From NCBI GenBank assembly GCA_005798335.1, contig SYJV01000148.1:1-64000 (forward strand): a stretch of DNA of 64,000 nucleotides, in the 5' to 3' direction. Numbering within the stretch: position 1 is the first letter of the stretch; the number at the start of each line of letters is the position of its first letter. The position numbers and the translations under genes were made by a program. The DNA comes from Planctomycetaceae bacterium. GTDB taxonomy: Bacteria > Planctomycetota > Planctomycetia > Pirellulales > Pirellulaceae. The notes beneath the pieces were generated by a model. It did not search any database, was not told the origin of the DNA, and saw nothing but the letters and a program-made list of their open reading frames with translations. Positions 1-64,000 of the stretch are shown here, in pieces.

Positions 1-262
1 AAATGGTTCGCGGCGCCGGGGTCAGTTTGGGTTCGACCGGCAACGTTCAAGTCATCATTGCCATGGAAGATAAATCGCAACAACCCCATGCCTTGGTTCG
101 GGTCCAACTCGAACGCGACGACAAATCGATTTCTGTCGCCAAAGCTAGAGAACCAACTGCGACCTGGATGGTGCGCTCCGTGGGCGATTGAGCCATGTCC
201 GCGAACGGTGTTACGGATTGGTTCAACCGTACCAAGAATGCGCCTTGTAAAGAATAGCCGAG
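1..262. other. Edge region, no gene supported
   Basis: I see no gene I can support here. Short ORFs exist in several frames and one minus-strand frame stays open to the left edge, but none has a plausible start with a ribosome binding site or a family I recognise. Confidence 0.4.
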
Positions 263-335
263 AATAAGTGTCAGGTACTTTTTGTGCGGAGCATCCGAAG
301 GACGAGTTCTTCGCAGGAGATACCTGACACTTATT
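263..335. repeat. Inverted repeat hairpin, 15-bp arms
   Basis: AATAAGTGTCAGGTA (263-277) is perfectly complementary to TACCTGACACTTATT (321-335), with a 43-nt spacer. It lies just before folK. The pattern resembles REP/small palindromic elements; no transposase is attached. It could act as a transcription barrier between the edge region and the folK operon, but no T-tract follows the right arm. Confidence 0.7.
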
Positions 336-358
336 TCTTGAGCGCTACTAAGTGAAGG

Positions 359-1375
359 GTGTCAAGAATCGCACAACAGGATTGCTTGATCAGCTTCGGC
401 GCGAATCTCGGAAATCCAGCAGACACGATTCGTCAAGCTGCTAAACTTCTGCAACAACAGCTTCAACTCGACGATACAAATTTCCGTTTGAGTCGTTTAT
501 TTGGTACGCCGCCAGTAGGCGGCCCGGTCGGTCAACCACCGTTCGTCAATGCAGTCGCGGCTCTGCGGACGACAGCCAATCCATGGTCGGTTTGGCAGCA
601 CATCCGAGAAATCGAATTAACTCTAGGACGTCGGCGTAACCAGCGCTGGGAGGCCCGAGCAATCGATCTCGATATTCTCTTATTCGACCACGCACGCATC
701 TGGTCGCCGCAACTAAAAATTCCGCATCCACGCATGGCCATGAGGAGATTTATCCTAGTGCCCGCCTTGGATGTGGCTGAGAGATGGATTGACCCTGTTT
801 CGCAACTTTCGATTACCGATCTAGCCTCGCGTTTGCAAGCTCGGCCAGCCAGTGTTTTGGTGGTTGGCCAACGGTCCGCGGGAATTGAGCGACTAGCACT
901 CGATGCCGCTCGCAAAGCGATGGCAGAGTGGGTCGATCCGCTGATAAGTACGGAACAATCGGTACGGGGAGCACCGGAACCACTAGAGACTGATGCTCCG
1001 GTGATCGAAGTCTTTCAACTGAAACGCGGCGTGGACAGACAGCCAGGATTGTCGCATGGTCGATGGATTGGTTTCTTGCCCAGCGAAATGCTGAACGAGT
1101 CACGCTTGCTTTTGACGGAACAACGTCCCAAGCTGACAATGGTGATTGCACCTCCAATGGCTCAAGAGGGAGCTGCCTGGGAAGATCTCTATCGATCGAT
1201 GGCCGAAAGGATGGAGCTGAGCGACCCACCGCGCAGCGATGGCGCTTGTGCGAAATGGCCAATCGACGGGCCTCGGTACTTGTTGGCTGGCGATGATCTC
1301 CAGTGGGCCGAGCATGAGATCGTGTCGGCGCTGGAAGCGATGGATTGTCCGATCGAACCTATTGTGGAGGTGTAG
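359..1375 (+). CDS. folK: HPPK (2-amino-4-hydroxy-6-hydroxymethyldihydropteridine pyrophosphokinase) with C-terminal extension
   Basis: HPPK transfers pyrophosphate from ATP to 6-hydroxymethyl-dihydropterin in cytoplasmic folate synthesis. Residues ~8-165 carry the family signature: an N-terminal SFGANLGNP strand, GTPPVGGPVGQPPFVNAV, then RWEARAIDLDILLFD with the metal-binding DxD, and IPHPRMAMRRFILVPALDVA. Bacterial HPPK is usually ~160 aa; this protein is 338 aa. The extra ~170 residues, ending in PRYLLAGDDLQWAEHEIVSAL, belong to no domain I can name with confidence; a degenerate nucleoside-kinase-like domain is one guess. The start is GTG. The stop is followed almost directly by panC, so folate and pantothenate genes are probably co-transcribed. 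Confidence 0.9.
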   Translation: MSRIAQQDCLISFGANLGNPADTIRQAAKLLQQQLQLDDTNFRLSRLFGTPPVGGPVGQPPFVNAVAALRTTANPWSVWQHIREIELTLGRRRNQRWEARAIDLDILLFDHARIWSPQLKIPHPRMAMRRFILVPALDVAERWIDPVSQLSITDLASRLQARPASVLVVGQRSAGIERLALDAARKAMAEWVDPLISTEQSVRGAPEPLETDAPVIEVFQLKRGVDRQPGLSHGRWIGFLPSEMLNESRLLLTEQRPKLTMVIAPPMAQEGAAWEDLYRSMAERMELSDPPRSDGACAKWPIDGPRYLLAGDDLQWAEHEIVSALEAMDCPIEPIVEV

Positions 1376-1376
1376 T

Positions 1377-2246
1377 TTGAAAGTTGTTGAGAGCCCGTTG
1401 GAAGCTTACGCTCACATTGATCAATGGCGCCGCCAAGGTCTGCGCATTGGACTTGTTCTTACGATGGGTGCATTGCATGAAGGGCATGTTAGCCTAGTGC
1501 GACGCTCGAAAGACGAAAACGATATCACGGTGGCCAGCGTCTTTGTCAATCCGACGCAATTTGGCCCGCACGAGGACTTCTCACGATATCCTCGCATGCT
1601 TAGCGAGGATACGCTCAAGCTGCGCAATGCCCACGCGGATATGGTGTTCATGCCCAGCGCGGAGCAAATGTATCCCTCGGGATTTTCCACGTTTGTCGAA
1701 CCTCCGTCTGTCGCGAAGGGACTCGAAGGCGCCTGCCGTCCCGACCACTATCGAGGCGTGGTGACGGTAGTGTTGAAATTACTCTCGATCCTGCCCAGCC
1801 GCATCGCCTATTTCGGCCAAAAGGACTATCAACAATATTTAGTGATTCGCAATATGGCCGAAGATCTCAATTTGCACGTGCGAGTTCAGTGTTGTGAAAC
1901 CGTGCGCGAATCCGACGGACTAGCGATGAGCAGTCGCAATCGATATCTGAAACCTGCCCAGCGGCATCAGGCGCTCGGTTTGTGGCGTGCACTCGTCACG
2001 GCCAAGGAGATGTTGGCACACGGTGATATCGATGTATCTCGGCTTGAATCCGCTATGAGAAATCAGTTGTACAAAGACGGTGTGGATCGTATCGACTACG
2101 CGCGAGTAGTCGATCGAGAATCACTAGAGCCCATGATCAACGTCGACCGGCCATCGGTCGCGCTGATCGCTGCCTACGTTGGCTCGACTCGCCTGATCGA
2201 TAACATTTTTCTGCAAGCAGACGTCGCGGCTGTTAAAACGTCGTAG
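1377..2246 (+). CDS. panC: Pantothenate synthetase
   Basis: Condenses pantoate with beta-alanine using ATP, the last step of pantothenate (CoA precursor) synthesis. The family motifs are present: LVLTMGALHEGHVSLV (HIGH-type nucleotide-binding motif), FVNPTQFGPHEDFSRYPR, YFGQKDYQQ and AMSSRNRYL. I chose the TTG at 1377 instead of the 1239 start of the ORF track. It gives 289 aa, the usual family length, begins MKVVESPLEAY, and has GGAGG at 1367-1371 five bases upstream. The 1239 start would overlap folK by more than 130 bases. Tight spacing (1 nt) after folK suggests translational coupling. Confidence 0.95.
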   Translation: MKVVESPLEAYAHIDQWRRQGLRIGLVLTMGALHEGHVSLVRRSKDENDITVASVFVNPTQFGPHEDFSRYPRMLSEDTLKLRNAHADMVFMPSAEQMYPSGFSTFVEPPSVAKGLEGACRPDHYRGVVTVVLKLLSILPSRIAYFGQKDYQQYLVIRNMAEDLNLHVRVQCCETVRESDGLAMSSRNRYLKPAQRHQALGLWRALVTAKEMLAHGDIDVSRLESAMRNQLYKDGVDRIDYARVVDRESLEPMINVDRPSVALIAAYVGSTRLIDNIFLQADVAAVKTS

Positions 2247-2285
2247 CTGAAACCAGTTTTTTCTAGACCGATTGAGAGCAGGGCT

Positions 2286-3959
2286 ATGCTTACTGCTACC
2301 GACGTTCCTTGGGTCCACGGTTTAACCATTGGCCAGGTTTTAGCAGAGACGGCTCGAAAATTCCCGGATGAGGACGCGTGTGTTTTTCCGAAACTCGCAT
2401 ATCGCTTGTCCTGGAGCCAACTTGATTCACAAGTCAGCGTGGTGGCCCGAGGACTGTTGGCGATGGGCGTACGGCCAGGAGAGCACGTAGCGATTTGGGC
2501 GACCAACGTGCCCGAGTGGGTGCTACTGCAATTCGCCACCGCCAAGATCGGCGCGGTGCTGGTGACAATCAATCCCGCTTATCGGGCTTACGAATTGCGT
2601 TTTGTGTTGAGCCAATGCGATGCAGTGGCCTTGTTCCTGGTCGATCGATTCAAGTCGTCTGATTATTTTTCCATGCTCGGCGAAGTTTGTCCTGAGTTGG
2701 CCGAGTGTACTCCAGGCAACTTGCGATCCGAGGCATTTCCCCGTTTGCGACATGTGGTAGCAATTCAAGGTCAGGCGCCAGCAGGTGCGCTCAGTTGGTC
2801 GCAAATGCTGGAAGCTGGAACAGCCATGTCCTGTGAGCGAATTACAACCATTGAACGAACGCTCATGCCGCTAGACCCAATCAATATTCAGTACACTTCC
2901 GGCACGACCGGCTTTCCCAAAGCAGCGATGCTCAGCCATCAAAACCTGTTGCTGAACGCTTACTATGTCGGTGCTTGCCAGTTGCTCAGCCAACGGGATC
3001 GCGTTTGTATTCCCGTCCCGTTCTATCATTGCTTTGGCTGTGTACTGGGAACATTGTGTTGCGCGGTTTACGGTGCAACTATGATTATTCCCGGTGAGTA
3101 CTTTAATGCCGCAGATACTTTGGCGGCAATCGAAAGTGAACGCGCCACCGCAGTGTACGGAGTTCCTACGATGTTCATCGCGGAACTAGAAGATCCAACT
3201 TTTTCGAATCGCGACTTGCGGTCTTTGCGCACTGGAATCATGGCCGGTTCCCCTTGCCCCATCGAGATCATGCGGCAAGTCATCGAGCGCATGGGTGCGC
3301 ACCAAATAACGATCGCGTATGGACAAACGGAAGCCTCGCCGGTTGTGACTCAGACTCGCATCGAAGATTCACTGGAACTGCGAGTCGAAACTGTTGGTAG
3401 TCCGATTCCCGGTGTCGAAGCCAAAATCGTTGATCCGCTGACCCGAGAGACTCTGGAGGATAACCAACAAGGTGAATTCTGTTCGCGCGGCCATGTCGTT
3501 ATGTTGGGTTACTACAAAAGTCCAGAGGCGACTGCCGAGGCTATCGATGCGGACGGCTGGTTGCACAGCGGTGACTTGGCAGTCCGTTTGCCCAGCGGCC
3601 ACTTCAAGATCACTGGACGGCTCAAAGACATGGTTATTCGTGGTGGCGAGAACATTTTTCCTCGCGAGATTGAAGAGTTTCTGTACACGCATCCCGCAGT
3701 CCAACAATCGGCGGTTGTGGGCATCCCAGACGCAAAATACGGCGAGGAGCTATGCGCGTGGATTCAACTGAAATCCGGTGCTTCGACAACCGCAGAAGAA
3801 CTGCGCGAATTCTGTCGAGAAAATCTGGCCCACTTCAAAGTTCCTCGGTACGTACGGTTGGTCGACGAGTTTCCTCAAACCGTCACCGGGAAAATCCAAA
3901 AGTTCCGCATCCGAGAAATCATGCGACAAGAATTGGGGAACTCGGATCAGCATCGCTAG
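2286..3959 (+). CDS. AMP-binding acyl-CoA synthetase (FadD/medium-long-chain type)
   Basis: ANL-superfamily enzyme that adenylates a carboxylic acid and transfers it to CoA. Visible motifs in order: the P-loop YTSGTTGFPKAAMLSH (A3, ~residue 200), AYGQTEASPVVTQ (A5), GWLHSGDLAV (A7), GRLKDMVIRGGENIFPREIE (A8 hinge) and the C-terminal PQTVTGKIQKFRIRE with the catalytic Lys (A10). The 557-aa length is typical. No signal peptide is seen, so it is cytoplasmic. The acyl substrate cannot be read from sequence; a fatty acid is most likely. It follows panC by 39 nt on the same strand and could share its transcript, although the only functional link is CoA. Confidence 0.9.
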   Translation: MLTATDVPWVHGLTIGQVLAETARKFPDEDACVFPKLAYRLSWSQLDSQVSVVARGLLAMGVRPGEHVAIWATNVPEWVLLQFATAKIGAVLVTINPAYRAYELRFVLSQCDAVALFLVDRFKSSDYFSMLGEVCPELAECTPGNLRSEAFPRLRHVVAIQGQAPAGALSWSQMLEAGTAMSCERITTIERTLMPLDPINIQYTSGTTGFPKAAMLSHQNLLLNAYYVGACQLLSQRDRVCIPVPFYHCFGCVLGTLCCAVYGATMIIPGEYFNAADTLAAIESERATAVYGVPTMFIAELEDPTFSNRDLRSLRTGIMAGSPCPIEIMRQVIERMGAHQITIAYGQTEASPVVTQTRIEDSLELRVETVGSPIPGVEAKIVDPLTRETLEDNQQGEFCSRGHVVMLGYYKSPEATAEAIDADGWLHSGDLAVRLPSGHFKITGRLKDMVIRGGENIFPREIEEFLYTHPAVQQSAVVGIPDAKYGEELCAWIQLKSGASTTAEELREFCRENLAHFKVPRYVRLVDEFPQTVTGKIQKFRIREIMRQELGNSDQHR

Positions 3960-4088
3960 CCGGTCAGCGCGCGAATCCCACCGGCTTGCCCGGTGGATCG
4001 TTAGGCTTCAAGCTACCCCGACATCGCACGTCCCAATGATAGACCGGTCACTCTTGGTCGCAGGCGCGGCTATCAAGCAAAACAAAGA

Positions 4089-4124
4089 ACGCGTTGCAAC
4101 ATCGTCATCGATCTTGCAACGCGT
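4089..4124 (-). terminator. Candidate bidirectional terminator between convergent genes
   Basis: ACGCGTTGCAA (4089-4099) pairs with TTGCAACGCGT (4114-4124), an 11-bp perfect stem with a 14-nt loop. On the minus strand it is followed by a T-rich run (TTCTTTGTTTTG), placing it correctly to stop transcription of the small secreted gene at 4205-4534. On the + strand it sits ~130 nt after the acyl-CoA synthetase. A weaker GC hairpin (CCACCGG/CCGGTGG, 3978-3996) lies between. Confidence 0.5.
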
Positions 4125-4204
4125 CATTTGTGTACGTGTCCATTTAGTGACACTCAAGGAAGTGCGCGGTGGTGAACCGTGGCCGGGTTTTTCCACCTAC
4201 CATG

Positions 4205-4534
4205 CTAGAACACGTCAAGAATGAAATGGTGGCCGGAGTGGTAGCGTCGATTGCTGGGATATTCGTTATGCCACTGCCGGTTATAAACCGGAATCTGCAT
4301 TTCTGCGGGATAACGATGGTAAAGGCTGTCGCTGCTGCGATAGTACTCGTTGCCCTTGAAGTTCTGTGGGTAGAAAACGTATGGGTAGTGATAGAATCGC
4401 TGAACATCGCGATTGCTGCTCGCTCCACCCCAAACGCGTCCGTAGGCTCGTGGGTCTGCCGCGTCGGACGAATTGATGCATGATCCAAGCAAGCTGGCGA
4501 TGGCCAAAAGGCTGAGAATTGTCTTGCGCAACAT
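4205..4534 (-). CDS. Small secreted Tyr/His-rich protein, conserved planctomycete type
   Basis: 109 aa. The N-terminus MLRKTILSLLAIASLLGSCINSSDAA is a signal peptide; LLGSC could also serve as a lipobox, giving a lipoprotein. The mature part is rich in Tyr, His and Arg (YHYPYVFYPQNF, YYRSSDSLYHRYP, ending RRYHSGHHFILDV). From memory, proteins with this ending recur in planctomycete genomes as short exported proteins of unknown function, sometimes labelled calmodulin-binding without clear support. It is followed by a candidate terminator and is transcribed alone. No biochemical role can be deduced. Confidence 0.75.
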   Translation of the reverse strand: MLRKTILSLLAIASLLGSCINSSDAADPRAYGRVWGGASSNRDVQRFYHYPYVFYPQNFKGNEYYRSSDSLYHRYPAEMQIPVYNRQWHNEYPSNRRYHSGHHFILDVF

Positions 4535-4889
4535 GATCTTGAACTATTCCCCTGGGAAATTTCTTCGAATTACCGGCTGCGGATAGCCGATACTCAGTTT
4601 TTTCGGTGAAGTCCAACCCGAGCGAGCCCTGTTAGGCTGCTTGCGCTCGCCGTGTTACTCTAAAAATCGGCCATCGCAAACGTGGAGTTGAAGGAATATT
4701 CCACACAAACCGCAAGACCATCTGTGGCCGGGTAGATCGGTACAGTGGGTAGACTTTGCCGACCAACATAAAAAGACACTGAATTGAAACAGCCGAGTGC
4801 GCAGATATTAAGCGGCCTTCCATTTTCATTCGGAGGCTGCGTCATGGGATTCGTCGCTTTTCGCTTATTAGAGAATCCATGTGAGTACA
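4535..4889. other. Intergenic stretch, nothing recognised
   Basis: Holds the likely promoter of the small secreted gene on the minus strand. From ~4784 the frame that becomes the maturase fragment is open, but similarity only becomes recognisable near 4890. I see no gene, RNA or strong repeat. Confidence 0.35.
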
Positions 4890-5242
4890 GGGTCCGCGAA
4901 CTGACCGGTCGATGTCAAGGTATCTCGATGGACCACCGCCTCAGTCAGCTACGGAGCTATGTGCGTGGATCGATGGGGTACTTTGGTTTGGCTTCTCAAT
5001 TGGAACTGTTTGACCGGCTTGATCAGTGGCTTCGTCGGCGCATTCGCATGTGCTATTGGAAACAATGGCGCAGACTGAAACGCCGCCGCGAGATGCTCAT
5101 TCAGTTGGGCGTACCACGACGTCAAGCCATTCGCCATGCGCGTAGTCGCAAAGGCCCTTGGCATATGGCCAAGACCATCACCAAAAAATGCATTACTCGG
5201 AACTGCGGAGGAGCGTTTTCTTTTCGTACTGTGCGGGGATAG
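4890..5242 (+). pseudogene. Group II intron reverse transcriptase/maturase, C-terminal fragment
   Basis: The translation RVRELTGRCQGISMDHRLSQLRSYVRGSMGYFGLASQ followed by LDQWLRRRIRMCYWKQWRR and LGVPRRQAIRHARSRKGPWHMAKT matches, from family knowledge, the maturase (GIIM/X) region at the C-terminus of group II intron RTs. The RT palm with YxDD is absent. The match ends near 5175, after which the frame runs on as unrelated sequence to a stop at 5242. So this is a remnant of ~95 codons. It lies antisense to and directly against a truncated methyltransferase fragment, consistent with an old retroelement insertion followed by deletion. No intron domain V hairpin was recognised beside it. Confidence 0.75.
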
Positions 5243-5272
5243 AAATGACTGGGTCAAACACCTGTGCATCGT

Positions 5273-5449
5273 GCCGCAACCGAGGTCCAGCAATCGCATA
5301 CCTGGTCGCAGGTCGAGTTCCTCACACAACCACTCGGTAAGCCACAGGGCGTTGGAGGCACTGCCCATGCTCGCCGCCACCCAGTCCGGATGATAACGCG
5401 AACTTCGGAGAAATCGGTCGGACGCTAATTGTTCACGGGCATCCATCAT
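5273..5449 (-). pseudogene. SAM-dependent methyltransferase, N-terminal fragment
   Basis: The first ~59 residues, starting MMDAREQLASDRFLRSSRY and continuing to LRPGMRLLDLGCG, read as the start of a class I SAM-dependent methyltransferase; LDLGCG is the SAM-binding motif I. After GCGT the frame continues as basic, low-quality sequence antisense to the maturase fragment, without motifs II-IV. The gene is therefore cut just after motif I. A start with GGATTGTC upstream on the minus strand is plausible but the product would be non-functional. Confidence 0.65.
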
Positions 5450-5583
5450 GACAATCCTTTTATCGAAACGAATCGTATTGCAAACTACCCGGTTGTATTC
5501 AACTGATAGTTTGCTCGTGTTGAACTGAGTTGCCGGCGCGTCGTTAGGTGCTCATAGGGTCTCGAGTGGAACAACATGCAACC

Positions 5584-7698
5584 TCAACGATTTCCCGATC
5601 CCGTCAAATTGTCCAGGTATCGTACGAACCATTCGACGTTGCGTTTCATGCAATCGAGCATCAACCTAGGTTCCTCAATTCCGTGAGGAGTTCGTGGGTA
5701 GATGACCATCTTGGTCGTGCACCCTTGTCGTTTGAGAGCATTGTAAAGCTCTTGTCCTTGTGGCAAGGGGACTCGCAAATCGCGCTCGCCATGTTGGATC
5801 AATGTAGGCGTCGTGACTCCTTTGACGTGAAACACTGCGGAATGCGCGCGGTAGGCTTCCCACCCGTCCCAAAACTCACCCGCGAAGTAGTCGGGCAAGA
5901 AACTCGGGATGTCAGCAGTTCCAGTAAAGCTGACTAAGTTCGTAACTCCTGCGCCGACACTGGCCGCTCGAAAACGCTTCGTTTGCGTGATCGTCCAGCT
6001 CGTCATGAACCCGCCATAGCTCCATCCCATAACACCTAATCGATTGGGGTCGGCTATTCCCTGAGCGATCACGTGATCCACTCCGCGCATGATATCGCGA
6101 TAGTCGCCACCGCCCCAGTCGCCATAATTTGCGTAGCGAAACTTCCTGCCATAGCCACTGCTTCCTCTCGGGTTAGGGCGAAGCACCGCGTAACCGTGGG
6201 CAGCAAAGGTCGCGATGGGATATGGATTCGCTGTTCCATCAAAGCTGCGCGAAAACACTCCCATCGGTCCTCCGTGAATGACCAGCAGCAATGGATAACG
6301 AGTGCCAGGACTGTGATTGACCGGCAAGGTTAATAATCCTTCGATTTCGAATCCTTCGGTCGATTTCCAAGTAATGACCTCGGTGTGTCCCAACTTTTCC
6401 AGCGGCAATTTCTCGGGTTGAATATGGCTGACTCGAACCGGTTGGAAGCCATCGATCTGGCTGCAGTAAGCCTCCGGCGGCTGAGCGAAATTCTCCCAAC
6501 CAAATCCGATGTGGGTGCGTCGCGAGTTCAGGAACACGCCGCTGATCGACATACCGTCTTCGCGGCTGAGCGTTTCAACCGCACCAAGACGCGTCATCGC
6601 CTGCAATCGCAAACTTGTTCCTTGCATCTCGGTAAAGTAGATCTTGGTACCGTCTGCTGACCAACCCACGATTTCCGAATACCGGCCGAATCCGTCGCTA
6701 GTCTCGGGCAACAAGTGGACGCTTCCGCCCGACGTGGCGATTATGGCAAGCCGCCGCGCGCCAGCCCAAGTTGCAGGAACGTCGCTAAGCGTAAATACGA
6801 TCGATGATCCATCTGGAGAATAGAAGGGCGTACCTTCGGCAGCGGGCGTGTTCGCGAGATCGGTAATCGCACTGCTGGCACAATCGACGATCGACAGATG
6901 ACTACTGGCCCAGTCGTCGGGTTGTGGCGACTGGCAATGAGCGAAAACGATCTTGCCGCTGTCCGGCGACCAATCCAACGCAGCTCGACCCGCGCGTGCC
7001 GCGTCGCTGGCGATGCTTCGATCTTTGGGGCTAATCGCTAACAAATCGCGTTGAAGCGATGGCGACTCATCGACGCTCACCACATACAGCCGACTGTGTT
7101 TTACGTTCTCGTCAACGACGATTGCGTCGTTCTTGGTTCGCACTCGCTCTTGTTCGTCCGGTGTCTCACTATCGAGGGCAGTTAACGCAATTGAGCGACT
7201 GTTGGGAGACCATTTGAATCCACTCACATCGCCTTTCATTGCAGTTAATCGAATCGCTTCGCCGCCGTCGACTCGCATCAACCACAAGTTCTTCTTCGAA
7301 GCGACTCCTTCTTCGTCATCCCGATTGGAAACAAAGCACAACCATTTTCCATCCGGTGACCACTGAGGATCATCAGACGATTTTTGTCCGCGTGTAAGTT
7401 GCCGTTGGTCGGAGCCATCGGCGTTGGCGACAAATATTTGTGTGCGGAATTCGCTTTGGTCGCCATCCATGATGGCTTCGCGCACTGCGAACGCGACGCG
7501 ACGGCCATCGGGCGATACTTGCACGCTGCCAATGCGCTTGATCGTCATCATGGTTTCAGGCGACCATTGCCGCGGTTGGTCGGACTGTCCATATACAGTA
7601 CTCGCTGTCGACATTGTCACCAGGACTCCTGTTAGAGCAAAGGTGGCAAAAGCACACCGGCGATTGAAAACCTTGGTCGGATAGTGGACTGAATACAT
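5584..7698 (-). CDS. Secreted S9 family peptidase (acylaminoacyl/dipeptidyl peptidase type)
   Basis: Prolyl-oligopeptidase-family serine peptidase with an N-terminal TolB/WD40-like beta-propeller and a C-terminal alpha/beta hydrolase domain. Propeller repeats show as VQVSPDGRRVAFAV, DDPQWSPDGKWLCFVS and SGFKWSPNSRSIAL. The catalytic triad is visible: Ser in GWSYGGFMTSW (~residue 560), Asp in HGERDLRVPLPQ (~635) and His in RTPHGIEEPR (~670). HGGPMGVFSRSF supplies the oxyanion-hole segment. I prefer the ATG at 7698 (704 aa) over the GTG at 7734: AAGG lies at a good distance upstream and the protein then begins with a signal peptide ending near TASTVYGQ. It is likely periplasmic and degrades peptides. 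It is transcribed alone. Confidence 0.9.
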   Translation of the reverse strand: MYSVHYPTKVFNRRCAFATFALTGVLVTMSTASTVYGQSDQPRQWSPETMMTIKRIGSVQVSPDGRRVAFAVREAIMDGDQSEFRTQIFVANADGSDQRQLTRGQKSSDDPQWSPDGKWLCFVSNRDDEEGVASKKNLWLMRVDGGEAIRLTAMKGDVSGFKWSPNSRSIALTALDSETPDEQERVRTKNDAIVVDENVKHSRLYVVSVDESPSLQRDLLAISPKDRSIASDAARAGRAALDWSPDSGKIVFAHCQSPQPDDWASSHLSIVDCASSAITDLANTPAAEGTPFYSPDGSSIVFTLSDVPATWAGARRLAIIATSGGSVHLLPETSDGFGRYSEIVGWSADGTKIYFTEMQGTSLRLQAMTRLGAVETLSREDGMSISGVFLNSRRTHIGFGWENFAQPPEAYCSQIDGFQPVRVSHIQPEKLPLEKLGHTEVITWKSTEGFEIEGLLTLPVNHSPGTRYPLLLVIHGGPMGVFSRSFDGTANPYPIATFAAHGYAVLRPNPRGSSGYGRKFRYANYGDWGGGDYRDIMRGVDHVIAQGIADPNRLGVMGWSYGGFMTSWTITQTKRFRAASVGAGVTNLVSFTGTADIPSFLPDYFAGEFWDGWEAYRAHSAVFHVKGVTTPTLIQHGERDLRVPLPQGQELYNALKRQGCTTKMVIYPRTPHGIEEPRLMLDCMKRNVEWFVRYLDNLTGSGNR

Positions 7699-7734
7699 AT
7701 CTATTCGCCTTTCGCGAAACCGCAAACTTCTCAC

Positions 7735-8054
7735 TCTTTCGCTAGCACTGCGATCCCAACGCTAGCACGAACATCGATTGGTAATGTATCAAATCTCAGC
7801 GCTCGCAGATTGGTAAGGTGCGCCGAAAATTGGGAAAGCACCGAAGGCAACGAATGTTCGCCCCCACTTAGTGCCGACAATCCATTCAGCGGAGACTAGT
7901 TGAATGTTTTCTGCGTCGAAGTTATCTGCCTGGGCAGGTTGACAGAAGGTGGCAGCAACTGAACTCAGCGTCTATCCGGAGCAAGCCTGCTTGCTAGCGT
8001 TCTGAGAATCCTATTCACGATTGCTAGCTCGGAAACCCTACACGGAGGTAGGAA
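7735..8054. other. Divergent intergenic region
   Basis: About 320 bp between the S9 peptidase (-) and the giant coiled-coil gene (+), so it should hold two promoters. I could not identify -35/-10 pairs with confidence. The only clear element is GGAGG at 8044-8048 ahead of the GTG at 8055. Confidence 0.4.
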
Positions 8055-11000
8055 GTGCGACAACTGACCATTCTCGTCGTCGGACTGATGCTCATCTTTT
8101 GCTGGGCTACATTGATACGAACCCTGCGCAATCAATCGGTACGAAATGAACATTCTCAGGTGCCTGAAGTTGTTCGTGAACCGCAACGCATTGCTTCTCT
8201 GCCAGCCCGAGAATTGCGGGATGCGGTGACTAGCTCTAACTCCGGCGAATTCGCGTTCCATTACGACCACGATTCCCAAAGCGATATCAATCAAGTCGTT
8301 ACGGCCGGTGCATTCGAAATCGATTCAACAACCGCTATCATCGACGCCGCTGACGCAAAGGACCCATGGGTCTGGAAGAAGCCGATTTGGAACTCAGGTA
8401 TCTGGCTGAGATCCAATAAAATCAAGACTCAAATGACCGTAGGCAACGGGACGTACAAGACCACCGTGGCAATTCCAGGGGCACCAGTGGTTGTTGTCGA
8501 TTCAGTGACAGTCACCAGTGGCAGCATTGAGGTTGCAGTTGACAACTTACCGGCCGGAGAGTCTTGGGTTGATCTCAAATTGAACCAGAGTCCAAAGGAA
8601 TTCGCCGTTTCCGTTTCGAGGTCTCAAATACCGGATTCTTTCCATGTCCATGTTCCTAACCCGTCAAACGCTCCGGCGAAGTCGACTGTAAACAGATCGC
8701 GATTGGGTTTGACGTATCCCTGGACTCCCCATGCTTCATCGATCAATTTGTTTCGCAACGTCACAACCACTGTGGGATTTGAGGCAATTCCGGCGAATAC
8801 TAGAGATCGATTTCACGTACTTGCTGTCGAAAAACAGGGTGGAAAATTTGAAGTCATCAGTAGCCATGAGCCTCCGATGACCGAGTTGAGCAACGGTCAA
8901 GACTTGGCGCGGCGGTTTGACGTCCCGCTCGTTCAAGAAAGCGAAGGTCGCCTGCGAGAGAATATGTATGTGGCAATCATCTCGATACGGCAATTGTCAA
9001 CTGGTTCTGCCAATCACATCGTGGGAGATCCTACTACTTTCGCGTTCCCGACAGCTCCACCTCCTAGTTCCGGTTTGTCAATCAGCGAAGTGTATGGCGC
9101 AGCCGTTACTCCCGCGACTGCGCTGAGAACGACTCAGCGCAGTCAAGACAAATCTTTGAAATTGACGCACTCCGTAACCAGCGCGAAAACTGCCATCAAT
9201 TTGTTCAACAGCGAAAGCCCAATCGGCGATCCGATTGAGACTTCGGTGAGCCCCATCACCGTACCCAGGATCGAACTCAATGAAGGTGAAAATCGGCTCT
9301 TTGCCCAAATGTTTGCTGGAGATGAAAAAGTAGGAACCACCAGCGCAATCGTTCCCGTTGAAGTTCGTACTGACGGATTCGAGGTGACTCGCGTCGAACC
9401 GCTCGACCTGGGCGTTCGACTGGGCGCCACTCAGTTGTTGATCACTTTTTCACGAGCGTTAAAGGTTGATGACACAATAATTAGTAGGTGGAAAGCGAAT
9501 AATGGCGTGAACGCGCCTTTTCGAATCAGCTACTCTGCAAACGCGCGATTTGACGGCGATCTGACGACTGAGCAGCTCCCCAATATCGAAGCCGAAGATG
9601 GTGGCAAGGCGATTCGGCTGACGGTAGCTGGCCCGAAACCAGGTGGCTACCAACTGAGAATTACTGGCGAGGCGCTCACCGACTATTACGGCAACAAACT
9701 CACCGCGGGTGGCGGCATACCCGGCGGAATCTACGTCAAAGAATTGGGAGGCGCCGACGGCCGCCAAAGGGCTGACTTCACCGTCACGCCTGGAGTCAAT
9801 CGCAGTGACGCACCGTTGGTCGAATTTCCCGAGTTCGTCGAACCGCGCAATTCCAGCAAAGGTTTCAATCCCAGTGATAAAGTGGAAACGCGAGTCGCTC
9901 GACTCTACTTCTATCGCGACGCGCATCGCGTTGCACAAATTCTCAATCGCAAAGTGCAGTCCTATAATCGGCAGGATGTCACGCTCAGGCACCAACAAGC
10001 GGACAAAGCCCGTCAGGAGGCTGAATCGCTGACTACCAATCGACAGATCGCCGAGCGCGAAGCCGTCACAGCGGCTCAGCGCACGCGAGAACTGGAGAAT
10101 CAGCTTAGCGATACACAGCGATCATTGAATTCAACTTTACAGCAGATTCAACTGGCTGCTGCGCAACAAGTGGACCCAGGCACTACCGCGGCTCAACAAA
10201 AGACTGATACGCTCAATAAACTGCAAAGTGCCGCACAGAGTTTTGCTAATCAGGCCAGCCAACTGGAAACGCAAATTCGTTCCGCCCGCGAAACCGAAGT
10301 GGCATCGAACGAACGTTGGCAACAGGCCCAGCGCAAGGAAGAACTCGCTCGCGCTGATCAGTTTCGACTCGAGACTGCGGCGGCTCATGCCGACCCCGAT
10401 ACGTTTGTGCCGGGAAATCCTCGCAGTATCGATCCGGTGGCTCAAGCGAGCATCTCGGTAATCGGAGAGGGCCTGCTACATCTGCGCGGTCCGCTGAAAG
10501 GCGTGAATCAACTGCGATTGATGGTCGACCAGATAGATTCACCTCAAGGGCAAGTGCGTATCAACGTCCATTCGACGCAAATCAACGGCGACGAGGCGGA
10601 CAAGTTGGAGGTGGTTGCCAATCGAATTCAAACTTACATCGATCAAGCGAGATTTCTGACCGTGCAATCGGGCGAAATGCTGCGTAAAGCGGTAGTTCAC
10701 GTGGCCGCAGCCCGCGCGGAAGATGCGCGAGGTCTCTATCCAGGCGCTTCGCAAGCCGAACGCGATCAACTTTACTTGCATGCATTTTTTGGACGTGATT
10801 TTGTTGCCGAACTGCAGACGATCGATTCGGAATTTCTCCACACAGGCAACAAACTGCTGTCGTTGCATTCGATGGACGTTACCAGTTTGTCCAGCGCCTT
10901 AACCATGCTGGCACTGGCCAACAACGGCACTCGGCTGGCGATTTTACAAGAATTTCAACGTTTGCTGCAAAGCGATCTTTCCATTGCGGAACAAGAGTAC

Positions 11001-13763
11001 CTGCGCAACGGCATCGGGTGTTGTAAAGGAGGATGTAAACTCGGCTGCAAACATAGCCACCACGCGCCACGTATTTGCTCACTGACGCAGAACGCCACCT
11101 TTACTAGTTTGCGCGGATTCTTCGATTCCCAAATTTCGCACGACGACACGCTGACACCACTCCAGCGCGAGATGATTCGATTGGCTCAAATCCTCAAAGC
11201 TCGGCTGGTTACCGAATTGGAATACAAACAGCGCGTGATGGAGCGAGCGGTAATCGAACAGCGGATGGATTCCTCTAGCGCTTCACATTTGGAGGCCGAG
11301 CGCGAAATCGAGGCCGAGAAAAAATCACGAGAAGCCCGCGAACTTACCCTTACATCCGAGTCCCAAGTTATCGCCGGCGTCGGAGTGGCACTTGCCGAAG
11401 TCAACTCGATTCTGCAGGCTCTCGAAAACTCGCATGCTAGGTCTCATAGTATCCTTGCCAGAACGTTACAGTTCGTCGGTGCGATTGACCGGAACTCAGC
11501 TCCCAGCGCCAGGGATACGGTAGGTACGCTTCAGCAAGTTCGCAGATTCTTACAAGACACCGAGTCATTTCGTATCAGAGAGTTTAATTCCGAACAGCAT
11601 AAGGCAAATTCTGGTCCAGTATATGTCATCAAAGATGGGCTGGACACAAGCTATTTGAAGAACTACGCGCTGCTGATTCCAACGGCAGAAAAGTCTAGTA
11701 CGAAACACCCCGATACAAGCATCTACCTGGGCCTGACACCCGCAGATGCGGCTTCAGTTCGATCGCTGCTTAATCAGCTTTCTGATGAGCTGATGAAAAT
11801 CCAATCGGTCCTAGAACCAATGGGAGTCCTGAGTCAGTCGTCGCGTGATGGAGTTACTCGTTTGGCGAGCGAAATTAAGACCGAAACAAATAGGGCTCAA
11901 GACATCGAGGGCGGTGGTTTTGTGGCAATCGCCACGATCGACAAGATCATGCGGAGTTGCGACACATCAGGCGCCTTGCTCGAACGGGCGGTCGCCACGA
12001 AAAATGAGCTGGATGTAGCACGCAGCAATGCTCAGCAATTTGAAGCCATGTTCCGCAAGTATCGCTCACGTAAAGACGTCGATCTTTCCAGCGACGGTGT
12101 GATCGATCTGTATAAAGCTTGGACCACTCTTGCCAGTTCTATTACCGCTCTCTACCAAAATGACCCATCCAAACAGGCCGAGAACAAACGCAACCTAAAC
12201 ATTCTCGCGGTCAATAGGCAATTTGAAATGTGGTTGGAAGCGATCTCGCGCGCTGAAGTGGCTACCTTGCGACTGCACGATGCGCGGCGACCGCTCGACC
12301 ATAAGAAATTCTTGGACATGCTGATCGATGACTTGGAGGAAAAGTACATCGAACTACTTGAAGGGACTCGAGCGCACACGGCGAACATTGACAATTATCT
12401 GAAACGTTTAACCACATCGCTGGATGACGATTTTAATACGCAGTTCTATTACCCGGTTTTCCGATTGGTGCGCGAGGCCAGTCAATTCAAACGCGTTGAA
12501 TTCGGCCAAACTGAAACCACGAATGTACTAGCGAATAACCGCGAGTTCGCGAAAGTTTCACCGTCGGCAACGATGGAATTTGATTTACCGAAACGCGATA
12601 TATTGATCGAAGAAGGACTCGATGCAGCGCTGGCGATCTACAACGATGTCGGAGCGCTTGTCAACGACCCAAATCTACTGGCCCTGGCGAAACTCAAAAG
12701 CGGCAGTTCCGCAGCATCGCCTCCCGCCGGATCTCTGGGGGGATTTGGTTCGGTACGCAATGTACTCCCTACTCTTCAAGGTTCAACCTCGGAACAACTG
12801 CTGGCTCGCAGCGCCGGTTCCGGCCCCGAGTTTGAATCGAACGTGGAGAAACTGATCCCCGATCCTGCAATCTACAAATTCGAGACCGGGACCGGATATG
12901 AAATTCGACCGGTCATCGCGCCCGACGGGCAAGCGGTCGTGTTCGATTTCCATTACTTGTACACCACTCAAGTTCGCGAACCAGTGCGCGCCGACGAAAA
13001 ACATTTAGGGAGAGTCAAGCAGCACTTTATCGATACTGATGTCCAGCTATCCAATTTCGAACTGCGCGAGGTCAGTCGCTATGTGGTGGCACTGAAAGCA
13101 GAACGGACGGCCAAGGGTGTACCGCTGCTGGAAGATATTCCATTGGTCGGCGCGCTGTGGCGACCATTGCCCAGTGATGAAAAGTCGTTGCAGCAGAATA
13201 TCATTATGGCTCAAGCGACAATTTTTCCGACTTTGTTCGACTTGATGGGACTGCGCTGGGCACCCGCCGTTTCCGATCTCGATCCATTGCGGTTGAGCAA
13301 TCGTGAATATCTGGTTCGCGGTCGGCACAAGTATTTGGAAAATCGCATTTACGACTATAGCAGTGCGCGGGTCGACGAATTTCTGCGAATTCCAGAAGAC
13401 CTTCGCCGCGCCGATCTGTACCGTTCGCAAGAGTCGATTCCCAGTGTACATCCCAACGGATATCGAGGCCCAGGACTCGATCTTCAGAACAGTCAAATGC
13501 GCGAGGGCTACGATCCCGAATCGACGTACGTGTCGCCTACCTTTGTCCCCGCTCAATCGGCCGAAGGAGCAACCTACTTGCCGCATCGACAAGGAAATTA
13601 TTTCGAGCAACTGCCACCGGGAGCGACTGCGACACCGGACCGAGAATCATTACAGCTCGCGCCGCAGGGACAACGAATCGGTCAGCCGTCGGCGATTCCA
13701 TCACAGTCGCCCGTTGGCGCAGCAACAAACTCGCCCAGCGACGGTTGGCAATACGCCAGGTAA
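8055..13763 (+). CDS. Giant membrane-anchored coiled-coil protein with secretin-like C-terminal motif
   Basis: 1902 aa, GTG start with GGAGG six bases upstream. Residues 1-24 (QLTILVVGLMLIFCWATLI) form a signal anchor or signal peptide. Residues ~100-560 look like beta-sandwich (Ig-like) modules, for example INLFNSESPIGDPI and VTRVEPLDLGVRLGATQLLI. Residues ~640-780 are a strong Gln/Ala/Glu-rich coiled coil. Near residue 987 a Cys/His cluster reads CCKGGCKLGCKHSHH. Around residues 1687-1703 KGVPLLEDIPLVGALWRPL closely resembles the conserved C-terminal secretin motif (VPxLGDIPxxGxLF), followed by an IIMAQATIFPTLFDL strand. The tail is Pro/Gln/Ser rich. The whole protein matches no family I can name; the secretin resemblance is limited to ~110 residues. 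Two small exported proteins follow and may be partners. Confidence 0.8.
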   Translation: MRQLTILVVGLMLIFCWATLIRTLRNQSVRNEHSQVPEVVREPQRIASLPARELRDAVTSSNSGEFAFHYDHDSQSDINQVVTAGAFEIDSTTAIIDAADAKDPWVWKKPIWNSGIWLRSNKIKTQMTVGNGTYKTTVAIPGAPVVVVDSVTVTSGSIEVAVDNLPAGESWVDLKLNQSPKEFAVSVSRSQIPDSFHVHVPNPSNAPAKSTVNRSRLGLTYPWTPHASSINLFRNVTTTVGFEAIPANTRDRFHVLAVEKQGGKFEVISSHEPPMTELSNGQDLARRFDVPLVQESEGRLRENMYVAIISIRQLSTGSANHIVGDPTTFAFPTAPPPSSGLSISEVYGAAVTPATALRTTQRSQDKSLKLTHSVTSAKTAINLFNSESPIGDPIETSVSPITVPRIELNEGENRLFAQMFAGDEKVGTTSAIVPVEVRTDGFEVTRVEPLDLGVRLGATQLLITFSRALKVDDTIISRWKANNGVNAPFRISYSANARFDGDLTTEQLPNIEAEDGGKAIRLTVAGPKPGGYQLRITGEALTDYYGNKLTAGGGIPGGIYVKELGGADGRQRADFTVTPGVNRSDAPLVEFPEFVEPRNSSKGFNPSDKVETRVARLYFYRDAHRVAQILNRKVQSYNRQDVTLRHQQADKARQEAESLTTNRQIAEREAVTAAQRTRELENQLSDTQRSLNSTLQQIQLAAAQQVDPGTTAAQQKTDTLNKLQSAAQSFANQASQLETQIRSARETEVASNERWQQAQRKEELARADQFRLETAAAHADPDTFVPGNPRSIDPVAQASISVIGEGLLHLRGPLKGVNQLRLMVDQIDSPQGQVRINVHSTQINGDEADKLEVVANRIQTYIDQARFLTVQSGEMLRKAVVHVAAARAEDARGLYPGASQAERDQLYLHAFFGRDFVAELQTIDSEFLHTGNKLLSLHSMDVTSLSSALTMLALANNGTRLAILQEFQRLLQSDLSIAEQEYLRNGIGCCKGGCKLGCKHSHHAPRICSLTQNATFTSLRGFFDSQISHDDTLTPLQREMIRLAQILKARLVTELEYKQRVMERAVIEQRMDSSSASHLEAEREIEAEKKSREARELTLTSESQVIAGVGVALAEVNSILQALENSHARSHSILARTLQFVGAIDRNSAPSARDTVGTLQQVRRFLQDTESFRIREFNSEQHKANSGPVYVIKDGLDTSYLKNYALLIPTAEKSSTKHPDTSIYLGLTPADAASVRSLLNQLSDELMKIQSVLEPMGVLSQSSRDGVTRLASEIKTETNRAQDIEGGGFVAIATIDKIMRSCDTSGALLERAVATKNELDVARSNAQQFEAMFRKYRSRKDVDLSSDGVIDLYKAWTTLASSITALYQNDPSKQAENKRNLNILAVNRQFEMWLEAISRAEVATLRLHDARRPLDHKKFLDMLIDDLEEKYIELLEGTRAHTANIDNYLKRLTTSLDDDFNTQFYYPVFRLVREASQFKRVEFGQTETTNVLANNREFAKVSPSATMEFDLPKRDILIEEGLDAALAIYNDVGALVNDPNLLALAKLKSGSSAASPPAGSLGGFGSVRNVLPTLQGSTSEQLLARSAGSGPEFESNVEKLIPDPAIYKFETGTGYEIRPVIAPDGQAVVFDFHYLYTTQVREPVRADEKHLGRVKQHFIDTDVQLSNFELREVSRYVVALKAERTAKGVPLLEDIPLVGALWRPLPSDEKSLQQNIIMAQATIFPTLFDLMGLRWAPAVSDLDPLRLSNREYLVRGRHKYLENRIYDYSSARVDEFLRIPEDLRRADLYRSQESIPSVHPNGYRGPGLDLQNSQMREGYDPESTYVSPTFVPAQSAEGATYLPHRQGNYFEQLPPGATATPDRESLQLAPQGQRIGQPSAIPSQSPVGAATNSPSDGWQYAR

Positions 13764-13799
13764 CTCCTAAGATTTCATGACCCGCAGGATGCCCATCCC

Positions 13800-14669
13800 A
13801 TGAAACACTCGACTCGCCGGTCTTTTGTAGTGATCTGCGGTTCGATCTCCGCGTGGTTAGTTGATCGATTAACCGCGCAGGCCGATGATCTACTATCGAT
13901 CCGCAAAGCTCGTCGGCGCGTGCAACCATTGTGCGCGGTGCCGCCGGCGGACTATCAATTCGGCGCACGCACGCCATCCCTGATCGTCCGCAGCATGCCA
14001 GCGATTCCGCGTTATGCTCGTGAAGATATTGATGCACTGGTCGCGATTCTCAAGTCCTATTCCAATAGCATCGCTGAGATCGAGTCTGTGACGATACCCG
14101 AGCCGACAGCATTTCAATTGGCCGATCGCGCCGAGTTGGCACTGAGCAAGCGATTGGAGGCCGACAGTGCCAGCCATTTACTGAGCCGCCCAATCTCGAA
14201 ATCAATGCAACTGGCCGATGCTCAGTTGACGATCGCCCATTGCAGTCTCAGCGACGTCGCGCTGGTCGTCGAGCCTAGCGGACTATGGCAACTGAGCTTG
14301 CGCGGCGATCAAAACTACTTGCGTCGCGACGAAGCGCGCCCGCGCAATCTCGACCTGCAAATCAAACGCAACGCTTTCAAAGTCAAGTTTCGGTTGTTGC
14401 GATCGACGCGCAGCGGTGGCGAGAATCTGACGCCTGCTGTTGGCGGCGAGCCAGAATTCTATCAAACGGGCAAGACCGCGCTAGCAGCTATCGATGTTCC
14501 GGAGTTTTGGGTCCAACGCGAAGCTCCACAGTCGATCACACAATCGGGGCGACACCCCATGATCGCCGCACATTACGACGAGATTGACCAAGCGGAATTT
14601 GAATTCTTCGTCAAACTCGATCCGCTGACGGGAAACGGTCAAGGCGTCGTGCAACCTTGGCAACGTTAG
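13800..14669 (+). CDS. Exported hypothetical protein with Tat-like signal
   Basis: 289 aa. The N-terminus contains STRRSFVVICGSISAWL, a twin-arginine-like signal, followed by DRLTAQADDL where cleavage is plausible. The mature part has no recognisable domain; it contains several hydrophilic segments such as RADRAEL-like helices and an acidic/basic middle. It starts 36 nt after the giant coiled-coil gene and is followed by another exported protein, so the three probably form one operon. I infer a structural or accessory role for the giant protein; nothing in the sequence shows an enzyme activity. Confidence 0.7.
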   Translation: MKHSTRRSFVVICGSISAWLVDRLTAQADDLLSIRKARRRVQPLCAVPPADYQFGARTPSLIVRSMPAIPRYAREDIDALVAILKSYSNSIAEIESVTIPEPTAFQLADRAELALSKRLEADSASHLLSRPISKSMQLADAQLTIAHCSLSDVALVVEPSGLWQLSLRGDQNYLRRDEARPRNLDLQIKRNAFKVKFRLLRSTRSGGENLTPAVGGEPEFYQTGKTALAAIDVPEFWVQREAPQSITQSGRHPMIAAHYDEIDQAEFEFFVKLDPLTGNGQGVVQPWQR

Positions 14670-14714
14670 CAAGTAACCGGTTCTTTTGATTCAGTTTCCA
14701 GCAGGCAATGTAAG

Positions 14715-15560
14715 ATGGCGATGCTTCACATCGAAAAACCAAGATTGGCGATGATCAGCGCCTTCATCATTACCTGGGCGATCTTGCCCACGCTAGTTTT
14801 CGTCTTCGCGCAGGAGCCGGATAGTTTACTTCCCAAGAACCGCTTGAGTTCCTTGACCGCGCGAGTATCACCGGTTCTGGAAATCGAAGTGTTGGATCCC
14901 AATCGCGACGCGCGCGGCAATCCGGCGGTGACTATCAAGACCGACGAATTCGGAAACTCGCAGGTTGATATCCCACCCTCGTTGATCGTGCATCGCTACT
15001 ATTATACGGGTGATCGCAGTTTTCGTGGCCCCGATTTGCCCGGCGGACCTTCGATCGTCATCGCTCAGAATCCCCGCGATGGCCAACAAGTTTATTTGCC
15101 AGTTCAAATGTTGCCTGGATCCCCGATAGTGCACTATGGTCCGCGATCGATCGAATACGATTTTGGTAACCGAGCCGTGATCGTGACGTTTCCCCATGTC
15201 GGCGAGCCAACTGTCAGCTATCGCAATGGCCGCCCGCTGCCCGAGAAAGCCGCCAAACTGCTGCGGCTGGACAAGCTCAAATCCGCTTGGCAAAGCACCA
15301 AAGAAACAGCGTCCAATGTCCGCGCGAAAACCAAGACGGCTGCCCAAGCAACGCGGCTGGCTGCCGGCAGCGTAACTCGACCATTCACACTGCCGGCCCA
15401 AAATCTAGCTCGCTTTCTGCCAGGTGGCACAGCTTTGACAGATCCCGGATTAGAGGCGCGTATCGTCGAACAGTCAGCGCTTCTAAAGCAACAAACGGAA
15501 GTCCGGCAAGCCGCCGCTGAGGCGCGCATTGGACAACTCGATTTGCCGAGCCCGCAATAG
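14715..15560 (+). CDS. Exported hypothetical protein with C-terminal helical region
   Basis: 281 aa with a signal peptide (AMISAFIITWAILPTLVFVFAQEP, cleavage likely after FAQ). The centre has beta-rich segments (GPRSIEYDFGNRAVIVTF). Residues ~195-281 are Ala/Lys/Thr/Arg rich and predicted helical (KSAWQSTKETASNVRAKTKT, LLKQQTEVRQAAAEARI). No catalytic motif is seen and I do not recognise the family. It is the third gene of the run beginning at 8055, with a 45-nt gap, and is probably secreted with the proteins encoded upstream. Confidence 0.7.
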   Translation: MAMLHIEKPRLAMISAFIITWAILPTLVFVFAQEPDSLLPKNRLSSLTARVSPVLEIEVLDPNRDARGNPAVTIKTDEFGNSQVDIPPSLIVHRYYYTGDRSFRGPDLPGGPSIVIAQNPRDGQQVYLPVQMLPGSPIVHYGPRSIEYDFGNRAVIVTFPHVGEPTVSYRNGRPLPEKAAKLLRLDKLKSAWQSTKETASNVRAKTKTAAQATRLAAGSVTRPFTLPAQNLARFLPGGTALTDPGLEARIVEQSALLKQQTEVRQAAAEARIGQLDLPSPQ

Positions 15561-15708
15561 ATAATCTCGGGGTGTTACGATTTCGGCGATCGCGGATATC
15601 TATTGATATATTGACGGCTGACGCGGCTCGTAGTCTGATATGTACCACGATTGAATTTGGTACGTCAGGTCCGTTACGGAATCACCTTAACCTCGAGAGT
15701 TTCGGAAG

Positions 15709-16839
15709 ATGAAAGAACTGCGCATCGGTATGATTGGGTATGGTTTTATGGGCAAAGCTCATTCGAACGCTTACGCCCAAGCGAGTCATTTTTTCAAGTC
15801 CGAATATCGACCTGTATTGAAAGTACTGTGCGCTCGCAATGCCGCCAAGGCGCAGTCCTTCGCGGATACTTGGGGATACCAGTCCGTCGAGACAGACTGG
15901 CGAAAATTGGTCCATCGTGCCGACGTGGATGCAGTCGATATTTGCACTCCCAACAATAGCCATAAGGAGATCGCAATCGAAGCAGCCAAGGCGGGCAAGA
16001 TGATTTTATGCGAAAAGCCGCTAGCCATGAACGCTGCCGAAGGCGAAGAAATGTGCACGGCTGTCGAAAAAGCTGGCGTGCCCAATATGGTTTGGTACAA
16101 CTATCGCCGAGTTCCCGCAGTGACCTTGGCCAAGCAGATTATTGATCAAGGCAAGCTTGGGAAAATCTTCCACTATCGCGCGAATTTTCTTCAAGACTGG
16201 ACGATAAACGCCGAGGTTCCTCAGGGCGGCGCGGGAACTTGGCGGTTGGATGTCGACGCGGCTGGCAGCGGTGTTACCGGCGACCTGCTCGCGCATTGCA
16301 TCGACACTGCCATTTGGCTCAACGGCTCGATTCGAGACGTGACTGCGGTCACGGAGACGTTTGTCAAAGAACGTTTGCATGCTGAAACCGGCAAAAAGCA
16401 AGCAGTTGGTATCGATGATGCTTGTTCATTCCTGTGCCATTTCAACAATGGTTCGCTCGGCTTATTCGAATCGACTCGCTACGCGCGCGGGCACAAGGCG
16501 CTGTATACGTTCGAAATCAATGGTGAAAAAGCCAGCATCTTTTGGGATCTGCATGATCTGCACCGCTTAAAGTACTTCGATCACAGCGACGATTCCGTCG
16601 TTCGCGGCTGGCGCAGTATCCACGTTTCGGATGGCGATCAACCTTATATGGGCAACTGGTGGGTCCCGGGATTGCAGATCGGTTACGAGCATTCGTTTGT
16701 CCATCAAGTTGCGGACTTTCTAAAATCTCTCGAAACTGGCCAGCCCGCTCATCCGAATTTCCGCGACGCGTTAGAAACTCAGAGAGTTTGCGATGCCGTT
16801 CTGGATAGTGCCAAGCAGGGCAAGTGGCTGAACGTATAG
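15709..16839 (+). CDS. Gfo/Idh/MocA family NAD(P)-dependent oxidoreductase
   Basis: 376 aa. The N-terminal Rossmann fold shows [19 protein letters not shown] (GxGxxG-like dinucleotide loop), then [17 protein letters not shown] and the family hallmark LCEKPLAMN, whose Lys is the usual catalytic residue. The C-terminal alpha/beta domain has [17 protein letters not shown] with the conserved Asp/His pair. Members oxidise or reduce sugars, inositols or their derivatives; the substrate is not predictable. No signal peptide, so cytoplasmic. The sugar isomerase at 17927 may act on related compounds, as planctomycetes often combine these two families. Confidence 0.9.
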
Positions 16840-16940
16840 TTCGAACTGCGACCGTTGGTCCGCTTGATCAACTTGCCTGCAAGCGAAATGATGACTGGTG
16901 TTCCTTGGCAACTACATGCGTCGGTGTGAACCCGGACTGA

Positions 16941-17636
16941 ATGAACTACTTTGCACATGCTCGGAGGTTCTTGGATGACTCGTATTTTGTCGCCGGAACC
17001 GCCGTACCGGATTGGTTAGGAGTCGTTGATCGCAAAGTGCGCGCTCGTTCGCAAGGTGCTCGGACGCTGCTGGACGATGCTGACCCGCGCGTAGTGAGTT
17101 TGGCGCGCGGGATCATCCAACATCACTTTGACGATGGTTGGTTCCACCAATCGGCCGCTTTTCAGCAATTGAGTGCTAAATTCGCGATTAGTCTTCGCGA
17201 AGTCCTGGGCGGTGATCGCAGTTTGCGGCCAGGGTTTTTGGGACACATCGCCGTTGAACTGCTGTTGGACGATTGCTTGGTCAAGGACGATCCCGAGCGA
17301 CTGGAGCGGTATTACGCCGCGCTGGACTCAATCGATCCGGTACTTGTTGAGCAGACAGTGAACCGAATCAGCCGGTTCGCCACTGACCGGTTGTCGCTGC
17401 TGGTTCCTCGCTTTTCCGTCGAACGGTTCCTGTACGATTACGCTTCGGACGAAAAACTGTTGCGGCGTCTCAATCAAGTTCTCGGACGTGTGGGGCTGGA
17501 ACTTCTTCCAGATTCTATGGTGGCTTGGTTGGCACAAGCTCGTCAGGAGGTAAAATCGCTGCGAATGGAATTGCTTTGTGGCGAATCACAACAGATTGCA
17601 TGGCAGGTAATCGGCCGTTCCGCAGAGAGTTTTTGA
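16941..17636 (+). CDS. AcpH/ACP phosphodiesterase-like protein
   Basis: 231 aa. The start MNYFAHARRFLDDSYFVAGTAVPDW and the later GIIQHHFDDGWFHQSAAF and LGHIAVELLLDDCLVKDD resemble the layout of acyl-carrier-protein phosphodiesterase (DUF479/AcpH): an N-terminal MNYLAH block, a His/Asp-rich middle, and GH...DD before the last helices. The His and Asp residues could bind metal. This is a motif-level resemblance, not a firm assignment. It may instead be a planctomycete-specific HD-like hydrolase. No signal peptide. It lies 101 nt after the oxidoreductase and ends just before a long hairpin. Confidence 0.6.
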   Translation: MNYFAHARRFLDDSYFVAGTAVPDWLGVVDRKVRARSQGARTLLDDADPRVVSLARGIIQHHFDDGWFHQSAAFQQLSAKFAISLREVLGGDRSLRPGFLGHIAVELLLDDCLVKDDPERLERYYAALDSIDPVLVEQTVNRISRFATDRLSLLVPRFSVERFLYDYASDEKLLRRLNQVLGRVGLELLPDSMVAWLAQARQEVKSLRMELLCGESQQIAWQVIGRSAESF

Positions 17637-17644
17637 TGAGCCAC

Positions 17645-17775
17645 TAACCTGGCCGATGTTCGTTTAACCCGCAGCCGTAGGCGAGGATTTGTATCGAGTT
17701 TTCGTAGTTGATTGCGGTCAACCATACGCAAATCCTCGCCTACGGCTGCGGGTTAAACGAAGATCGGCCAGGTTA
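17645..17775. repeat. Long inverted repeat, 46-bp arms
   Basis: 17645-17690 (TAACCTGGCCGATG... to GGCGAGGATTT) pairs with 17730-17775 with a single mismatch, across a 39-nt spacer. Both strands yield the same peptide-like string NPRLRLRVKR, which explains the small ORFs called here; they are artefacts. The structure looks like a REP/MITE-type palindrome and could also block read-through from 16941-17636. Confidence 0.85.
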
Positions 17776-17926
17776 ATAGTGACCCACCAAAGACAAATTA
17801 GAAAAGTTCTCGTTATTACTGACAAACTGAGCCTTGGGCAGCACTCTTTCAGTGAGCTGTTGTTAGGTTGAGTAGTCCCTCGAAAACCCATTAACATTTA
17901 CTGGATTCAAACAGGATACGCGCGAT

Positions 17927-18775
17927 ATGAAATATGGCATGAACTTATTGTTGTGGACGGGTGAGCTGAACGATAGTCTTTTACCGATTCTCGAAAAGCT
18001 CAAGAAAATGGGCTACGACGGAGTCGAATTGCCGTTCTTCAACCTCGACCTTGATTACGCGGCTTGGGGCAAGCGGCTGGATGATCTTGGCCTGGAGCGC
18101 ACCGGTGTAACGGTGCGCAACGAAGCCGATAATCCAATCAGTCCAAACGCAGCAGCTCGCGCCAAGGGTGTCGAACTCAACCACAAGACACTCGACTGCT
18201 GCGCCGCTGCTGGTTGCCAAACGTTGGTGGGGCCGTTCCATTCCGCCCTCGGTTATTTTACCGGCAAAGGACCCACAGCCGATGAATGGAAATGGGGTGT
18301 GGAAAGCATGCGTGCGACAGCGGAACACGCGCAGAAGGTGAAGGTCAAGCTGGGCGTCGAACCGCTCAATCGCTTTGAATGTTACTTCCTCAATGCGCAC
18401 GCGGATGCCGCCAAATTTGCTCGGGAGGTAAATCACCCTTGGTGCGGTATCATGTACGATACTTTCCACAGCAACATCGAAGAGAAGAGCATTCCAAAGA
18501 CGCTCAAGGAGATCAAGGACGTGCTGTGCCATGTGCACATCAGCGAGAACGATCGCAGCACTCCGGGACAAGGCAACGTCCGCTGGCGCAAGAACTTCGA
18601 CGCTTTGATCGAGATTGGGTATGATGGTTGGTTAGTGATCGAAGCCTTCGGACTTGCCCTGCCTGAACTAGCCGCAGCAACAAAAATTTGGCGTCGCATG
18701 TTCGACGAAGAACTGCAGCTAGCCAAAGATGGGCTGGCGTTCATGAAAAACGAAGTCACCTCACGAAGACGCTAG
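17927..18775 (+). CDS. Sugar phosphate isomerase/epimerase (AP endonuclease family 2, TIM barrel)
   Basis: 282 aa, of the D-tagatose/D-psicose 3-epimerase-like group. It starts KYGMNLLLWTGEL and contains GYDGVELPFF, LGVEPLNRFECYFL, GIMYDTFHSNIEEKS, CHVHISENDRSTPGQGN and WLVIEAFG. The Glu in VEPLN, Asp in YDTFH, His in VHISEN and Glu in VIEAFG are the expected metal ligands. The enzyme probably epimerises or isomerises a ketose in the cytoplasm. The nearby Gfo/Idh/MocA dehydrogenase is a common partner. Its stop falls just before the first REP unit of the RAYT element, so that element landed immediately downstream without damaging the gene. Confidence 0.9.
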   Translation: MKYGMNLLLWTGELNDSLLPILEKLKKMGYDGVELPFFNLDLDYAAWGKRLDDLGLERTGVTVRNEADNPISPNAAARAKGVELNHKTLDCCAAAGCQTLVGPFHSALGYFTGKGPTADEWKWGVESMRATAEHAQKVKVKLGVEPLNRFECYFLNAHADAAKFAREVNHPWCGIMYDTFHSNIEEKSIPKTLKEIKDVLCHVHISENDRSTPGQGNVRWRKNFDALIEIGYDGWLVIEAFGLALPELAAATKIWRRMFDEELQLAKDGLAFMKNEVTSRRR

Positions 18776-18780
18776 CAGCT

Positions 18781-18864
18781 GTAGCCGTCAAGGCTTTCGT
18801 GCAGCGCGGATCAACATCGCGATGCCGAATGTGCTTCATCGAAATGCTTGACGCATTCCGCTAC
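18781..18864. repeat. REP unit A flanking the RAYT
   Basis: Imperfect palindrome related to units B and C: GTAGCCGTCAAGGCTTTCG at the left, AAATGCTTGACGCATTCCGC at the right. Compared with the other two units it lacks ~5 bases (CGGAA) near the left tip. The stop codon of the RAYT gene lies inside its right end. Confidence 0.85.
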
Positions 18865-19457
18865 ACGCTAAGACTTTGATATTTTGGGTCGGATTTTCGA
18901 AAACACTCTGTCCGGCGCAGGAATGCGAGGCAACGCCAGATTTCGTCCCAGCTTGTCTCTTGGAATAGCCGCAATTGACAAGCTCCAGGCAAAAGACAAC
19001 CTGTATAACCGTAGCCTGCATAGCTGTTTATTGGAACTAATCCTCGCCTCTCGGGATTTCTAGCGATATACTCGGCGGTTGCCTGGATTGCGTTTCCCTC
19101 AAGCTCTCTGTCTTTGAGCACATGGTCGTAGGCTTGCTTCTGAAATTCGAAATCAATCCGTCGTAGCGATTCGTTCATGTCGAGTCGGAATCGCTGCATG
19201 GCGTTGAGCTGATTACAACTAGATGCCAGCCCTGTCCACAGCATATGAATATGATCTGGCATCAAGCAATAGATGACGCAAGCGAACTGATAGCGAAATG
19301 CAGCGTGTGTGAGTATCTCGCGAAATCGATACAGCAAACGAGCGTCGAGCCAACCGGACTTCCGATTTTCAATCGTCAGTACCCAATGTACCCAAGTTTC
19401 GCCCTGATAATACTCTATTGGCAAACGAATTAATCTCTCTGGTCTAATTGCGCTCAT
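18861..19457 (-). CDS. REP-associated tyrosine transposase (RAYT, IS200/IS605-like Y1 family)
   Basis: 198 aa. The HUH motif is visible in CLMPDHIHMLW, and the C-terminal part has KQAYDHVLKDREL, where the Tyr is the likely nucleophile, followed by YIARNPERRGLV, a typical RAYT ending. RAYTs are domesticated single-strand DNA transposases that mobilise REP palindromes. Here the gene is bracketed by REP units A and B, and a deleted copy of the same unit follows (B to C). The reading frame is intact with no frameshift, so it may still be active. The stop lies within REP A. Confidence 0.9.
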   Translation of the reverse strand: MSAIRPERLIRLPIEYYQGETWVHWVLTIENRKSGWLDARLLYRFREILTHAAFRYQFACVIYCLMPDHIHMLWTGLASSCNQLNAMQRFRLDMNESLRRIDFEFQKQAYDHVLKDRELEGNAIQATAEYIARNPERRGLVPINSYAGYGYTGCLLPGACQLRLFQETSWDEIWRCLAFLRRTECFRKSDPKYQSLSV

Positions 19458-19469
19458 AGTGCCAATATT

Positions 19470-19559
19470 GTAGCGGAAGCCGTCAAGGCTTTCGGGCAGC
19501 GCGGATCAACATCGCGATGCCGAACGTGCTTCATCGAAATGCTTGACGCATTCCGCTAC
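19470..19559. repeat. REP unit B
   Basis: GTAGCGGAAGCCGTCAAGG (left) pairs imperfectly with the right end ATGCTTGACGCATTCCGCTAC. The unit is nearly identical to unit C and sits 12 nt upstream of the RAYT start. Confidence 0.9.
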
Positions 19560-19668
19560 ACGCTAAGACTTTGGTATTTTGGATCGGATTTTCGAAAACA
19601 CTCTGATAATACTCTATTGGCAAACGATTTAATCTCTCTGGTCTAATTGCGCTCATAGTGCCAATATT
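19560..19668 (-). pseudogene. Internally deleted RAYT derivative
   Basis: This spacer between REP units B and C consists of the last ~46 bases of the RAYT unit (to GAAAACACTCTG) joined directly to the first ~51 coding bases plus leader (ATAATACTCTATTGGC...). Relative to the full copy, ~496 bp (18911-19406) are missing. The bases CTG occur at both deletion ends (18908-18910 and 19404-19406), which suggests a microhomology deletion. The result is a short non-autonomous copy in tandem with its parent. Confidence 0.85.
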
Positions 19669-19758
19669 GTAGCGGAAGCCGTCAAGGCTTTCGGGCAGCG
19701 CGGATCAACATCGCGATGCCGAATGTGCTTCATCGAAATGCTTGACGCATTCCGCTAC
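19669..19758. repeat. REP unit C
   Basis: Near-identical copy of unit B, again with GTAGCGGAA at the left tip and TTCCGCTAC at the right. It closes the deleted derivative and marks the right end of the REP cluster. Confidence 0.9.
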
Positions 19759-19812
19759 GAGATCGGCAGGAAATCGACGAATCTCTTGACGAGTTCCACT
19801 CCGGGATTGCGG

Positions 19813-21129
19813 TTAAGTTAAGGTTGAATCCGCGCCTTTCAAAGCAGCTCGTTTTCGGCGAGCACGTGTAAAAGACAAAATCGAGAGGCCTACATGGATC
19901 GCGATTGCGATTGTGATCTCTACTCTCCCCAGGCGATATCGGACAGGCGTGGGTTGGGTCCAATCAATCTGTCCACTTCGACAATCAATTACGGAAACCT
20001 GTGCCGCTCGCTGATCATTGCTCCATCCCACCGCCAACTTGTCGCCGTCGCTGGAAAATGCCAGGGCGGTCGCAAACGGTTCCGAAATAGTGTGGTTGAT
20101 TTTTCCCAATTTCAAATCGCAGATGACGACAACATCACCATCGATCCAGGCCGCGGTCGTCCGATCCGAAGTAACGCACGCCATGACACAGTTGGGTGAC
20201 TCGGAGAGCGTCTGAGTTACCTTCCCAGACGAATCTTGGATTCTCACACCGAACGAAGTACAAGTAAGCAGCAGGTCCTTTTCAAGAAACGATATGGAAC
20301 GCAAATCGAATCTATCCAGGCCAGGTGGCAACGAATTCTGGCTCAGCCTCTTCAAAAAGTCCAACTCCAATTTCGCCCAGTTTCCTAGCTGAGTTGGTGA
20401 GGAAACGTTCCAGCACTCGATGGTCGAAACCAGCGATCCGACCAGCACATGGGAGTCGTCTTCGGTGAATGACATGACCGGTCCACCTCGGTACAGCAGG
20501 AATGGTCGCCGTGTACTCATTTTCGCGCGAAGCGTCATGGCATCCAATATCGATAAACCATCCCTACCGACCACGGCGACCAATTTTCCGCTCGGCGAAC
20601 GCTCCACCGCATACGCGCTATGTCCCAACGGCAGGCCTCGCGATAAACCGCGTTGATCCAAGTAAATTGGCACCAGACTGCCGTCGTTCCAGTTCGTTGC
20701 CACCACGCATTGGTCATCCACAAACGTCATCGAGCGCGGTGAATTTTCCCCGCGGGAGCTGTTTGGCATGTGCCAGCGTTCCCAATATCTCGCACCGACA
20801 TGACTGCCATGCCGCAGCGCTTCATGGTAGATCTTTCGACCGGAAGTTCGCGCACCGGTGGGGAAAATGCTGAGATCTCGTTCTACTTCGTGCGCGAACA
20901 CGTGCTGCCGACGCGGCTCCATGGACCCGCGTGCGCTAATCACCGAAACCGCCAGTTGCTGGCCATCCGGTGAGAAGGAAATGCACTCAACCCTACTGTG
21001 TCTGTGCCCGCAACCAGAACTACGAGGCAGTATGATCAGGATCGCGACCAGCGAAGTCCACCGCAGCAATTCAAGGGTAGTAAATCCAGCACGGGGAGTT
21101 AGCGTTTTCCTTATTCGCTTCGCCACCAT
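19813..21129 (-). CDS. WD40-like repeat protein with prepilin-like N-terminus
   Basis: 438 aa from the ATG at 21129, which lies one base after the stop of the DUF1501 gene; the track start (TTG, 21153) would overlap that gene. The N-terminus RAGFTTLELLRWTSLVAILIIL has the form of a type IV prepilin signal (G|FxxxE plus a hydrophobic stretch) and is followed by CGHRHSRVECISFSPDGQQLAV, the first of several WD40/TolB-like blades (ALAFSSDGDKLAVGWS, ERSPSGKLVAVVG). A C-terminal membrane segment (ITIAIAIHVGLSILSF) precedes basic residues. A beta-propeller anchored in the membrane and exposed outside is the simplest reading. Function unknown; co-transcription with the DUF1501/PSCyt1 pair is likely. 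Confidence 0.7.
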   Translation of the reverse strand: MVAKRIRKTLTPRAGFTTLELLRWTSLVAILIILPRSSGCGHRHSRVECISFSPDGQQLAVSVISARGSMEPRRQHVFAHEVERDLSIFPTGARTSGRKIYHEALRHGSHVGARYWERWHMPNSSRGENSPRSMTFVDDQCVVATNWNDGSLVPIYLDQRGLSRGLPLGHSAYAVERSPSGKLVAVVGRDGLSILDAMTLRAKMSTRRPFLLYRGGPVMSFTEDDSHVLVGSLVSTIECWNVSSPTQLGNWAKLELDFLKRLSQNSLPPGLDRFDLRSISFLEKDLLLTCTSFGVRIQDSSGKVTQTLSESPNCVMACVTSDRTTAAWIDGDVVVICDLKLGKINHTISEPFATALAFSSDGDKLAVGWSNDQRAAQVSVIDCRSGQIDWTQPTPVRYRLGRVEITIAIAIHVGLSILSFTRARRKRAALKGADSTLT

Positions 21130-21130
21130 C

Positions 21131-22615
21131 TTATGCAAGCACTTCCCGGACAATGCGCCCGTGAATGTCGGTCAAGCGGAAATAGCGTCCTTGGAATTTG
21201 TAGGTTAGCCGCTGGTGATCGATACCCAGCAAGTGCATGACGGTAGCTTGAAAATCGTGCACGTGAACTTTGTTCTCGACCGCGTTGAATCCAAAATCAT
21301 CCGAGGCACCGTAACTGAAACCAGGCTTGACACCGCCGCCGGCCATCCACAAGGCGAATGAGTAGGGATGGTGATCCCGACCCCATTGCTTGGTTTCGGT
21401 GATCTTACCTTGCAGGAACGGAGTCCGACCGAATTCACCGCCCCAAATCACCAAGGTATCCTCCAGCAAACCACGCTGCTTGAGATCTCTTACTAATGCG
21501 GCGCTGGGGGCGTCGGTATCGAAACACTGAATCTTCAACTGACTATTCAGATTTCGATGTTGGTCCCATCCGGCATGCATGACCTGAATGAACTTCACAC
21601 CCCGTTCTGCCAAACGGCGAGCCATGAGGCAATTGAAGGCGAAGGTTCCTTGCTGCATAACATCGCGCCCGTACATGTCGAGCACTGATTGCGGCTCGTC
21701 GGAAAAGTCGGTCAGCTCTGGTACGCTGGCTTGCATCTTGTAAGCCATTTCATATTGCGCGATGCGCGTGGCGATTTCCGGATCGCCAATTTCGCGAAGC
21801 TGCATTTCGTTGAGTCGCGCCAGATCGTCCAGCAATCCTCGGCGCACCGTGGCGGTTAGCCCTTCAGGATTGGATAAGTACAGTACCGGTTCGCCGCTGC
21901 CACGAAATTTAACGCCTTGATACTTGGTCGGTAAGAAGCCGCTGCCCCAATAAAAGTCATAAAAAATCTGACCGCAGCTCGCCTCTTTGTCGCGCGATGT
22001 CATCACGACGAACGACGGCAACTCGTCGGTATCGCGACCTAACCCATAACTTAGCCAAGCACCCATGCTGGGCCGCCCCGCCATTTCCGATCCCGTCAGA
22101 AAAAACGTGATTCCCGGAGCATGATTGACGGCCTCAGTGTGCATCGATTTGATAATGCACAAATCGTCGGCGATCGAAGCCATCTGCGGCGTAAAGTCCG
22201 ATAACCAGTTGCCTGATTGACCATGCTGCGAGAACCGAGTGATTTCGGCCAGCACTGGACGATCGGTTTGAGTGCCGGTCATGGTACTGAATCGTCGACC
22301 GCCGACCACTTCGTCAGGAATCTGCTTGCCGTGCCACTGCCTTAGTTTGGGTTTGTAGTCCAACAAATCGACGTGTGATGGCGCACCGTTTTGAAACAAG
22401 TAGATAACGCGTTTAACCTTCGGAGAAAAATGCGGCAAGTCGGGTAAGCCGCCGGACGTGTCTGTTGACTGAACGCCCTCCGCACCGACCGCGCTATCGC
22501 CGTCCAGCAGCGTCGCCAGAGCAGCCGCGCCGAACCCTGCGGAGGCTCGTCCAAACAGAGCGCGGCGAGTCAGGAGCGCGCTGCGATCTGCAACCAACTG
22601 GGGTACAAAATTCAT
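21131..22615 (-). CDS. DUF1501 family protein (sulfatase-like, Tat-exported)
   Basis: 494 aa. The N-terminus has LLTRRALFGRASAGFGAAALATLL, a Tat signal. Family blocks follow: YLFQNGAPSHVDLLDYKPKL, MTGTQTDRPVLAEI, MHTEAVNHAPGITFFLTG, SYGLGRDTDELPSFVV, VMHAGWDQHRN and WGGEFGRTPFLQGK. DUF1501 proteins have an alkaline-phosphatase/sulfatase-like fold and nearly always pair with a PSCyt1/DUF1549/DUF1553 protein, as here (4-nt ATGA overlap). The biochemical role of the pair is not established. Predicted periplasmic. Confidence 0.93.
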   Translation of the reverse strand: MNFVPQLVADRSALLTRRALFGRASAGFGAAALATLLDGDSAVGAEGVQSTDTSGGLPDLPHFSPKVKRVIYLFQNGAPSHVDLLDYKPKLRQWHGKQIPDEVVGGRRFSTMTGTQTDRPVLAEITRFSQHGQSGNWLSDFTPQMASIADDLCIIKSMHTEAVNHAPGITFFLTGSEMAGRPSMGAWLSYGLGRDTDELPSFVVMTSRDKEASCGQIFYDFYWGSGFLPTKYQGVKFRGSGEPVLYLSNPEGLTATVRRGLLDDLARLNEMQLREIGDPEIATRIAQYEMAYKMQASVPELTDFSDEPQSVLDMYGRDVMQQGTFAFNCLMARRLAERGVKFIQVMHAGWDQHRNLNSQLKIQCFDTDAPSAALVRDLKQRGLLEDTLVIWGGEFGRTPFLQGKITETKQWGRDHHPYSFALWMAGGGVKPGFSYGASDDFGFNAVENKVHVHDFQATVMHLLGIDHQRLTYKFQGRYFRLTDIHGRIVREVLA

Positions 22616-25194
22616 TTCGATAAAGCCTCATCAAGGTTGAGGATCAGTTGACACAGCGTCATCATCGCTGCCTGTTCGACGGCGTCTAGTGCAGGATTGC
22701 GCGGCGATTCTCCGCTGCTGAGCAGTTTTTCGGCCTCGCTCGCATGTTCCGAGAAATGCCGCCGAATCAAGGTCAAACGATTGAGCAAGATCGCCCGCTC
22801 GTCATCCGACACTCGCCGCGAAGTGGCGAGGCGGAACGCGGTTTCGATTCTCGATGCGTCCGTGGACGATGCCAACATAATTCGCTCGGCCAGCGCTCGC
22901 GCCGCTTCTACGTAAGTGACGTCATTCAAAGTCGCCAGCGCATGCAGAGGTGTATTCGTGCGCACCGGCGCAACCGAACAAGTCTGCCGCGCCGCATTGT
23001 CAAAGAACATAGTTGGTCCAACGATGCGTCGCCAAAATGTGTACAAGCTGCGTCGATACAATGACTCGCCATGATCTTGCTGGTAACTTTTCTTGCCGAA
23101 TGTCGCTTCTTCCCAGATTCCGGGCGGCTGATACGGTTTGACGGACGCTCCGCCCAACCGATCGACATACAAGCCGCTGGTCGCCAAGGCGACATCGCGA
23201 ATCATCCACGACGGCATTCGAAATCGAGGCCCGCGCGCCAACAAGCGGTTCTCGGGATCGGCCTCAAGCGCTGCACCAGCTACCTTGGCTGATTGCCGAT
23301 ACGTTGCGCTGGTTACGATTATGCGATGCAGCGATTTGACGTCCCAGCCACTCGATATGAAATCCGCAGCCAACCAGTCGAGCAATTCGGGATTGTTCGG
23401 CCGCTCCCCCTGCAGTCCAAAATCCTCAGTTGTCTTGACTAATCCTATACCAAAGAAAGCCTGCCAAAATCGATTTACGGTCACGCGCGCTGTCAATGGA
23501 TTTTGAGGCTCAATCAACCATTGGGCTAGCTCCAATCGGTTCGCACGTGCGGTTGCGGCAGAGGCAGTATTATTGAATCGCAACGAAACCGGCATCGCTC
23601 CTACAACGGAGGCTGAAGTGGGTTTGTCGTAAGCTCCCTTGCTGAGAACAAAAGTTTCGCGAGGCTTGTCGATTTGGTCCATAATCATGACTTTCGTGAC
23701 ACTGCTGCGCGCAGCGTCGCGCGCTCGCACGGCTGCCAATTGCGATTTCAGCAGCCTGACGTAGTCAGGATCGTTTCCATCTTTTTCGAAGTAACCGATC
23801 GCTTCCAGCAGTTGATCTACGCCGCGTTTGCTTGGTTCAGTTCGAGCGATATAGTTCGGCAGATTCCCAGGCAAGTTAATCGCGACCGATTCCGTCAGTG
23901 GTGTTCCTTCGGCGCGAGGAAATTTTTTCAGCTCGAATTGCTCAACTGCCTTCGCCGCTAGTTCGACCGACTCCTGTGTTCGTTTGACGCGGGTCTCTTC
24001 TTCCGAGGTGGAGAAATCGAGCACAGGTTCTGCTTGTCCGCCTCGACCGGCTCCTGTTTCGCTCATCTGATTAAAGATGTCATACAAACCAAAATAGTCG
24101 CTCATCGTGAACGGGTCGTATTTGTGGTCGTGACATCTTGTGCAAGTAAAGGTCGACCCCAACCAAATCGTGGCGGTAGTTTCCACGCGGTCAAAGATAT
24201 TTTCGACGCGAGTTTCCTCGGCAATTCTTCCTCCCTCGCCGTTGTGCATATTGTTGCGATGAAATCCGCTAGCCAACTTTTGGTCGCGCGTTGCCTGAGG
24301 AATCAAATCGCCAGCCAACTGCTCTACGGTAAATTGGCCGTAAGGCATGTTGCTGTTGATCGCGTTGACCACCCAATCGCGCCACGGCCACATCGTTCGT
24401 TCGGGGTCTCCTTGAAAACCGTTCGTATCGGCATATCTCGCCGCGTCCAACCACTCCCATGCCCAGCGCTCACCGTATGCTTTTGACGTCAACAGTCGGT
24501 CCACCAACTGTTCGTATGCTTGGGGAGAGTCGTTTGCCAAATGACTATCGATCTCGTCGAGCGTGGGTGGCAAGCCAGTCAGATCCAACGTTACCCTGCG
24601 CAGCAGTGCTTCTCGCGTCGCTTCGTCGGCCCAGCGCATGCCACTAGATTGCAACCGAGCTCGCACGAAAGCATCGATGGCATTGCCGGTTGGCAAATGC
24701 CCGGCGACCGAACTTGGTAACTTTGGCGGTACCAGTTCCTCGTACGACCAGTGCTTGCCCCATTTGGCGCCTTGCGCAACCCAAGCGCGTAGAGTCTCAA
24801 TTTGGCCCTGGGTCAACTGTCGCAGCGCATCACGCGGAGGCATCGCCTCGTCCGGATTCGTCGATGTGATTCTGCGGACGATCTCGCTCGCCTGGACATC
24901 GCCCGGCACCACCGCAACTTGGCCGCTCTCGCCCCGACCATAAGCGCCCGCCTGAGAATCCAGCCTCAAGTTCGCTTGACGCGCCTTTTCATCCGGTCCA
25001 TGGCACGAGAAACAAGTATCCGACAAAATCGGCAACACGTCCCGCGAAAACCGTATCTCCTGCGCTCCAACTTGGCCGCACAGCCAGCATGTGGCCAGCA
25101 GCAAACCAAATCGTGGGATTCGAGACCAAAATCGAAGTGCATTTGCTAGAGTTCTCATGACCAACATTCTAAACGAATCGCCACCGAAGTTCAT
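22612..25194 (-). CDS. PSCyt1-DUF1549-DUF1553 protein (planctomycete cytochrome c type)
   Basis: 860 aa. A signal peptide (FGLLLATCWLCGQVGAQE) is followed by a cytochrome-c-like haem site, SDTCFSCHGPDEKARQANLRLD (CxxCH), then the DUF1549 region with LLRRVTLDLTGLPPT and AYGERWAWEWLDAARYADTNG, the TCTRCHDHKYDPFTMSDYF second CxxCH, and DUF1553 with NRFWQAFFGIGLVKTTEDFG and SATYRQSAKV. The last segment is the usual ALATLNDVTYVEAARALAERI. It is somewhat shorter than many family members because of a short middle section. The start is uncertain: the ATGs at 25167 and 25158 also give signal peptides. Exported, possibly redox-linked; the function is unknown. Confidence 0.93.
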   Translation of the reverse strand: MNFGGDSFRMLVMRTLANALRFWSRIPRFGLLLATCWLCGQVGAQEIRFSRDVLPILSDTCFSCHGPDEKARQANLRLDSQAGAYGRGESGQVAVVPGDVQASEIVRRITSTNPDEAMPPRDALRQLTQGQIETLRAWVAQGAKWGKHWSYEELVPPKLPSSVAGHLPTGNAIDAFVRARLQSSGMRWADEATREALLRRVTLDLTGLPPTLDEIDSHLANDSPQAYEQLVDRLLTSKAYGERWAWEWLDAARYADTNGFQGDPERTMWPWRDWVVNAINSNMPYGQFTVEQLAGDLIPQATRDQKLASGFHRNNMHNGEGGRIAEETRVENIFDRVETTATIWLGSTFTCTRCHDHKYDPFTMSDYFGLYDIFNQMSETGAGRGGQAEPVLDFSTSEEETRVKRTQESVELAAKAVEQFELKKFPRAEGTPLTESVAINLPGNLPNYIARTEPSKRGVDQLLEAIGYFEKDGNDPDYVRLLKSQLAAVRARDAARSSVTKVMIMDQIDKPRETFVLSKGAYDKPTSASVVGAMPVSLRFNNTASAATARANRLELAQWLIEPQNPLTARVTVNRFWQAFFGIGLVKTTEDFGLQGERPNNPELLDWLAADFISSGWDVKSLHRIIVTSATYRQSAKVAGAALEADPENRLLARGPRFRMPSWMIRDVALATSGLYVDRLGGASVKPYQPPGIWEEATFGKKSYQQDHGESLYRRSLYTFWRRIVGPTMFFDNAARQTCSVAPVRTNTPLHALATLNDVTYVEAARALAERIMLASSTDASRIETAFRLATSRRVSDDERAILLNRLTLIRRHFSEHASEAEKLLSSGESPRNPALDAVEQAAMMTLCQLILNLDEALSK

Positions 25195-25506
25195 CTAAGA
25201 GTAACTCTGTGACATCAGGTCGCAGTAAATCCCATGCCAGATTCCAGATTGCTCGCAAGGAATGTAAATCTCGCATAATCCTAATTCTCGGCTCGGGCGA
25301 GCACGAATTACTCGCTGTGACGAGGGAACTGGAGAAGAAATCGCGACGCGCCAACTATAGTGAAACCGTCAGCGATGGGTCCGCTGGCCCACAGTTTTCC
25401 CGGCAAAACGGTGGCTAGCGAACATCCACGCAAAAATATACCGGGAAATGTTCGCACCAGAACGTCTCAGACGTCAGCCAGCCTTGGGAATGCGAGGTCA
25501 TTTGTC
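25195..25506. other. Divergent intergenic region
   Basis: Between the PSCyt1 gene (-) and the secreted protein gene at 25507 (+). It should contain both promoters. A GAGG motif near 25491 lies before the ATG at 25507. The + frame is open upstream to 25360, but the hydrophobic signal sequence fixes the start at 25507. No RNA or repeat was recognised. Confidence 0.4.
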
Positions 25507-27357
25507 ATGCACGTACATCGGCTCAATATCTACGTACTTGTCCTCGCTTGGGCGGCGTTATCCTGGTCCAGAAGTACGCTCGCTCAAGATGCAACCCACT
25601 CAGTGGACATCGCAAACATACAATCGTGCTGGGATGATCCAAACGGCTTACCGAATTCTGAGCTCGCGACGTGGTCCGAGGCCATACAAACGGCAAGCGA
25701 ACAAATGTTCGATGGTTCGCTAAGCAAGGAGAATTCGAACCGACTGCAACCTCCGACCGTCCGAGCCGGTTCGACCAATGCTCCTGACCGAGAGCTTTCC
25801 GTCAGCAGCCAATTGCCTAAGCGATGGGAGATTCTGCAATACGGTCAACTTCAAATCAAAGTACATGTTCCGTTTGCAGATGGACCGGACGCTATCCGGT
25901 TTTGGGTAAACGGTTCGCCAGCTCACCCAGCACTCTTGAGGCCAGAAGAAAGTCCTGTCGTTGAAATCGCCGCCGATGGAAGCTCGACCACAACCGAAAC
26001 TTACCACTGGACTTGTCCTCCCTTGGGCCGCATTACCTTGCAAGCAGAATATCGAGTGGGTAACCAATGGAGCGGACTGTCTACGCCACTCCACTTACAA
26101 ATCGCACCGCCAATCACTCCCAGAATCGTCGCCGCTGGAACGGAACAATCGGGCTTGGCTCCCATCGGCACAAACGCAAAGATTATCGATATCCAAAGTA
26201 CGCTCATGGTGCAGTTCGCCAACATCCCAGCCAACGCGACGATCATTGCCAATGCGGGCGAATTCGGGTCGATGCGTGGTGAATCGCTTTCCAACGGCTG
26301 CTTTAGGTTCCCTGTCGAATCCGCACTGGCAACCGGTCGTCATCGTTTGACCTTTCACACCATCGACGAGCAAGCGTGCGGGCTGAGCAGCCCCGATTCT
26401 GAACCGCTGTGGGTCGATTTGTACAATGCCCAATCTCAAATCAATTACCAATATACTTCCGCTCACCGGCGAAAGGCGATCATCGATCACATCGATCAGC
26501 AGATTCGCGATGATCAAATCGCCGATGCGATCAAATCAATACTGATCGTGCCTACCGGGCAGCTTCCGACAGAGAAGGTCAAACCAGAGCCCATACGGGT
26601 GCCGGCACCCGTATCAAACAAGAGCGGAGAAAGCGATTCGTCCTTGCCATCGCCAAAAAACGATTCCTGTTCCGGCGAGCCGAAAGCAGGCAACGATCAA
26701 TCTACGACGAACAACAATTTTTCCATGGCTCACTCCCAATCTCGAACCCAATTGGTGAGACACTTGTCGGCGCATGCGACGCCTTCTTCACCAGCGCAAC
26801 CAGCTTCGGCACCAGTTACCATGCTCACTGAATCCTGGAACCGGATCGAGAAACAAGCAAGATCGACTGCCGGCGAACTCGAACAGATCGAAACTCATCA
26901 AGAAAACGCGCGTCGGGCATTTCTCACTAACCGAGTCGTATCCCAAGTTACCTTTGACGCTCCCGCATACTTTCCGGTGATATCGTTTGGTCCTAATTCG
27001 CAAGAAGACGCTCGCCACGGTTTGGTGATTCTCGAAGGAATGACTCTGGAGGCTACCGCCAGCGGCAAGCTGAAATTGACCTTCAAATATATTCCACCGA
27101 CTCAGCCATGCACTCTCCGTTTGCAACTGCAATTTCGCAGCGAGCATGGTGCACCCTGGAAAACACTGACCGTGCCACCTAGTGAGTTAAAACAATCGGC
27201 AAGTAGAGAGTGTTGCCACGACCAGCAATCCTATAGTTGTGAATTTGACAGTCCCGCCATCGCCCGCAACGCCGGAATGATCGTAGAAGCTCGACGCCGA
27301 GGCTCGGCAAACTTTGGCTATGGCTACACAAACCTCCTAGACCAGCGAGGCTACTGA
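25507..27357 (+). CDS. Secreted hypothetical protein with Ig-like modules
   Basis: 616 aa from the ATG at 25507, chosen because MHVHRLNIYVLVLAWAALSW is a signal peptide with cleavage near STLAQ. The mature protein shows beta-sandwich-like stretches (LQIKVHVPFADGPDAIRFWV, GRITLQAEYRVGNQWSG, TIIANAGEFGSMRGE), then a Pro/Ser-rich linker (residues ~350-440) and another beta-rich domain (VTFDAPAYFPVISFG, LRLQLQFRSEHGAPWKTL). The first region recalls the Ig-like modules of the giant protein at 8055. No enzyme motif is seen. It stands alone on the + strand, divergent from the PSCyt1 operon. Confidence 0.7.
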   Translation: MHVHRLNIYVLVLAWAALSWSRSTLAQDATHSVDIANIQSCWDDPNGLPNSELATWSEAIQTASEQMFDGSLSKENSNRLQPPTVRAGSTNAPDRELSVSSQLPKRWEILQYGQLQIKVHVPFADGPDAIRFWVNGSPAHPALLRPEESPVVEIAADGSSTTTETYHWTCPPLGRITLQAEYRVGNQWSGLSTPLHLQIAPPITPRIVAAGTEQSGLAPIGTNAKIIDIQSTLMVQFANIPANATIIANAGEFGSMRGESLSNGCFRFPVESALATGRHRLTFHTIDEQACGLSSPDSEPLWVDLYNAQSQINYQYTSAHRRKAIIDHIDQQIRDDQIADAIKSILIVPTGQLPTEKVKPEPIRVPAPVSNKSGESDSSLPSPKNDSCSGEPKAGNDQSTTNNNFSMAHSQSRTQLVRHLSAHATPSSPAQPASAPVTMLTESWNRIEKQARSTAGELEQIETHQENARRAFLTNRVVSQVTFDAPAYFPVISFGPNSQEDARHGLVILEGMTLEATASGKLKLTFKYIPPTQPCTLRLQLQFRSEHGAPWKTLTVPPSELKQSASRECCHDQQSYSCEFDSPAIARNAGMIVEARRRGSANFGYGYTNLLDQRGY

Positions 27358-27576
27358 TTTTCCAGAACTCGTCGCGAGCAATCTTGAACCACGCCGCATC
27401 TGAGCAAGTCTGATCACTTCGTAACCCGAAGCGTCAGAGCGTCAGCGAAACCATCATACCCGAACGAGTTGTTGCAATGGATTGCACACCAGGTACACGC
27501 TTGCTGCCCGCAACGGCACTTGACGATCGGTGCCAAAGCGTAGAAACTTTCCCAATGAGACAATTGCAAATTCCCC

Positions 27577-27650
27577 GGGCGGTTAGCTCAGTTGGTTAGA
27601 GCGCCACGTTGACATCGTGGAGGTCGCTGGTTCGAGTCCAGTATCGCCCA
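27577..27650 (+). tRNA. tRNA-Val (GAC)
   Basis: A complete 74-nt cloverleaf. The acceptor stem GGGCGGT pairs with ATCGCCC (one G-U), the D arm is GCTCAGTTGGTTAGAGC, the anticodon stem CCACG/CGTGG closes the loop TTGACAT with anticodon GAC, and the T arm contains GGTTCGAGTCC. CCA is not encoded. A decayed integrase lies immediately downstream, so this tRNA is a likely attachment site. The reverse-strand translation GRYWTRTSDLHDVNVAL across it is an artefact. Confidence 0.95.
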
Positions 27651-27659
27651 TCTCCCTCA

Positions 27660-27952
27660 TTTTGCCTAGAGTTGCCCGAAGCTGCCTCAAGTGCATTTTT
27701 CCCTTGTTTTTCTTGGGTATTTTCAATTGATGAATTTTCGTTAACCATTTCAGCGTTGCCGCAAGGCGCCTCAAAACGCCATTCAATGGGAGCGCCAGTG
27801 GGAGCGCCGATTGGACTGCTGACCGCCAGAGCGCGTTCCAAATCGCTTTCCGAGACCGTCCAATAGTGTTCGCGAGCAATCTCTTCCGTATGCCCACAAA
27901 TAGCGGCTGCGATGTGTCCTGGAAGGCTGCGAGCCAAATCGGGTCTGGCTTG
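27660..27952 (-). pseudogene. Tyrosine integrase, decayed C-terminal fragment
   Basis: The minus-strand frame reads QARPDLARSLPGHIAAAICG then HTEEIAREHYWTVSESDLERAL. This matches the end of tyrosine recombinases: (L/I)G-H-(S/T)xxxxxxHY, with the catalytic His/Trp-like position and the nucleophile Tyr in EHYW. A TAG stop lies directly before QARPD in this frame, and upstream coding similarity is missing or out of frame. Only ~40 codons of the catalytic end plus a GAPTGAPIE-type tail remain. It faces the tRNA-Val gene, the normal arrangement for an integrative element inserted at a tRNA 3' end. Confidence 0.7.
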
Positions 27953-27994
27953 CTAATTCAGCAACAGATTTCTGCATGAGCCAGCGGATTGAAA

Positions 27995-28017
27995 AGGCTC
28001 GGTGGTGCGTCGAGCCT
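27995..28017. repeat. Short hairpin repeat, copy 1
   Basis: AGGCTCG (27995-28001) and CGAGCCT (28011-28017) form a 7-bp stem. The 23-nt unit matches the copy at 45594-45616 at 22 of 23 positions. The two copies lie near the two ends of the accessory region. Confidence 0.75.
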
Positions 28018-28254
28018 AGTTGTAAAACCTGCTAGCTTGATTGTCGAATCAGATAGATTTTTCCGAGCGGAAGGCGCCACACTTTGCCTTTTTCTTTTTG
28101 TCAGTGGGACACGCCCAGTTCCGAACAGTCCCAACGGGACTCTGGCCAGCTTGTTCCACGTTGACACACTAACACCATGAACTGCCTTTACTAAAGTAGC
28201 CAGTGCCTGTACGCCACAGGCAGCTTCGAAACAATTTCTTCAAGGAGCTATTGC

Positions 28255-28494
28255 ATGAATCGACCTCTCTTCACAGATTTCGGCACGCCCCAAAGTTCAT
28301 CACACAGCGTTGGCGACTCTCCTACGAGGCCAATGCCGGTAAGGCCGCAGGGAGAACCCAACGAAATCGAAGTCTGTTATTCGTCGGAACTGGCCGAGGC
28401 GCTGCGCCGCATCGAGATCGAGGTCCAGCAAGAAATTGATCTCCAACGACAACAGGAATTGGCGCGGAAACGCGAATTGGCTCGTTACGATTAA
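28255..28494 (+). CDS. Small acidic/charged hypothetical protein
   Basis: 79 aa, ATG with AAGGAG about ten bases upstream, so it is probably translated. The N-terminal half is Ser/Pro rich (TPQSSSHSVGDSPTRPMPV); the C-terminal half is a charged helix (EALRRIEIEVQQEIDLQRQQ). It ends 136 nt before the diversified STAND gene on the same strand. It is shorter than, and does not obviously resemble, the ~120-aa DGR accessory protein Avd. I do not recognise it. A role as a regulator or small partner of the downstream receptor is only a guess. Confidence 0.55.
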   Translation: MNRPLFTDFGTPQSSSHSVGDSPTRPMPVRPQGEPNEIEVCYSSELAEALRRIEIEVQQEIDLQRQQELARKRELARYD

Positions 28495-28516
28495 GCTCCG
28501 ACCATGGGTTATCAGC

Positions 28517-28560
28517 TTATTCCATCCAAGTGCCTTCCAACGGTTACTTGGATGGAATAA
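28517..28560. repeat. Perfect hairpin between 28494 and the STAND gene
   Basis: TTATTCCATCCAAGT (28517-28531) pairs perfectly with ACTTGGATGGAATAA (28546-28560), a 15-bp stem with a 14-nt loop. It sits in the 136-nt gap before the STAND gene. No T-tract follows on the + strand, so it is more likely a mobile palindrome or mRNA structure than a terminator. Confidence 0.8.
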
Positions 28561-28630
28561 ATTTGGCAAAACGTGTCCCAGGTGGCTGGGGTTGAATGTA
28601 CTTCGCTACCTAGAACAACTTGAGTTCCTT

Positions 28631-31213
28631 ATGTCCGATCCGTTTCTGGTTCACCAACGTGTTTTGCAATTGATGACGACGGGCGATGTACGCCGTTATC
28701 TACACCCTGACTTTTTCCGCACGCGCCGATTATCGGGTGGCCAAGTGGAGAATGTCGATGCTGGAAACTGGGAGGCGGTGACGCGCGACACGTTGTTGCA
28801 AAAATTGAACGGAACCGATGGCACCGCGGCTAGACTCGTCCTCACGACGGACGCGGGAGTCGGCAAATCGGAAAACTTGTGCTGGCTGGAAAAGGAGTTG
28901 CTAACTCGGTGCCGAAGTCGCCAATCGTTCTTAATAAAACTGGGCGATCTGGCGGAGAAATTGGCTGGAAGGGAATTGTCGGCGGATCAGTTTCTCGAAA
29001 CGGTATTGACTCCTATCATGTTAGCGCGCGATTCGTCCAATACGATCGGCAACGCGACCGAACTCTTGCCGCGTCAAGTCACCAACTATCTTCGGCGGCT
29101 AGCGCTGTCGGGAAGATTGACTCTGCTGTTTGATGAACTCGACCAGGTACACCCTGCCAGCCCCGCAGTCCGAACTCTGCTCAACGTTGTGACGAGCCTT
29201 GCTAGGTTACCGATCGCGGTTGGTGGCAGGCCGTATGCGCTGCAAGATTGCTGGGAGAAGCTGTTTGCGAGCGGAGATTGGCAGTTTTTCCAGTTCGAGG
29301 GCTTTACGACTCAGCAACAGCGAACTTACTTGCGGGACCAAGACGGTCATGACAGGTACGAAGACTTACCCGAGGAAACGAAAACCGAATTACAGGATAT
29401 TCTGACGATCCCACGTGTGCTCAGTTATCTTCGAAAGCTCGATCGCCAGGACTTCGAATCGATTCACACGCCAAGCGATATCTATGAACGCGCGATCTAC
29501 CACTTGGTGGAATTCGGGCTGAAGAAAGTTAAAGCCTGCGAATTGGGAAGAACTGCGATTGTTTCGCAGGAATCTACTCAGTTGAACATATCGATCGATG
29601 GCTCCCAGGTCCGACAAGCCATCCGAATTCTCAGCGCCTTGGCTTGGGAAATGCTTTGGGTGCCCGAGCCCAATACGCCTGGGCGGATCGCCGAGCCAAG
29701 TGCGCACGCTATGGCTCCCAATTTCAATCGAATTCAGGGTGCCAGCGCCATCGACAAATTGAATCGCGCTGCGTTCGAGCGGCTGAAGAACCCGTACTTC
29801 GGCGATAGCGGATACAGCACATTCGAAAATGCAGTCGAGCGGTTGAAGTCGATGAATGAAGCCATCGAACAAGGTATCGTTGATTCGAAACGGATGGAGC
29901 AGATTCTGTGGCGCAACCGATCGCTACAAGAATTTCTGGCCGCGCGCGAGATTTGCTGGCACTGTACCGACGCGGATGTCGATCGACTGTGGCAATGGGT
30001 GCATCTGCATCATGACGCGCGAACTGATGCCTTTTATTGGATCTGGCGGTTCGCGGCGGAAATGTCCGACACGGAGATCGACCAGTCGGCTTGGGCCAAG
30101 GCAATGTCACCGCTCTACCGTGTCGGGGATGGGACTGCCGAGGGGACCAAACGCTCTAGCGAGATGCTATATCGCACATGGCCCCGGATGCAGGACAATG
30201 GCGTACCGTACGTCGAACAATTCCTATCCGAGTTCCAATCCGTCGTTGACGGCCATCAAGGCGACCGGCGCCAGTCTGGCGCACGCCACTTTCAAACGAT
30301 GTTCGCGCCGGTGCCCGCCGAACCGCGCTTTCGAATGGGCTCTCCAGATCACCAACAGGGCTTGCCCGACGACGAACGTGAGCGATGGGCACAATACCTG
30401 CGTTCCATCGTTGACGCGGAAGCCTATGCCAACGAGCGAGCAGACAAAGCCGGATATGTGCCAGGACCGCGCGGCGACGCCAATCGACAGTGGCTGCGCG
30501 ACAAATGGTTATCGATACTCCGTGGTGGAGGAATTGAAGAATTGGAGGCTTGGTGGTACGCAAAAGATGAAACGCCGCGCAAGGACTGGAAGGATGACTT
30601 GGCTAGCTTTCAGTTGAATCGATATCCGACGCTGCGAAGCTGGTACGAACTGTTCGATCCCGGACATGGCGATGGGAATCGCTGGTTCCACGCCGATCTG
30701 GGCAAACGCGCGCCTTCCGGCGACCATCCCGTGCTGTACGTCAACTGGTACGATGTCTGGGCATTTTGCACTTGGGCGTATTGGAATGGCCAAAGTTGTC
30801 GATTACCGCATGAAGACGAATGGGAGAAGGCGGCCAAGGCAGGCACGCGTTGGGATTGGGGATACTGGTGGGGAGACGAGGATGATCCGGAGAAACGCAC
30901 GGCGAACCTTAACATCAATCAAGGACATACTTCCAAGCCTGTGGATTTTGACACACTCAGTACAGGGCACCATCAGGGAAACCATACCAATCCCCTGACG
31001 TTCGTCGATATGCTTGGTAACCAATTGGAATGGACGGCTGACGCGTACAGTCCGCAATACCGGCGGGAGCATCGGTATCATGCAGCCTCGCGTGTTTGCC
31101 GTGGCGGGGCGTGGTTCTACAATCCAAGGGATGTCCGTTCTGCGTACCGTAGTGGCGGTCATCCCCCGTTCTTGCGCCTCTACGTAGGTTTTCGTGTGGC
31201 CAGGGCTTCTTAA
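28631..31213 (+). CDS. STAND/NACHT-like NTPase with C-terminal FGE/C-type-lectin domain; DGR target 1
   Basis: 860 aa from the ATG at 28631 (MSDPFLVHQRVLQL); the track start at 28436 overlaps the preceding gene and gives an unlikely N-terminus. Walker A: LTTDAGVGKSEN (~residue 75). Walker B: LTLLFDELDQVHPAS (~165), followed by PIAVGGRPYALQDCW, typical of NACHT/STAND ATPases. Residues ~556-860 form a formylglycine-generating-enzyme/sulfatase-modifying fold: FRMGSPDHQ, HPVLYVNWYDVWAFCTW, CRLPHEDEWEKAAKAGT, MLGNQLEWTAD and [20 protein letters not shown]. The last 40 residues coincide with VR1, so the exposed face of this fold is what is diversified. Such fusions are read as sensors: the variable domain binds a ligand and the NTPase switches. 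No effector domain is evident at the N-terminus. Cytoplasmic. Confidence 0.88.
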   Translation: MSDPFLVHQRVLQLMTTGDVRRYLHPDFFRTRRLSGGQVENVDAGNWEAVTRDTLLQKLNGTDGTAARLVLTTDAGVGKSENLCWLEKELLTRCRSRQSFLIKLGDLAEKLAGRELSADQFLETVLTPIMLARDSSNTIGNATELLPRQVTNYLRRLALSGRLTLLFDELDQVHPASPAVRTLLNVVTSLARLPIAVGGRPYALQDCWEKLFASGDWQFFQFEGFTTQQQRTYLRDQDGHDRYEDLPEETKTELQDILTIPRVLSYLRKLDRQDFESIHTPSDIYERAIYHLVEFGLKKVKACELGRTAIVSQESTQLNISIDGSQVRQAIRILSALAWEMLWVPEPNTPGRIAEPSAHAMAPNFNRIQGASAIDKLNRAAFERLKNPYFGDSGYSTFENAVERLKSMNEAIEQGIVDSKRMEQILWRNRSLQEFLAAREICWHCTDADVDRLWQWVHLHHDARTDAFYWIWRFAAEMSDTEIDQSAWAKAMSPLYRVGDGTAEGTKRSSEMLYRTWPRMQDNGVPYVEQFLSEFQSVVDGHQGDRRQSGARHFQTMFAPVPAEPRFRMGSPDHQQGLPDDERERWAQYLRSIVDAEAYANERADKAGYVPGPRGDANRQWLRDKWLSILRGGGIEELEAWWYAKDETPRKDWKDDLASFQLNRYPTLRSWYELFDPGHGDGNRWFHADLGKRAPSGDHPVLYVNWYDVWAFCTWAYWNGQSCRLPHEDEWEKAAKAGTRWDWGYWWGDEDDPEKRTANLNINQGHTSKPVDFDTLSTGHHQGNHTNPLTFVDMLGNQLEWTADAYSPQYRREHRYHAASRVCRGGAWFYNPRDVRSAYRSGGHPPFLRLYVGFRVARAS
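31083..31203 (+). repeat. DGR variable repeat VR1
   Basis: A 121-nt copy of the TR forming the 3' end of the first target gene. The first 32 nt (CAGCCTCGCGTGTTTGCCGT...) and the last ~19 nt (TAGGTTTTCGTGTGGCCAG) equal the TR. In between, 18 positions differ and every one is an adenine in the TR (to T, G or C). The changed codons alter the residues after RGGAW and before GFRVA. Confidence 0.95.
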
Positions 31214-31252
31214 ACCCTTTCCCCTTTTCTTCCCTTTCTTCTGTCTTTCTCA

Positions 31253-31267
31253 GCCCGCGAAGCGGGC
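31253..31267. promoter_or_regulatory. Hairpin 49 nt after VR1 (candidate DGR homing structure)
   Basis: GCCCGC-GAA-GCGGGC. The same hairpin lies at the same distance behind VR2, within a ~70-nt block shared downstream of both VRs (a pyrimidine-rich run CCCTTTCCCCTTTTCTTCCC precedes it) but not behind the TR. In studied DGRs a hairpin/cruciform beyond the VR stimulates retrohoming; its role here is inferred from position. Confidence 0.65.
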
Positions 31268-31419
31268 GCGCGATATTTGGAAGCCCAGCGACTTGCGCGA
31301 CTCTAACGATCACGTCTGCGAAAAAGCGCGTTCTGAGGAATGAAAGCTCGAAATGCGGACGAGGACTCAAACACATTGCGAATTTCACCGCACAATATTC
31401 ACTAGTGGGCGACCGATCA

Positions 31420-31540
31420 CAGCCTCGCGTGTTTGCCGTGGCGGGGCGTGGAACAACAATCCAAGGAATGTCCGTTCTGCGAACCGTAATGACAATCATC
31501 CCACGAACTTGAACAACAACATAGGTTTTCGTGTGGCCAG
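31420..31540 (+). other. DGR template repeat (TR)
   Basis: Non-coding 121-nt template between the two target genes. It aligns without gaps to VR1 and VR2. Where the VRs differ, the TR has A: 28 adenines lie in the variable core (31452-31521), of which 18 are changed in VR1 and 19 in VR2. Read in the VR frame the core encodes runs of Asn ([15 protein letters not shown]), typical of DGR templates. It has no start codon or RBS of its own and is followed at once by the RT remnant, the usual TR-RT order. At 31541 the TR has T where both VRs have G, marking the end of matching and the likely initiation boundary. Confidence 0.95.
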
Positions 31541-31555
31541 TGCTTTGCGATGTAG

Positions 31556-31798
31556 GGTGTTCCGTTTCTGGGTTATCGAATCTTTCCCTCCCGCTGCCTG
31601 CTGCAAAAGCAAAACATAGCTCGCTTTCGGCGTCGTATGAGATTTGCACAGGAACAGTTTCAAAACGGGAAGTCAGATACCAATGACATCAGGCAGCAAA
31701 TTCGCAGTTGGCTGGGACATGTCTCGCACACGCAAAGCCATGAACTGGTGGCCCGCACCCTTGATAAAGTTACTTTCACGCGAGGATCGATTCGATGA
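31556..31798 (+). pseudogene. DGR reverse transcriptase, C-terminal remnant
   Basis: The open frame reads [20 protein letters not shown] then [12 protein letters not shown] and IRSWLGHVSHTQSHELVART, ending at TGA 31796-31798. FLGYRxFP, N..RFRRR and SWxGHxxH are features I know from the extreme C-terminus of DGR reverse transcriptases. A TAG stop lies in frame at 31553-31555 and there is no room for the RT core (YxDD) between TR and this point. About 80 codons of an expected 330-400 remain. The gene was evidently truncated by a deletion joining TR-proximal DNA to the RT 3' end. The frame that remains has no stop codons, which suggests a recent event. An RT elsewhere in the genome could serve in trans. 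Confidence 0.85.
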
Positions 31799-31839
31799 CC
31801 TTGTTTCGAAAGGTTTTCGGAAGGCTCCAGAAATATCGC

Positions 31840-31854
31840 GCCCGCTTCGCGGGC
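31840..31854. promoter_or_regulatory. Hairpin 49 nt after VR2 (candidate DGR homing structure)
   Basis: GCCCGC-TTC-GCGGGC on the + strand, the mirror of the hairpin behind VR1 and at the same 49-nt distance from the VR end. The flanking ~50 nt are also identical. Conservation outside the coding part of both targets supports a function in retrohoming. Confidence 0.65.
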
Positions 31855-31893
31855 TTGGAAAGACAGAAGAAAGGGAAGAAAAGGGGAAAGGGT

Positions 31894-34377
31894 TTAAGAA
31901 GCCCTGGCCACACGAAAACCTAGGTAGGTGTCCAAGAGCGTGGGAGGATGGCCAAGACGGTACGCAGAACGGACAGACCTCGGAAGGTAGTACCACGCCC
32001 CGCCACGGCAAACACGCGAGGCTGACGTGCGCGGCATCGATTGCCCCAATGTTTCCCGTGGGTCATCCGTGTAGGAATTGGAACACCATTCCTCTACGTT
32101 GCCGTAGATATCATGCAAGCCCCAACCGTTGGCTGCTAATTCGCCAACTTTTCGGGTGTAGCCTTTTTTCCAATCTTGCCCGAAATTCGCCACTTTGGCC
32201 AGCGCAGCTCGAACTTCATCGAGATTGGACTGGTCAGAGCAACAAAAACGGATACTCTGCGTGCCAGCCCGAGCCGCGAATTCCCATTCCAGCTCATGCG
32301 GCAGACGATAGATCTTGCGATGGATCCCATCTCCAGAATCTCTCGGACCGGTCAACCAACGGCAAAACATCACTGCTTGAAACCAATTGACATCAACCAC
32401 TGGATGCTGGTCCAGTTCGCCTACGTCGTTGACACGATCTTGGAATGATCGAAAGTGCTTGGGCTCGAACAGTTCGTACTGCTCGCTAGTCACTGGCGTG
32501 CGCGCCAATTCAAAGGGCGCAGCCAACTGTACATTGCGCTGTGTCTCGTCTCTCCACACACTCACCGTTGGGTTGTTCTCCTGGTCTGGATTAGAACCCG
32601 ATACAAACTTGAGATCGTCTGGTCCGCTGTATTGTGGCGGAATGGGTACAAAATCGCCCACCAATCGATGGGCGATGCTTCGGCAATTTTCGCCTTGAGT
32701 GCCTCGTAGAATCTCGCCTGAGAATTCCGCACAAAACTGGCGAAGCGTTTCCCGGGCGACCAGCGAATGCACGGGCAAGTTGCGAGGATTGGCTACATGG
32801 TAGGCCGCCAGCGATTCCATCAGGTCCCAACTGCGAAACAACATTTCACACGAACGCAGGCCAAGTTCTGGCCGTGGGGCGTACAGCGGCGCCAAAGCGC
32901 GAACCCAGTTCAGCGACGTGCGATGTTCCTTGGGCATCTCGGCCAAGAACCGCCACACTCGATACAGATGGTCGTCGTTCAATTCGTCATGTCCCGGCAA
33001 CCAAGGCGTTCGGCCAAATCGGGCGCAGTCCTCCGGCTCCGAGTGCTTGGCCAGATATCTCGCCACGAAAAACTCATGCAACGTCGGATCGCGAAAGTAG
33101 ATATCTGTCAATTGGTCTTCGATGTCCAGAAAGCAGTACTCCAACAACGAATTGGTTTCCCCGACTGTCACCAGTGCTTGATGCAGATCATCCACGGACG
33201 CAAACCGCAGCGCGGCCCCACGTTGCGTGAACAGGCGATGTTCGAAGTCGTACAATTCTCCTTCCGCGACACCCTCCCAGTTCTTTTCGTCAAACATTTG
33301 CATCGCCACTGCAGACAACAGGTGCAGACCACGTTCTTTCCAGTTGCCCCTCTGTGCGCCATCGACGGCGGATTGTCCTGCCGTTCGATCGACTGCCGCA
33401 TCCTCACTCCAAACGTGATCGATCACCGCCGCGTACAGTTCGCTGGGCGAATGGAGATCGTCCAAACGCACTTCGGGCAAGCGCTGCACCGCTTCTAACA
33501 TTCGCGGGTTTTCGAGCGATTCAGTGTCGAGCGAATTCAACTTGTCGAATTTCCACTTACCAAGATACGCGCGGCGTTGTCCTTCCTCGGTAAAGCCCTG
33601 CATCTGCGCGAATCGCCAGTTGCCGTTTTCGAACAAGTCCTTCCAATGCCGCCTGACCGAATGGGGTCGTCCCGCCACGACGGCTCGGCATTGCCCCGCG
33701 GTCTCGTTGAGAAACTTGCCCAGGGCCACGATCTTAGGATGATGTTTGTTGCCAACCTCACGATCGTGAGTCTGATCGAGACCGTCGATCAAGAAAGTCA
33801 CGCTGCCCGACGCGACCATGCGCCGGAGATAGTTGACGATGCGCGCATCGAGCCGTTCTCTCTCCGCCTTGCTCAATTCGCCTGGAAACTGAGAAGCTCG
33901 TAGGATTTCCAAGCACGGCCCCGAGAGAAAATCGTCCTTCGAAGTCGGCAAATCCTTCATCTGCAAGTACAGCCACAGATGGCGTCCCGACGAGTGTAGA
34001 GCAGTTGTCCCCAACTGCTTGTTCGAGTCCTCATTGTTCGCATCCAGAGCGCCTCCAAGAAACGCTTCAGCCCATTTCAACGTCGTCGTCTTGCCGATAC
34101 CGCCGTCGATTGTCAAGCACAATCGATGCAGTGAAGCGTCGGCGAACAGAGCTTCGCGCGTGGTCGCTTGCCAGCGATCCATCCAACGTTGGTAACCGTC
34201 CGCGAACCTCTCCAGGCCAGTCTCGCGCTGGTCTGGCTGGTCCTTCTTTCGTCGCTTCTCCAGCGCAATCCAGCGCGCTATGCGAAATGCCTCGGGTTTG
34301 AGGAACTCCTCCGCGCTAACACCATCGTCGAGCAACAAGAATTCCTGCGAACGGATAAACGGCAGCGGCTTTTCCAT
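31894..34377 (-). CDS. STAND/NACHT-like NTPase with C-terminal FGE/C-type-lectin domain; DGR target 2
   Basis: 827 aa from the ATG at 34377 (MEKPLPFIRSQEFLLL), which has GAGGA upstream; the track start at 34398 lacks this. Walker A: LTIDGGIGKTTTLKW (~residue 90). Walker B: VTFLIDGLDQTHD (~195), then CRAVVAGRPHSVRRHW. The C-terminal FGE-like domain starts near residue 570: PFELARTPVTSEQYELF, HPVVDVNWFQAVMFCRWL, YRLPHELEWEFAARAGT, DIYGNVEEWCSNSY and [20 protein letters not shown]. The general plan equals the first target, but outside the VR the two proteins are only distantly alike, so they are not a recent duplication. The gene converges on the first target with the TR between them. Upstream on the same strand lies a long gene run ending in a 284-nt gap with a large hairpin. 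Confidence 0.88.
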   Translation of the reverse strand: MEKPLPFIRSQEFLLLDDGVSAEEFLKPEAFRIARWIALEKRRKKDQPDQRETGLERFADGYQRWMDRWQATTREALFADASLHRLCLTIDGGIGKTTTLKWAEAFLGGALDANNEDSNKQLGTTALHSSGRHLWLYLQMKDLPTSKDDFLSGPCLEILRASQFPGELSKAERERLDARIVNYLRRMVASGSVTFLIDGLDQTHDREVGNKHHPKIVALGKFLNETAGQCRAVVAGRPHSVRRHWKDLFENGNWRFAQMQGFTEEGQRRAYLGKWKFDKLNSLDTESLENPRMLEAVQRLPEVRLDDLHSPSELYAAVIDHVWSEDAAVDRTAGQSAVDGAQRGNWKERGLHLLSAVAMQMFDEKNWEGVAEGELYDFEHRLFTQRGAALRFASVDDLHQALVTVGETNSLLEYCFLDIEDQLTDIYFRDPTLHEFFVARYLAKHSEPEDCARFGRTPWLPGHDELNDDHLYRVWRFLAEMPKEHRTSLNWVRALAPLYAPRPELGLRSCEMLFRSWDLMESLAAYHVANPRNLPVHSLVARETLRQFCAEFSGEILRGTQGENCRSIAHRLVGDFVPIPPQYSGPDDLKFVSGSNPDQENNPTVSVWRDETQRNVQLAAPFELARTPVTSEQYELFEPKHFRSFQDRVNDVGELDQHPVVDVNWFQAVMFCRWLTGPRDSGDGIHRKIYRLPHELEWEFAARAGTQSIRFCCSDQSNLDEVRAALAKVANFGQDWKKGYTRKVGELAANGWGLHDIYGNVEEWCSNSYTDDPRETLGQSMPRTSASRVCRGGAWYYLPRSVRSAYRLGHPPTLLDTYLGFRVARAS
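31904..32024 (-). repeat. DGR variable repeat VR2
   Basis: A 121-nt copy of the TR on the opposite strand, at the 3' end of the second target. By eye 19 positions differ from the TR and all are TR adenines. The pattern of changed positions differs from VR1 (for example AAT to CTT where VR1 keeps AAT), so the two were diversified independently. Confidence 0.95.
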
Positions 34378-34490
34378 GGTCCTCGAACAGTCTCGCACGA
34401 ATCGGGTTGAATCTTACGTACCAAACATGGTATTCCTAAGGGCGCCAGAAATAAATGAGCGCGGGCTGTGAGCGAAAGGGCGCTAAACCC

Positions 34491-34611
34491 AATACCGTTC
34501 AACGAACGTGGGATAAGCTTCCAGCTTGTCAATATCTTGTGTAAGCAATGGCGAAACTCCGCTACAGGTTGACAAGCTGGAAGCTTATCCCACGTTCGTT
34601 GAACGGTATTG
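34491..34611. repeat. Perfect 42-bp inverted repeat
   Basis: 34491-34532 (AATACCGTTCAACGAACGTG... to GCTTGTCAA) is perfectly complementary to 34570-34611, with a 37-nt loop. It lies in the 284-nt gap between the 34662-35837 gene and the second STAND gene. It resembles the AAGCTTCCAGCTTGTC-type palindromes; a diverged relative may be the hairpin at 40378-40430. Perfect complementarity indicates recent movement or gene conversion. Confidence 0.9.
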
Positions 34612-34661
34612 GCGCTAGACCGCGGCCGCAGAGTTAGCCAATTTGGCGGCAATTGTCCTGT

Positions 34662-35837
34662 CTAAGGTTGTGGCTGTTGTATGGGCTGGCCTTTGTCGTC
34701 GACCTCGTAGAACTTCGCATTCCACGCGTTCAATCGATTCTCGCGATGCTTGCGGGCGACGCGGGAAGACAGCAACAGTTCGTCAAAAGCTTCGCCGACT
34801 GTATCGACTTCCGCAATGTATTGAAGGTGCTGTGGATCGATAAGCTGTCGATCTGTTTTCTCTCTGCCTGCGGGCCGATTGTCCAATTGCTCTTTGGCAG
34901 CCACGATTAACAAACGACCATGCTGGACCGCAGCCGCGACTTTGGCCGGAAAGCCTGCGACAGGGAACAATCGAGTCATTCTGCCACACAGGTTCGACTT
35001 ATCCAGCATCGCCGTAACCGCCCCCATATCGTCAAGCGAATCGTCTCCGATGGCGGGTTCACCAGGTATCCCACCGGCCGCAGCCCACAATCCACACACA
35101 AAAGCTGCTTCGCACGATCGATCGTGCAATCGCTGGTAATTTGGGAAAGTACAGTTATCCACTGAATCCAACCACCATTGGAATCCGTCGCCGTTGGTAA
35201 AACTCGCAACCTGCCAAGCGTTCCGCGTACCGTCGAGAAATCCATCGTCTCCTTCCGATAGCGCCGTCAACCCGATCGAACCCGGCCGCAATTCAATCTC
35301 ACGCGCGTGATTGCAGCGGGCGATGTTCAACTCGCCCACCACGGCTGATTCGATTTGATTTGGAACGGCTGATCGGGTTTGACCTGGAGCGTTGTGACTT
35401 TCGCGCCCAGTGGAAACTAGCAGTATGCCAAGTCGCGATGTTTTGGGTAGCGAGTCTTCCGATTCAGTGGTGGACGCAACTTGCCCGCACAGCCGCTCTA
35501 AATGCGCAGTTAGTGCGCTGATTGTCGACTGAGCTTGCTGAACCGCTTGCCCATATTCTTCTTGCAATCCTTGGTATATAAACTCAAAATTGGATTTTGT
35601 TTTTGATTTTTCCTGAGCGGCATTCAGCGCCTCGTGGAAACTTCTCAGGAACTCTGAAAAGGCGTCCCTTCCACCGAAGCTGGCTACGGCCTGTTCCCGG
35701 GTCCTGGCGTCAAGATGCAGAATTCGCACGGCCCGCGCCAGCGTCGACGTCGGGCCGAGCATAGTGTGGCTGCTTTTCGACCATGTATCAAAATTGCCGA
35801 TCTGAAGCAACTCTTCCCTTTTTATCTTAAACTTCAC
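34662..35837 (-). CDS. Hypothetical protein, possible trypsin-like/caspase-like effector-position protein
   Basis: 391 aa from the GTG at 35837, with AAGGAG upstream inside the previous gene; the two overlap by 11 nt, implying coupling. The N-terminal ~130 residues are helical (FSEFLRSFHEALNAAQEKSK, GQAVQQAQSTISALTAHLER). The C-terminal half contains SAVVGELNIARCNHAREIEL, SFTNGDGFQWWLDSVDNCTF, SCEAAFVCGLWAAAGGIPG and a final DKGQPIQQPQP tail. I do not recognise the domain; no complete catalytic triad could be picked out. Cytoplasmic, no signal. Its place directly before a STAND gene would suit a downstream effector or regulator, but that is inference. Confidence 0.65.
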   Translation of the reverse strand: MKFKIKREELLQIGNFDTWSKSSHTMLGPTSTLARAVRILHLDARTREQAVASFGGRDAFSEFLRSFHEALNAAQEKSKTKSNFEFIYQGLQEEYGQAVQQAQSTISALTAHLERLCGQVASTTESEDSLPKTSRLGILLVSTGRESHNAPGQTRSAVPNQIESAVVGELNIARCNHAREIELRPGSIGLTALSEGDDGFLDGTRNAWQVASFTNGDGFQWWLDSVDNCTFPNYQRLHDRSCEAAFVCGLWAAAGGIPGEPAIGDDSLDDMGAVTAMLDKSNLCGRMTRLFPVAGFPAKVAAAVQHGRLLIVAAKEQLDNRPAGREKTDRQLIDPQHLQYIAEVDTVGEAFDELLLSSRVARKHRENRLNAWNAKFYEVDDKGQPIQQPQP

Positions 35838-36657
35838 AATCCGCTTTCTCCTTTTCCTTCCAGATGTCGATAAACTTGTCAATGCGTTCGACCTGCGCCC
35901 CATGTGCACAGCAGTCTTTCAATTCCTGGAGCATGGTTTCGGTGTAGTGCATCGTCGTATCTTCGCTGGCAGCCACAATGCGCGCCGTCAACTGCGAATG
36001 CACCGTCTGAATGACCAGTTGACGCAAGTCCAATTTCAGCCAATAGGAATTGGGGGATTCGTCGAGCATCACCGGTTGCATGGCGACCAGCCGATTATCT
36101 TGGCTGCGGTCGACTACGTAAATCAGACCGAAGCCGTATGGGACTTTTTCCTTTTTGGTTCGCAAGCGGTAGATCCCATCGCGAGAAATGTGCTCGAACT
36201 CGTCGGTCGTCGGAATGGAGTCGTCTTCGTCAACTGCGTCCGCTCCTTTCGCTTCGCCCTGGAAGACAACTGCCGGAAAGTCGGTCGCCTTATCCAAGAT
36301 GCCGCGCGTGGACTCTGCCAACAGATCGACGGCGGATTTGATGTGTTCCATGAGCCACCCAGGAGCACTTTTCCATTGAGAGATCAATTTGCGGATGCGT
36401 TCGTGGCGATCCTCTTGCTCCATGTCCAGATACATCTGGGTGAACTCGCGCGAGTATTGTGACAAGTCAGCCGTGACCGCATGCTCGACCGCTTCTGCCA
36501 TGACGATGGATGGATCGCGGTGCATGTCGGGATCGAGTTCGTCCAACCATTTGCGGATTCGAGGCTCCGTCAAAGACAACGCCTCCAATTCTTGGGCTCG
36601 CTGTGTGTCGAGCAAGTTGGCATAGTACAGAAAAACGTCTTTTTTAGTGAAGTTCAT
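35827..36657 (-). CDS. Hypothetical cytoplasmic protein coupled to sigma-like gene
   Basis: 276 aa, ATG with AAGGAG eight bases upstream. The first half is helical (FLYYANLLDTQRAQELEAL, EPRIRKWLDELDPDMHRDP) and could be a zinc-free anti-sigma-like or adaptor region, since it begins by addressing KWLDE...A.EH as in ECF partner proteins; this is weak. The second half has an acidic linker (DAVDEDDSIPTTDEFEHI) and a beta-rich region (YGFGLIYVVDRSQDNRLVAM). It follows the sigma-like gene by 53 nt and overlaps the next gene. Function unknown. Confidence 0.65.
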   Translation of the reverse strand: MNFTKKDVFLYYANLLDTQRAQELEALSLTEPRIRKWLDELDPDMHRDPSIVMAEAVEHAVTADLSQYSREFTQMYLDMEQEDRHERIRKLISQWKSAPGWLMEHIKSAVDLLAESTRGILDKATDFPAVVFQGEAKGADAVDEDDSIPTTDEFEHISRDGIYRLRTKKEKVPYGFGLIYVVDRSQDNRLVAMQPVMLDESPNSYWLKLDLRQLVIQTVHSQLTARIVAASEDTTMHYTETMLQELKDCCAHGAQVERIDKFIDIWKEKEKADCEV

Positions 36658-36710
36658 AATTAATCTCCTTGAAAAATGTTTGAGCTGTTTCGTGGTTGAG
36701 GGGGACGAGA

Positions 36711-37478
36711 TTAGCGGCGTTTCTTGCGAGGATTCTGAAAATAGGACTGGAGAATCTGATTGAGCTGGTCGAGCGTAAGCCCAAACGAGCGGGCAACCTC
36801 CATTTCGGTTTCATCATCCCCTTCGCCGCTCTTTAGCAACCATTCGCGAATGACTCTTTGCTCGAACTCAGGAAGATCTTTCAATCTTTCTTCGAGTGTG
36901 ATGGCAATCTGATCGGGACGCGGCGACGACTTACCAGCGTAGTCGCGCGGTGTTTGCATCGGATCAGATTCGGCACCAAACGCACCGGTGAGCGATGACA
37001 CCTGTTCTTTCTGGCTTTTCAAGTAATAGCAGATTGACCGCTCGACCGTTTTGGCGAAGAACTTTTTGCTCCAGAATCGAGCCCAATGCGTGCTGCCAGC
37101 GTGCTTCTTTTCCCATTCCTTCGCGCTTCGCAACACCAAGAATACGCAGTACTGCACGATAATCGGGTAGAAATCCATGAACCGTAACCCGCGCGATTTG
37201 TCCGGAGGAAGGTTTTTTACGACACTCCCTTGGAATATTGGGTCGCTAGCAAGTCGGTAATAGAATTCTCTAATTGCGGGATAGGGATAATTGCCATGTT
37301 CATCTGGCGAGAAGATCTCCCGTAACATGTTATCGATGGTCTCAATCTGTGCGGCGCTGGCTAAACCGTACAACTTGCAGATGATATCCCATTCAACAAT
37401 CAGCCTGCGAAGTAGATTCCAATCTTTCGACCAATGGTCCGGAGGGAAATCTTCAGGTTGGAATTCAATGTCACGCAT
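36711..37478 (-). CDS. Sigma-70-like protein (divergent, C-terminal region-4-like HTH)
   Basis: 255 aa. The C-terminal ~60 residues, LEERLKDLPEFEQRVIREWL followed by EMEVARSFGLTLDQLNQILQSYF, have the spacing of sigma region 4 (helix, turn, recognition helix). The central AKEWEKKHAGSTHWARFWSK then TVERSICYYL could be a degenerate region 2. It is not a standard ECF sigma factor: the N-terminal 110 residues are unusual. It may control transcription of the following genes, including the second STAND gene. A DNA-binding protein unrelated to sigma factors is the main alternative. Confidence 0.55.
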   Translation of the reverse strand: MRDIEFQPEDFPPDHWSKDWNLLRRLIVEWDIICKLYGLASAAQIETIDNMLREIFSPDEHGNYPYPAIREFYYRLASDPIFQGSVVKNLPPDKSRGLRFMDFYPIIVQYCVFLVLRSAKEWEKKHAGSTHWARFWSKKFFAKTVERSICYYLKSQKEQVSSLTGAFGAESDPMQTPRDYAGKSSPRPDQIAITLEERLKDLPEFEQRVIREWLLKSGEGDDETEMEVARSFGLTLDQLNQILQSYFQNPRKKRR

Positions 37479-37631
37479 TGATTGGGCTCCCTTTAATACG
37501 CCGGAGATTTGGAATTACTGAAAACGCGATATCTATCTGAAATGCGTTTGCCGTCCCATGATGCGCGCGAAATCATTGTGAAATTGCAAGAAACTTGTGT
37601 AGGATTGAATAAGTCATTTGTATGCAAAGGT

Positions 37632-38999
37632 TTACGGCGATGAATTTATTCCACACCACTTGCATTCGGGCAGGCCGCTCACAGCACGGTCAGCCACGAG
37701 GAGTCCATCGGGACGCCAATCTACGCGACTCCAACGGCTGGTCGTTGAACGGCCCGTCAGGGTATCGATCAGGTGCTGAATGCCGATCGATACGGTGATC
37801 GCGTTCAAGGTGACCAACGAGCCGGCTCGCTGTTGGCGAAAGTCGATCGACGGTCGGATGGGGCGAACGCCCGGCGGCAATCGCAGTTCGAGTTCGGCAT
37901 CCTCTCGATCCGCAATCCCTCCCACGCATGCAGCGCACCCTTGGCGTGGCAGGAACAGTCGCACGTCACCAGACATCGTAAGTTCACCGCTTTCCGTGCG
38001 CTGAACGCTCGTACCGATATCCAAGTGAATCTTGTTCCAGCAATTTGCCAACTGCGCGGCCAGCAATACTGGCGTTCCGTGATCGACACAGGTAACCAGC
38101 ACGTCGGCGTTCTGAGCTCGCTCAGCCACTCTTAAATCGGTAGCGGTACTTGGGATACCCGTGACGGCAATATCATCGCAATACCGCGTGATTTCGTTGG
38201 CCAGCGCAGAGACCTTCTTATTGCCAATATCTCCCAAGTCGCCACCGAGCATCGCGTCGAAGTTGTGGATTTCCAGCACGTCGGGATCCACGAGCGTCAG
38301 TTTTCCAATTCCCAATGTCGCCAATTGGCGAGCCGCTACCGATCCGTTACGCGAGGCGCCGATTACCATCACGTGCATATCACGCAAAGACTCGACAAAC
38401 TTCGATCCCAGCATATTGGTCAGTCGGCTCCACCGGGCTGGGATTTTGGAAGGCGTTTGTGGATCGTTGATGGGCGAATTCCTCAAAAGAAGATAGGGGC
38501 CTCCCGCAATCTTTAGAGTGCCAATTGGAGACACGTCAGTGCCGTGAAACAACCACGCGCGCCACTGGCCTCGCCGATTACCGAATCCAAAGCTCAATAC
38601 CACCCACGATTGCCCCGGAAGCGGCAAAAAGATTTCTCGCAATTCCTTTTCGGAGCGATAGGGTGTATCGTCCGAACCACCAACCGCCACTATCCAATTC
38701 GCATTCAACGGTCGCTCGATGCCCAACGGAACCTTTACAGTGCGGGTCATGCCACCAACGGAAAGGCGAAAGGTATCATGCACAAATCGTTTGACCAATC
38801 GGCCGACCATTACCGCATCAGGATTCATCGCCAGTGTGCGCACGACGTTAGCAAAATCTACGCGAGCTATTTCCAACACGGTTTGATCCGAATATGCGAC
38901 CACGTGAGCGACTCTCCGATGAAATCGAAACAGGAATGGAACACTACTGACTAAAAGGCGTATGCGGAACGAGTGCCGAATTCCGTAAAAAGATGTCAT
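37632..38999 (-). CDS. E1/ThiF/MoeB-like ubiquitin-activating-type enzyme
   Basis: 455 aa. The C-terminal ~260 residues form an E1-like Rossmann domain: MHVMVIGASRNGSVAARQLATLGIGKLTLVDPDVLEIHN (nucleotide-binding loop and the Asp that binds Mg-ATP), then DVLVTCVDHGTPVLLAAQLA. Zinc-type Cys pairs are seen as CAAC (~residue 357) and CKWC (~449). The N-terminal ~195 residues do not show a JAB or E2 signature; they have beta-rich segments (KRFVHDTFRLSVGGMTRTV, GQSWVVLSFGFGNRRGQW). Such proteins adenylate ubiquitin-like or peptide C-termini. No ubiquitin-like partner was found nearby. Its setting among membrane and STAND genes suggests a conflict-system role, unproven. Confidence 0.8.
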   Translation of the reverse strand: MTSFYGIRHSFRIRLLVSSVPFLFRFHRRVAHVVAYSDQTVLEIARVDFANVVRTLAMNPDAVMVGRLVKRFVHDTFRLSVGGMTRTVKVPLGIERPLNANWIVAVGGSDDTPYRSEKELREIFLPLPGQSWVVLSFGFGNRRGQWRAWLFHGTDVSPIGTLKIAGGPYLLLRNSPINDPQTPSKIPARWSRLTNMLGSKFVESLRDMHVMVIGASRNGSVAARQLATLGIGKLTLVDPDVLEIHNFDAMLGGDLGDIGNKKVSALANEITRYCDDIAVTGIPSTATDLRVAERAQNADVLVTCVDHGTPVLLAAQLANCWNKIHLDIGTSVQRTESGELTMSGDVRLFLPRQGCAACVGGIADREDAELELRLPPGVRPIRPSIDFRQQRAGSLVTLNAITVSIGIQHLIDTLTGRSTTSRWSRVDWRPDGLLVADRAVSGLPECKWCGINSSP

Positions 39000-39086
39000 T
39001 CGAGAAATTACGTGCGGAACAATACTAGAACCGGCACACGAGCATCGTTGAGTTGCTCAATGTCGTTCAGATGTCATTAATCGCCC

Positions 39087-39281
39087 TTAGTTTAACATCG
39101 CCATCAACAAGGTTAGCGCCGTCACGGCACTCGACAGCCCGATAACACGCGGCCAACGGATATCCGGGCCGAGCGTCGAGTATTCAACCATCGGGCCATC
39201 CTTGCGGAGATAGCACCAACCATCAATCGTTACGATTGTCCAGCCTTCCGGAAGTTTTGAATTGCGATTGAAGAACGACAT
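39087..39281 (-). CDS. Small C-tail-anchored membrane protein
   Basis: 64 aa from the ATG at 39281, chosen for GGGAGG eight bases upstream; the 39296 start in the track has none. It reads MSFFNRNSKLPEGWTIVTID, then a Trp/Tyr-rich short strand region, and ends in a C-terminal membrane helix (VIGLSSAVTALTLLMAML). It starts the block of genes just ahead of the E1-like enzyme (87-nt gap). Function unknown. Confidence 0.65.
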   Translation of the reverse strand: MSFFNRNSKLPEGWTIVTIDGWCYLRKDGPMVEYSTLGPDIRWPRVIGLSSAVTALTLLMAMLN

Positions 39282-39470
39282 GTTTAAGCCTCCCATGGAA
39301 CTCGACGGATTGGAAGTTGTTTTGCCACGCTAGTTGAAAGGCAGTTTTGGGTGATAGGACTTAAGAGAATCGAGATGTCGTGCGAGGATTGTCTGCGGTC
39401 GATATGATCCACCGGACGAGCCGGTGGGATTGGGATCTGATTTGGCCATCAGTTTGCTACGTCGCGACAG

Positions 39471-40289
39471 TTAGTTGGCGCGGGCTAGTTCGCGATCGCT
39501 TGGCGTGTCGTCGAGGGAACGGGTGATGCGGGCGATGAGGTCGTCCGTGGCTGGGGCAACGTCGGATGCGCTGTGCCGTATGCTCATCAGCGCCGATAGT
39601 CCGGCCAGTTGGCCATCGATTCTGTCGCTGATGGAGGTCAGTTCGCCTCGCAAATCGTCGAATGCAGGATCGGTGGTGCCAATTTCGCCCAATTCGTTGG
39701 TCCAGGATTGCATGTCTTTGGCTACCGCAATCTTGTCCTGCAGATCTCGACAATAGTCGTGCAGTTCGCGCAATCGCTGCGGTGCTTGCTCGCAGGCAAG
39801 GGTCAAGTGGTTGAGACGACTTTGACAGATTTCGAGCAATTGAGATAACGACTTCTCGCGGCTGACCGCCATGTCGATTACACGCTCAGAATGTTGAATC
39901 GAGCTTTGTACTTGCTCATTGGACATGGATGCGCCGGTGGATGTTAACACGGTATCACCGGCGACTAATTTACGGCGAATCGTATGCATTTGACCGCGGT
40001 GTTCGGAGATCGTACAGCGCGCGCTCGCCAAACGCTCGTCGACGCGTCCGACCAACGACTGTAACATCACTCGCTGTTGAGCTTGCTCGACGATCTGCGA
40101 TTTGTATTCGGCGATCTTGGCTATTACGGAGTTCAGTTGGAACTCGTGTTTACCGACCAGGTCTATCAACTTTTCAGCAATGGAGTCCTTGCCCGTCTTG
40201 AACCATGGTCCGAAATTCTTGCCGAGCGTCGCGACCAACGAAACGACGACGACAACAACGGATGCGGACGTGTATAGAAGCGCTTTCAT
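39471..40289 (-). CDS. Membrane-anchored coiled-coil protein
   Basis: 272 aa from the ATG at 40289; AGGAA lies upstream and the protein then starts with a membrane helix (LLYTSASVVVVVVSLVATLG). The rest is almost wholly helical: EYKSQIVEQAQQRVMLQSLV, SSIQHSERVIDMAVSREKSL and QRLRELHDYCRDLQDKIAVA. There is some resemblance in plan to PspA-like or periplasmic coiled-coil proteins, but no family signature. Either the coil faces the periplasm (signal anchor) or the cytoplasm. It belongs to the run with the ExbB/ExbD-like genes. Confidence 0.7.
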   Translation of the reverse strand: MKALLYTSASVVVVVVSLVATLGKNFGPWFKTGKDSIAEKLIDLVGKHEFQLNSVIAKIAEYKSQIVEQAQQRVMLQSLVGRVDERLASARCTISEHRGQMHTIRRKLVAGDTVLTSTGASMSNEQVQSSIQHSERVIDMAVSREKSLSQLLEICQSRLNHLTLACEQAPQRLRELHDYCRDLQDKIAVAKDMQSWTNELGEIGTTDPAFDDLRGELTSISDRIDGQLAGLSALMSIRHSASDVAPATDDLIARITRSLDDTPSDRELARAN

Positions 40290-40377
40290 GTTTTGTGTTC
40301 CTGTTCGGATTGAGATAGCTTGGTTCGTAAACTTGGAGGTTCTTTTCCGATTCGTAAAGCAATAACCGTACTGATCC

Positions 40378-40430
40378 GCGGGGCAAGCCTGCGGCATTGA
40401 CGGTTACAGGCTGGAAGCCTATTCCGCGGG
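40378..40430. repeat. Imperfect palindrome near lipoprotein stop
   Basis: CCGCGG occurs at both ends, with AAGCCTG and CAGGCT pairing inside and further complementary bases around GGCTTCCAGCCTGT. It overlaps the end of the 40419-40919 gene and looks related to the palindrome arms at 34491-34611. Confidence 0.45.
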
Positions 40431-40919
40431 TTGGATGCGCAGAGCTTCGTCGCGGGTGGTATGCCAGCGATCGCGCACGCGCTGGATTATGGCTAACGAT
40501 CTTGCGGTGCGTTCCTGGTATTGATTCGCCAGTTCGTCGATCGTCTCACGCTCGATGCGATTGAGATCGCTCAGGATTTGTTCGATTCTCCGCAGACGCT
40601 CGCGAGCAACAATGTTCAACATTTGCTGTTCGATCCGCTCCGACCATTGCTGTAGCTCCAGCACGTTGGGCTGCGAAGTCAGGGAGGTGGACGGGGCTGT
40701 ATTGGTCGGGCCGGTGGGCGTAGTGGTTGGAGTGGTGGTTGGCTGGTTAAGCTGTTCTGGTGGAGCATGTTTATCCTCGCTCTCTTGATTGAACGAAACG
40801 AAATCGATGGGTCTGATTGATGGCTCGCGTTTTTGAGTACAGCCGCTCGTCGCGATGAGGGTCAGCACAAGACAGAGTCCCGACTTTGCGGTTCGGATGT
40901 GGCGCACTGAAAAACGCAT
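40419..40919 (-). CDS. Lipoprotein with helical body
   Basis: 166 aa. The signal sequence GLCLVLTLIATSGC ends in a lipobox, giving lipidation at Cys ~27. A Thr/Pro-rich linker (TTTPTTTPTGPTNTAPSTS) separates it from a C-terminal helical domain (LQQWSERIEQQMLNIVAR, RLRRIEQILSDLNRIER). Likely attached to a membrane on the periplasmic side with the helical part reaching away. It sits between the ExbD-like gene and the coiled-coil gene. Function unknown. Confidence 0.75.
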   Translation of the reverse strand: MRFSVRHIRTAKSGLCLVLTLIATSGCTQKREPSIRPIDFVSFNQESEDKHAPPEQLNQPTTTPTTTPTGPTNTAPSTSLTSQPNVLELQQWSERIEQQMLNIVARERLRRIEQILSDLNRIERETIDELANQYQERTARSLAIIQRVRDRWHTTRDEALRIQPAE

Positions 40920-41087
40920 GGCGGTATTCCCTGGGGTTGGGTTAGATTATGTGAATCGAAAGTGGACTGGGAGTTGGCTCGTTAACCAGTGCAGGCTGTG
41001 AGCATGGAACTGGATCAACCTTGCTAAGTGGGAAATGTGGTGCTCCATACGCTACTCCTCCGACGCCCGAGGCTAGCGCCTTTCGGT

Positions 41088-41498
41088 TCACTGGGGGGCG
41101 GGCTCGCGGGTGACGACGAACAATCTGTCGGCAACCTTGGCTTGCTGGGCTAACAAACTGATGCGCATGAGTTCCGCGAGCGGGCCTTGACCACGGTCGT
41201 CGCAACTTGCTCTCACAATGATCTGCGCCGTCGGGGCCAGTTGGTGAAATTGATGTTCGAGCGCCGCCCATTCCACCGGGCGACCTGCCACACTTACGCC
41301 TTGGCTCGATAACTCCACGATGAATGGTTCGCAGGGAGGTGCTTGTTTTGATTGTGTTTCCTGACGGGCAACGATTGGCGCTGAGTCGTAATAGCATTGG
41401 TTTTGGCTGGTGACGAGAACCAGCGGTATTGCGAACAAGTCGATCATGACGTGCCACGTGGCTCCGCCGAGAGTCGCACGGCGATTTCTACTTTTCAT
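41088..41498 (-). CDS. ExbD/TolR-like protein
   Basis: 136 aa. One N-terminal membrane helix, WHVMIDLFAIPLVLVTSQ, contains the Asp (VMID) typical of the ExbD/TolR proton path. The periplasmic part keeps the family order: FIVELSSQGVSVAGRPVEW (beta strand and turn), AQIIVRASCDDRGQGPLAEL (matching vvIrAD...), then AQQAKVADRLFVVTREP. ExbD works with ExbB in a proton-driven inner-membrane complex. Its start overlaps the ExbB-like stop by 4 nt (ATGA), as in many exbBD pairs. Confidence 0.82.
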   Translation of the reverse strand: MKSRNRRATLGGATWHVMIDLFAIPLVLVTSQNQCYYDSAPIVARQETQSKQAPPCEPFIVELSSQGVSVAGRPVEWAALEHQFHQLAPTAQIIVRASCDDRGQGPLAELMRISLLAQQAKVADRLFVVTREPAPQ

Positions 41499-42280
41499 AC
41501 CGCACCTCCTGCATAAGGTTCTGGTTCGGTTGCTAGTTCATCCGCAGCGGCCTTTTGCACGTGGGATGCTGTAAGCAGTAAAGGCTCGGAGCTGGCGGTT
41601 TTGATCAGCGATGCCTTTGGTCTCGGCGATTTCTGAGTCTTGGATGTATGACTGCCAACCATTGGGATCGAGGGCGGATTCTGAACGGAATCGGCATGAG
41701 GTTGCAGCGTGGGGAGGCGTTGACCAGCGGTAACATCGCGGAATTCAAACTGCTGAAGCGTGTCGAGCAATTCATCGATCTGCTGAAGGACTTGATCGCG
41801 TCGCGGTTGAGTCAAGCCCACGTAGACGATTGCTGGTAAACCAACGACGATGCCGGCAAACGTAGTCTGGAAGGCGATATTCAGACCGATGTGGTTCATG
41901 GTAGGTGCGACCAGGAAGCCGGCGACTGTTCCGAGCAGCCCGAGCATCGTCGAGCAACCGGACACCAGGTGCAGTATGTTCATGAATCGATCCATGCTCT
42001 TGGCCACGTCATCGACCACCGCCGCGATACTTGAGTACGAGTCACCCTCAAGGCAAGCGGATAGCCAACTGCCATCGGAGGAAAGCTCGAATCTTTCTTT
42101 GGCAGCTGGCCAAGATCCAGGCTGTCGCAATTTTTCTAGGAGTTCGCGGAATGGTCGGCTGGCACAAGGTCGGCAAGCAAAATCAATAAACATCAGTCGG
42201 TAAACGATTACGTACCAGTTGGCGAAGTGCAGGGCCGCCAACGCACCATAAATTCCAATGGAAATAGTTGTCGAGTTCAT
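41495..42280 (-). CDS. MotA/TolQ/ExbB-like proton channel protein
   Basis: 261 aa from the ATG at 42280 (MNSTTISIGIYGALAALHFA), which has GGAGA upstream and abuts the previous gene; the track start at 42406 would overlap it by ~120 nt. The TolQ/ExbB core shows in LGLLGTVAGFLVAPTM and NIAFQTTFAGIVVGLPAIVY (the two conserved helices). A first helix is at residues ~6-27. Beyond the core comes a ~75-aa cytoplasmic tail rich in Pro, Ser and Lys. Such channels power TonB- or motor-like systems and also ZorAB-type defence; which one applies here cannot be told. Confidence 0.85.
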   Translation of the reverse strand: MNSTTISIGIYGALAALHFANWYVIVYRLMFIDFACRPCASRPFRELLEKLRQPGSWPAAKERFELSSDGSWLSACLEGDSYSSIAAVVDDVAKSMDRFMNILHLVSGCSTMLGLLGTVAGFLVAPTMNHIGLNIAFQTTFAGIVVGLPAIVYVGLTQPRRDQVLQQIDELLDTLQQFEFRDVTAGQRLPTLQPHADSVQNPPSIPMVGSHTSKTQKSPRPKASLIKTASSEPLLLTASHVQKAAADELATEPEPYAGGAV

Positions 42281-42284
42281 TGGT

Positions 42285-43103
42285 CTAAGGTCTCCGAGAG
42301 GAAGATCGTGAGGATTTAGGGGAGTAGTCGGTCCAACGAAACATGGGATGCCTATGGTTAATTTCCGCGTGATAGACCCAGTCGGCGCGCGGCGCGCTGA
42401 GGCCAATTCGTTTGAGATACTCGAACAGCGACCGATACATTTCGATTTCGGTTTTCATCGAAAAGATGATGGACGCACGGTATTGATCGTCGTCGGCTAG
42501 ACCAAAAACGCGCAGTTGGGTCGAACGGTAATTGAATGGCAGATCTTGTAGAGCAACCGCGGCCTGCAGGCTTCCCGTAGGCTGCGTCGCGAATCCCCAG
42601 CGATCAAAGACGCGCGTTTGATTCAAGCCTTGGATGATGAACTCATTGGCCAAGTCGGTAACCTTGACGCCGCTGCCAAGTTCCAAGCGGATCTCTGACT
42701 TCCCTTGTTCAACTTCCATCTTGTACCGGGCCAGAACTTCCGCTTGCTCGTCTTGTGACATCCGTTCAATCGTCTTTTGACGTGGTTCAACACGATTGGC
42801 GGTGGAAACAGTTTGGATGTTGTCACAGGTAGGGTCTTCTTGCTCTGCCAGTTCCGCAGCCATCGGCGGTTTGGTAACAGTTTGCTCGGCTCGTGTTTCC
42901 GTGCGCGGACCGACCTTTTCGACCACTCCTAGGTTTGGGACGGCAACCGCGCTCGCAAGTTTCTTGCTGCTGAGGTCAGGTGCGATTGATCGGACCACAT
43001 CAGTGTTAACGCTGGACTGGTAACTGAATAGGAATAAGGCCAGCGGCAGGTGAAGCAACGTCACGAGGCTGGCTGCAGTTAGGGATCGAAATAGCTCGCT
43101 CAT
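42285..43103 (-). CDS. Single-pass membrane protein in TonB position
   Basis: 272 aa. A short cytoplasmic start and one helix (LVTLLHLPLALFLFSYQ) resemble the topology of TonB/TolA. Then comes a long Glu/Lys/Thr-rich linker (AEQTVTKPPMAAELAEQEDP) and a C-terminal domain (YRSTQLRVFGLADDDQYRAS, MYRSLFEYLKRIGLS). No TonB family motif (YP) is seen. Gene order (this protein, ExbB-like, ExbD-like) is compatible with a TonB-like energy transducer. Start codon overlaps the preceding stop by 4 nt (ATGA). Confidence 0.65.
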   Translation of the reverse strand: MSELFRSLTAASLVTLLHLPLALFLFSYQSSVNTDVVRSIAPDLSSKKLASAVAVPNLGVVEKVGPRTETRAEQTVTKPPMAAELAEQEDPTCDNIQTVSTANRVEPRQKTIERMSQDEQAEVLARYKMEVEQGKSEIRLELGSGVKVTDLANEFIIQGLNQTRVFDRWGFATQPTGSLQAAVALQDLPFNYRSTQLRVFGLADDDQYRASIIFSMKTEIEMYRSLFEYLKRIGLSAPRADWVYHAEINHRHPMFRWTDYSPKSSRSSSRRP

Positions 43104-43954
43104 CGTGATCGGTCCTTCCGATTGGCGGTGGATGCCGTGGCAGTCGGCACAGGAAATTTAATGCCCAGATCCTTTAAGAGATCCGCAAAGCTCTTCTGGG
43201 GCCTTGGTTTGTCGGTGGGCGATTTATCAGTCGTTAATTTGTCGGCGGTGTGGTTGGGCAACGCCCGTTCAAATTCGAATCGCAATGCCGAATCGTCAGG
43301 CAACTCAAACCCCACGAAGTCCCGAGTCGATGACTTGGCAATTTCCATTCGATCCGTGATCGCTTGCTCAGTAGTCACAGCATCTCGAATTCGATGGTCG
43401 AGTTTGGCGACATGCTCGCGCACTCGATCGATCCGTCGCTGCAGGTTTCGGATAGATTCCCCACTGGCCTCGACGATCGCACGCGAGCGAGCGTTGGCCG
43501 AAGCTGAATCGCCTTGCGACTGTTGCTCGACCTGTGCAAGCTGCGTCGTCAGACGTGCTCGGAGTTGTTCCAACAAGCTCTCGTCGGATTCCAGGTCCTT
43601 GGCTAGTTCGACGCGCAGCCGCTGCCAGGCCGCTCTGCGCTGTTTCGACTGCTCAATGGCGGGTCCAAATCGAAGTTGGCTGAGTAGTTCTTGGCTGATC
43701 GTTTCGGCTTTGACGGACATCTCCTCTGGCTTAAGCGCGTCGAGTTCCTTGAGGAAGTCGGCCGCTTCTCGAGCGTTGGTGTCGGCATTGTTCTTTGGTT
43801 TTGCGGGCGTTGAAGCTGGGCCAGAGGTTGCATCAGACGCCAACAGGACATACTTGTTTGGAGAACGAGTGCTGATCGTGGACTGAGCATCGGCGGTGTA
43901 ACAACTGCCGAGCAGTAGAAGAGTGGTCAACCAGGTAATGAAACGGCGGAACAT
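43100..43954 (-). CDS. Exported coiled-coil protein
   Basis: 284 aa from the ATG at 43954, which has AAGGAGAA upstream; the track start (44002) does not. Signal peptide MFRRFITWLTTLLLLGSCYTADAQS; LLGSC may also be a lipobox. The mature protein is helical throughout: AWQRLRVELAKDLESDESLL, LRARLTTQLAQVEQQSQG and RNLQRRIDRVREHVAKLDHR. The C-terminal end is Lys/Asp/Thr rich. It probably lies in the periplasm with the lipoproteins and the ExbD-like protein. Function unknown. Confidence 0.75.
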   Translation of the reverse strand: MFRRFITWLTTLLLLGSCYTADAQSTISTRSPNKYVLLASDATSGPASTPAKPKNNADTNAREAADFLKELDALKPEEMSVKAETISQELLSQLRFGPAIEQSKQRRAAWQRLRVELAKDLESDESLLEQLRARLTTQLAQVEQQSQGDSASANARSRAIVEASGESIRNLQRRIDRVREHVAKLDHRIRDAVTTEQAITDRMEIAKSSTRDFVGFELPDDSALRFEFERALPNHTADKLTTDKSPTDKPRPQKSFADLLKDLGIKFPVPTATASTANRKDRSR

Positions 43955-44035
43955 TGGATTCTCCTTGGACTGTTGTTTTGGAAAGAAGGTGGTCTTGAAC
44001 ACGAAAATGTGGGCAATCCGAGTGTTAGCGATCGG

Positions 44036-44938
44036 TCATTTAGTTTTTTGCTTTAACAGGGCCAGAATCTTGGCTTCCATTTCGGAGCTCAACTTAGGTA
44101 AAGGCAATTCTGGCGGGAGGGCGGGCGCCGCCTCGGGAACGATTGGGTCATTCGGTCGACCTTTGAGGTTCTGAATGGACGGTGCCAGGGTCTGGATTGC
44201 TAGCGAGAGGCGTTGAGCTTCTTGTTGTAGGAGCGCGGAATCCTTGGCCAATCGATTGCGACGGATAGCCTCGACTTGACGGAGTGTCTCTTCGCGTGCC
44301 AGGTCCGCGAAAGTCTTGGCGGCGCGGTCCAGGTCCAGCAGGCGATTCAGCGTGATTTCTAGAGATTTCTCAGTGGAAGCGATGGCCTTGAGATCATCAA
44401 ACAATTCGTCTCGTCGTTCGATTTTCTTCGCAAGCAGCAAGACACTTCCTTGATCACCCATCAATTTCCCGTCCACCGCACGGACTTTTGAAAGCAACTC
44501 ATGAATCTCGCTTTCCACAACGGCGGTTTGCTCCTCAATTACCGCAGATTGGCTGCGAACTCGGGCCTGCTGCACCAGCGTAGTCACTTGGAAGTTCCCA
44601 ATCGCGCCGCTGGTTAGAACTATCGCGCCAGCGATTGGTTTGAGCGTTTGTAGCTTGACGAGCGCTATCTTGTTGGCAGCTTCCGGTGTGCCGTTGGCAG
44701 ATTTGTTCAAACGCTGGACGATTTCGTCGTACAGTTGCGACGAGCTGGCCAAGGACTCGATTTGATCCGTCAATTGACGTAGATCGAGCTGGCCGATCTT
44801 GTCTTGCTCCAGAGGCCGAACGATCAAGTCTGGGCGGTCGTTTTGCTGAGCGTTTGCGACTCCGTTGGTAACCAATACCATTGCGGTACCGATCAGCAAC
44901 ACAAGGCTTGCCTGAGTTCTCAATCTTCTTATTGACAT
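44036..44938 (-). CDS. Exported coiled-coil protein
   Basis: 300 aa. Sec signal peptide ASLVLLIGTAMVLVTNGVANAQQ with cleavage near NAQ. The mature part is helical: RQLTDQIESLASSSQLYDEI, VEERTAVVESEIHELL-type segments, and ETLRQVEAIRRNRLAKDSAL. It resembles the neighbouring 43100-43954 protein in plan and may form a hetero-oligomer with it, a guess from similar length and helical content. No enzyme motif. It is 81 nt upstream of that gene. Confidence 0.75.
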   Translation of the reverse strand: MSIRRLRTQASLVLLIGTAMVLVTNGVANAQQNDRPDLIVRPLEQDKIGQLDLRQLTDQIESLASSSQLYDEIVQRLNKSANGTPEAANKIALVKLQTLKPIAGAIVLTSGAIGNFQVTTLVQQARVRSQSAVIEEQTAVVESEIHELLSKVRAVDGKLMGDQGSVLLLAKKIERRDELFDDLKAIASTEKSLEITLNRLLDLDRAAKTFADLAREETLRQVEAIRRNRLAKDSALLQQEAQRLSLAIQTLAPSIQNLKGRPNDPIVPEAAPALPPELPLPKLSSEMEAKILALLKQKTK

Positions 44939-45022
44939 ACATTTTCTCCAGATTCAATGAGTAAAGAGCGTCCATCCGTTGACCGAATTCGGTATCCGGC
45001 CAACCCAACTGTGTTGATATAT

Positions 45023-45328
45023 TCAGAAAGGCACTTTGAGCCAGTTGTGACTGTCCCGGGCCAACAATTCTCGAACTGCGGACTCGATCGCCACGTCAAC
45101 TTGGTCGCGTTCATTGGGTTCCACAGCCTTGAATGCCGAGAGCGGCGCTTCAGCAACATGCTCCACACCAGCTTTTGCCTTTACTTCAAAGGTGGAAACG
45201 GTCTGTGTATCCGCGGCAGGAGTTTTTTCCTCAATTTCACCCTGACGTGAAACCAACTCCGACTTGAGTTCAAGCCGGTTGCAGCCGATCGCAAGTGCCA
45301 TCCATGCCAAAAAGAGACGAAAGCGCAC
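45023..45328 (-). CDS. Small lipoprotein
   Basis: 101 aa. FLAWMALAIGC is a lipoprotein signal with the lipidated Cys at position 16. The mature part is acidic and hydrophilic (ELVSRQGEIEEKTPAADTQ, VEPNERDQVDVAIESAVREL) without known domain. It heads the exported-protein run (85-nt gap to the 44036 gene). Confidence 0.7.
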   Translation of the reverse strand: MRFRLFLAWMALAIGCNRLELKSELVSRQGEIEEKTPAADTQTVSTFEVKAKAGVEHVAEAPLSAFKAVEPNERDQVDVAIESAVRELLARDSHNWLKVPF

Positions 45329-45667
45329 GATTGACCTCCAGGATAAAAAGCTTCGGATAGAAAATGCGAGTTCCGTCTCAAGCAGCGAAGCGCTTCGTGC
45401 GTGCTCCCTTAGTACAAAGGCACTTTGCGGCGAAAGGTTCGAGAATATTTTGTAAAGAAGGAGATTCGATCCCTTGAAGGCTGGTGAACCGCTTCAGCGT
45501 GTCAGTCGCAGATTACTGAGGGTCGTTAGGTTCGTTCAACATTTCCGAGTCTAGTATTAAGCAATAAACAAGTTGGCGGAATAGGAGTTAAATAGGCTCG
45601 GTGGTGCATCGAGCCTAGAGTAAGAACCGGCTGAATGAATCAGCCTTTTGCAGTTTTCAACGACTTG
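45329..45667. other. Intergenic region holding short hairpin repeat
   Basis: The ~340-nt gap between the small lipoprotein and the small gene at 45668. It contains the 23-nt hairpin repeat copy 2 (45594-45616) and the likely promoter of the exported-protein run. No gene was recognised. Confidence 0.4.
45594..45616. repeat. Short hairpin repeat, copy 2
   Basis: AGGCTCG (45594-45600) pairs with CGAGCCT (45610-45616). It matches copy 1 (27995-28017) at 22 of 23 positions, and the bases just outside are also similar (ending CCTAG). Confidence 0.75.
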
Positions 45668-45952
45668 TCAGAAGTGAGCGTCATCGCTGGCAGATACTCC
45701 GGCCGCTGCAATGGCGCTGTCCATAGGCCCAGCAGCGTGATCGAAAATCCATGTGTGGGCTAGGTCAGCGATCTTGACCACCAACGGCAAGTCGTCGCGA
45801 CCGAAGCTGGTGGAATCCTTCCAGGAATTTCCGTCCTTGAAAATGCGACTGAGGGAAACGTTATGGCGAACTCCTTCGCGCGTTTCGTTTTCCCAGATCG
45901 CCGCTTTGATGCGGCCCATGCGGATCTCGTGTACGGGACGATTTGCGTTTGA
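45668..45952 (-). CDS. Small conserved planctomycete protein
   Basis: 94 aa from the ATG at 45952 with GGAGAAGAAG directly upstream. It begins MSNANRPVHEIRMGRIKAAI, then NETREGVRHNVSLSRIFKDG and FGRDDLPLVVKIADLAHTWI. I recall short planctomycete proteins with this layout (a strand-rich HEIRMGxIKAAIW domain ending in AHTWI) near transposon- and phage-related genes; the function is unknown. No signal peptide. It follows the 45974 gene closely. Confidence 0.7.
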   Translation of the reverse strand, partial: SNANRPVHEIRMGRIKAAIWENETREGVRHNVSLSRIFKDGNSWKDSTSFGRDDLPLVVKIADLAHTWIFDHAAGPMDSAIAAAGVSASDDAHF

Positions 45953-45973
45953 CATCTTCTTCTCCAATTCAGG

Positions 45974-46204
45974 TTAAGGTAACTTTCGAACAAACGAACA
46001 ATCTTCTTGCGCCAAATGGCGCTGGATTTCGTTAGCGACTGGGCGAGCTTCCTCAGTCGCATCACGTAGTTCTGGCAATACGCAGGGCGCAAAGCCACCG
46101 CGTTCTATCCAATCGGTTAGATCGCCAGCGATATCGGCGGCGGTTTGAAAATCACCTTGCCGAATCGCGGTGAACATCTGTTCCCAAGCAACTTCCGGGT
46201 CCAT
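45974..46204 (-). CDS. Small hypothetical protein
   Basis: 76 aa from the ATG at 46204 (MDPEVAWEQMFTAIRQGDF), which lies 1 nt after the stop of the preceding small gene; the track start at 46267 would overlap that gene. The sequence contains QTAADIAGDLTDWIERGGFA and a Cys-containing C-terminus. It appears to be the middle gene of a three-gene cluster of tiny proteins. Function unknown. Confidence 0.65.
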   Translation of the reverse strand: MDPEVAWEQMFTAIRQGDFQTAADIAGDLTDWIERGGFAPCVLPELRDATEEARPVANEIQRHLAQEDCSFVRKLP

Positions 46205-46205
46205 G

Positions 46206-46373
46206 TTAGACAGCCAATGCAAGCAAGCTGCCGATTCGAGCGTCTTGCTCGGCGCGATCGCCAGCATTGGTTAACCGGCCAGTCATGCGAGTCAGTGCAT
46301 CGACTGCTTTGAACAGTGTGTACGAGCCACTTTGGGCCGACATCAGCGTCACTGCTTCCTTGATGTAGTTCAT
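46206..46373 (-). CDS. Small hypothetical protein downstream of IS630 insertion
   Basis: 55 aa, MNYIKEAVTLMSAQSGSYTL onward. The ATG at 46373 lies only 28 nt from the IS630 end, with no good ribosome site in between, so either the gene's 5' region was cut by the insertion or the promoter was displaced. Tight coupling with the following gene (stop, one base, ATG) supports it as a real coding gene. Confidence 0.55.
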   Translation of the reverse strand: MNYIKEAVTLMSAQSGSYTLFKAVDALTRMTGRLTNAGDRAEQDARIGSLLALAV

Positions 46374-46401
46374 CGGAATGCCGCGACCGGAAAGCGACTT
46401 A

Positions 46402-47526
46402 TGGACCGTTCCATAAGTTTTGCAACACTGAAGTTGACGGAGCAACGTGAATTTGCAATAGTTTGTGCCTATGAGCAAAGGACTGCCAATTGTCACCGGC
46501 TATTCTACATTTGAAGTGCGCATTCGTGCGGTGCGTGCTGTGCTAAGTGGTGAGGTCAACGTCACAGAGACTGCCATTACGTTCGGGGTTGACCGTTCCA
46601 CAGTGCATAGATGGATTGGTCGATTTCAGTCGGAAGGCGAGGCCGGACTTGTTCGCGCAGAAGTATCAGGTCGTCCTCGGAAAATTGAAGCTCTCGACAC
46701 AGAAGCTTTGTGCAAGATCGTCCTTTGCCCCGCATCGCAGTTTGGTTTTGAGACAGATTTTTGGACAACACCTAGATTGATACAAATCGTAGCGGAGAAG
46801 TTTGGTGTATCGCTCTCGAAGCAGTCCATGATGCGTAGACTGCACGAAGCTGGCATGACGTATCAGAAACCGGAACGCGTCTACTTTGAAATGTCAGAAG
46901 AGGTTCGACAGAAGTGGCGTCGCACGGAACTTCGGAAGATACGCGCCGCAGTCAAGAATTATAAGGCAATTCTTTACTTCCAAGATGAAGCCAATGTGTC
47001 CCTTACCGCTTTACTTGGTAAGACTTGGGCAATTCGAGGTCAAACTCCAAAGCAACGGGTAACCGGAAATCGTGGTGGTGTGTCCGCAATGTCGGCAATT
47101 ACTAGCGGCGGACAGTTAATCTTCCGGTTGCATGACAAACGAATCGCGTCCGACGAAGTAATCGACTTTCTGAGTCAGATGTTACGACACCATCCACGTC
47201 GGCATTTAGTCGTTGTTATGGATCAAGCAGCGCCGCACGTTTCCAAAAAGACAAAGTGCTTCATTGAAAACCAACGACGACTGCACGTCTTCTACCTCCC
47301 GGCCTATTCGCCAGATTGGAACCCAGACGAAAAGGTCTGGAATCACCTCAAGCATCAAGAACTAAAAGGGCATCAAGCCAAAACCAAACTGGAACTCAAG
47401 ACACTCGCTGATGAAAAGCTTTGTAAAATGGCATCCGACCCAGAGTTGCTGCGTGGAATTTTCTTTCGTTGCTGCGGAGCTAACATCCTTGCCGCGTAAG
47501 TGTTGCAAAACTTATGGAACGGTCCA
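46402..47526 (+). mobile_element. IS630-family insertion sequence, intact
   Basis: Perfect 30-bp inverted repeats at 46400-46429 and 47499-47528 (TATGGACCGTTCCATAAG...), which include a TA at each outer edge (46400-46401 and 47527-47528). IS630/Tc1-like elements target and duplicate TA, so the element proper is 46402-47526, 1125 bp. It contains one intact transposase. The transposase ends inside the right repeat. Confidence 0.93.
46471..47499 (+). CDS. IS630-family DDE transposase
   Basis: 342 aa from the ATG at 46471 (GTG 46465 is an alternative). An N-terminal homeodomain-like HTH (VTETAITFGVDRSTVHRW) is followed by a second HTH (FGVSLSKQSMMRRLHEAG). The DDE triad is visible: Asp in LYFQDEANVSL, Asp in LVVVMDQAAPHVSKK, and Glu in YSPDWNPDEKVWNHLK. 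No frameshift, so the element could be active. Confidence 0.92.
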   Translation: MSKGLPIVTGYSTFEVRIRAVRAVLSGEVNVTETAITFGVDRSTVHRWIGRFQSEGEAGLVRAEVSGRPRKIEALDTEALCKIVLCPASQFGFETDFWTTPRLIQIVAEKFGVSLSKQSMMRRLHEAGMTYQKPERVYFEMSEEVRQKWRRTELRKIRAAVKNYKAILYFQDEANVSLTALLGKTWAIRGQTPKQRVTGNRGGVSAMSAITSGGQLIFRLHDKRIASDEVIDFLSQMLRHHPRRHLVVVMDQAAPHVSKKTKCFIENQRRLHVFYLPAYSPDWNPDEKVWNHLKHQELKGHQAKTKLELKTLADEKLCKMASDPELLRGIFFRCCGANILAA

Positions 47527-47542
47527 TATTTCTGCGCCGATC

Positions 47543-49009
47543 CTAAGCCGACTCGGTAGGCGGTTGATTAAGAATCTTACCGACGATTTTCCCAGGCTGG
47601 CCGTCGAGTAGTGAGCCCTCACCTCCTGGCCGTGAAATGCTCAGTTGATTTACATCCAAGCCGAAAAGGTAGCACATCGTAGCATGATAGTCGTAATGGT
47701 TGACGACATCTGTCACAGCTTTGTGTCCGACCTCATCAGTTTCGCCGTGAATGCAACCGGATTTGATTCCACCGCCAGCAAACCAACTGCTAAACCCGTA
47801 AGTATTGTGGTCGCGCCCGACGTTTTTCTCGTTTTGAACGACGGGCAGGCGCCCCATCTCGCCACCCCAGTGGACCAGCGTTGTATTGAGCAGGCCTCGA
47901 GCCTTCAGGTCTCGTACCAACGCAGCCGCAGGCTGATCAATTTTCAAGCACGATCTAGGCAATGATTTCTCGATTCCACCGTGATGATCCCATTGCTGTG
48001 TCGATGTATAGAGTTGTACAAACCGGACGCCGCGTTCGACCAGGCGACGCGCGATCAAACAGCGTGTGCCGAATTCCCGGGTGGCTTCTTGTTCAAGCCC
48101 ATAGGAGCGATGGGTAGCCGACGATTCTTGCGAGATATCGAGTGCCTCCTTGGCTGAAGTTTGCATGCGCGCGGCAAGTTCGTAGTTGGCAATGCGCGCC
48201 GAAAGATCCGATTCGCCGGGATGATGTACGAGGTGTTCGCGGTTCAACTGTTGCAAATAACGCAAGTACTCTGCTTGAGGCTCACCAGCCAATTTGCTGG
48301 GAGGATCGAGATTCAAAATGCGTGGCTCGCGCGGGCGAACCACGGTCCCTTGATACAGCGACGGGAGCCAGCCATTCGACCAGCAGTCGGTGCCCAGCAC
48401 AGGTAATCCACCAGGATCACTCAAAACCACAAACGCCGGCAATTCTTGACTCTCGCTCCCCAGAGCATAAGTCAGCCACGAGCCCACAACGGGCCTACCG
48501 GCGGTAGTTCGTCCGTGATGCAAGGCGTAGATCGACTGACCGTGGTTATTAACACCAGTGTGCATCGAACGCACCAACGTAATGTCGTCAGCGATCGATC
48601 CTAAGTGTGGCACCAATGCGCTCAACTCCATACCGCAATCGCCATGCCGCGACCACTTCCAAGGTCCAGCCCACAACTTGGCCGACGATTCGGCGGCGTT
48701 ATCGTACTTGATCTCTCCCGTGAAATTCTTTAGATGGTGTTTTTCGAGTTCACTCTTGCGATCACAAAGATCCAAGTGCGAAGGCCCGCCTTGCATGAAC
48801 ATGGAAATCATCGCCGTCGCTTGGGGACGAAATTGAGGCGGCTTGGGCGTGAGATCAAAAGTCTGGCGATCCAAATTGGGTTTCTTCGGTTCAGCACATA
48901 ACTTATCCTGCTTGAGCAGGTACGCGAATGCCAACGATCCCAATGCAAACGCTTGCTGCGATACAAAATGCCTACGAGAGTGACGCAATGCGAGCCAAGA
49001 GTGTTTCAT
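47543..49009 (-). CDS. DUF1501 family protein (second copy)
   Basis: 488 aa from the ATG at 49009 (MKHSWLALRHSRRHFVSQQ), whose twin-arginine HSRRHF and following hydrophobic stretch (AFALGSLAFAYLL) act as export signal; the track start at 49027 adds six unlikely residues. Family blocks: MISMFMQGGPSHLDLCDRKS, VRSMHTGVNNHGQSIYALHH, FVQLYTSTQQWDHHGG and VHWGGEMGRLPVVQNEK. It pairs with the PSCyt1 protein upstream (gap ~62 nt). It differs clearly from the first DUF1501 protein, so the two pairs are not a recent duplication. An IS630 end lies only ~15 nt behind its stop, without damage. Confidence 0.9.
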   Translation of the reverse strand: MKHSWLALRHSRRHFVSQQAFALGSLAFAYLLKQDKLCAEPKKPNLDRQTFDLTPKPPQFRPQATAMISMFMQGGPSHLDLCDRKSELEKHHLKNFTGEIKYDNAAESSAKLWAGPWKWSRHGDCGMELSALVPHLGSIADDITLVRSMHTGVNNHGQSIYALHHGRTTAGRPVVGSWLTYALGSESQELPAFVVLSDPGGLPVLGTDCWSNGWLPSLYQGTVVRPREPRILNLDPPSKLAGEPQAEYLRYLQQLNREHLVHHPGESDLSARIANYELAARMQTSAKEALDISQESSATHRSYGLEQEATREFGTRCLIARRLVERGVRFVQLYTSTQQWDHHGGIEKSLPRSCLKIDQPAAALVRDLKARGLLNTTLVHWGGEMGRLPVVQNEKNVGRDHNTYGFSSWFAGGGIKSGCIHGETDEVGHKAVTDVVNHYDYHATMCYLFGLDVNQLSISRPGGEGSLLDGQPGKIVGKILNQPPTESA

Positions 49010-49071
49010 GGTGCTACCACTTTCCAATCGACCAAGGAATCATCGGGCGAATCAAATTGCAAGTCAGCTCA

Positions 49072-51762
49072 TCAATCCACATAAAGGAATTGGTTCGAGG
49101 AAATCAATGCTTGACAGTACACCGCCAAAGCTTGCGTGGCAGGTGCAAGTTGCTCGCTGGTTGCCGGCTCGTTCTTCGCCGACGATTTGCCGCCGACGTC
49201 CGACTTTTCGGCCAGAGTCTTAGCTTGCGCGGCTGCCTCGGAAGTTTGTCGCAAAGTGAAGATCTCACGCTGCCGCGCAATAAACTCGCGGGCCCCAGCA
49301 ATGTCTGCGTCTGTGGCACCAGCACCGCAGGCCAACATCCGAGCTCGACGGATTTGCTGGTCAACATCGTCCCCAACGTCTCGAATTACTCGTTGGGCAA
49401 ATCTCTCAGCCAATTGTACTGATACTTGATTGTTCATCAGCAGCAGTGATTGCGTTGCAACGGTGGATGCAGAACGCCGATCACAATTCGGAGACAAAGC
49501 TGCAACGTCGAATGGCTCTAGAACACCCAGAGGCATCGATCGGCGGACTTGGACATAAATACTGCGGCGATATTGTTCGGGATCATCGGTCAATTTCGCA
49601 ATCATGATGCCATTACCATCGCGAGTTGCCGAGCCGACGATGACTTGTCCGACGTCGTCAGGGTTGACCGGCGCTGGTGGCCCGAACATGGTTCGCGTGC
49701 GCATCCCAGCCGATTCGATGGCCGCATCTCGGATCGCTTCCGATTCTAATCGTCGCATCGACATTCTGCCCAGCAACCGATTCTCCGGATCGAGTTGGTC
49801 CATCGCCGGATTTCGGGTGGAAGTTTGGCGATAGGCAGCCGAACATACGATAGTCTTTTGCAGTTGCTTCAGATCCCAACCGTTGGATGCCAACTCTACC
49901 GCCATCCAGTCCAGCAGCGCAGGGTGGCTGGGGCGTTCACCCAAAACGCCAAAGTCACCGGGTGTATTCACGATCCCTTTGCCAAAATGGTGCATCCAAA
50001 TTCGATTCACCAACACTCGGCCTAGCAATGGATGCTGGCCGCTGGTCAGGTGCTTTGCCATCGCCAATCTCCGACCAGTAGTGGGCACATACTGATCATC
50101 TTCGGGGATAGGAATTTGATTCTCAAAGATACTCGGTAGTGAAGGCTTGACGGCATCGCGAGGCTGATTAATATCGCCACGAAAGAAAACAAAGGTGGCA
50201 GGAACTTTGTCGGGCACTTCGGTCAGGCATGCCACGCGTTCATCTGCAGGTCTTTCCGTTCGTTTTTTGGTTTTTGTTTCGTCCCAACGTTTGTTAAATT
50301 TGTTCAGTCGATCTGGTTCGTAGAGGTAAGCGCTGCCGCGGTCGACGTTCAAACTGGGATGGTCCTTCATCAGTTGACGTTGCTCGGCGGAACGCTCGTC
50401 CTGTTTAGTAGCCCGCGCGGCGATGGCTTTGGCACGCAGATCTTCGGGCAATTTTTCTAGCTCTCGGTCAAAAATTTCCTGCACGATACAATCGAGTTCA
50501 GCTTTCTGCCGCTCGTCGAGTTCCTTGAGCTGAGCATCAATGTGAGCAGCTTTTTCCCGTTCTTTCGGAACGAGAATATTGATCATCCGCGAGTTCTTGT
50601 CACGCCAGTTCTTCCAGTCCAACGCCGGTTCGAAGATTGCGCGGAACGCATAGTAATCCACTTGCGAAATCGGATCGTACCGGTGATTGTGGCACTGCGC
50701 GCAGCCGATCGTCATGCCCAGCAGAGAAGTAGAGACAATCTTAATCGTATCCGCCATGACGTCATTGCGAGCTGCATTGACATCGGCGCCGTCCTCGGTC
50801 CCATCGGGCGCCATTCGGAGAAATCCAGTGGCAACTAATTTGTCCACTGCATCCGAGCTCAGGTTTTCGTAGGGCGGTGCAACTAATTCGTCACCCGCCA
50901 ATTGTTCGATGATCCATTGATCCACCGGTTTGGATTCATTCAGCGACCGAATTACATAGTCTCGATAACGAAACGACCATGGACGCACCGTGTCTTTTTC
51001 AGAATAGCCATCGCTGTCAGCGTATCCTGCAACGTCCAACCAATGCCGCGCCCAGCGTTCGCCGTACGCTGGCGAAGCCAACATGCGATCGACCAGTCGT
51101 TCATAGGCATCTGGCCTTGTGTCGGCCGCGAATTCATCCAACAGTACCGGATCTGGTGGCAAGCCCAATAGATCGAACGACAATCTGCGTACAAGCGTTT
51201 CGCGATTGGCCTCGTGCGAGTAACTCAATGCGTGTTGCTCGAGCTTCGATAGCAAGAAATTATCGATTGGTGTCCTGACCAATTCAGCTTGGTCCACAAC
51301 AGGGACAGGCAAACGTACCGGCGGCTGGAACGCCCAGTAACCGCGTTCTTCGGCTGTCCATGGACTATCCGCAGGCAGTTTTTCAGGCTCAGGACGACGA
51401 GTTCTAGCTCCCTGCGCGATCCAAGTTTGAACAATGGACTTCTCTTGTTCCGATAACCCTTTACCTTTGGGAGGCATCTCTCCTGTTGCGATCCGATTCC
51501 AGATCAGACTCTCCGCTGGAGCACCAGCCAAGAGTGCCGAGCCGCTTTCGCCACCTCGCGTTATGAACCGAACCAACCGCAAATCCAACTCGGCTTGATG
51601 TTCAGTCTCCTCACCATGGCAGTGAAAACAATGAGACTTCAGAATGGGGCGCACATCAGTTTCGAAGAACAATTCTCTGTCGGCGCCAATGACAACAGCC
51701 TCAGGCGGTTGCAGTCCGACTCCAAGCACTAGCAACAAAACCAAGAATCGGATGGATTTCAT
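49072..51762 (-). CDS. PSCyt1-DUF1549-DUF1553 protein (second copy)
   Basis: 896 aa from the ATG at 51762, chosen for GGACCCGCCC upstream and a clean signal peptide (MKSIRFLVLLLVLGVGLQPP). A PSCyt1 haem motif follows, KSHCFHCHGEETEHQAELDL (CxxCH), then GEMPPKGKGLSEQEKSIVQT. DUF1549 shows LVRRLSFDLLGLPPDP and AYGERWARHWLDVAGYADSDG, TIGCAQCHNHRYDPISQVDY carries a second CxxCH, and DUF1553 has VNRIWMHHFGKGIVNTPGDFG. The C-terminal ~40 residues after the last block are unusually long and Ala/Glu rich. Exported; presumed redox protein acting with the DUF1501 protein. Confidence 0.92.
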   Translation of the reverse strand: MKSIRFLVLLLVLGVGLQPPEAVVIGADRELFFETDVRPILKSHCFHCHGEETEHQAELDLRLVRFITRGGESGSALLAGAPAESLIWNRIATGEMPPKGKGLSEQEKSIVQTWIAQGARTRRPEPEKLPADSPWTAEERGYWAFQPPVRLPVPVVDQAELVRTPIDNFLLSKLEQHALSYSHEANRETLVRRLSFDLLGLPPDPVLLDEFAADTRPDAYERLVDRMLASPAYGERWARHWLDVAGYADSDGYSEKDTVRPWSFRYRDYVIRSLNESKPVDQWIIEQLAGDELVAPPYENLSSDAVDKLVATGFLRMAPDGTEDGADVNAARNDVMADTIKIVSTSLLGMTIGCAQCHNHRYDPISQVDYYAFRAIFEPALDWKNWRDKNSRMINILVPKEREKAAHIDAQLKELDERQKAELDCIVQEIFDRELEKLPEDLRAKAIAARATKQDERSAEQRQLMKDHPSLNVDRGSAYLYEPDRLNKFNKRWDETKTKKRTERPADERVACLTEVPDKVPATFVFFRGDINQPRDAVKPSLPSIFENQIPIPEDDQYVPTTGRRLAMAKHLTSGQHPLLGRVLVNRIWMHHFGKGIVNTPGDFGVLGERPSHPALLDWMAVELASNGWDLKQLQKTIVCSAAYRQTSTRNPAMDQLDPENRLLGRMSMRRLESEAIRDAAIESAGMRTRTMFGPPAPVNPDDVGQVIVGSATRDGNGIMIAKLTDDPEQYRRSIYVQVRRSMPLGVLEPFDVAALSPNCDRRSASTVATQSLLLMNNQVSVQLAERFAQRVIRDVGDDVDQQIRRARMLACGAGATDADIAGAREFIARQREIFTLRQTSEAAAQAKTLAEKSDVGGKSSAKNEPATSEQLAPATQALAVYCQALISSNQFLYVD

Positions 51763-51798
51763 GGGCGGGTCCTTCGGATTCTGTATATCAGGGGCCAT

Positions 51799-52011
51799 GT
51801 CTTAGCAGCAGTGTGTATGGGAGCTTACGCAACGTACCGCTGCCGGACAACTTATTGAGGTGGGAGAGTTCGAAATGGCAAAGCAGCGATTTCTAGTATA
51901 ACAAGTCACTTGTCCGGAAGCAGCAGCAACTTGACATCGCATCAGCCCACTCTGCAGTGCTCGTAATCGTTCGTACCCTAGAGTGCGCATTGTTTTTACG
52001 CGACTTTGCAC
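51799..52011. other. Intergenic region
   Basis: Between the PSCyt1 gene and the FAD oxidoreductase gene. The minus-strand ORF here (Cys-rich, ending RCVSSHTHCC) has no convincing RBS or family; I treat it as non-coding. It may carry the PSCyt1 promoter. Confidence 0.4.
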
Positions 52012-53775
52012 TCAGCCGTTTAGAATTTTGGCGCTCCATTGAAGTTCGACGCCCTGCCGCTGTAATCGCTGCTGAAAATCCTGGAGAGCCTGCGCACGAT
52101 TGCGAATTCCACGCGGCGATTCACGTCGCTCAATAGCAAATGCAGCCAGCGCTCCGGCCGCTTCGCCAATGCTCCATTCCACAGGATGCAAGCGATAACA
52201 GCCGTTGCTGATATGAGTCGTACCGATGTTCTTATTGGCGGCCAACAAGTTATCGACGCGGCGCGGAATCAGCGCACCCAGCGGAATCTGGAACGGAAGG
52301 CTCTCAAAGTCGATATAGTTGTCGCCACCGCTGCTGGGATGTAGGTCCAAATGATAATAGCCGATGCCAACTGAATCCGAAAACGGCGCCGCAACTGGGG
52401 TGGTCCCTTGCGTCTTTGCGATCTTGCTGCGAATCTCTTTCGAAAGATGCTGTTCCAGGATCGTGAATTCCGCGCGAATTCTGCGCGACTCGCGGATGTA
52501 CGGGAACTTGGCCAATCCGTCCTCAGTTCCCACCATATCGCGCCGCAATCGCAAGCCAGACCAACCTGTGCCACCGTCGGGACGAGGCGCTTCGGTTTGC
52601 AACCAATACAGTAAAGACAAACTCAGTTGCCGGCCACCTTCCATGTGCTTGGCGACCTCAGCCGCAGCCTGGTCGGCGCCGCTCGCGTCGTGTGCTTGGT
52701 CGGCAATGATGTTACCGAGCATGTAATCGTTCTGCGGCCAGTTGACTATCGTTGCACCACTGCCGAAACCTCCAGGGGTATAGTTCGATGGGTCTTGAAT
52801 TCGGCGGTACAACCACAAATTTAGATTCGCCGTTCGTGGTGGAGGCTGGCTGCCAATCGGCGGTACAAAGGCCAGTTGTCTCGGTTCGAGCGTGCGTGGA
52901 TTTGAGTATTCGAGGCTGAGTAATTTGCCACTCCAAGGCGGCGTCAGCGCCGGAATGTGATCGCGCCAAAAATTGTATTGCGAGGGTCTAGCGATTGTGT
53001 GGTCTTCGCCATGCACGTGGTCCATGGCAAAGCACCAAGCGAAAGATTGAATATTGCGCGGATTCGCCTCCATCGGTGCGTGCGGCTCGTCCGTTTCGCC
53101 GCGTGCCTCGGCGCCGATGACATATTCCACCTTGGCCAACGGCAACAAGTCTCCTTGTTCGCTGGCATCGATAAACAACTTCGCCGCAAGAGTCACCAAG
53201 CCGCCAGCAGTTTGTACTTGAATCGATTCGATGCGATCGCCGTCGACAAGCGCCGAGTGCGGTTGACAGTTGAGCAACAAGGTTAACTTGCCGGTGCTCA
53301 AGTGTGCGGCCAGCATTTCGCCCAAAACTGCTAATGCGACTCGCGGTTCATGGCACAGTCGCGAAACGCTACCATTGCCGGGATTCAATGTGGGATTGTT
53401 GCGAGCGGCTTCCGACAGTGGATAGTTGCGCCGATAAAAATCGCGCACCATGTTTCGAAATTGACGGTAGGCCGCTGGAGCCCCAGTTGACTCAACCCAT
53501 GCGTGTTCGTCGGGCGGAACCGCTTGTTGCGTGAGTTGCCCGCCAATCCAGTCAGTCGGTTCGGTCAAGATTACAGTGCAACCGTTTCGCAGTGCCGATA
53601 ATGCGGCCGCGCAGCCGCCAAGTCCGGCACCGACGATAACGACATCCGCGCGACATTCCGCGCGTCCGATCTTGTCGCTCGCTCGCACAATTTCCAATGA
53701 GTGACACCAAACGGCAGTCGACCCGAGGCCGGTTACTTCCAAGAATCTACGTCGCTTCAATTTCGTCGATTCCAT
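52012..53775 (-). CDS. FAD-dependent oxidoreductase, Tat-exported
   Basis: 587 aa from the ATG at 53775 (MESTKLKRRRFLEVTGLGST), which carries the Tat motif KRRRFLEV; the track start at 53859 would lie in the PEP-CTERM gene region. ADVVIVGAGLGGCAAALSAL is the FAD-binding GxGxxG. VTLAAKLFIDASEQGDLLPL, DNLLAANKNIGTTHIS and RLHPVEWSIGEAAGALAA mark the FAD_oxidored (PF12831-like) family. Such planctomycete proteins are often annotated only as FAD-dependent oxidoreductases; a link to sugar or xanthan-lyase-type degradation is suggested in some. Predicted periplasmic. Confidence 0.9.
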   Translation of the reverse strand: MESTKLKRRRFLEVTGLGSTAVWCHSLEIVRASDKIGRAECRADVVIVGAGLGGCAAALSALRNGCTVILTEPTDWIGGQLTQQAVPPDEHAWVESTGAPAAYRQFRNMVRDFYRRNYPLSEAARNNPTLNPGNGSVSRLCHEPRVALAVLGEMLAAHLSTGKLTLLLNCQPHSALVDGDRIESIQVQTAGGLVTLAAKLFIDASEQGDLLPLAKVEYVIGAEARGETDEPHAPMEANPRNIQSFAWCFAMDHVHGEDHTIARPSQYNFWRDHIPALTPPWSGKLLSLEYSNPRTLEPRQLAFVPPIGSQPPPRTANLNLWLYRRIQDPSNYTPGGFGSGATIVNWPQNDYMLGNIIADQAHDASGADQAAAEVAKHMEGGRQLSLSLLYWLQTEAPRPDGGTGWSGLRLRRDMVGTEDGLAKFPYIRESRRIRAEFTILEQHLSKEIRSKIAKTQGTTPVAAPFSDSVGIGYYHLDLHPSSGGDNYIDFESLPFQIPLGALIPRRVDNLLAANKNIGTTHISNGCYRLHPVEWSIGEAAGALAAFAIERRESPRGIRNRAQALQDFQQRLQRQGVELQWSAKILNG

Positions 53776-53807
53776 TAAATCGATTTTCACAAAACACAAT
53801 AGTATCG

Positions 53808-54443
53808 TCAGGCTGTTACGGACTTGCTGGCCGGCGACTTTCGAAACAAGCGGCGACAACCCAATGCTGACATCGATACTACCAGCAGCAAGGACGATGG
53901 TTCCGGAACGCTTTGCAGTGTAAAGGAAAAATCCGTCGTAGGACTATTGGGGTTGAAGAACTCGTTGCCAATTTCCGTTGCCAGCAGTCCGCCGCGCTGC
54001 GCATTCTGGAAGTCCACGCCAATTGTATAAGAACTCGCCGAGCCTAGAACCAAATTCAACGAAAATAGAACTGCATTGCCTCCATTGCCAATATCCGCGA
54101 ATGGTCCACCGATTGTGAGGTTTGAAACCGCAACTGTGTTGGTCGCGGTGTTGTAATTAAACAAGCCACCAGCGCCACTGACGTTGAGAACTTGAGAGGC
54201 GCCGGTCGCAGTCACTCCGGCAGGCATGACTCCGAGACTGGCGTTGGCCGGTGAGCCAAAGCGAATCGTGTAACCGGACAACGAACTAGCGCCAACTCCG
54301 TTGTGAGTAATTAGAAAATCGACAATGTGATTGCCGGCCCCATTGAATTGCAAATCCGCCGGGTCGGCGGTTATCAGGAACGCTGCGCTGGCTTGAGTTC
54401 CGATGATCCAGACAAGTGTTAGTGCCCAAACAAGAATTTTCAT
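53808..54443 (-). CDS. PEP-CTERM secreted protein
   Basis: 211 aa from the ATG at 54443 (MKILVWALTLVWIIGTQASA), a clean signal peptide. The body is beta-rich, low-charge and Gly/Asn/Ser rich (SGYTIRFGSPANASLGVMPA), fitting an exported adhesive or matrix protein. The C-terminus VPEPSSLLLVVSMSALGCRR is a PEP-CTERM sorting signal: PEP motif, membrane helix, basic end. It is processed in bacteria with exosortase; no exosortase gene is in the window. Some cohesin-like resemblance of the body is possible but not shown. Confidence 0.88.
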   Translation of the reverse strand: MKILVWALTLVWIIGTQASAAFLITADPADLQFNGAGNHIVDFLITHNGVGASSLSGYTIRFGSPANASLGVMPAGVTATGASQVLNVSGAGGLFNYNTATNTVAVSNLTIGGPFADIGNGGNAVLFSLNLVLGSASSYTIGVDFQNAQRGGLLATEIGNEFFNPNSPTTDFSFTLQSVPEPSSLLLVVSMSALGCRRLFRKSPASKSVTA

Positions 54444-54587
54444 GTTGCTCTCGGTTATCTTCAATTGCTTATCCGGTTTCTAATGCCGATAGAATTCGAC
54501 GCTACCGACTTTTCCAGTAATCCAGATAATTCAAGTTGGAACTATCGTCACTTGCAACTGAAAAGAGGTTGAAATAAGAATTCTTGA

Positions 54588-57500
54588 TCATTCGTCCAGC
54601 AACCATAGATCGTCGTCGCGTGGAAGCAGATCTTCCGCGACCGCAAATATTCGCTGGTCTTCTTCATCGTCCCATTTCCCGAAGACGGAGTCCACTGATA
54701 CTACTGGCGGCGCCAAGGCAGACAGCAGACCACTGCCACCACCACTGCCGAAGCTTAACAAGCCCGGCATACTCGATGGCAAGGATTGATTGAAGTTCGT
54801 GGCAAACAGTGGCAAATCACCACCATTAACCGACGCATCAGAATTCCAGTCTGCGTTGGGGTTGTAGCCCGCAAAACCCACGCTGGTATTGAATGCCGCT
54901 GCGAAGGCTGGCAAATCACCGCCATTGACACTGCCGTCGCGATTGGCATCGCCTACCAGAATTCCGAATACGACGTTGACAGGTCCGCCTGCTGATCCGT
55001 TCGAATCGCCATCGAGCGCGTTGAGCGCTGTATCGGTGACAGTATCTGCGACCCCAATCCTAAATCGATCGCGGGTGATCGGGCTGGAAAGTTGGATCTC
55101 GCCGCGCGTGCGCAGGCCGTTGAAGACCACCGACGTAATTAAGTTCGCGTAGCTGGCCAAGTTCACGCCCAGCAACTGGATTCTCGAAGCGTTAAAGCCA
55201 ACTACCGCTTCGCTGAACAGCACATAAATTCGGTCGATGCCGTTGCTCGGTATGACCAAACCAGAATTCAACGAATACCCCAATCCATTACCCGAGCCAA
55301 CGCCACCGCCATCAATCGAGTCGATGAACAAGTTACTCCAGGCAGATCCCGACACGATGACGTCAACGGCTCTTGGTGACGCGTTATCGACCACATACGC
55401 TTCGTCTATCGATGGCTCACTGTTGGCCAGCGCGTTGCCAAACAAATCGAAAATTGTCGGCGCATTCAAATTCAATCCTACGGTACCATTCAATCCGGCC
55501 AGGTCACCGCCCGAAACAACAACGTCATAGGTGCTGGCGTCGATGGGAGTGACGCTGATTGAGCCAGTCGTTCCTACGGCAGAAAAATCGGCCGCCGATA
55601 CTCCAGTAACTGGTTCGCTGAAGGTAGCTAAGAATATAAGCTGGTCAGCGTTTGTCGGAGATGTGAGCGGCGTTTTTTGGCGGAATGAAATGGCGCTCGG
55701 GGGCAAAATGTCGGCAGACCGTCGCAAGAGGTAATCACCCACTCCTGACTCGGCGGAAACTTCGATCGTATATACGCCACTGGTCGTGACTGCGAACTGC
55801 AACAGGGAATCTCGACCGCCATCGGAATCCAAGTCGGAGGCCACTATGGTGGTCCCATTAGGATGAATCAAACGCAATTGAGGATCGAGCGTATTGATCG
55901 GTGTCGTTAACACGTGCGGAAACAACGCTTTCGCGGAAAAGCTTATATTTGCTCCGGCGTTCAACGAAATTCGATAGCGATCGACTCCGGATACGGTCGC
56001 GCCAAAGGTGACGTTATCGACCAATTCACCTTGCGTCGATACTAACGTCATGCGGGCGATTGCTGTATCGCTAGTAACTCCCCAAAAACTTCCGGTCAAT
56101 GTTGCATCCACAAACGATGTGCCCAAAACGGATCCATTCTGGCCAAAGATCGAAATCGCTACCCGACTTGCCGTATTGATAAACACATCCATGCCGACCG
56201 CAAACACGCTGTTGTTGGGGAATCGCAACTCGGTGGATTCAGCAAATGAGCTCGGCCCTGTGACAATCGATGAATTGCCGATCACGTTGCGGCCCAGGAG
56301 AACTAAGCCATTGTTACTCGGTCCAGGATTATCGAGAATCTCCAAGCCGGGCAAGATCTCACCGGGAGTGAAACAGGCGTCATTGGACGCGCTATTCATG
56401 GGAGCGTTACAAACGACCACCGCTCCTTGCCCGGCGCTGCCATCTTCGAAATCCTCTACAGGCAGTCCCGGCGCAGCGTTATTGAATGTCGTGCGCGTGC
56501 CGAAAAAATTCAAACCTGTGCCTGTAGAACCTTGGGCTGCCGATCCAATCGCCCCAAAATTGCCGTCCAATGAACGCAGTGGATCAGTGGCCAGATTTAA
56601 ATTCGGCTCGGTGTCAAATGCTAGCGAACCTGTGACGACGACGGCATAATCACCGACTGTGTCGGAACTGATCACGCGGATGGTATAGACTCCGGCGACA
56701 GGCACTACGTAGCCGAGGATTCCTCGTGCATAGTTGGTGACACTGACGCCCGGTCGGACGGGATCTGTCACAGCAGTCGCCACCAAGCTGCCATCAGGGC
56801 CCATCAAAACGAGACTCACGGGCGAGAAATTCTGGCCGTTCATTCCAGCCAAAACAACATCGATGGGCTTACCAACTTGGCCAGATAAATTCAGCGTATA
56901 TTCATCGATGTCGGGAGTTGGAACGTTGTCACGCAATTCTAAAATGTCACCGTTGGCGATCGATGGAGAGTTGAAGCTGAACTGAACAGCAGAGGTGGAG
57001 TTGCGCTGATATCCAATGGTGGCTTCGGCGCCGAAGTTGTAGGCAGGGTCCCCGAAGTCGACGTCGGCATAGACAAAGCGTGCATATACTGGCCCGGATG
57101 CGAACAACTGGAGCTGGAATGTAGCGGCTCCAATTCCTGACCAACGAGGTCGATTGTGCCACTGCACGATCAGAGCATTTATTCCATCAATCTGGCGCTG
57201 CTGCCAATACACATTACCATTACCAGTTCCTCCATCGAGATCGTCCCAAAAGGGAACCAGAAAAGTCCCGTTCGGCAGCGAAGTAGGGAGCGAGTCATTG
57301 AACGGAGAAAGACTGCCTGTGGTACCGGAAATGATTCCACCATTGTTGCTGACGATTACTGAGCCTGCCGGAAAGAACGCATTTCCGACGGTTGTAGTGA
57401 TCAAAGCTTGACCATCGTCGGTCAACCCGAGTGGCGTCCCTGTAGTCGAAATATCGATAAAAGAACCAGGACTATTGGATCGCGCGAAGATCACCCTAGG

Positions 57501-60500
57501 GAGAACGGGATTTGCCGTACCCACGACACCAAATCTAGGTGTGCCGACCGTTGTGGGAGTAACACCCACATCAATCAAACTGCTGTCGATTGCCAGTTCG
57601 CTACCATCGGCGGAGTCGGTGATTTCTCGAATGTAATTACGGGCGATTTCCAGGTTGTATCCTGTGAATATATTGGACGTAACAATGATAATTTGCTCGC
57701 CGCTGCTGCCAGCAAACGTCGGAGGCAGCACCGCCACTCGACCAGCGGCTGGCGCGACGACCGAGGCAGAACCTGCAAATTGAATCGTCAGCGTAGCCGC
57801 AGGATTGGTTGGCGTAACCACCGCACTTATTCTTTGACCGCTCTCGACAAAGTAGTAGAAACCGTGTTGGCTGGTCGCCGACGACAAGATGCCAGAATTG
57901 TTGCGACTGACATGGAACAGTCCACCTTGCGGAGCCTGGCGTTCGAAGTTGTTGGCTGGCGCGCCCACCTGCGCGGTGTCCGAGTTCATTACGTTCAATC
58001 CGCCAGCTCCGTCGTTAGCGTCGATGTACGAGACATCAATGCGACCACCGATGGATGCTTGCAACCTGTTGTCCGCCGACGGAGTGCCGGTGGCGATCAA
58101 GATACTTCCGCGATAGACTCCCGGTTGGGTCACCACGCGCGAGAGTGTTACTGGTTCCGTGTCGCCGATGCTGGTGGTCACATTGACGCTGATGATCGAA
58201 TTGATGGTTAAATCGAGATCGCGCACGAACACGTTTACGATGTCGCCGATTTGGTATTGTGCGAGGTCAAATTCCACGCTGCCATCTTGTACAGCGGGCA
58301 AATCAAAGGCCTCGACCACATTGGTCGAGAAGTGACTGCCGCCATCGCGAGCGCTAAAACCCATGCCACGGCCGGCAAAGGCGGCCCAGATCAACTGAAT
58401 ATTAGCGCCTCCATTCATCGCCAGATCGGCTGCGAGTATGCCGTCGCGCGCTTGCAGCATCGTGGGACTGGCGGGCGTCAGTTTCATTGCTTCGGTCACT
58501 AACTTGAGCGCCAAATTATTGCCAGCGGTACCGGTGTAGAGATTTGTGCTGAATCCGTAACGGTTCACAAAGCTCCAGTACATATCCCATAATACTGAAG
58601 TCCACACTTCGCCAACGTTGTGCACTTCGCTGCAACCTGCGGGGCATGGCACATCTGATTGACTGTCACTGATGTCATCATACGTCAAAGGATTGACCGT
58701 CTTATTCGTACTGTATGGGAATCGACGAATCCCAGCGCCTGTGGCTGGTTGGCCCAAAACATAAGTCCCTACGGGATACGATCCGGTTGCGGTATCGGTC
58801 GGCTTGGCCAAAAAAACTAACGCATACCAATCGCTCCAGCCCTCGCCCATTCCCCCGCTCTGAATACCCTCGAGCGCGAAGACGTTGGCTGGACCGCCCA
58901 CCAATCGATTCGAGATGCCATGACCATATTCATGGACGATAATACCCGCGTCATTGTCGCTGTCGCGGCGCGGATTCGTCCGACTGAATTCGAACATTTG
59001 CATGCGCGGTGATACCCCATCGCGCGGTGTGCTGAAATTGGCGTTGTTCACCGCGCCAACTGCAGCCGCATCCTGCGCGTCCGCTTGTACTGGGTCCGCG
59101 CCCAATCCACCAGCACCGTAATTGTTAAACTGAAAATTGCCAGCCGCCGCGCCGAATCCGTTCAGTGCCATAACGTCATGCACGATATTGTTCCAATAGA
59201 ACAAATTGACGGTGGCTTGATCTACATTGTCCTGCGGTGGCAGCGTGTCATCGAACGGAAAATCATAGTCGTTGGTCAGGCTGGCAGGACGTGCGCCGCC
59301 AGTATTATTACCATCGCGATCTTCTTGAGCATTGACATTGTTTCCGCGAGTATCGAAAAATTCGGCTCCCTCAGCTCCGTCGGTGTCGTGCCAGCCAAAT
59401 GGCGAAGCGTTTGCAACGGCTGGATTGAGAATCAACTCGTGACTGGCCGGCAATCCCACACCGTCCACAGGGCTTTCTAAGGGGATCGGAAAGACTCGGT
59501 AACTGTCGTAATCCGTCCAGTTAAATCGCCCCAATATTTCGCCAGTGAATGCGTCGACATTGATTTCAAACCAGTCGGCATCGTTTCGCAAATTGATGAC
59601 CGCGTTCCAGGCCAATCTTGCTTCGCCGCGCTGCATCGGCACGATTGTCATTTTGACCGGAATGGGGTCGCGCGAAATTCCACCGTCAGACAGCAAAACA
59701 GACCGATCCGCATCGTGGTCCTGGCGTTTCGAATCGAGCGATTGCGTAATTGTTACGCCCAGATTTCTCGCGGCAGCTTCGACAGCTTGTGTTGGGGAAA
59801 TCTTGGGCTCAAGCGAATTCAGTGAACTGGCGACACTCGGTACAAAGCTGTTACCCACAGTTAGAATTTGACCATCTGCCATGACACTGACGTTGGCTAC
59901 CGCGCCGAAGACATCGAGACCACGATAAGTTTGCTGAAGGTATACGTGGCTTAGTTGCGAAATCGAACTGGTGCTCTGAGCACTGACAGCAATGTCACTG
60001 ATATCTGTGGGTTCGAGTCCAAGAACCGCTCGATGTTCGCGCATGAATTGCTTGGCGATATCGGCTGGTGAATCGGTTGACTTGCCGGACAGAAATCCAG
60101 AGCTATTGGATAGAGTCGCAGGAGTTCCTAGGAACGTATCGATGCTGAATTGATATCCAGGCAGGTGCTGTTCAATCGCGAGCATCGCCGCGATTTGGCT
60201 CTCGCTCAAGCCAACTTCGGCTGGTTGTGCGCTACCAGCTTCGGCATTGCGTCGTACAACGAAGCTGCCGTTGGCTCCAACGATTGCGCCAGGCGGGATT
60301 GTTCCGCGGGCATAGTGTGCGTGTTCATCGGGTACTTCAGGCGGCACGGAGAACTGCGACCAACCGAAATCTGCGCCGGCGGTCAGCAGCATTCGCGGCT
60401 CCAGGAACTCCAGGTGAAACCGAATTGGTCGGTAGAGTTTGGATAATAACCGGGTGGCCCTCGATGGAAATCGGAGCCCACGATTGTCGAGCAGCGATTT

Positions 60501-60545
60501 GGGAGAAGTCAGAACTCGACGCACCGCAGACTTGAAGGCTGACAC
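54588..60545 (-). CDS. Giant secreted M36 (fungalysin-like) metallopeptidase with dockerin
   Basis: 1985 aa, GTG start with AAGGA upstream. The N-terminus carries FLEPRMLLTAGADFGW, the planctomycete giant-protein export motif. Residues ~100-330 look like an FTP (fungalysin/thermolysin propeptide) region (DIAKQFMREHRAVLG, LSHVYLQQTYRGLDVFGAV). The M36 catalytic core has HEYGHGISNRLVGG (HExxH, ~residue 538) and GGMGEGWSDWYALV with the third zinc ligand Glu (~565). Later come PPC-like and Ig-like beta modules. Near residues 1863-1920 two dockerin repeats appear (GDANRDGSVNGGDLP and ADWNSDASVNGGDLP). The last ~60 residues are acidic. It probably digests extracellular protein. Confidence 0.92.
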   Translation of the reverse strand: MSAFKSAVRRVLTSPKSLLDNRGLRFPSRATRLLSKLYRPIRFHLEFLEPRMLLTAGADFGWSQFSVPPEVPDEHAHYARGTIPPGAIVGANGSFVVRRNAEAGSAQPAEVGLSESQIAAMLAIEQHLPGYQFSIDTFLGTPATLSNSSGFLSGKSTDSPADIAKQFMREHRAVLGLEPTDISDIAVSAQSTSSISQLSHVYLQQTYRGLDVFGAVANVSVMADGQILTVGNSFVPSVASSLNSLEPKISPTQAVEAAARNLGVTITQSLDSKRQDHDADRSVLLSDGGISRDPIPVKMTIVPMQRGEARLAWNAVINLRNDADWFEINVDAFTGEILGRFNWTDYDSYRVFPIPLESPVDGVGLPASHELILNPAVANASPFGWHDTDGAEGAEFFDTRGNNVNAQEDRDGNNTGGARPASLTNDYDFPFDDTLPPQDNVDQATVNLFYWNNIVHDVMALNGFGAAAGNFQFNNYGAGGLGADPVQADAQDAAAVGAVNNANFSTPRDGVSPRMQMFEFSRTNPRRDSDNDAGIIVHEYGHGISNRLVGGPANVFALEGIQSGGMGEGWSDWYALVFLAKPTDTATGSYPVGTYVLGQPATGAGIRRFPYSTNKTVNPLTYDDISDSQSDVPCPAGCSEVHNVGEVWTSVLWDMYWSFVNRYGFSTNLYTGTAGNNLALKLVTEAMKLTPASPTMLQARDGILAADLAMNGGANIQLIWAAFAGRGMGFSARDGGSHFSTNVVEAFDLPAVQDGSVEFDLAQYQIGDIVNVFVRDLDLTINSIISVNVTTSIGDTEPVTLSRVVTQPGVYRGSILIATGTPSADNRLQASIGGRIDVSYIDANDGAGGLNVMNSDTAQVGAPANNFERQAPQGGLFHVSRNNSGILSSATSQHGFYYFVESGQRISAVVTPTNPAATLTIQFAGSASVVAPAAGRVAVLPPTFAGSSGEQIIIVTSNIFTGYNLEIARNYIREITDSADGSELAIDSSLIDVGVTPTTVGTPRFGVVGTANPVLPRVIFARSNSPGSFIDISTTGTPLGLTDDGQALITTTVGNAFFPAGSVIVSNNGGIISGTTGSLSPFNDSLPTSLPNGTFLVPFWDDLDGGTGNGNVYWQQRQIDGINALIVQWHNRPRWSGIGAATFQLQLFASGPVYARFVYADVDFGDPAYNFGAEATIGYQRNSTSAVQFSFNSPSIANGDILELRDNVPTPDIDEYTLNLSGQVGKPIDVVLAGMNGQNFSPVSLVLMGPDGSLVATAVTDPVRPGVSVTNYARGILGYVVPVAGVYTIRVISSDTVGDYAVVVTGSLAFDTEPNLNLATDPLRSLDGNFGAIGSAAQGSTGTGLNFFGTRTTFNNAAPGLPVEDFEDGSAGQGAVVVCNAPMNSASNDACFTPGEILPGLEILDNPGPSNNGLVLLGRNVIGNSSIVTGPSSFAESTELRFPNNSVFAVGMDVFINTASRVAISIFGQNGSVLGTSFVDATLTGSFWGVTSDTAIARMTLVSTQGELVDNVTFGATVSGVDRYRISLNAGANISFSAKALFPHVLTTPINTLDPQLRLIHPNGTTIVASDLDSDGGRDSLLQFAVTTSGVYTIEVSAESGVGDYLLRRSADILPPSAISFRQKTPLTSPTNADQLIFLATFSEPVTGVSAADFSAVGTTGSISVTPIDASTYDVVVSGGDLAGLNGTVGLNLNAPTIFDLFGNALANSEPSIDEAYVVDNASPRAVDVIVSGSAWSNLFIDSIDGGGVGSGNGLGYSLNSGLVIPSNGIDRIYVLFSEAVVGFNASRIQLLGVNLASYANLITSVVFNGLRTRGEIQLSSPITRDRFRIGVADTVTDTALNALDGDSNGSAGGPVNVVFGILVGDANRDGSVNGGDLPAFAAAFNTSVGFAGYNPNADWNSDASVNGGDLPLFATNFNQSLPSSMPGLLSFGSGGGSGLLSALAPPVVSVDSVFGKWDDEEDQRIFAVAEDLLPRDDDLWLLDE

Positions 60546-60669
60546 GGAGTTTAGTTCCTTGTGGGATCAGCTAACCGAACCGTGTCGCGCAATTTCTACG
60601 ACGGTTGACGAGATGTCCCGAAACGAGCCTAAGTTCACGAAAACCAGATTATCACCCAAAGAGCGGATT

Positions 60670-62061
60670 TTAGTCAACGGATTTGCATTGAAATCGCGTT
60701 GTTATTGCGCGAACAAGGTATTCGAGAATTTGGCTGAATACGCCGGACCAGTCACCTTGTTTGTGCTGCCTGAACAAACGCACCGTGGGGTACCAAGGGC
60801 TATCGCTGCGGTCCAGTAACCAGCGCCAGTCTGGCATAAGACTCAGCGCAACCCACGTCGGAACCCCCAGCGATCCGGCCAGATGAGCTATCGAGGTATC
60901 GCTGGTGATGACTAAATCCAGGTGCTGCATAATGGCGGATGTATCCATGAAGGCGCCGCTGGTTTTGTCGATATTCTGGTCCAGTATGGTAACTGGGCGT
61001 GGGCCGCGCCAATCGCCAAGTTGTTCTGTCCCATACCCACTCTGCAAACTGATCAATTCTACCTGAGGTACCGATGCCAGATTTTCGAAGTGTTTCAACG
61101 GTACACTGCGAAACATATCTGCTTGATGATCGGGGTTTCCTTGCCAGGCGATCCCCACGCGAAAGACAGAGGATGATTTCGGAAATCGTTCGGCCCAATA
61201 TTGGACTAAATGTTCGGCTGGCAGAACGTAAGGAATTTGATTTGGGATCGAATGCAAGTCAATTTGCAATATATCGGCGACATCTAGCAAAGTGCAGTGC
61301 GTGTCCAGAGGTCGGTCATAGGGCAAACTATTGGGAAACATGGGCCCGAGCGAACTGGCATTTCGCAGCAGTGCCATCAACTGCGGTTGGCAGTAGACGG
61401 TTGTGTTGGCGCCTCGCTCGCGCAGAATTTTCGCGAAGCGCACAAAGTGCAGTGTATCTCCGAGTCCCTGTTCGGCAGTCAGGAGAATCGACTTGCCACG
61501 CAGGTCACTGCCGTCCCAAACCGGCGCGCTCAACTTGGGACGCTGCAAGTCACCAACGCGCCAGCGCCAGCGATATTCGCGCCAACCTTCCTCGAACCTG
61601 CCCTGGAGCAAATAAATCACTCCCAGGTTGCGGTGGAGTTCGGCCTCGGTCGGATTGAGTTGCAGAGCTTGCTCGTAACAACGTAGCCCTCGTTCGAGTT
61701 CGCCGTTCCACACATGGAGCGTACCGCGATTCTTGTACGCGTTCAAATAGTCCGGCTTGAGGTCGATGGCTTTTTGAAAGCACGCGTCTGCTTCTTCGGC
61801 ACGTTGCAAGTAACGCAACGTATTTCCCATATTGTTGAGGGCGACTGGAAACCTCGGCTGAATTCGCAATGCCGTTTGGTAAGCTTCGTGGGCTTGGGAA
61901 TACTTGCGTTGGTCGTGTAGCGCGATACCCAGAAAGCACCAGGCGTTGAAGTTGCCGGGTGCTTTGGCGATTACGTTGCGATAGATCTGTTCGGCGTCAA
62001 CGAATTTCCGCTGTTGCTGAATCGCCCAACCGCGCTGAAGTTCTTGTTCTATGGTTTCCAT
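60670..62061 (-). CDS. TPR-repeat protein with glycosyltransferase-9-like C-terminal domain
   Basis: 463 aa. The first ~165 residues are TPR repeats (AWCFLGIALHDQRKYSQAHE, ALNNMGNTLRYLQRAEEADA, AYKNRGTLHVWNGELERGLR, LHRNLGVIYLLQGRFEEGWR). The rest resembles GT-B glycosyltransferases of the heptosyltransferase group (GKSILLTAEQGLGDTLHFVRF, RVGIAWQGNPDHQADMFRSV, VITSDTSIAHLAGSLGVPTW). SPINDLY/O-GlcNAc-transferase-like proteins share this plan. No signal peptide. It lies behind the rpoD terminator and is transcribed in the same direction. Confidence 0.85.
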   Translation of the reverse strand: METIEQELQRGWAIQQQRKFVDAEQIYRNVIAKAPGNFNAWCFLGIALHDQRKYSQAHEAYQTALRIQPRFPVALNNMGNTLRYLQRAEEADACFQKAIDLKPDYLNAYKNRGTLHVWNGELERGLRCYEQALQLNPTEAELHRNLGVIYLLQGRFEEGWREYRWRWRVGDLQRPKLSAPVWDGSDLRGKSILLTAEQGLGDTLHFVRFAKILRERGANTTVYCQPQLMALLRNASSLGPMFPNSLPYDRPLDTHCTLLDVADILQIDLHSIPNQIPYVLPAEHLVQYWAERFPKSSSVFRVGIAWQGNPDHQADMFRSVPLKHFENLASVPQVELISLQSGYGTEQLGDWRGPRPVTILDQNIDKTSGAFMDTSAIMQHLDLVITSDTSIAHLAGSLGVPTWVALSLMPDWRWLLDRSDSPWYPTVRLFRQHKQGDWSGVFSQILEYLVRAITTRFQCKSVD

Positions 62062-62074
62062 ACGAATTTGGCAT

Positions 62075-62120
62075 AATAAAAAACCTCAGGCCAAAAGCAC
62101 AGACGTTTTGGCCTGAGGTT
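62075..62120 (-). terminator. Rho-independent terminator of rpoD
   Basis: On the minus strand AACCTCAGGCCAAAA pairs with TTTTGGCCTGAGGTT (62106-62120 and 62082-62096), a perfect 15-bp stem with a 9-nt loop, followed by TTTTTTATTA. It lies ~30 nt after the rpoD stop and before the TPR gene. Confidence 0.9.
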
Positions 62121-62148
62121 CACGGAGATTCTCAAAACGGGTAATAGG

Positions 62149-63726
62149 TTAGTCGAGGAATCCTACCAGATCTTGGCTGCGGCTGGGTTGCTGCAACTTG
62201 CGCACAGCTTTCGCCTCGATCTGACGGATGCGTTCGCGCGTAACTTTGAAAATGTGGCCAACTTCTTCCAACGTATAGCTGTAACCGTCCCCCAAGCCAT
62301 AACGCAGTTTGATAATTTCGCGTTCGCGATAACTGAGTGTTTTCAGCACATGGTTAATGCGATCGCGCAACATCTCTTGACCAGCTCCGATGGCGGGGCT
62401 CTCTGCGGTACCATCGGGCAGCAAGTCACCGAACTGGCTATCTTCGCTATTGCCGACCGGACGATCCAAGCTGATCGGATAGCGACTCATGGCCAAAACG
62501 CGACGAGCCTCTTCAATGGTAGTTTCAGCTCGTCGAGCGGTCTCTTCCAAAGTTGGCTCGCGTCCAAGCTCCTGTAGCAATTGGCGCGATACGTTGCGCA
62601 CCCGTGACATGGTTTCCACCATATGTACTGGAATGCGAATGGTACGGCTCTGATCGGCCACAGCCCGCGTGATCGCTTGCCGAATCCACCAGGTCGCATA
62701 AGTGCAGAATTTGAAACCGCGACGATATTCGAATTTATCGACCGCGCGCATCAATCCCGCATTACCTTCCTGAATCAGATCCAAGAAACTCAAACCGCGA
62801 TTGCGATACTTCTTAGCGATCGAAACGACCAACCGCAGATTGCCTTCGGAAAGCTGCTTCTTGGCTTTTTGATATTCGGTGAATACCTTTTGAACCATGC
62901 GCACGCGATTGCGGAGGCTGGAGGGAGTTTCTTGAGTGGCGATCAGAATCTGACGAAACTCTTGGAGCAATTCCGAGCGTTGCGCCGCTGAAACGCGATC
63001 GCCTTCCAGTCGATCGATTTCTCGCCGCAGTTCGTCCACGCGTCGACTCAGTTTTGATAAGTCGTCGATCCGCGGTTCCAACCGCTGCGTCCGCAAGCCA
63101 AGTTCTTCGACCAAACGCACCGCCTTGCGTCGACGGCGCGCCAGCGAACGCCAGGCATCGTGGCGTCGTTCCATCGGCAATTCCGAACTCAATGCGATCC
63201 GATAATCACGGCGGTTGCGCTTGAGTAAGACATCCAGCGTACGCAAATTGTGCGGCAGCCGGCCGAGGATTTGATCCTTTTCCAAATGGTCGGTGACAGA
63301 AACCTGTACGGTGCGATCGAACGGCAATTCACTGGTCTGAACGCGTCGTAAAATCTTGTAGGCGAATTGCATTACGTAATCGCACTCAAGCAACTTCGTG
63401 CGGAATCTGCGACGGGTAACTTCGATTGCTTTGGCGAGTCGAATCTCTTCGGCGCGAGTCAACAGCGGAATTTCACCCATTTGCGTCAAATACATGCGCA
63501 CAGGATCATCCGACCAAGTTTCCACCTCCTCTTCGACAGCCGCCAGTAACTCTTCATCGCTTTCAAGCTGAACTTCACCTTCGGGTGCCAATCCGTCATC
63601 GTCCGTCATGGGGAGCGAATCCGCCCCATCTTCTTCGTCCAATGATAGCTTTTGGTAACTCTCCAGTTCGTCTTCCGCGCCACGTGGGGTATCATCATCA
63701 AATTCATCCAGCAGTACGTCGAACAA
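62149..63726 (-). CDS. rpoD: RNA polymerase primary sigma factor (sigma-70)
   Basis: 525 aa, TTG start with AGGAG a few bases upstream. An acidic N-terminal region (1.1-like, residues 1-75) precedes region 1.2 ([20 protein letters not shown]). Region 2 is canonical: [40 protein letters not shown], and [20 protein letters not shown] for -10 recognition. Region 3 has [15 protein letters not shown]. Region 4 ends in [20 protein letters not shown], the -35-binding HTH. Directs core RNA polymerase to housekeeping promoters. Unusually long insertion (~residues 165-260), as in many planctomycetes. Confidence 0.96.
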
Positions 63727-64000
63727 GGCCTTACTCCTATTCTGCCAAAGTGACTTGGGCTGTGTCAGCGGGCAATTGCTTCAAGGTGGTTGCTTGAATG
63801 ATTAACACAGAATTCTACCACTCACTATGAACCAAACTGCGTATCAACATTCAAATAGTAAAAGGTTGCGTCTGGGCAAAAAATTCCAACGGACAAGTCC
63901 TTCCATCAAACTCTCATCATCTTAGTCGCGGTGGGTTCAGCGAACTTTGCGAAAACTCGCGTGAAGGGATGGAGGAAGTTGACTTGCATTGTCGCCCAAT
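63727..64000. other. rpoD upstream region
   Basis: Likely holds the rpoD promoter. The upstream gene, often dnaG in bacteria, is not in the window. No feature recognised. Confidence 0.35.

Follow-up and report, generated by a model that had tools for sequence, protein, structure and literature searches.

The DNA analysed here, hereafter the window, is a stretch of 64,000 nucleotides from the genome of a Planctomycetaceae bacterium (GCA_005798335.1, contig SYJV01000148.1, positions 1 to 64,000), and is part of a 69-kb contig in an assembly of 8.46 Mb, 558 contigs and 97% completeness. It carries a run of about 13 open reading frames (ORFs), all on the minus strand from 45328 down to 34662 as originally predicted, together with two receptor genes and a gene for a small protein ending in aspartate. 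Genes of the run are lettered from downstream to upstream (A, B, C, D, E, then F-M), and the receptors are N and O. The features are as follows:

28255..28494, plus strand: small Asp-ended protein of 79 aa, ending ...RKRELARYD (profile of E1-adjacent peptides, E 1.9e-13)
28436..31213, plus strand: O, NACHT/STAND protein with a C-terminal FGE (C-type-lectin-like) domain, DGR target (Pfam FGE-sulfatase 1.2e-26, NACHT 1e-3)
31083..31208, plus strand: variable repeat 1, at the 3' end of O (19 mismatches to the template repeat, 18 at template A)
31420..31545, plus strand: template repeat (TR), 126 bp, with Avd and reverse transcriptase absent beside it
31894..34398, minus strand: N, second NACHT/STAND-FGE protein, DGR target (Pfam FGE 2.4e-37, NACHT 2.9e-3)
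31899-32024: variable repeat of N (20 mismatches to the TR, 19 at template A)
34662..35909, minus strand: A, Lon-like (S16) Ser-Lys protease domain, Ser265/Lys323 (profile and structure matches to Lon)
35827..36657, minus strand: B, anti-sigma-like or adaptor protein in a conserved operon position (21.9 bits to a profile of same-position proteins from five other loci)
36711..37478, minus strand: C, degenerate sigma-70-like protein (NCBIfam ECF E 0.07; phmmer 24.3 bits to the same-position protein of locus L126)
37632..38999, minus strand: D, E1-like adenylating enzyme with an N-terminal degenerate JAB domain, BubCD-like (Pfam ThiF 3.5e-22)
39087..39296, minus strand: E, tail-anchored peptide of 69 aa with a C-terminal Asn, in the position that the Asp-ended protein occupies in other loci
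39471..45328, minus strand: F-M, ExbB/ExbD/TonB-position/coiled-coil/lipoprotein block, a neighbour on the same strand and outside the conserved module
41088-41498, minus strand: ExbD-like ORF of 136 aa, read from sequence and overlapping the ExbB ORF
41495-42406, minus strand: ExbB-like protein (Pfam 8.8e-8), likely start Met at about 42280

The original prediction took everything between 34662 and 45328 as one system. This was not confirmed: on homology across E1 loci the run splits, and it is in fact two things, with genes A-D (34.7-39.0 kb) belonging with the receptors to a recurrent module, and the ExbB/ExbD/coiled-coil block (39.5-45.3 kb) standing apart. The recurrent module associates DGR-diversified NACHT/STAND-FGE receptors with the Lon-like A, with B and C, with D (E1 with degenerate JAB) and with the Asp-ended protein, whose gene lies in the window just upstream of O, outside 34662-45328, and had been overlooked.

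Both receptors bear the signature of DGR mutagenesis. The mismatches of each variable repeat (VR) fall at template A sites with a binomial P of about 1e-10, and away from these sites the TR and VR copies are almost identical, suggesting a recent diversification; genome-wide, the repeat exists in three copies only, one TR and two VRs. The true start of O is probably the ATG at about 28631. TR/VR pairs with the same A bias were found in four loci (the window, L058, L060 and L130, the last combining one TR with three VRs), and DGR cassettes adjoin the E1 operon in L058, L060 and L130, with a DGR-type reverse transcriptase (RT) and bAvd in the first two and an RT in the third. Among the six RVT_1 matches of the window's genome, some of them partial or broken in an incomplete assembly, the DGR-type RT motif GxxxSQ was not seen, so that the receptors of the window may no longer be diversified; alternatively, a DGR reverse transcriptase may act on them in trans. 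In the receptor sequences, read by eye, neither a signal peptide nor a membrane anchor is obvious, and the ligands are therefore probably cytoplasmic. A large RT protein of another locus in the window's genome (L068, 3914-6790, contig C549) reads like an RT fused with Cas1-type sequence, and possibly serves CRISPR spacer acquisition from RNA.

Gene A encodes a Lon-like, putatively active protease, a relationship overlooked in the original prediction. Searched alone, A has no significant Pfam match. A profile of 13 members of its family, run against PDB sequences, gives Lon as the best hit (3.2e-7) and as 41 of the 45 matches, two family members match Pfam Lon_C, and the structural model of A resembles Lon proteolytic domains (Foldseek 1.8e-8; VIA Z 18.6 over 168 residues), with a pLDDT of 56 overall and of 70-90 in much of the Lon-matching domain. 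The dyad is kept throughout the family: Ser265 is present in 12/12 members with coverage of the site, and Lys323 in 13/13. Pfam finds no AAA match in A, which would thus differ from LonA/LonB in having no AAA+ domain of its own, NACHT being present in the partner or in the fusion instead. In other loci the A-type domain adjoins STAND-FGE proteins or is fused to them, up to the combination of Lon, STAND and FGE in a single protein (L060, two genes; L087; L128, two genes; L129).

Two genes, B and C, separate A from the E1. The sigma-like nature announced for C (36711-37478) holds weakly in the window, on the matches listed above, and clearer sigma70_r4/ECF matches occupy the same position in L018, L019, L020, L024, L025 and L058. 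In several E1 loci, a sigma-70/ECF protein follows the E1 and precedes a protein whose N-terminus has an anti-sigma-like pattern, the two parts forming one polypeptide in L018 and L019 (ASD-sigma fusions). This pattern, the operon position and these fusions make B a candidate anti-sigma factor. B and C resemble their positional counterparts weakly: profiles from more loci helped to reveal the resemblance, hhalign of single sequences was uninformative, and B used as a single query had no relatives, on plasmids either. The L024 locus (713-4549) is arranged differently: a sigma factor comes after the E1 and precedes a Ser/Thr kinase with a weak zf-HC2 N-terminus. It lies on a contig with no FGE or Lon-like matches, and possibly represents an alternative output.

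The identification of D as an E1-like enzyme is upheld. Of 149 family genomes, 11 encode relatives of D, that of the window having two copies; relatives also exist in G341, which belongs to another family of the class. Its AlphaFold model (pLDDT 81) matches Citrobacter BubCD over the full length (Z 31.5, 382 residues aligned; Foldseek E 2.6e-24 to 7e-23), and the ATP-site residues R192, D238, N246, K262 and D306 are invariant in the D family, as are four zinc Cys. In the N-domain of this family, no His/Asp/Glu/Cys column that could form a JAB metal site is conserved at 70%. The E1 domain has no widely conserved Cys beyond the four zinc ligands and C304, and most members lack an arginine at position 249, which by comparison with MoeB would correspond to a catalytic arginine usual in E1 enzymes. 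Neither a conjugation target nor a ligase is visible for D, and in the operon Pfam and PADLOC recognise the E1 only, with no E2, ubiquitin-like or cyclase partner; CBASS and Bil membership was rejected on these scans. A second conflict-type cluster lies beside the E1 locus of L015 (4396-10636), and comprises a TPR protein, another ThiF E1, a weak RWD-like protein, a Prok-JAB protein and a coiled-coil protein.

What could be the substrate of such an enzyme? Eight loci have an ORF of 60-100 aa upstream of the E1, encoding a charged helix and then a C-terminal Asp. A profile of these E1-adjacent ORFs recovered three further copies, one being that of the window (28255-28494), and Asp is C-terminal in 11/11 copies. 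Strong matches across 149 genomes are confined to nine genomes, all E1-positive (hypergeometric 7e-13, a value that is partly circular, the profile having been built from most of those copies). The sole other match below 1e-5 in this set, in G101, adjoins what we take, on our own reading of the sequence, to be an IS21-type element. A blind search of 397 genomes of the class with the small protein alone returned seven new genomes: an E1 lies nearby in every one (E 1.7e-127 or better), Asp is again C-terminal in 7/7, and Lon-like and STAND-FGE genes accompany it in six, the contig of the seventh being just 3 kb long. No relative of the small protein was found in Pfam, NCBIfam or PDB sequences; it has no match to Pfam Pup, and ends in Asp as opposed to the GGE/GGQ of Pup. 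We propose this protein, observed in association with the E1, as the substrate that the enzyme would activate.

The association extends to the receptors. An FGE gene lies at 10 kb or less from the E1 in 8 of 14 loci, against an expectation of 0.38 derived from the FGE counts of whole genomes (P 4e-10), and in 6/12 when each genome is counted once (P 2e-7); together with the blind search, this bears out the link that had been suggested between the E1 and diversified STAND receptors. Gene order is also shared, running from E1 to sigma, B-like protein and Lon in the window, L020, L025, L125, L126 and L130, and likewise in L019 with sigma fused to B, STAND-FGE coming next in most of the ordered loci. 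A conflict role of the module is plausible.

Several pieces of the module are known. Passages of PMC10907252 and PMC7159879 predict STAND conflict systems diversified by DGRs, and the STAND/NACHT-CLec systems described there resemble the module in that a STAND NTPase carries the FGE/CLec variable domain, that targets are frequently two in number, and that a peptidase is encoded nearby. The peptidases named there are of the trypsin, caspase or S8 type, whereas that of the module is Lon-like and sometimes receptor-fused; to the plan given in those passages, the module adds sigma- and anti-sigma-like genes, an E1 and its Asp-ended partner. Calp consists of the CRISPR-associated Lon protease CalpL, the anti-sigma CalpT and the ECF sigma CalpS, for which proteolytic sigma release was proposed (PMC11417357). 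The module has a Lon-type protease, a candidate anti-sigma (by position and pattern) and a sigma-like protein (weak in the window, clear elsewhere) in a comparable set, but the sensor, a cyclic-oligoadenylate-binding SAVED domain in Calp, would here be a diversified STAND receptor, and Pfam scans found no SAVED domain on A. Bub (BubCD, PDB 9ea4/9eav) shares the JAB-E1 fusion and the fold of D; unlike Bub, the D family has no conserved JAB metal-ligand columns, its partner would be short, helical and Asp-ended, and no BubA/BubB-like partner was seen beside D (no match in A-C, by Pfam scan only). What appears to be new is the combination of these pieces and the small protein, for neither of which a description was found in open-licence literature or family libraries.

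Taken together, the best explanation of the whole, to which we give tentatively a probability of about 0.42, is a sensing module in which a receptor would act through a Lon-like protease on the release of a sigma factor, with the E1 and its Asp-ended partner added. The conserved core would sense something variable: DGR mutagenesis varies the lectin-fold tip of the NACHT/STAND receptors, as the A-specific TR/VR differences of four loci show, and ligand binding would lead to STAND oligomerisation and switch on A, as the observed fusions suggest. By analogy with CalpL, CalpT and CalpS, A would then cut the anti-sigma-like B and free the sigma-like C, which would direct transcription of a response regulon or of a suicide programme. 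D, for its part, would adenylate the small protein at its C-terminal Asp, and the activated product, which could be a tag on proteins or else an AMP-peptide signal, would be used in the same response. Against this explanation stand the weak similarity of B and C to their counterparts, the DGR-type RT missing from the window's assembly, the arginine that most E1 members lack, and the want of a visible conjugation target or ligase. If the explanation is true, DGR receptors, for whose output there have been only guesses until now, gain a testable wiring from receptor to Lon-like protease, anti-sigma and sigma, and the E1 and Asp-ended protein become a defined enzyme-substrate pair that could be a new tag or signal. 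The stronger claim of a new tagging class under retroelement-rewritten receptors, in which an E1 with a retired JAB would activate a short helical protein without a beta-grasp fold, at its C-terminal Asp, for attachment to targets, seems to us doubtful.

Pup and MccA are short peptides that undergo ATP-dependent activation at a C-terminal acidic or amide residue, Pup relying on PafA and not on an E1. MccA has 7 residues and ends in Asn (PMC12250964). The small protein described here would similarly be an ATP-activated short substrate, but has no similarity to Pfam or NCBIfam families. Could the E1 and the Asp-ended protein then make a nucleotide-peptide toxin or second messenger, as in microcin C, and no tag, with the protease/sigma part controlling output? 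MccB, an enzyme of ThiF type, adenylates its Asn-ended peptide without a thioester (PMC12250964), which would suit the scarcity of conserved Cys in the E1 domain of D, and the two genes are adjacent as in precursor/enzyme operons. We nevertheless consider such a product unlikely, as D matches BubCD over its whole length with the JAB-type N-domain included, the length of the small proteins (60-80 residues) and their conserved charged helix are closer to those of a Pup-type tag, and neither an exporter nor an immunity gene was seen.

Another alternative concerns what is sensed. Instead of opposing phages, the module might regulate cell contact through self/non-self or surface recognition, with diversified receptors reading partners and sigma C setting the response, and DGR-STAND systems are indeed said, in passages of PMC10907252 and PMC7159879, to be concentrated in multicellular or aggregating bacteria. 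Receptors with probably cytoplasmic ligands fit such a role poorly, and the sporadic distribution of D (11/149) is that of mobile defence-type genes, making this alternative distinctly unlikely compared with the sensing module proposed above.

The ExbB-ExbD-like pair, the TonB-position protein, the lipoproteins and the coiled-coil exported proteins of F-M are all present as ORFs. The "membrane-energised" part of the original prediction fails the refutation test that the prediction itself had set: F-M have no homologues in 20 other E1 loci, and ExbB has no relatives among 149 genomes of the family (E 1e-8) or among 392 of the phylum (E 1e-6), in searches whose first-look filter may miss remote ones, nor in a further search of genome contigs, the ExbBD block being likewise unmatched among plasmids. 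After these family, phylum, contig, plasmid and E1-locus searches the block was rejected as part of the conserved module, and it is a neighbouring set of genes or, at most, an addition peculiar to the lineage. It is most improbable that all genes of 34662-45328 work as a single system, an ExbBD proton channel driving or sensing something at the envelope and feeding the E1/STAND part, since the shared strand, the overlapping starts, a promoter/terminator scan with no signal above chance (including between the two blocks) and an envelope-type pair near the E1 in two other loci are set against the missing homologues and against gaps of about 150-175 bp, from F to E and from D to C. That pair, an exported vWA-PKD protein with a Tubulin_2 GTPase near the E1/DGR module (L020, 2995-9349; L058, 1410-7780), makes variable envelope modules beside the E1 possible. 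The comparison with Zorya (ZorAB), which shares a MotA/ExbB-type channel gene, does not fit either: PADLOC assigns zero families, ZorA and ZorB included, to the ExbB and ExbD proteins, and membership was rejected. An IS630-type transposase (46465-47499) lies immediately upstream of the block.

On the other side of the locus, 0.3 kb ahead of the small Asp-ended gene, the stretch 27577-27937 holds a tRNA-Val overlapped by the C-terminal remnant of an apparent tyrosine integrase (27596-27937, minus strand). A search for a second attachment repeat of this tRNA found none; the overlapping remnant suggests that an island may have been inserted there. Farther away, a 156-nt direct repeat occurs three times within 18709-19758, two of the copies being 99% identical.
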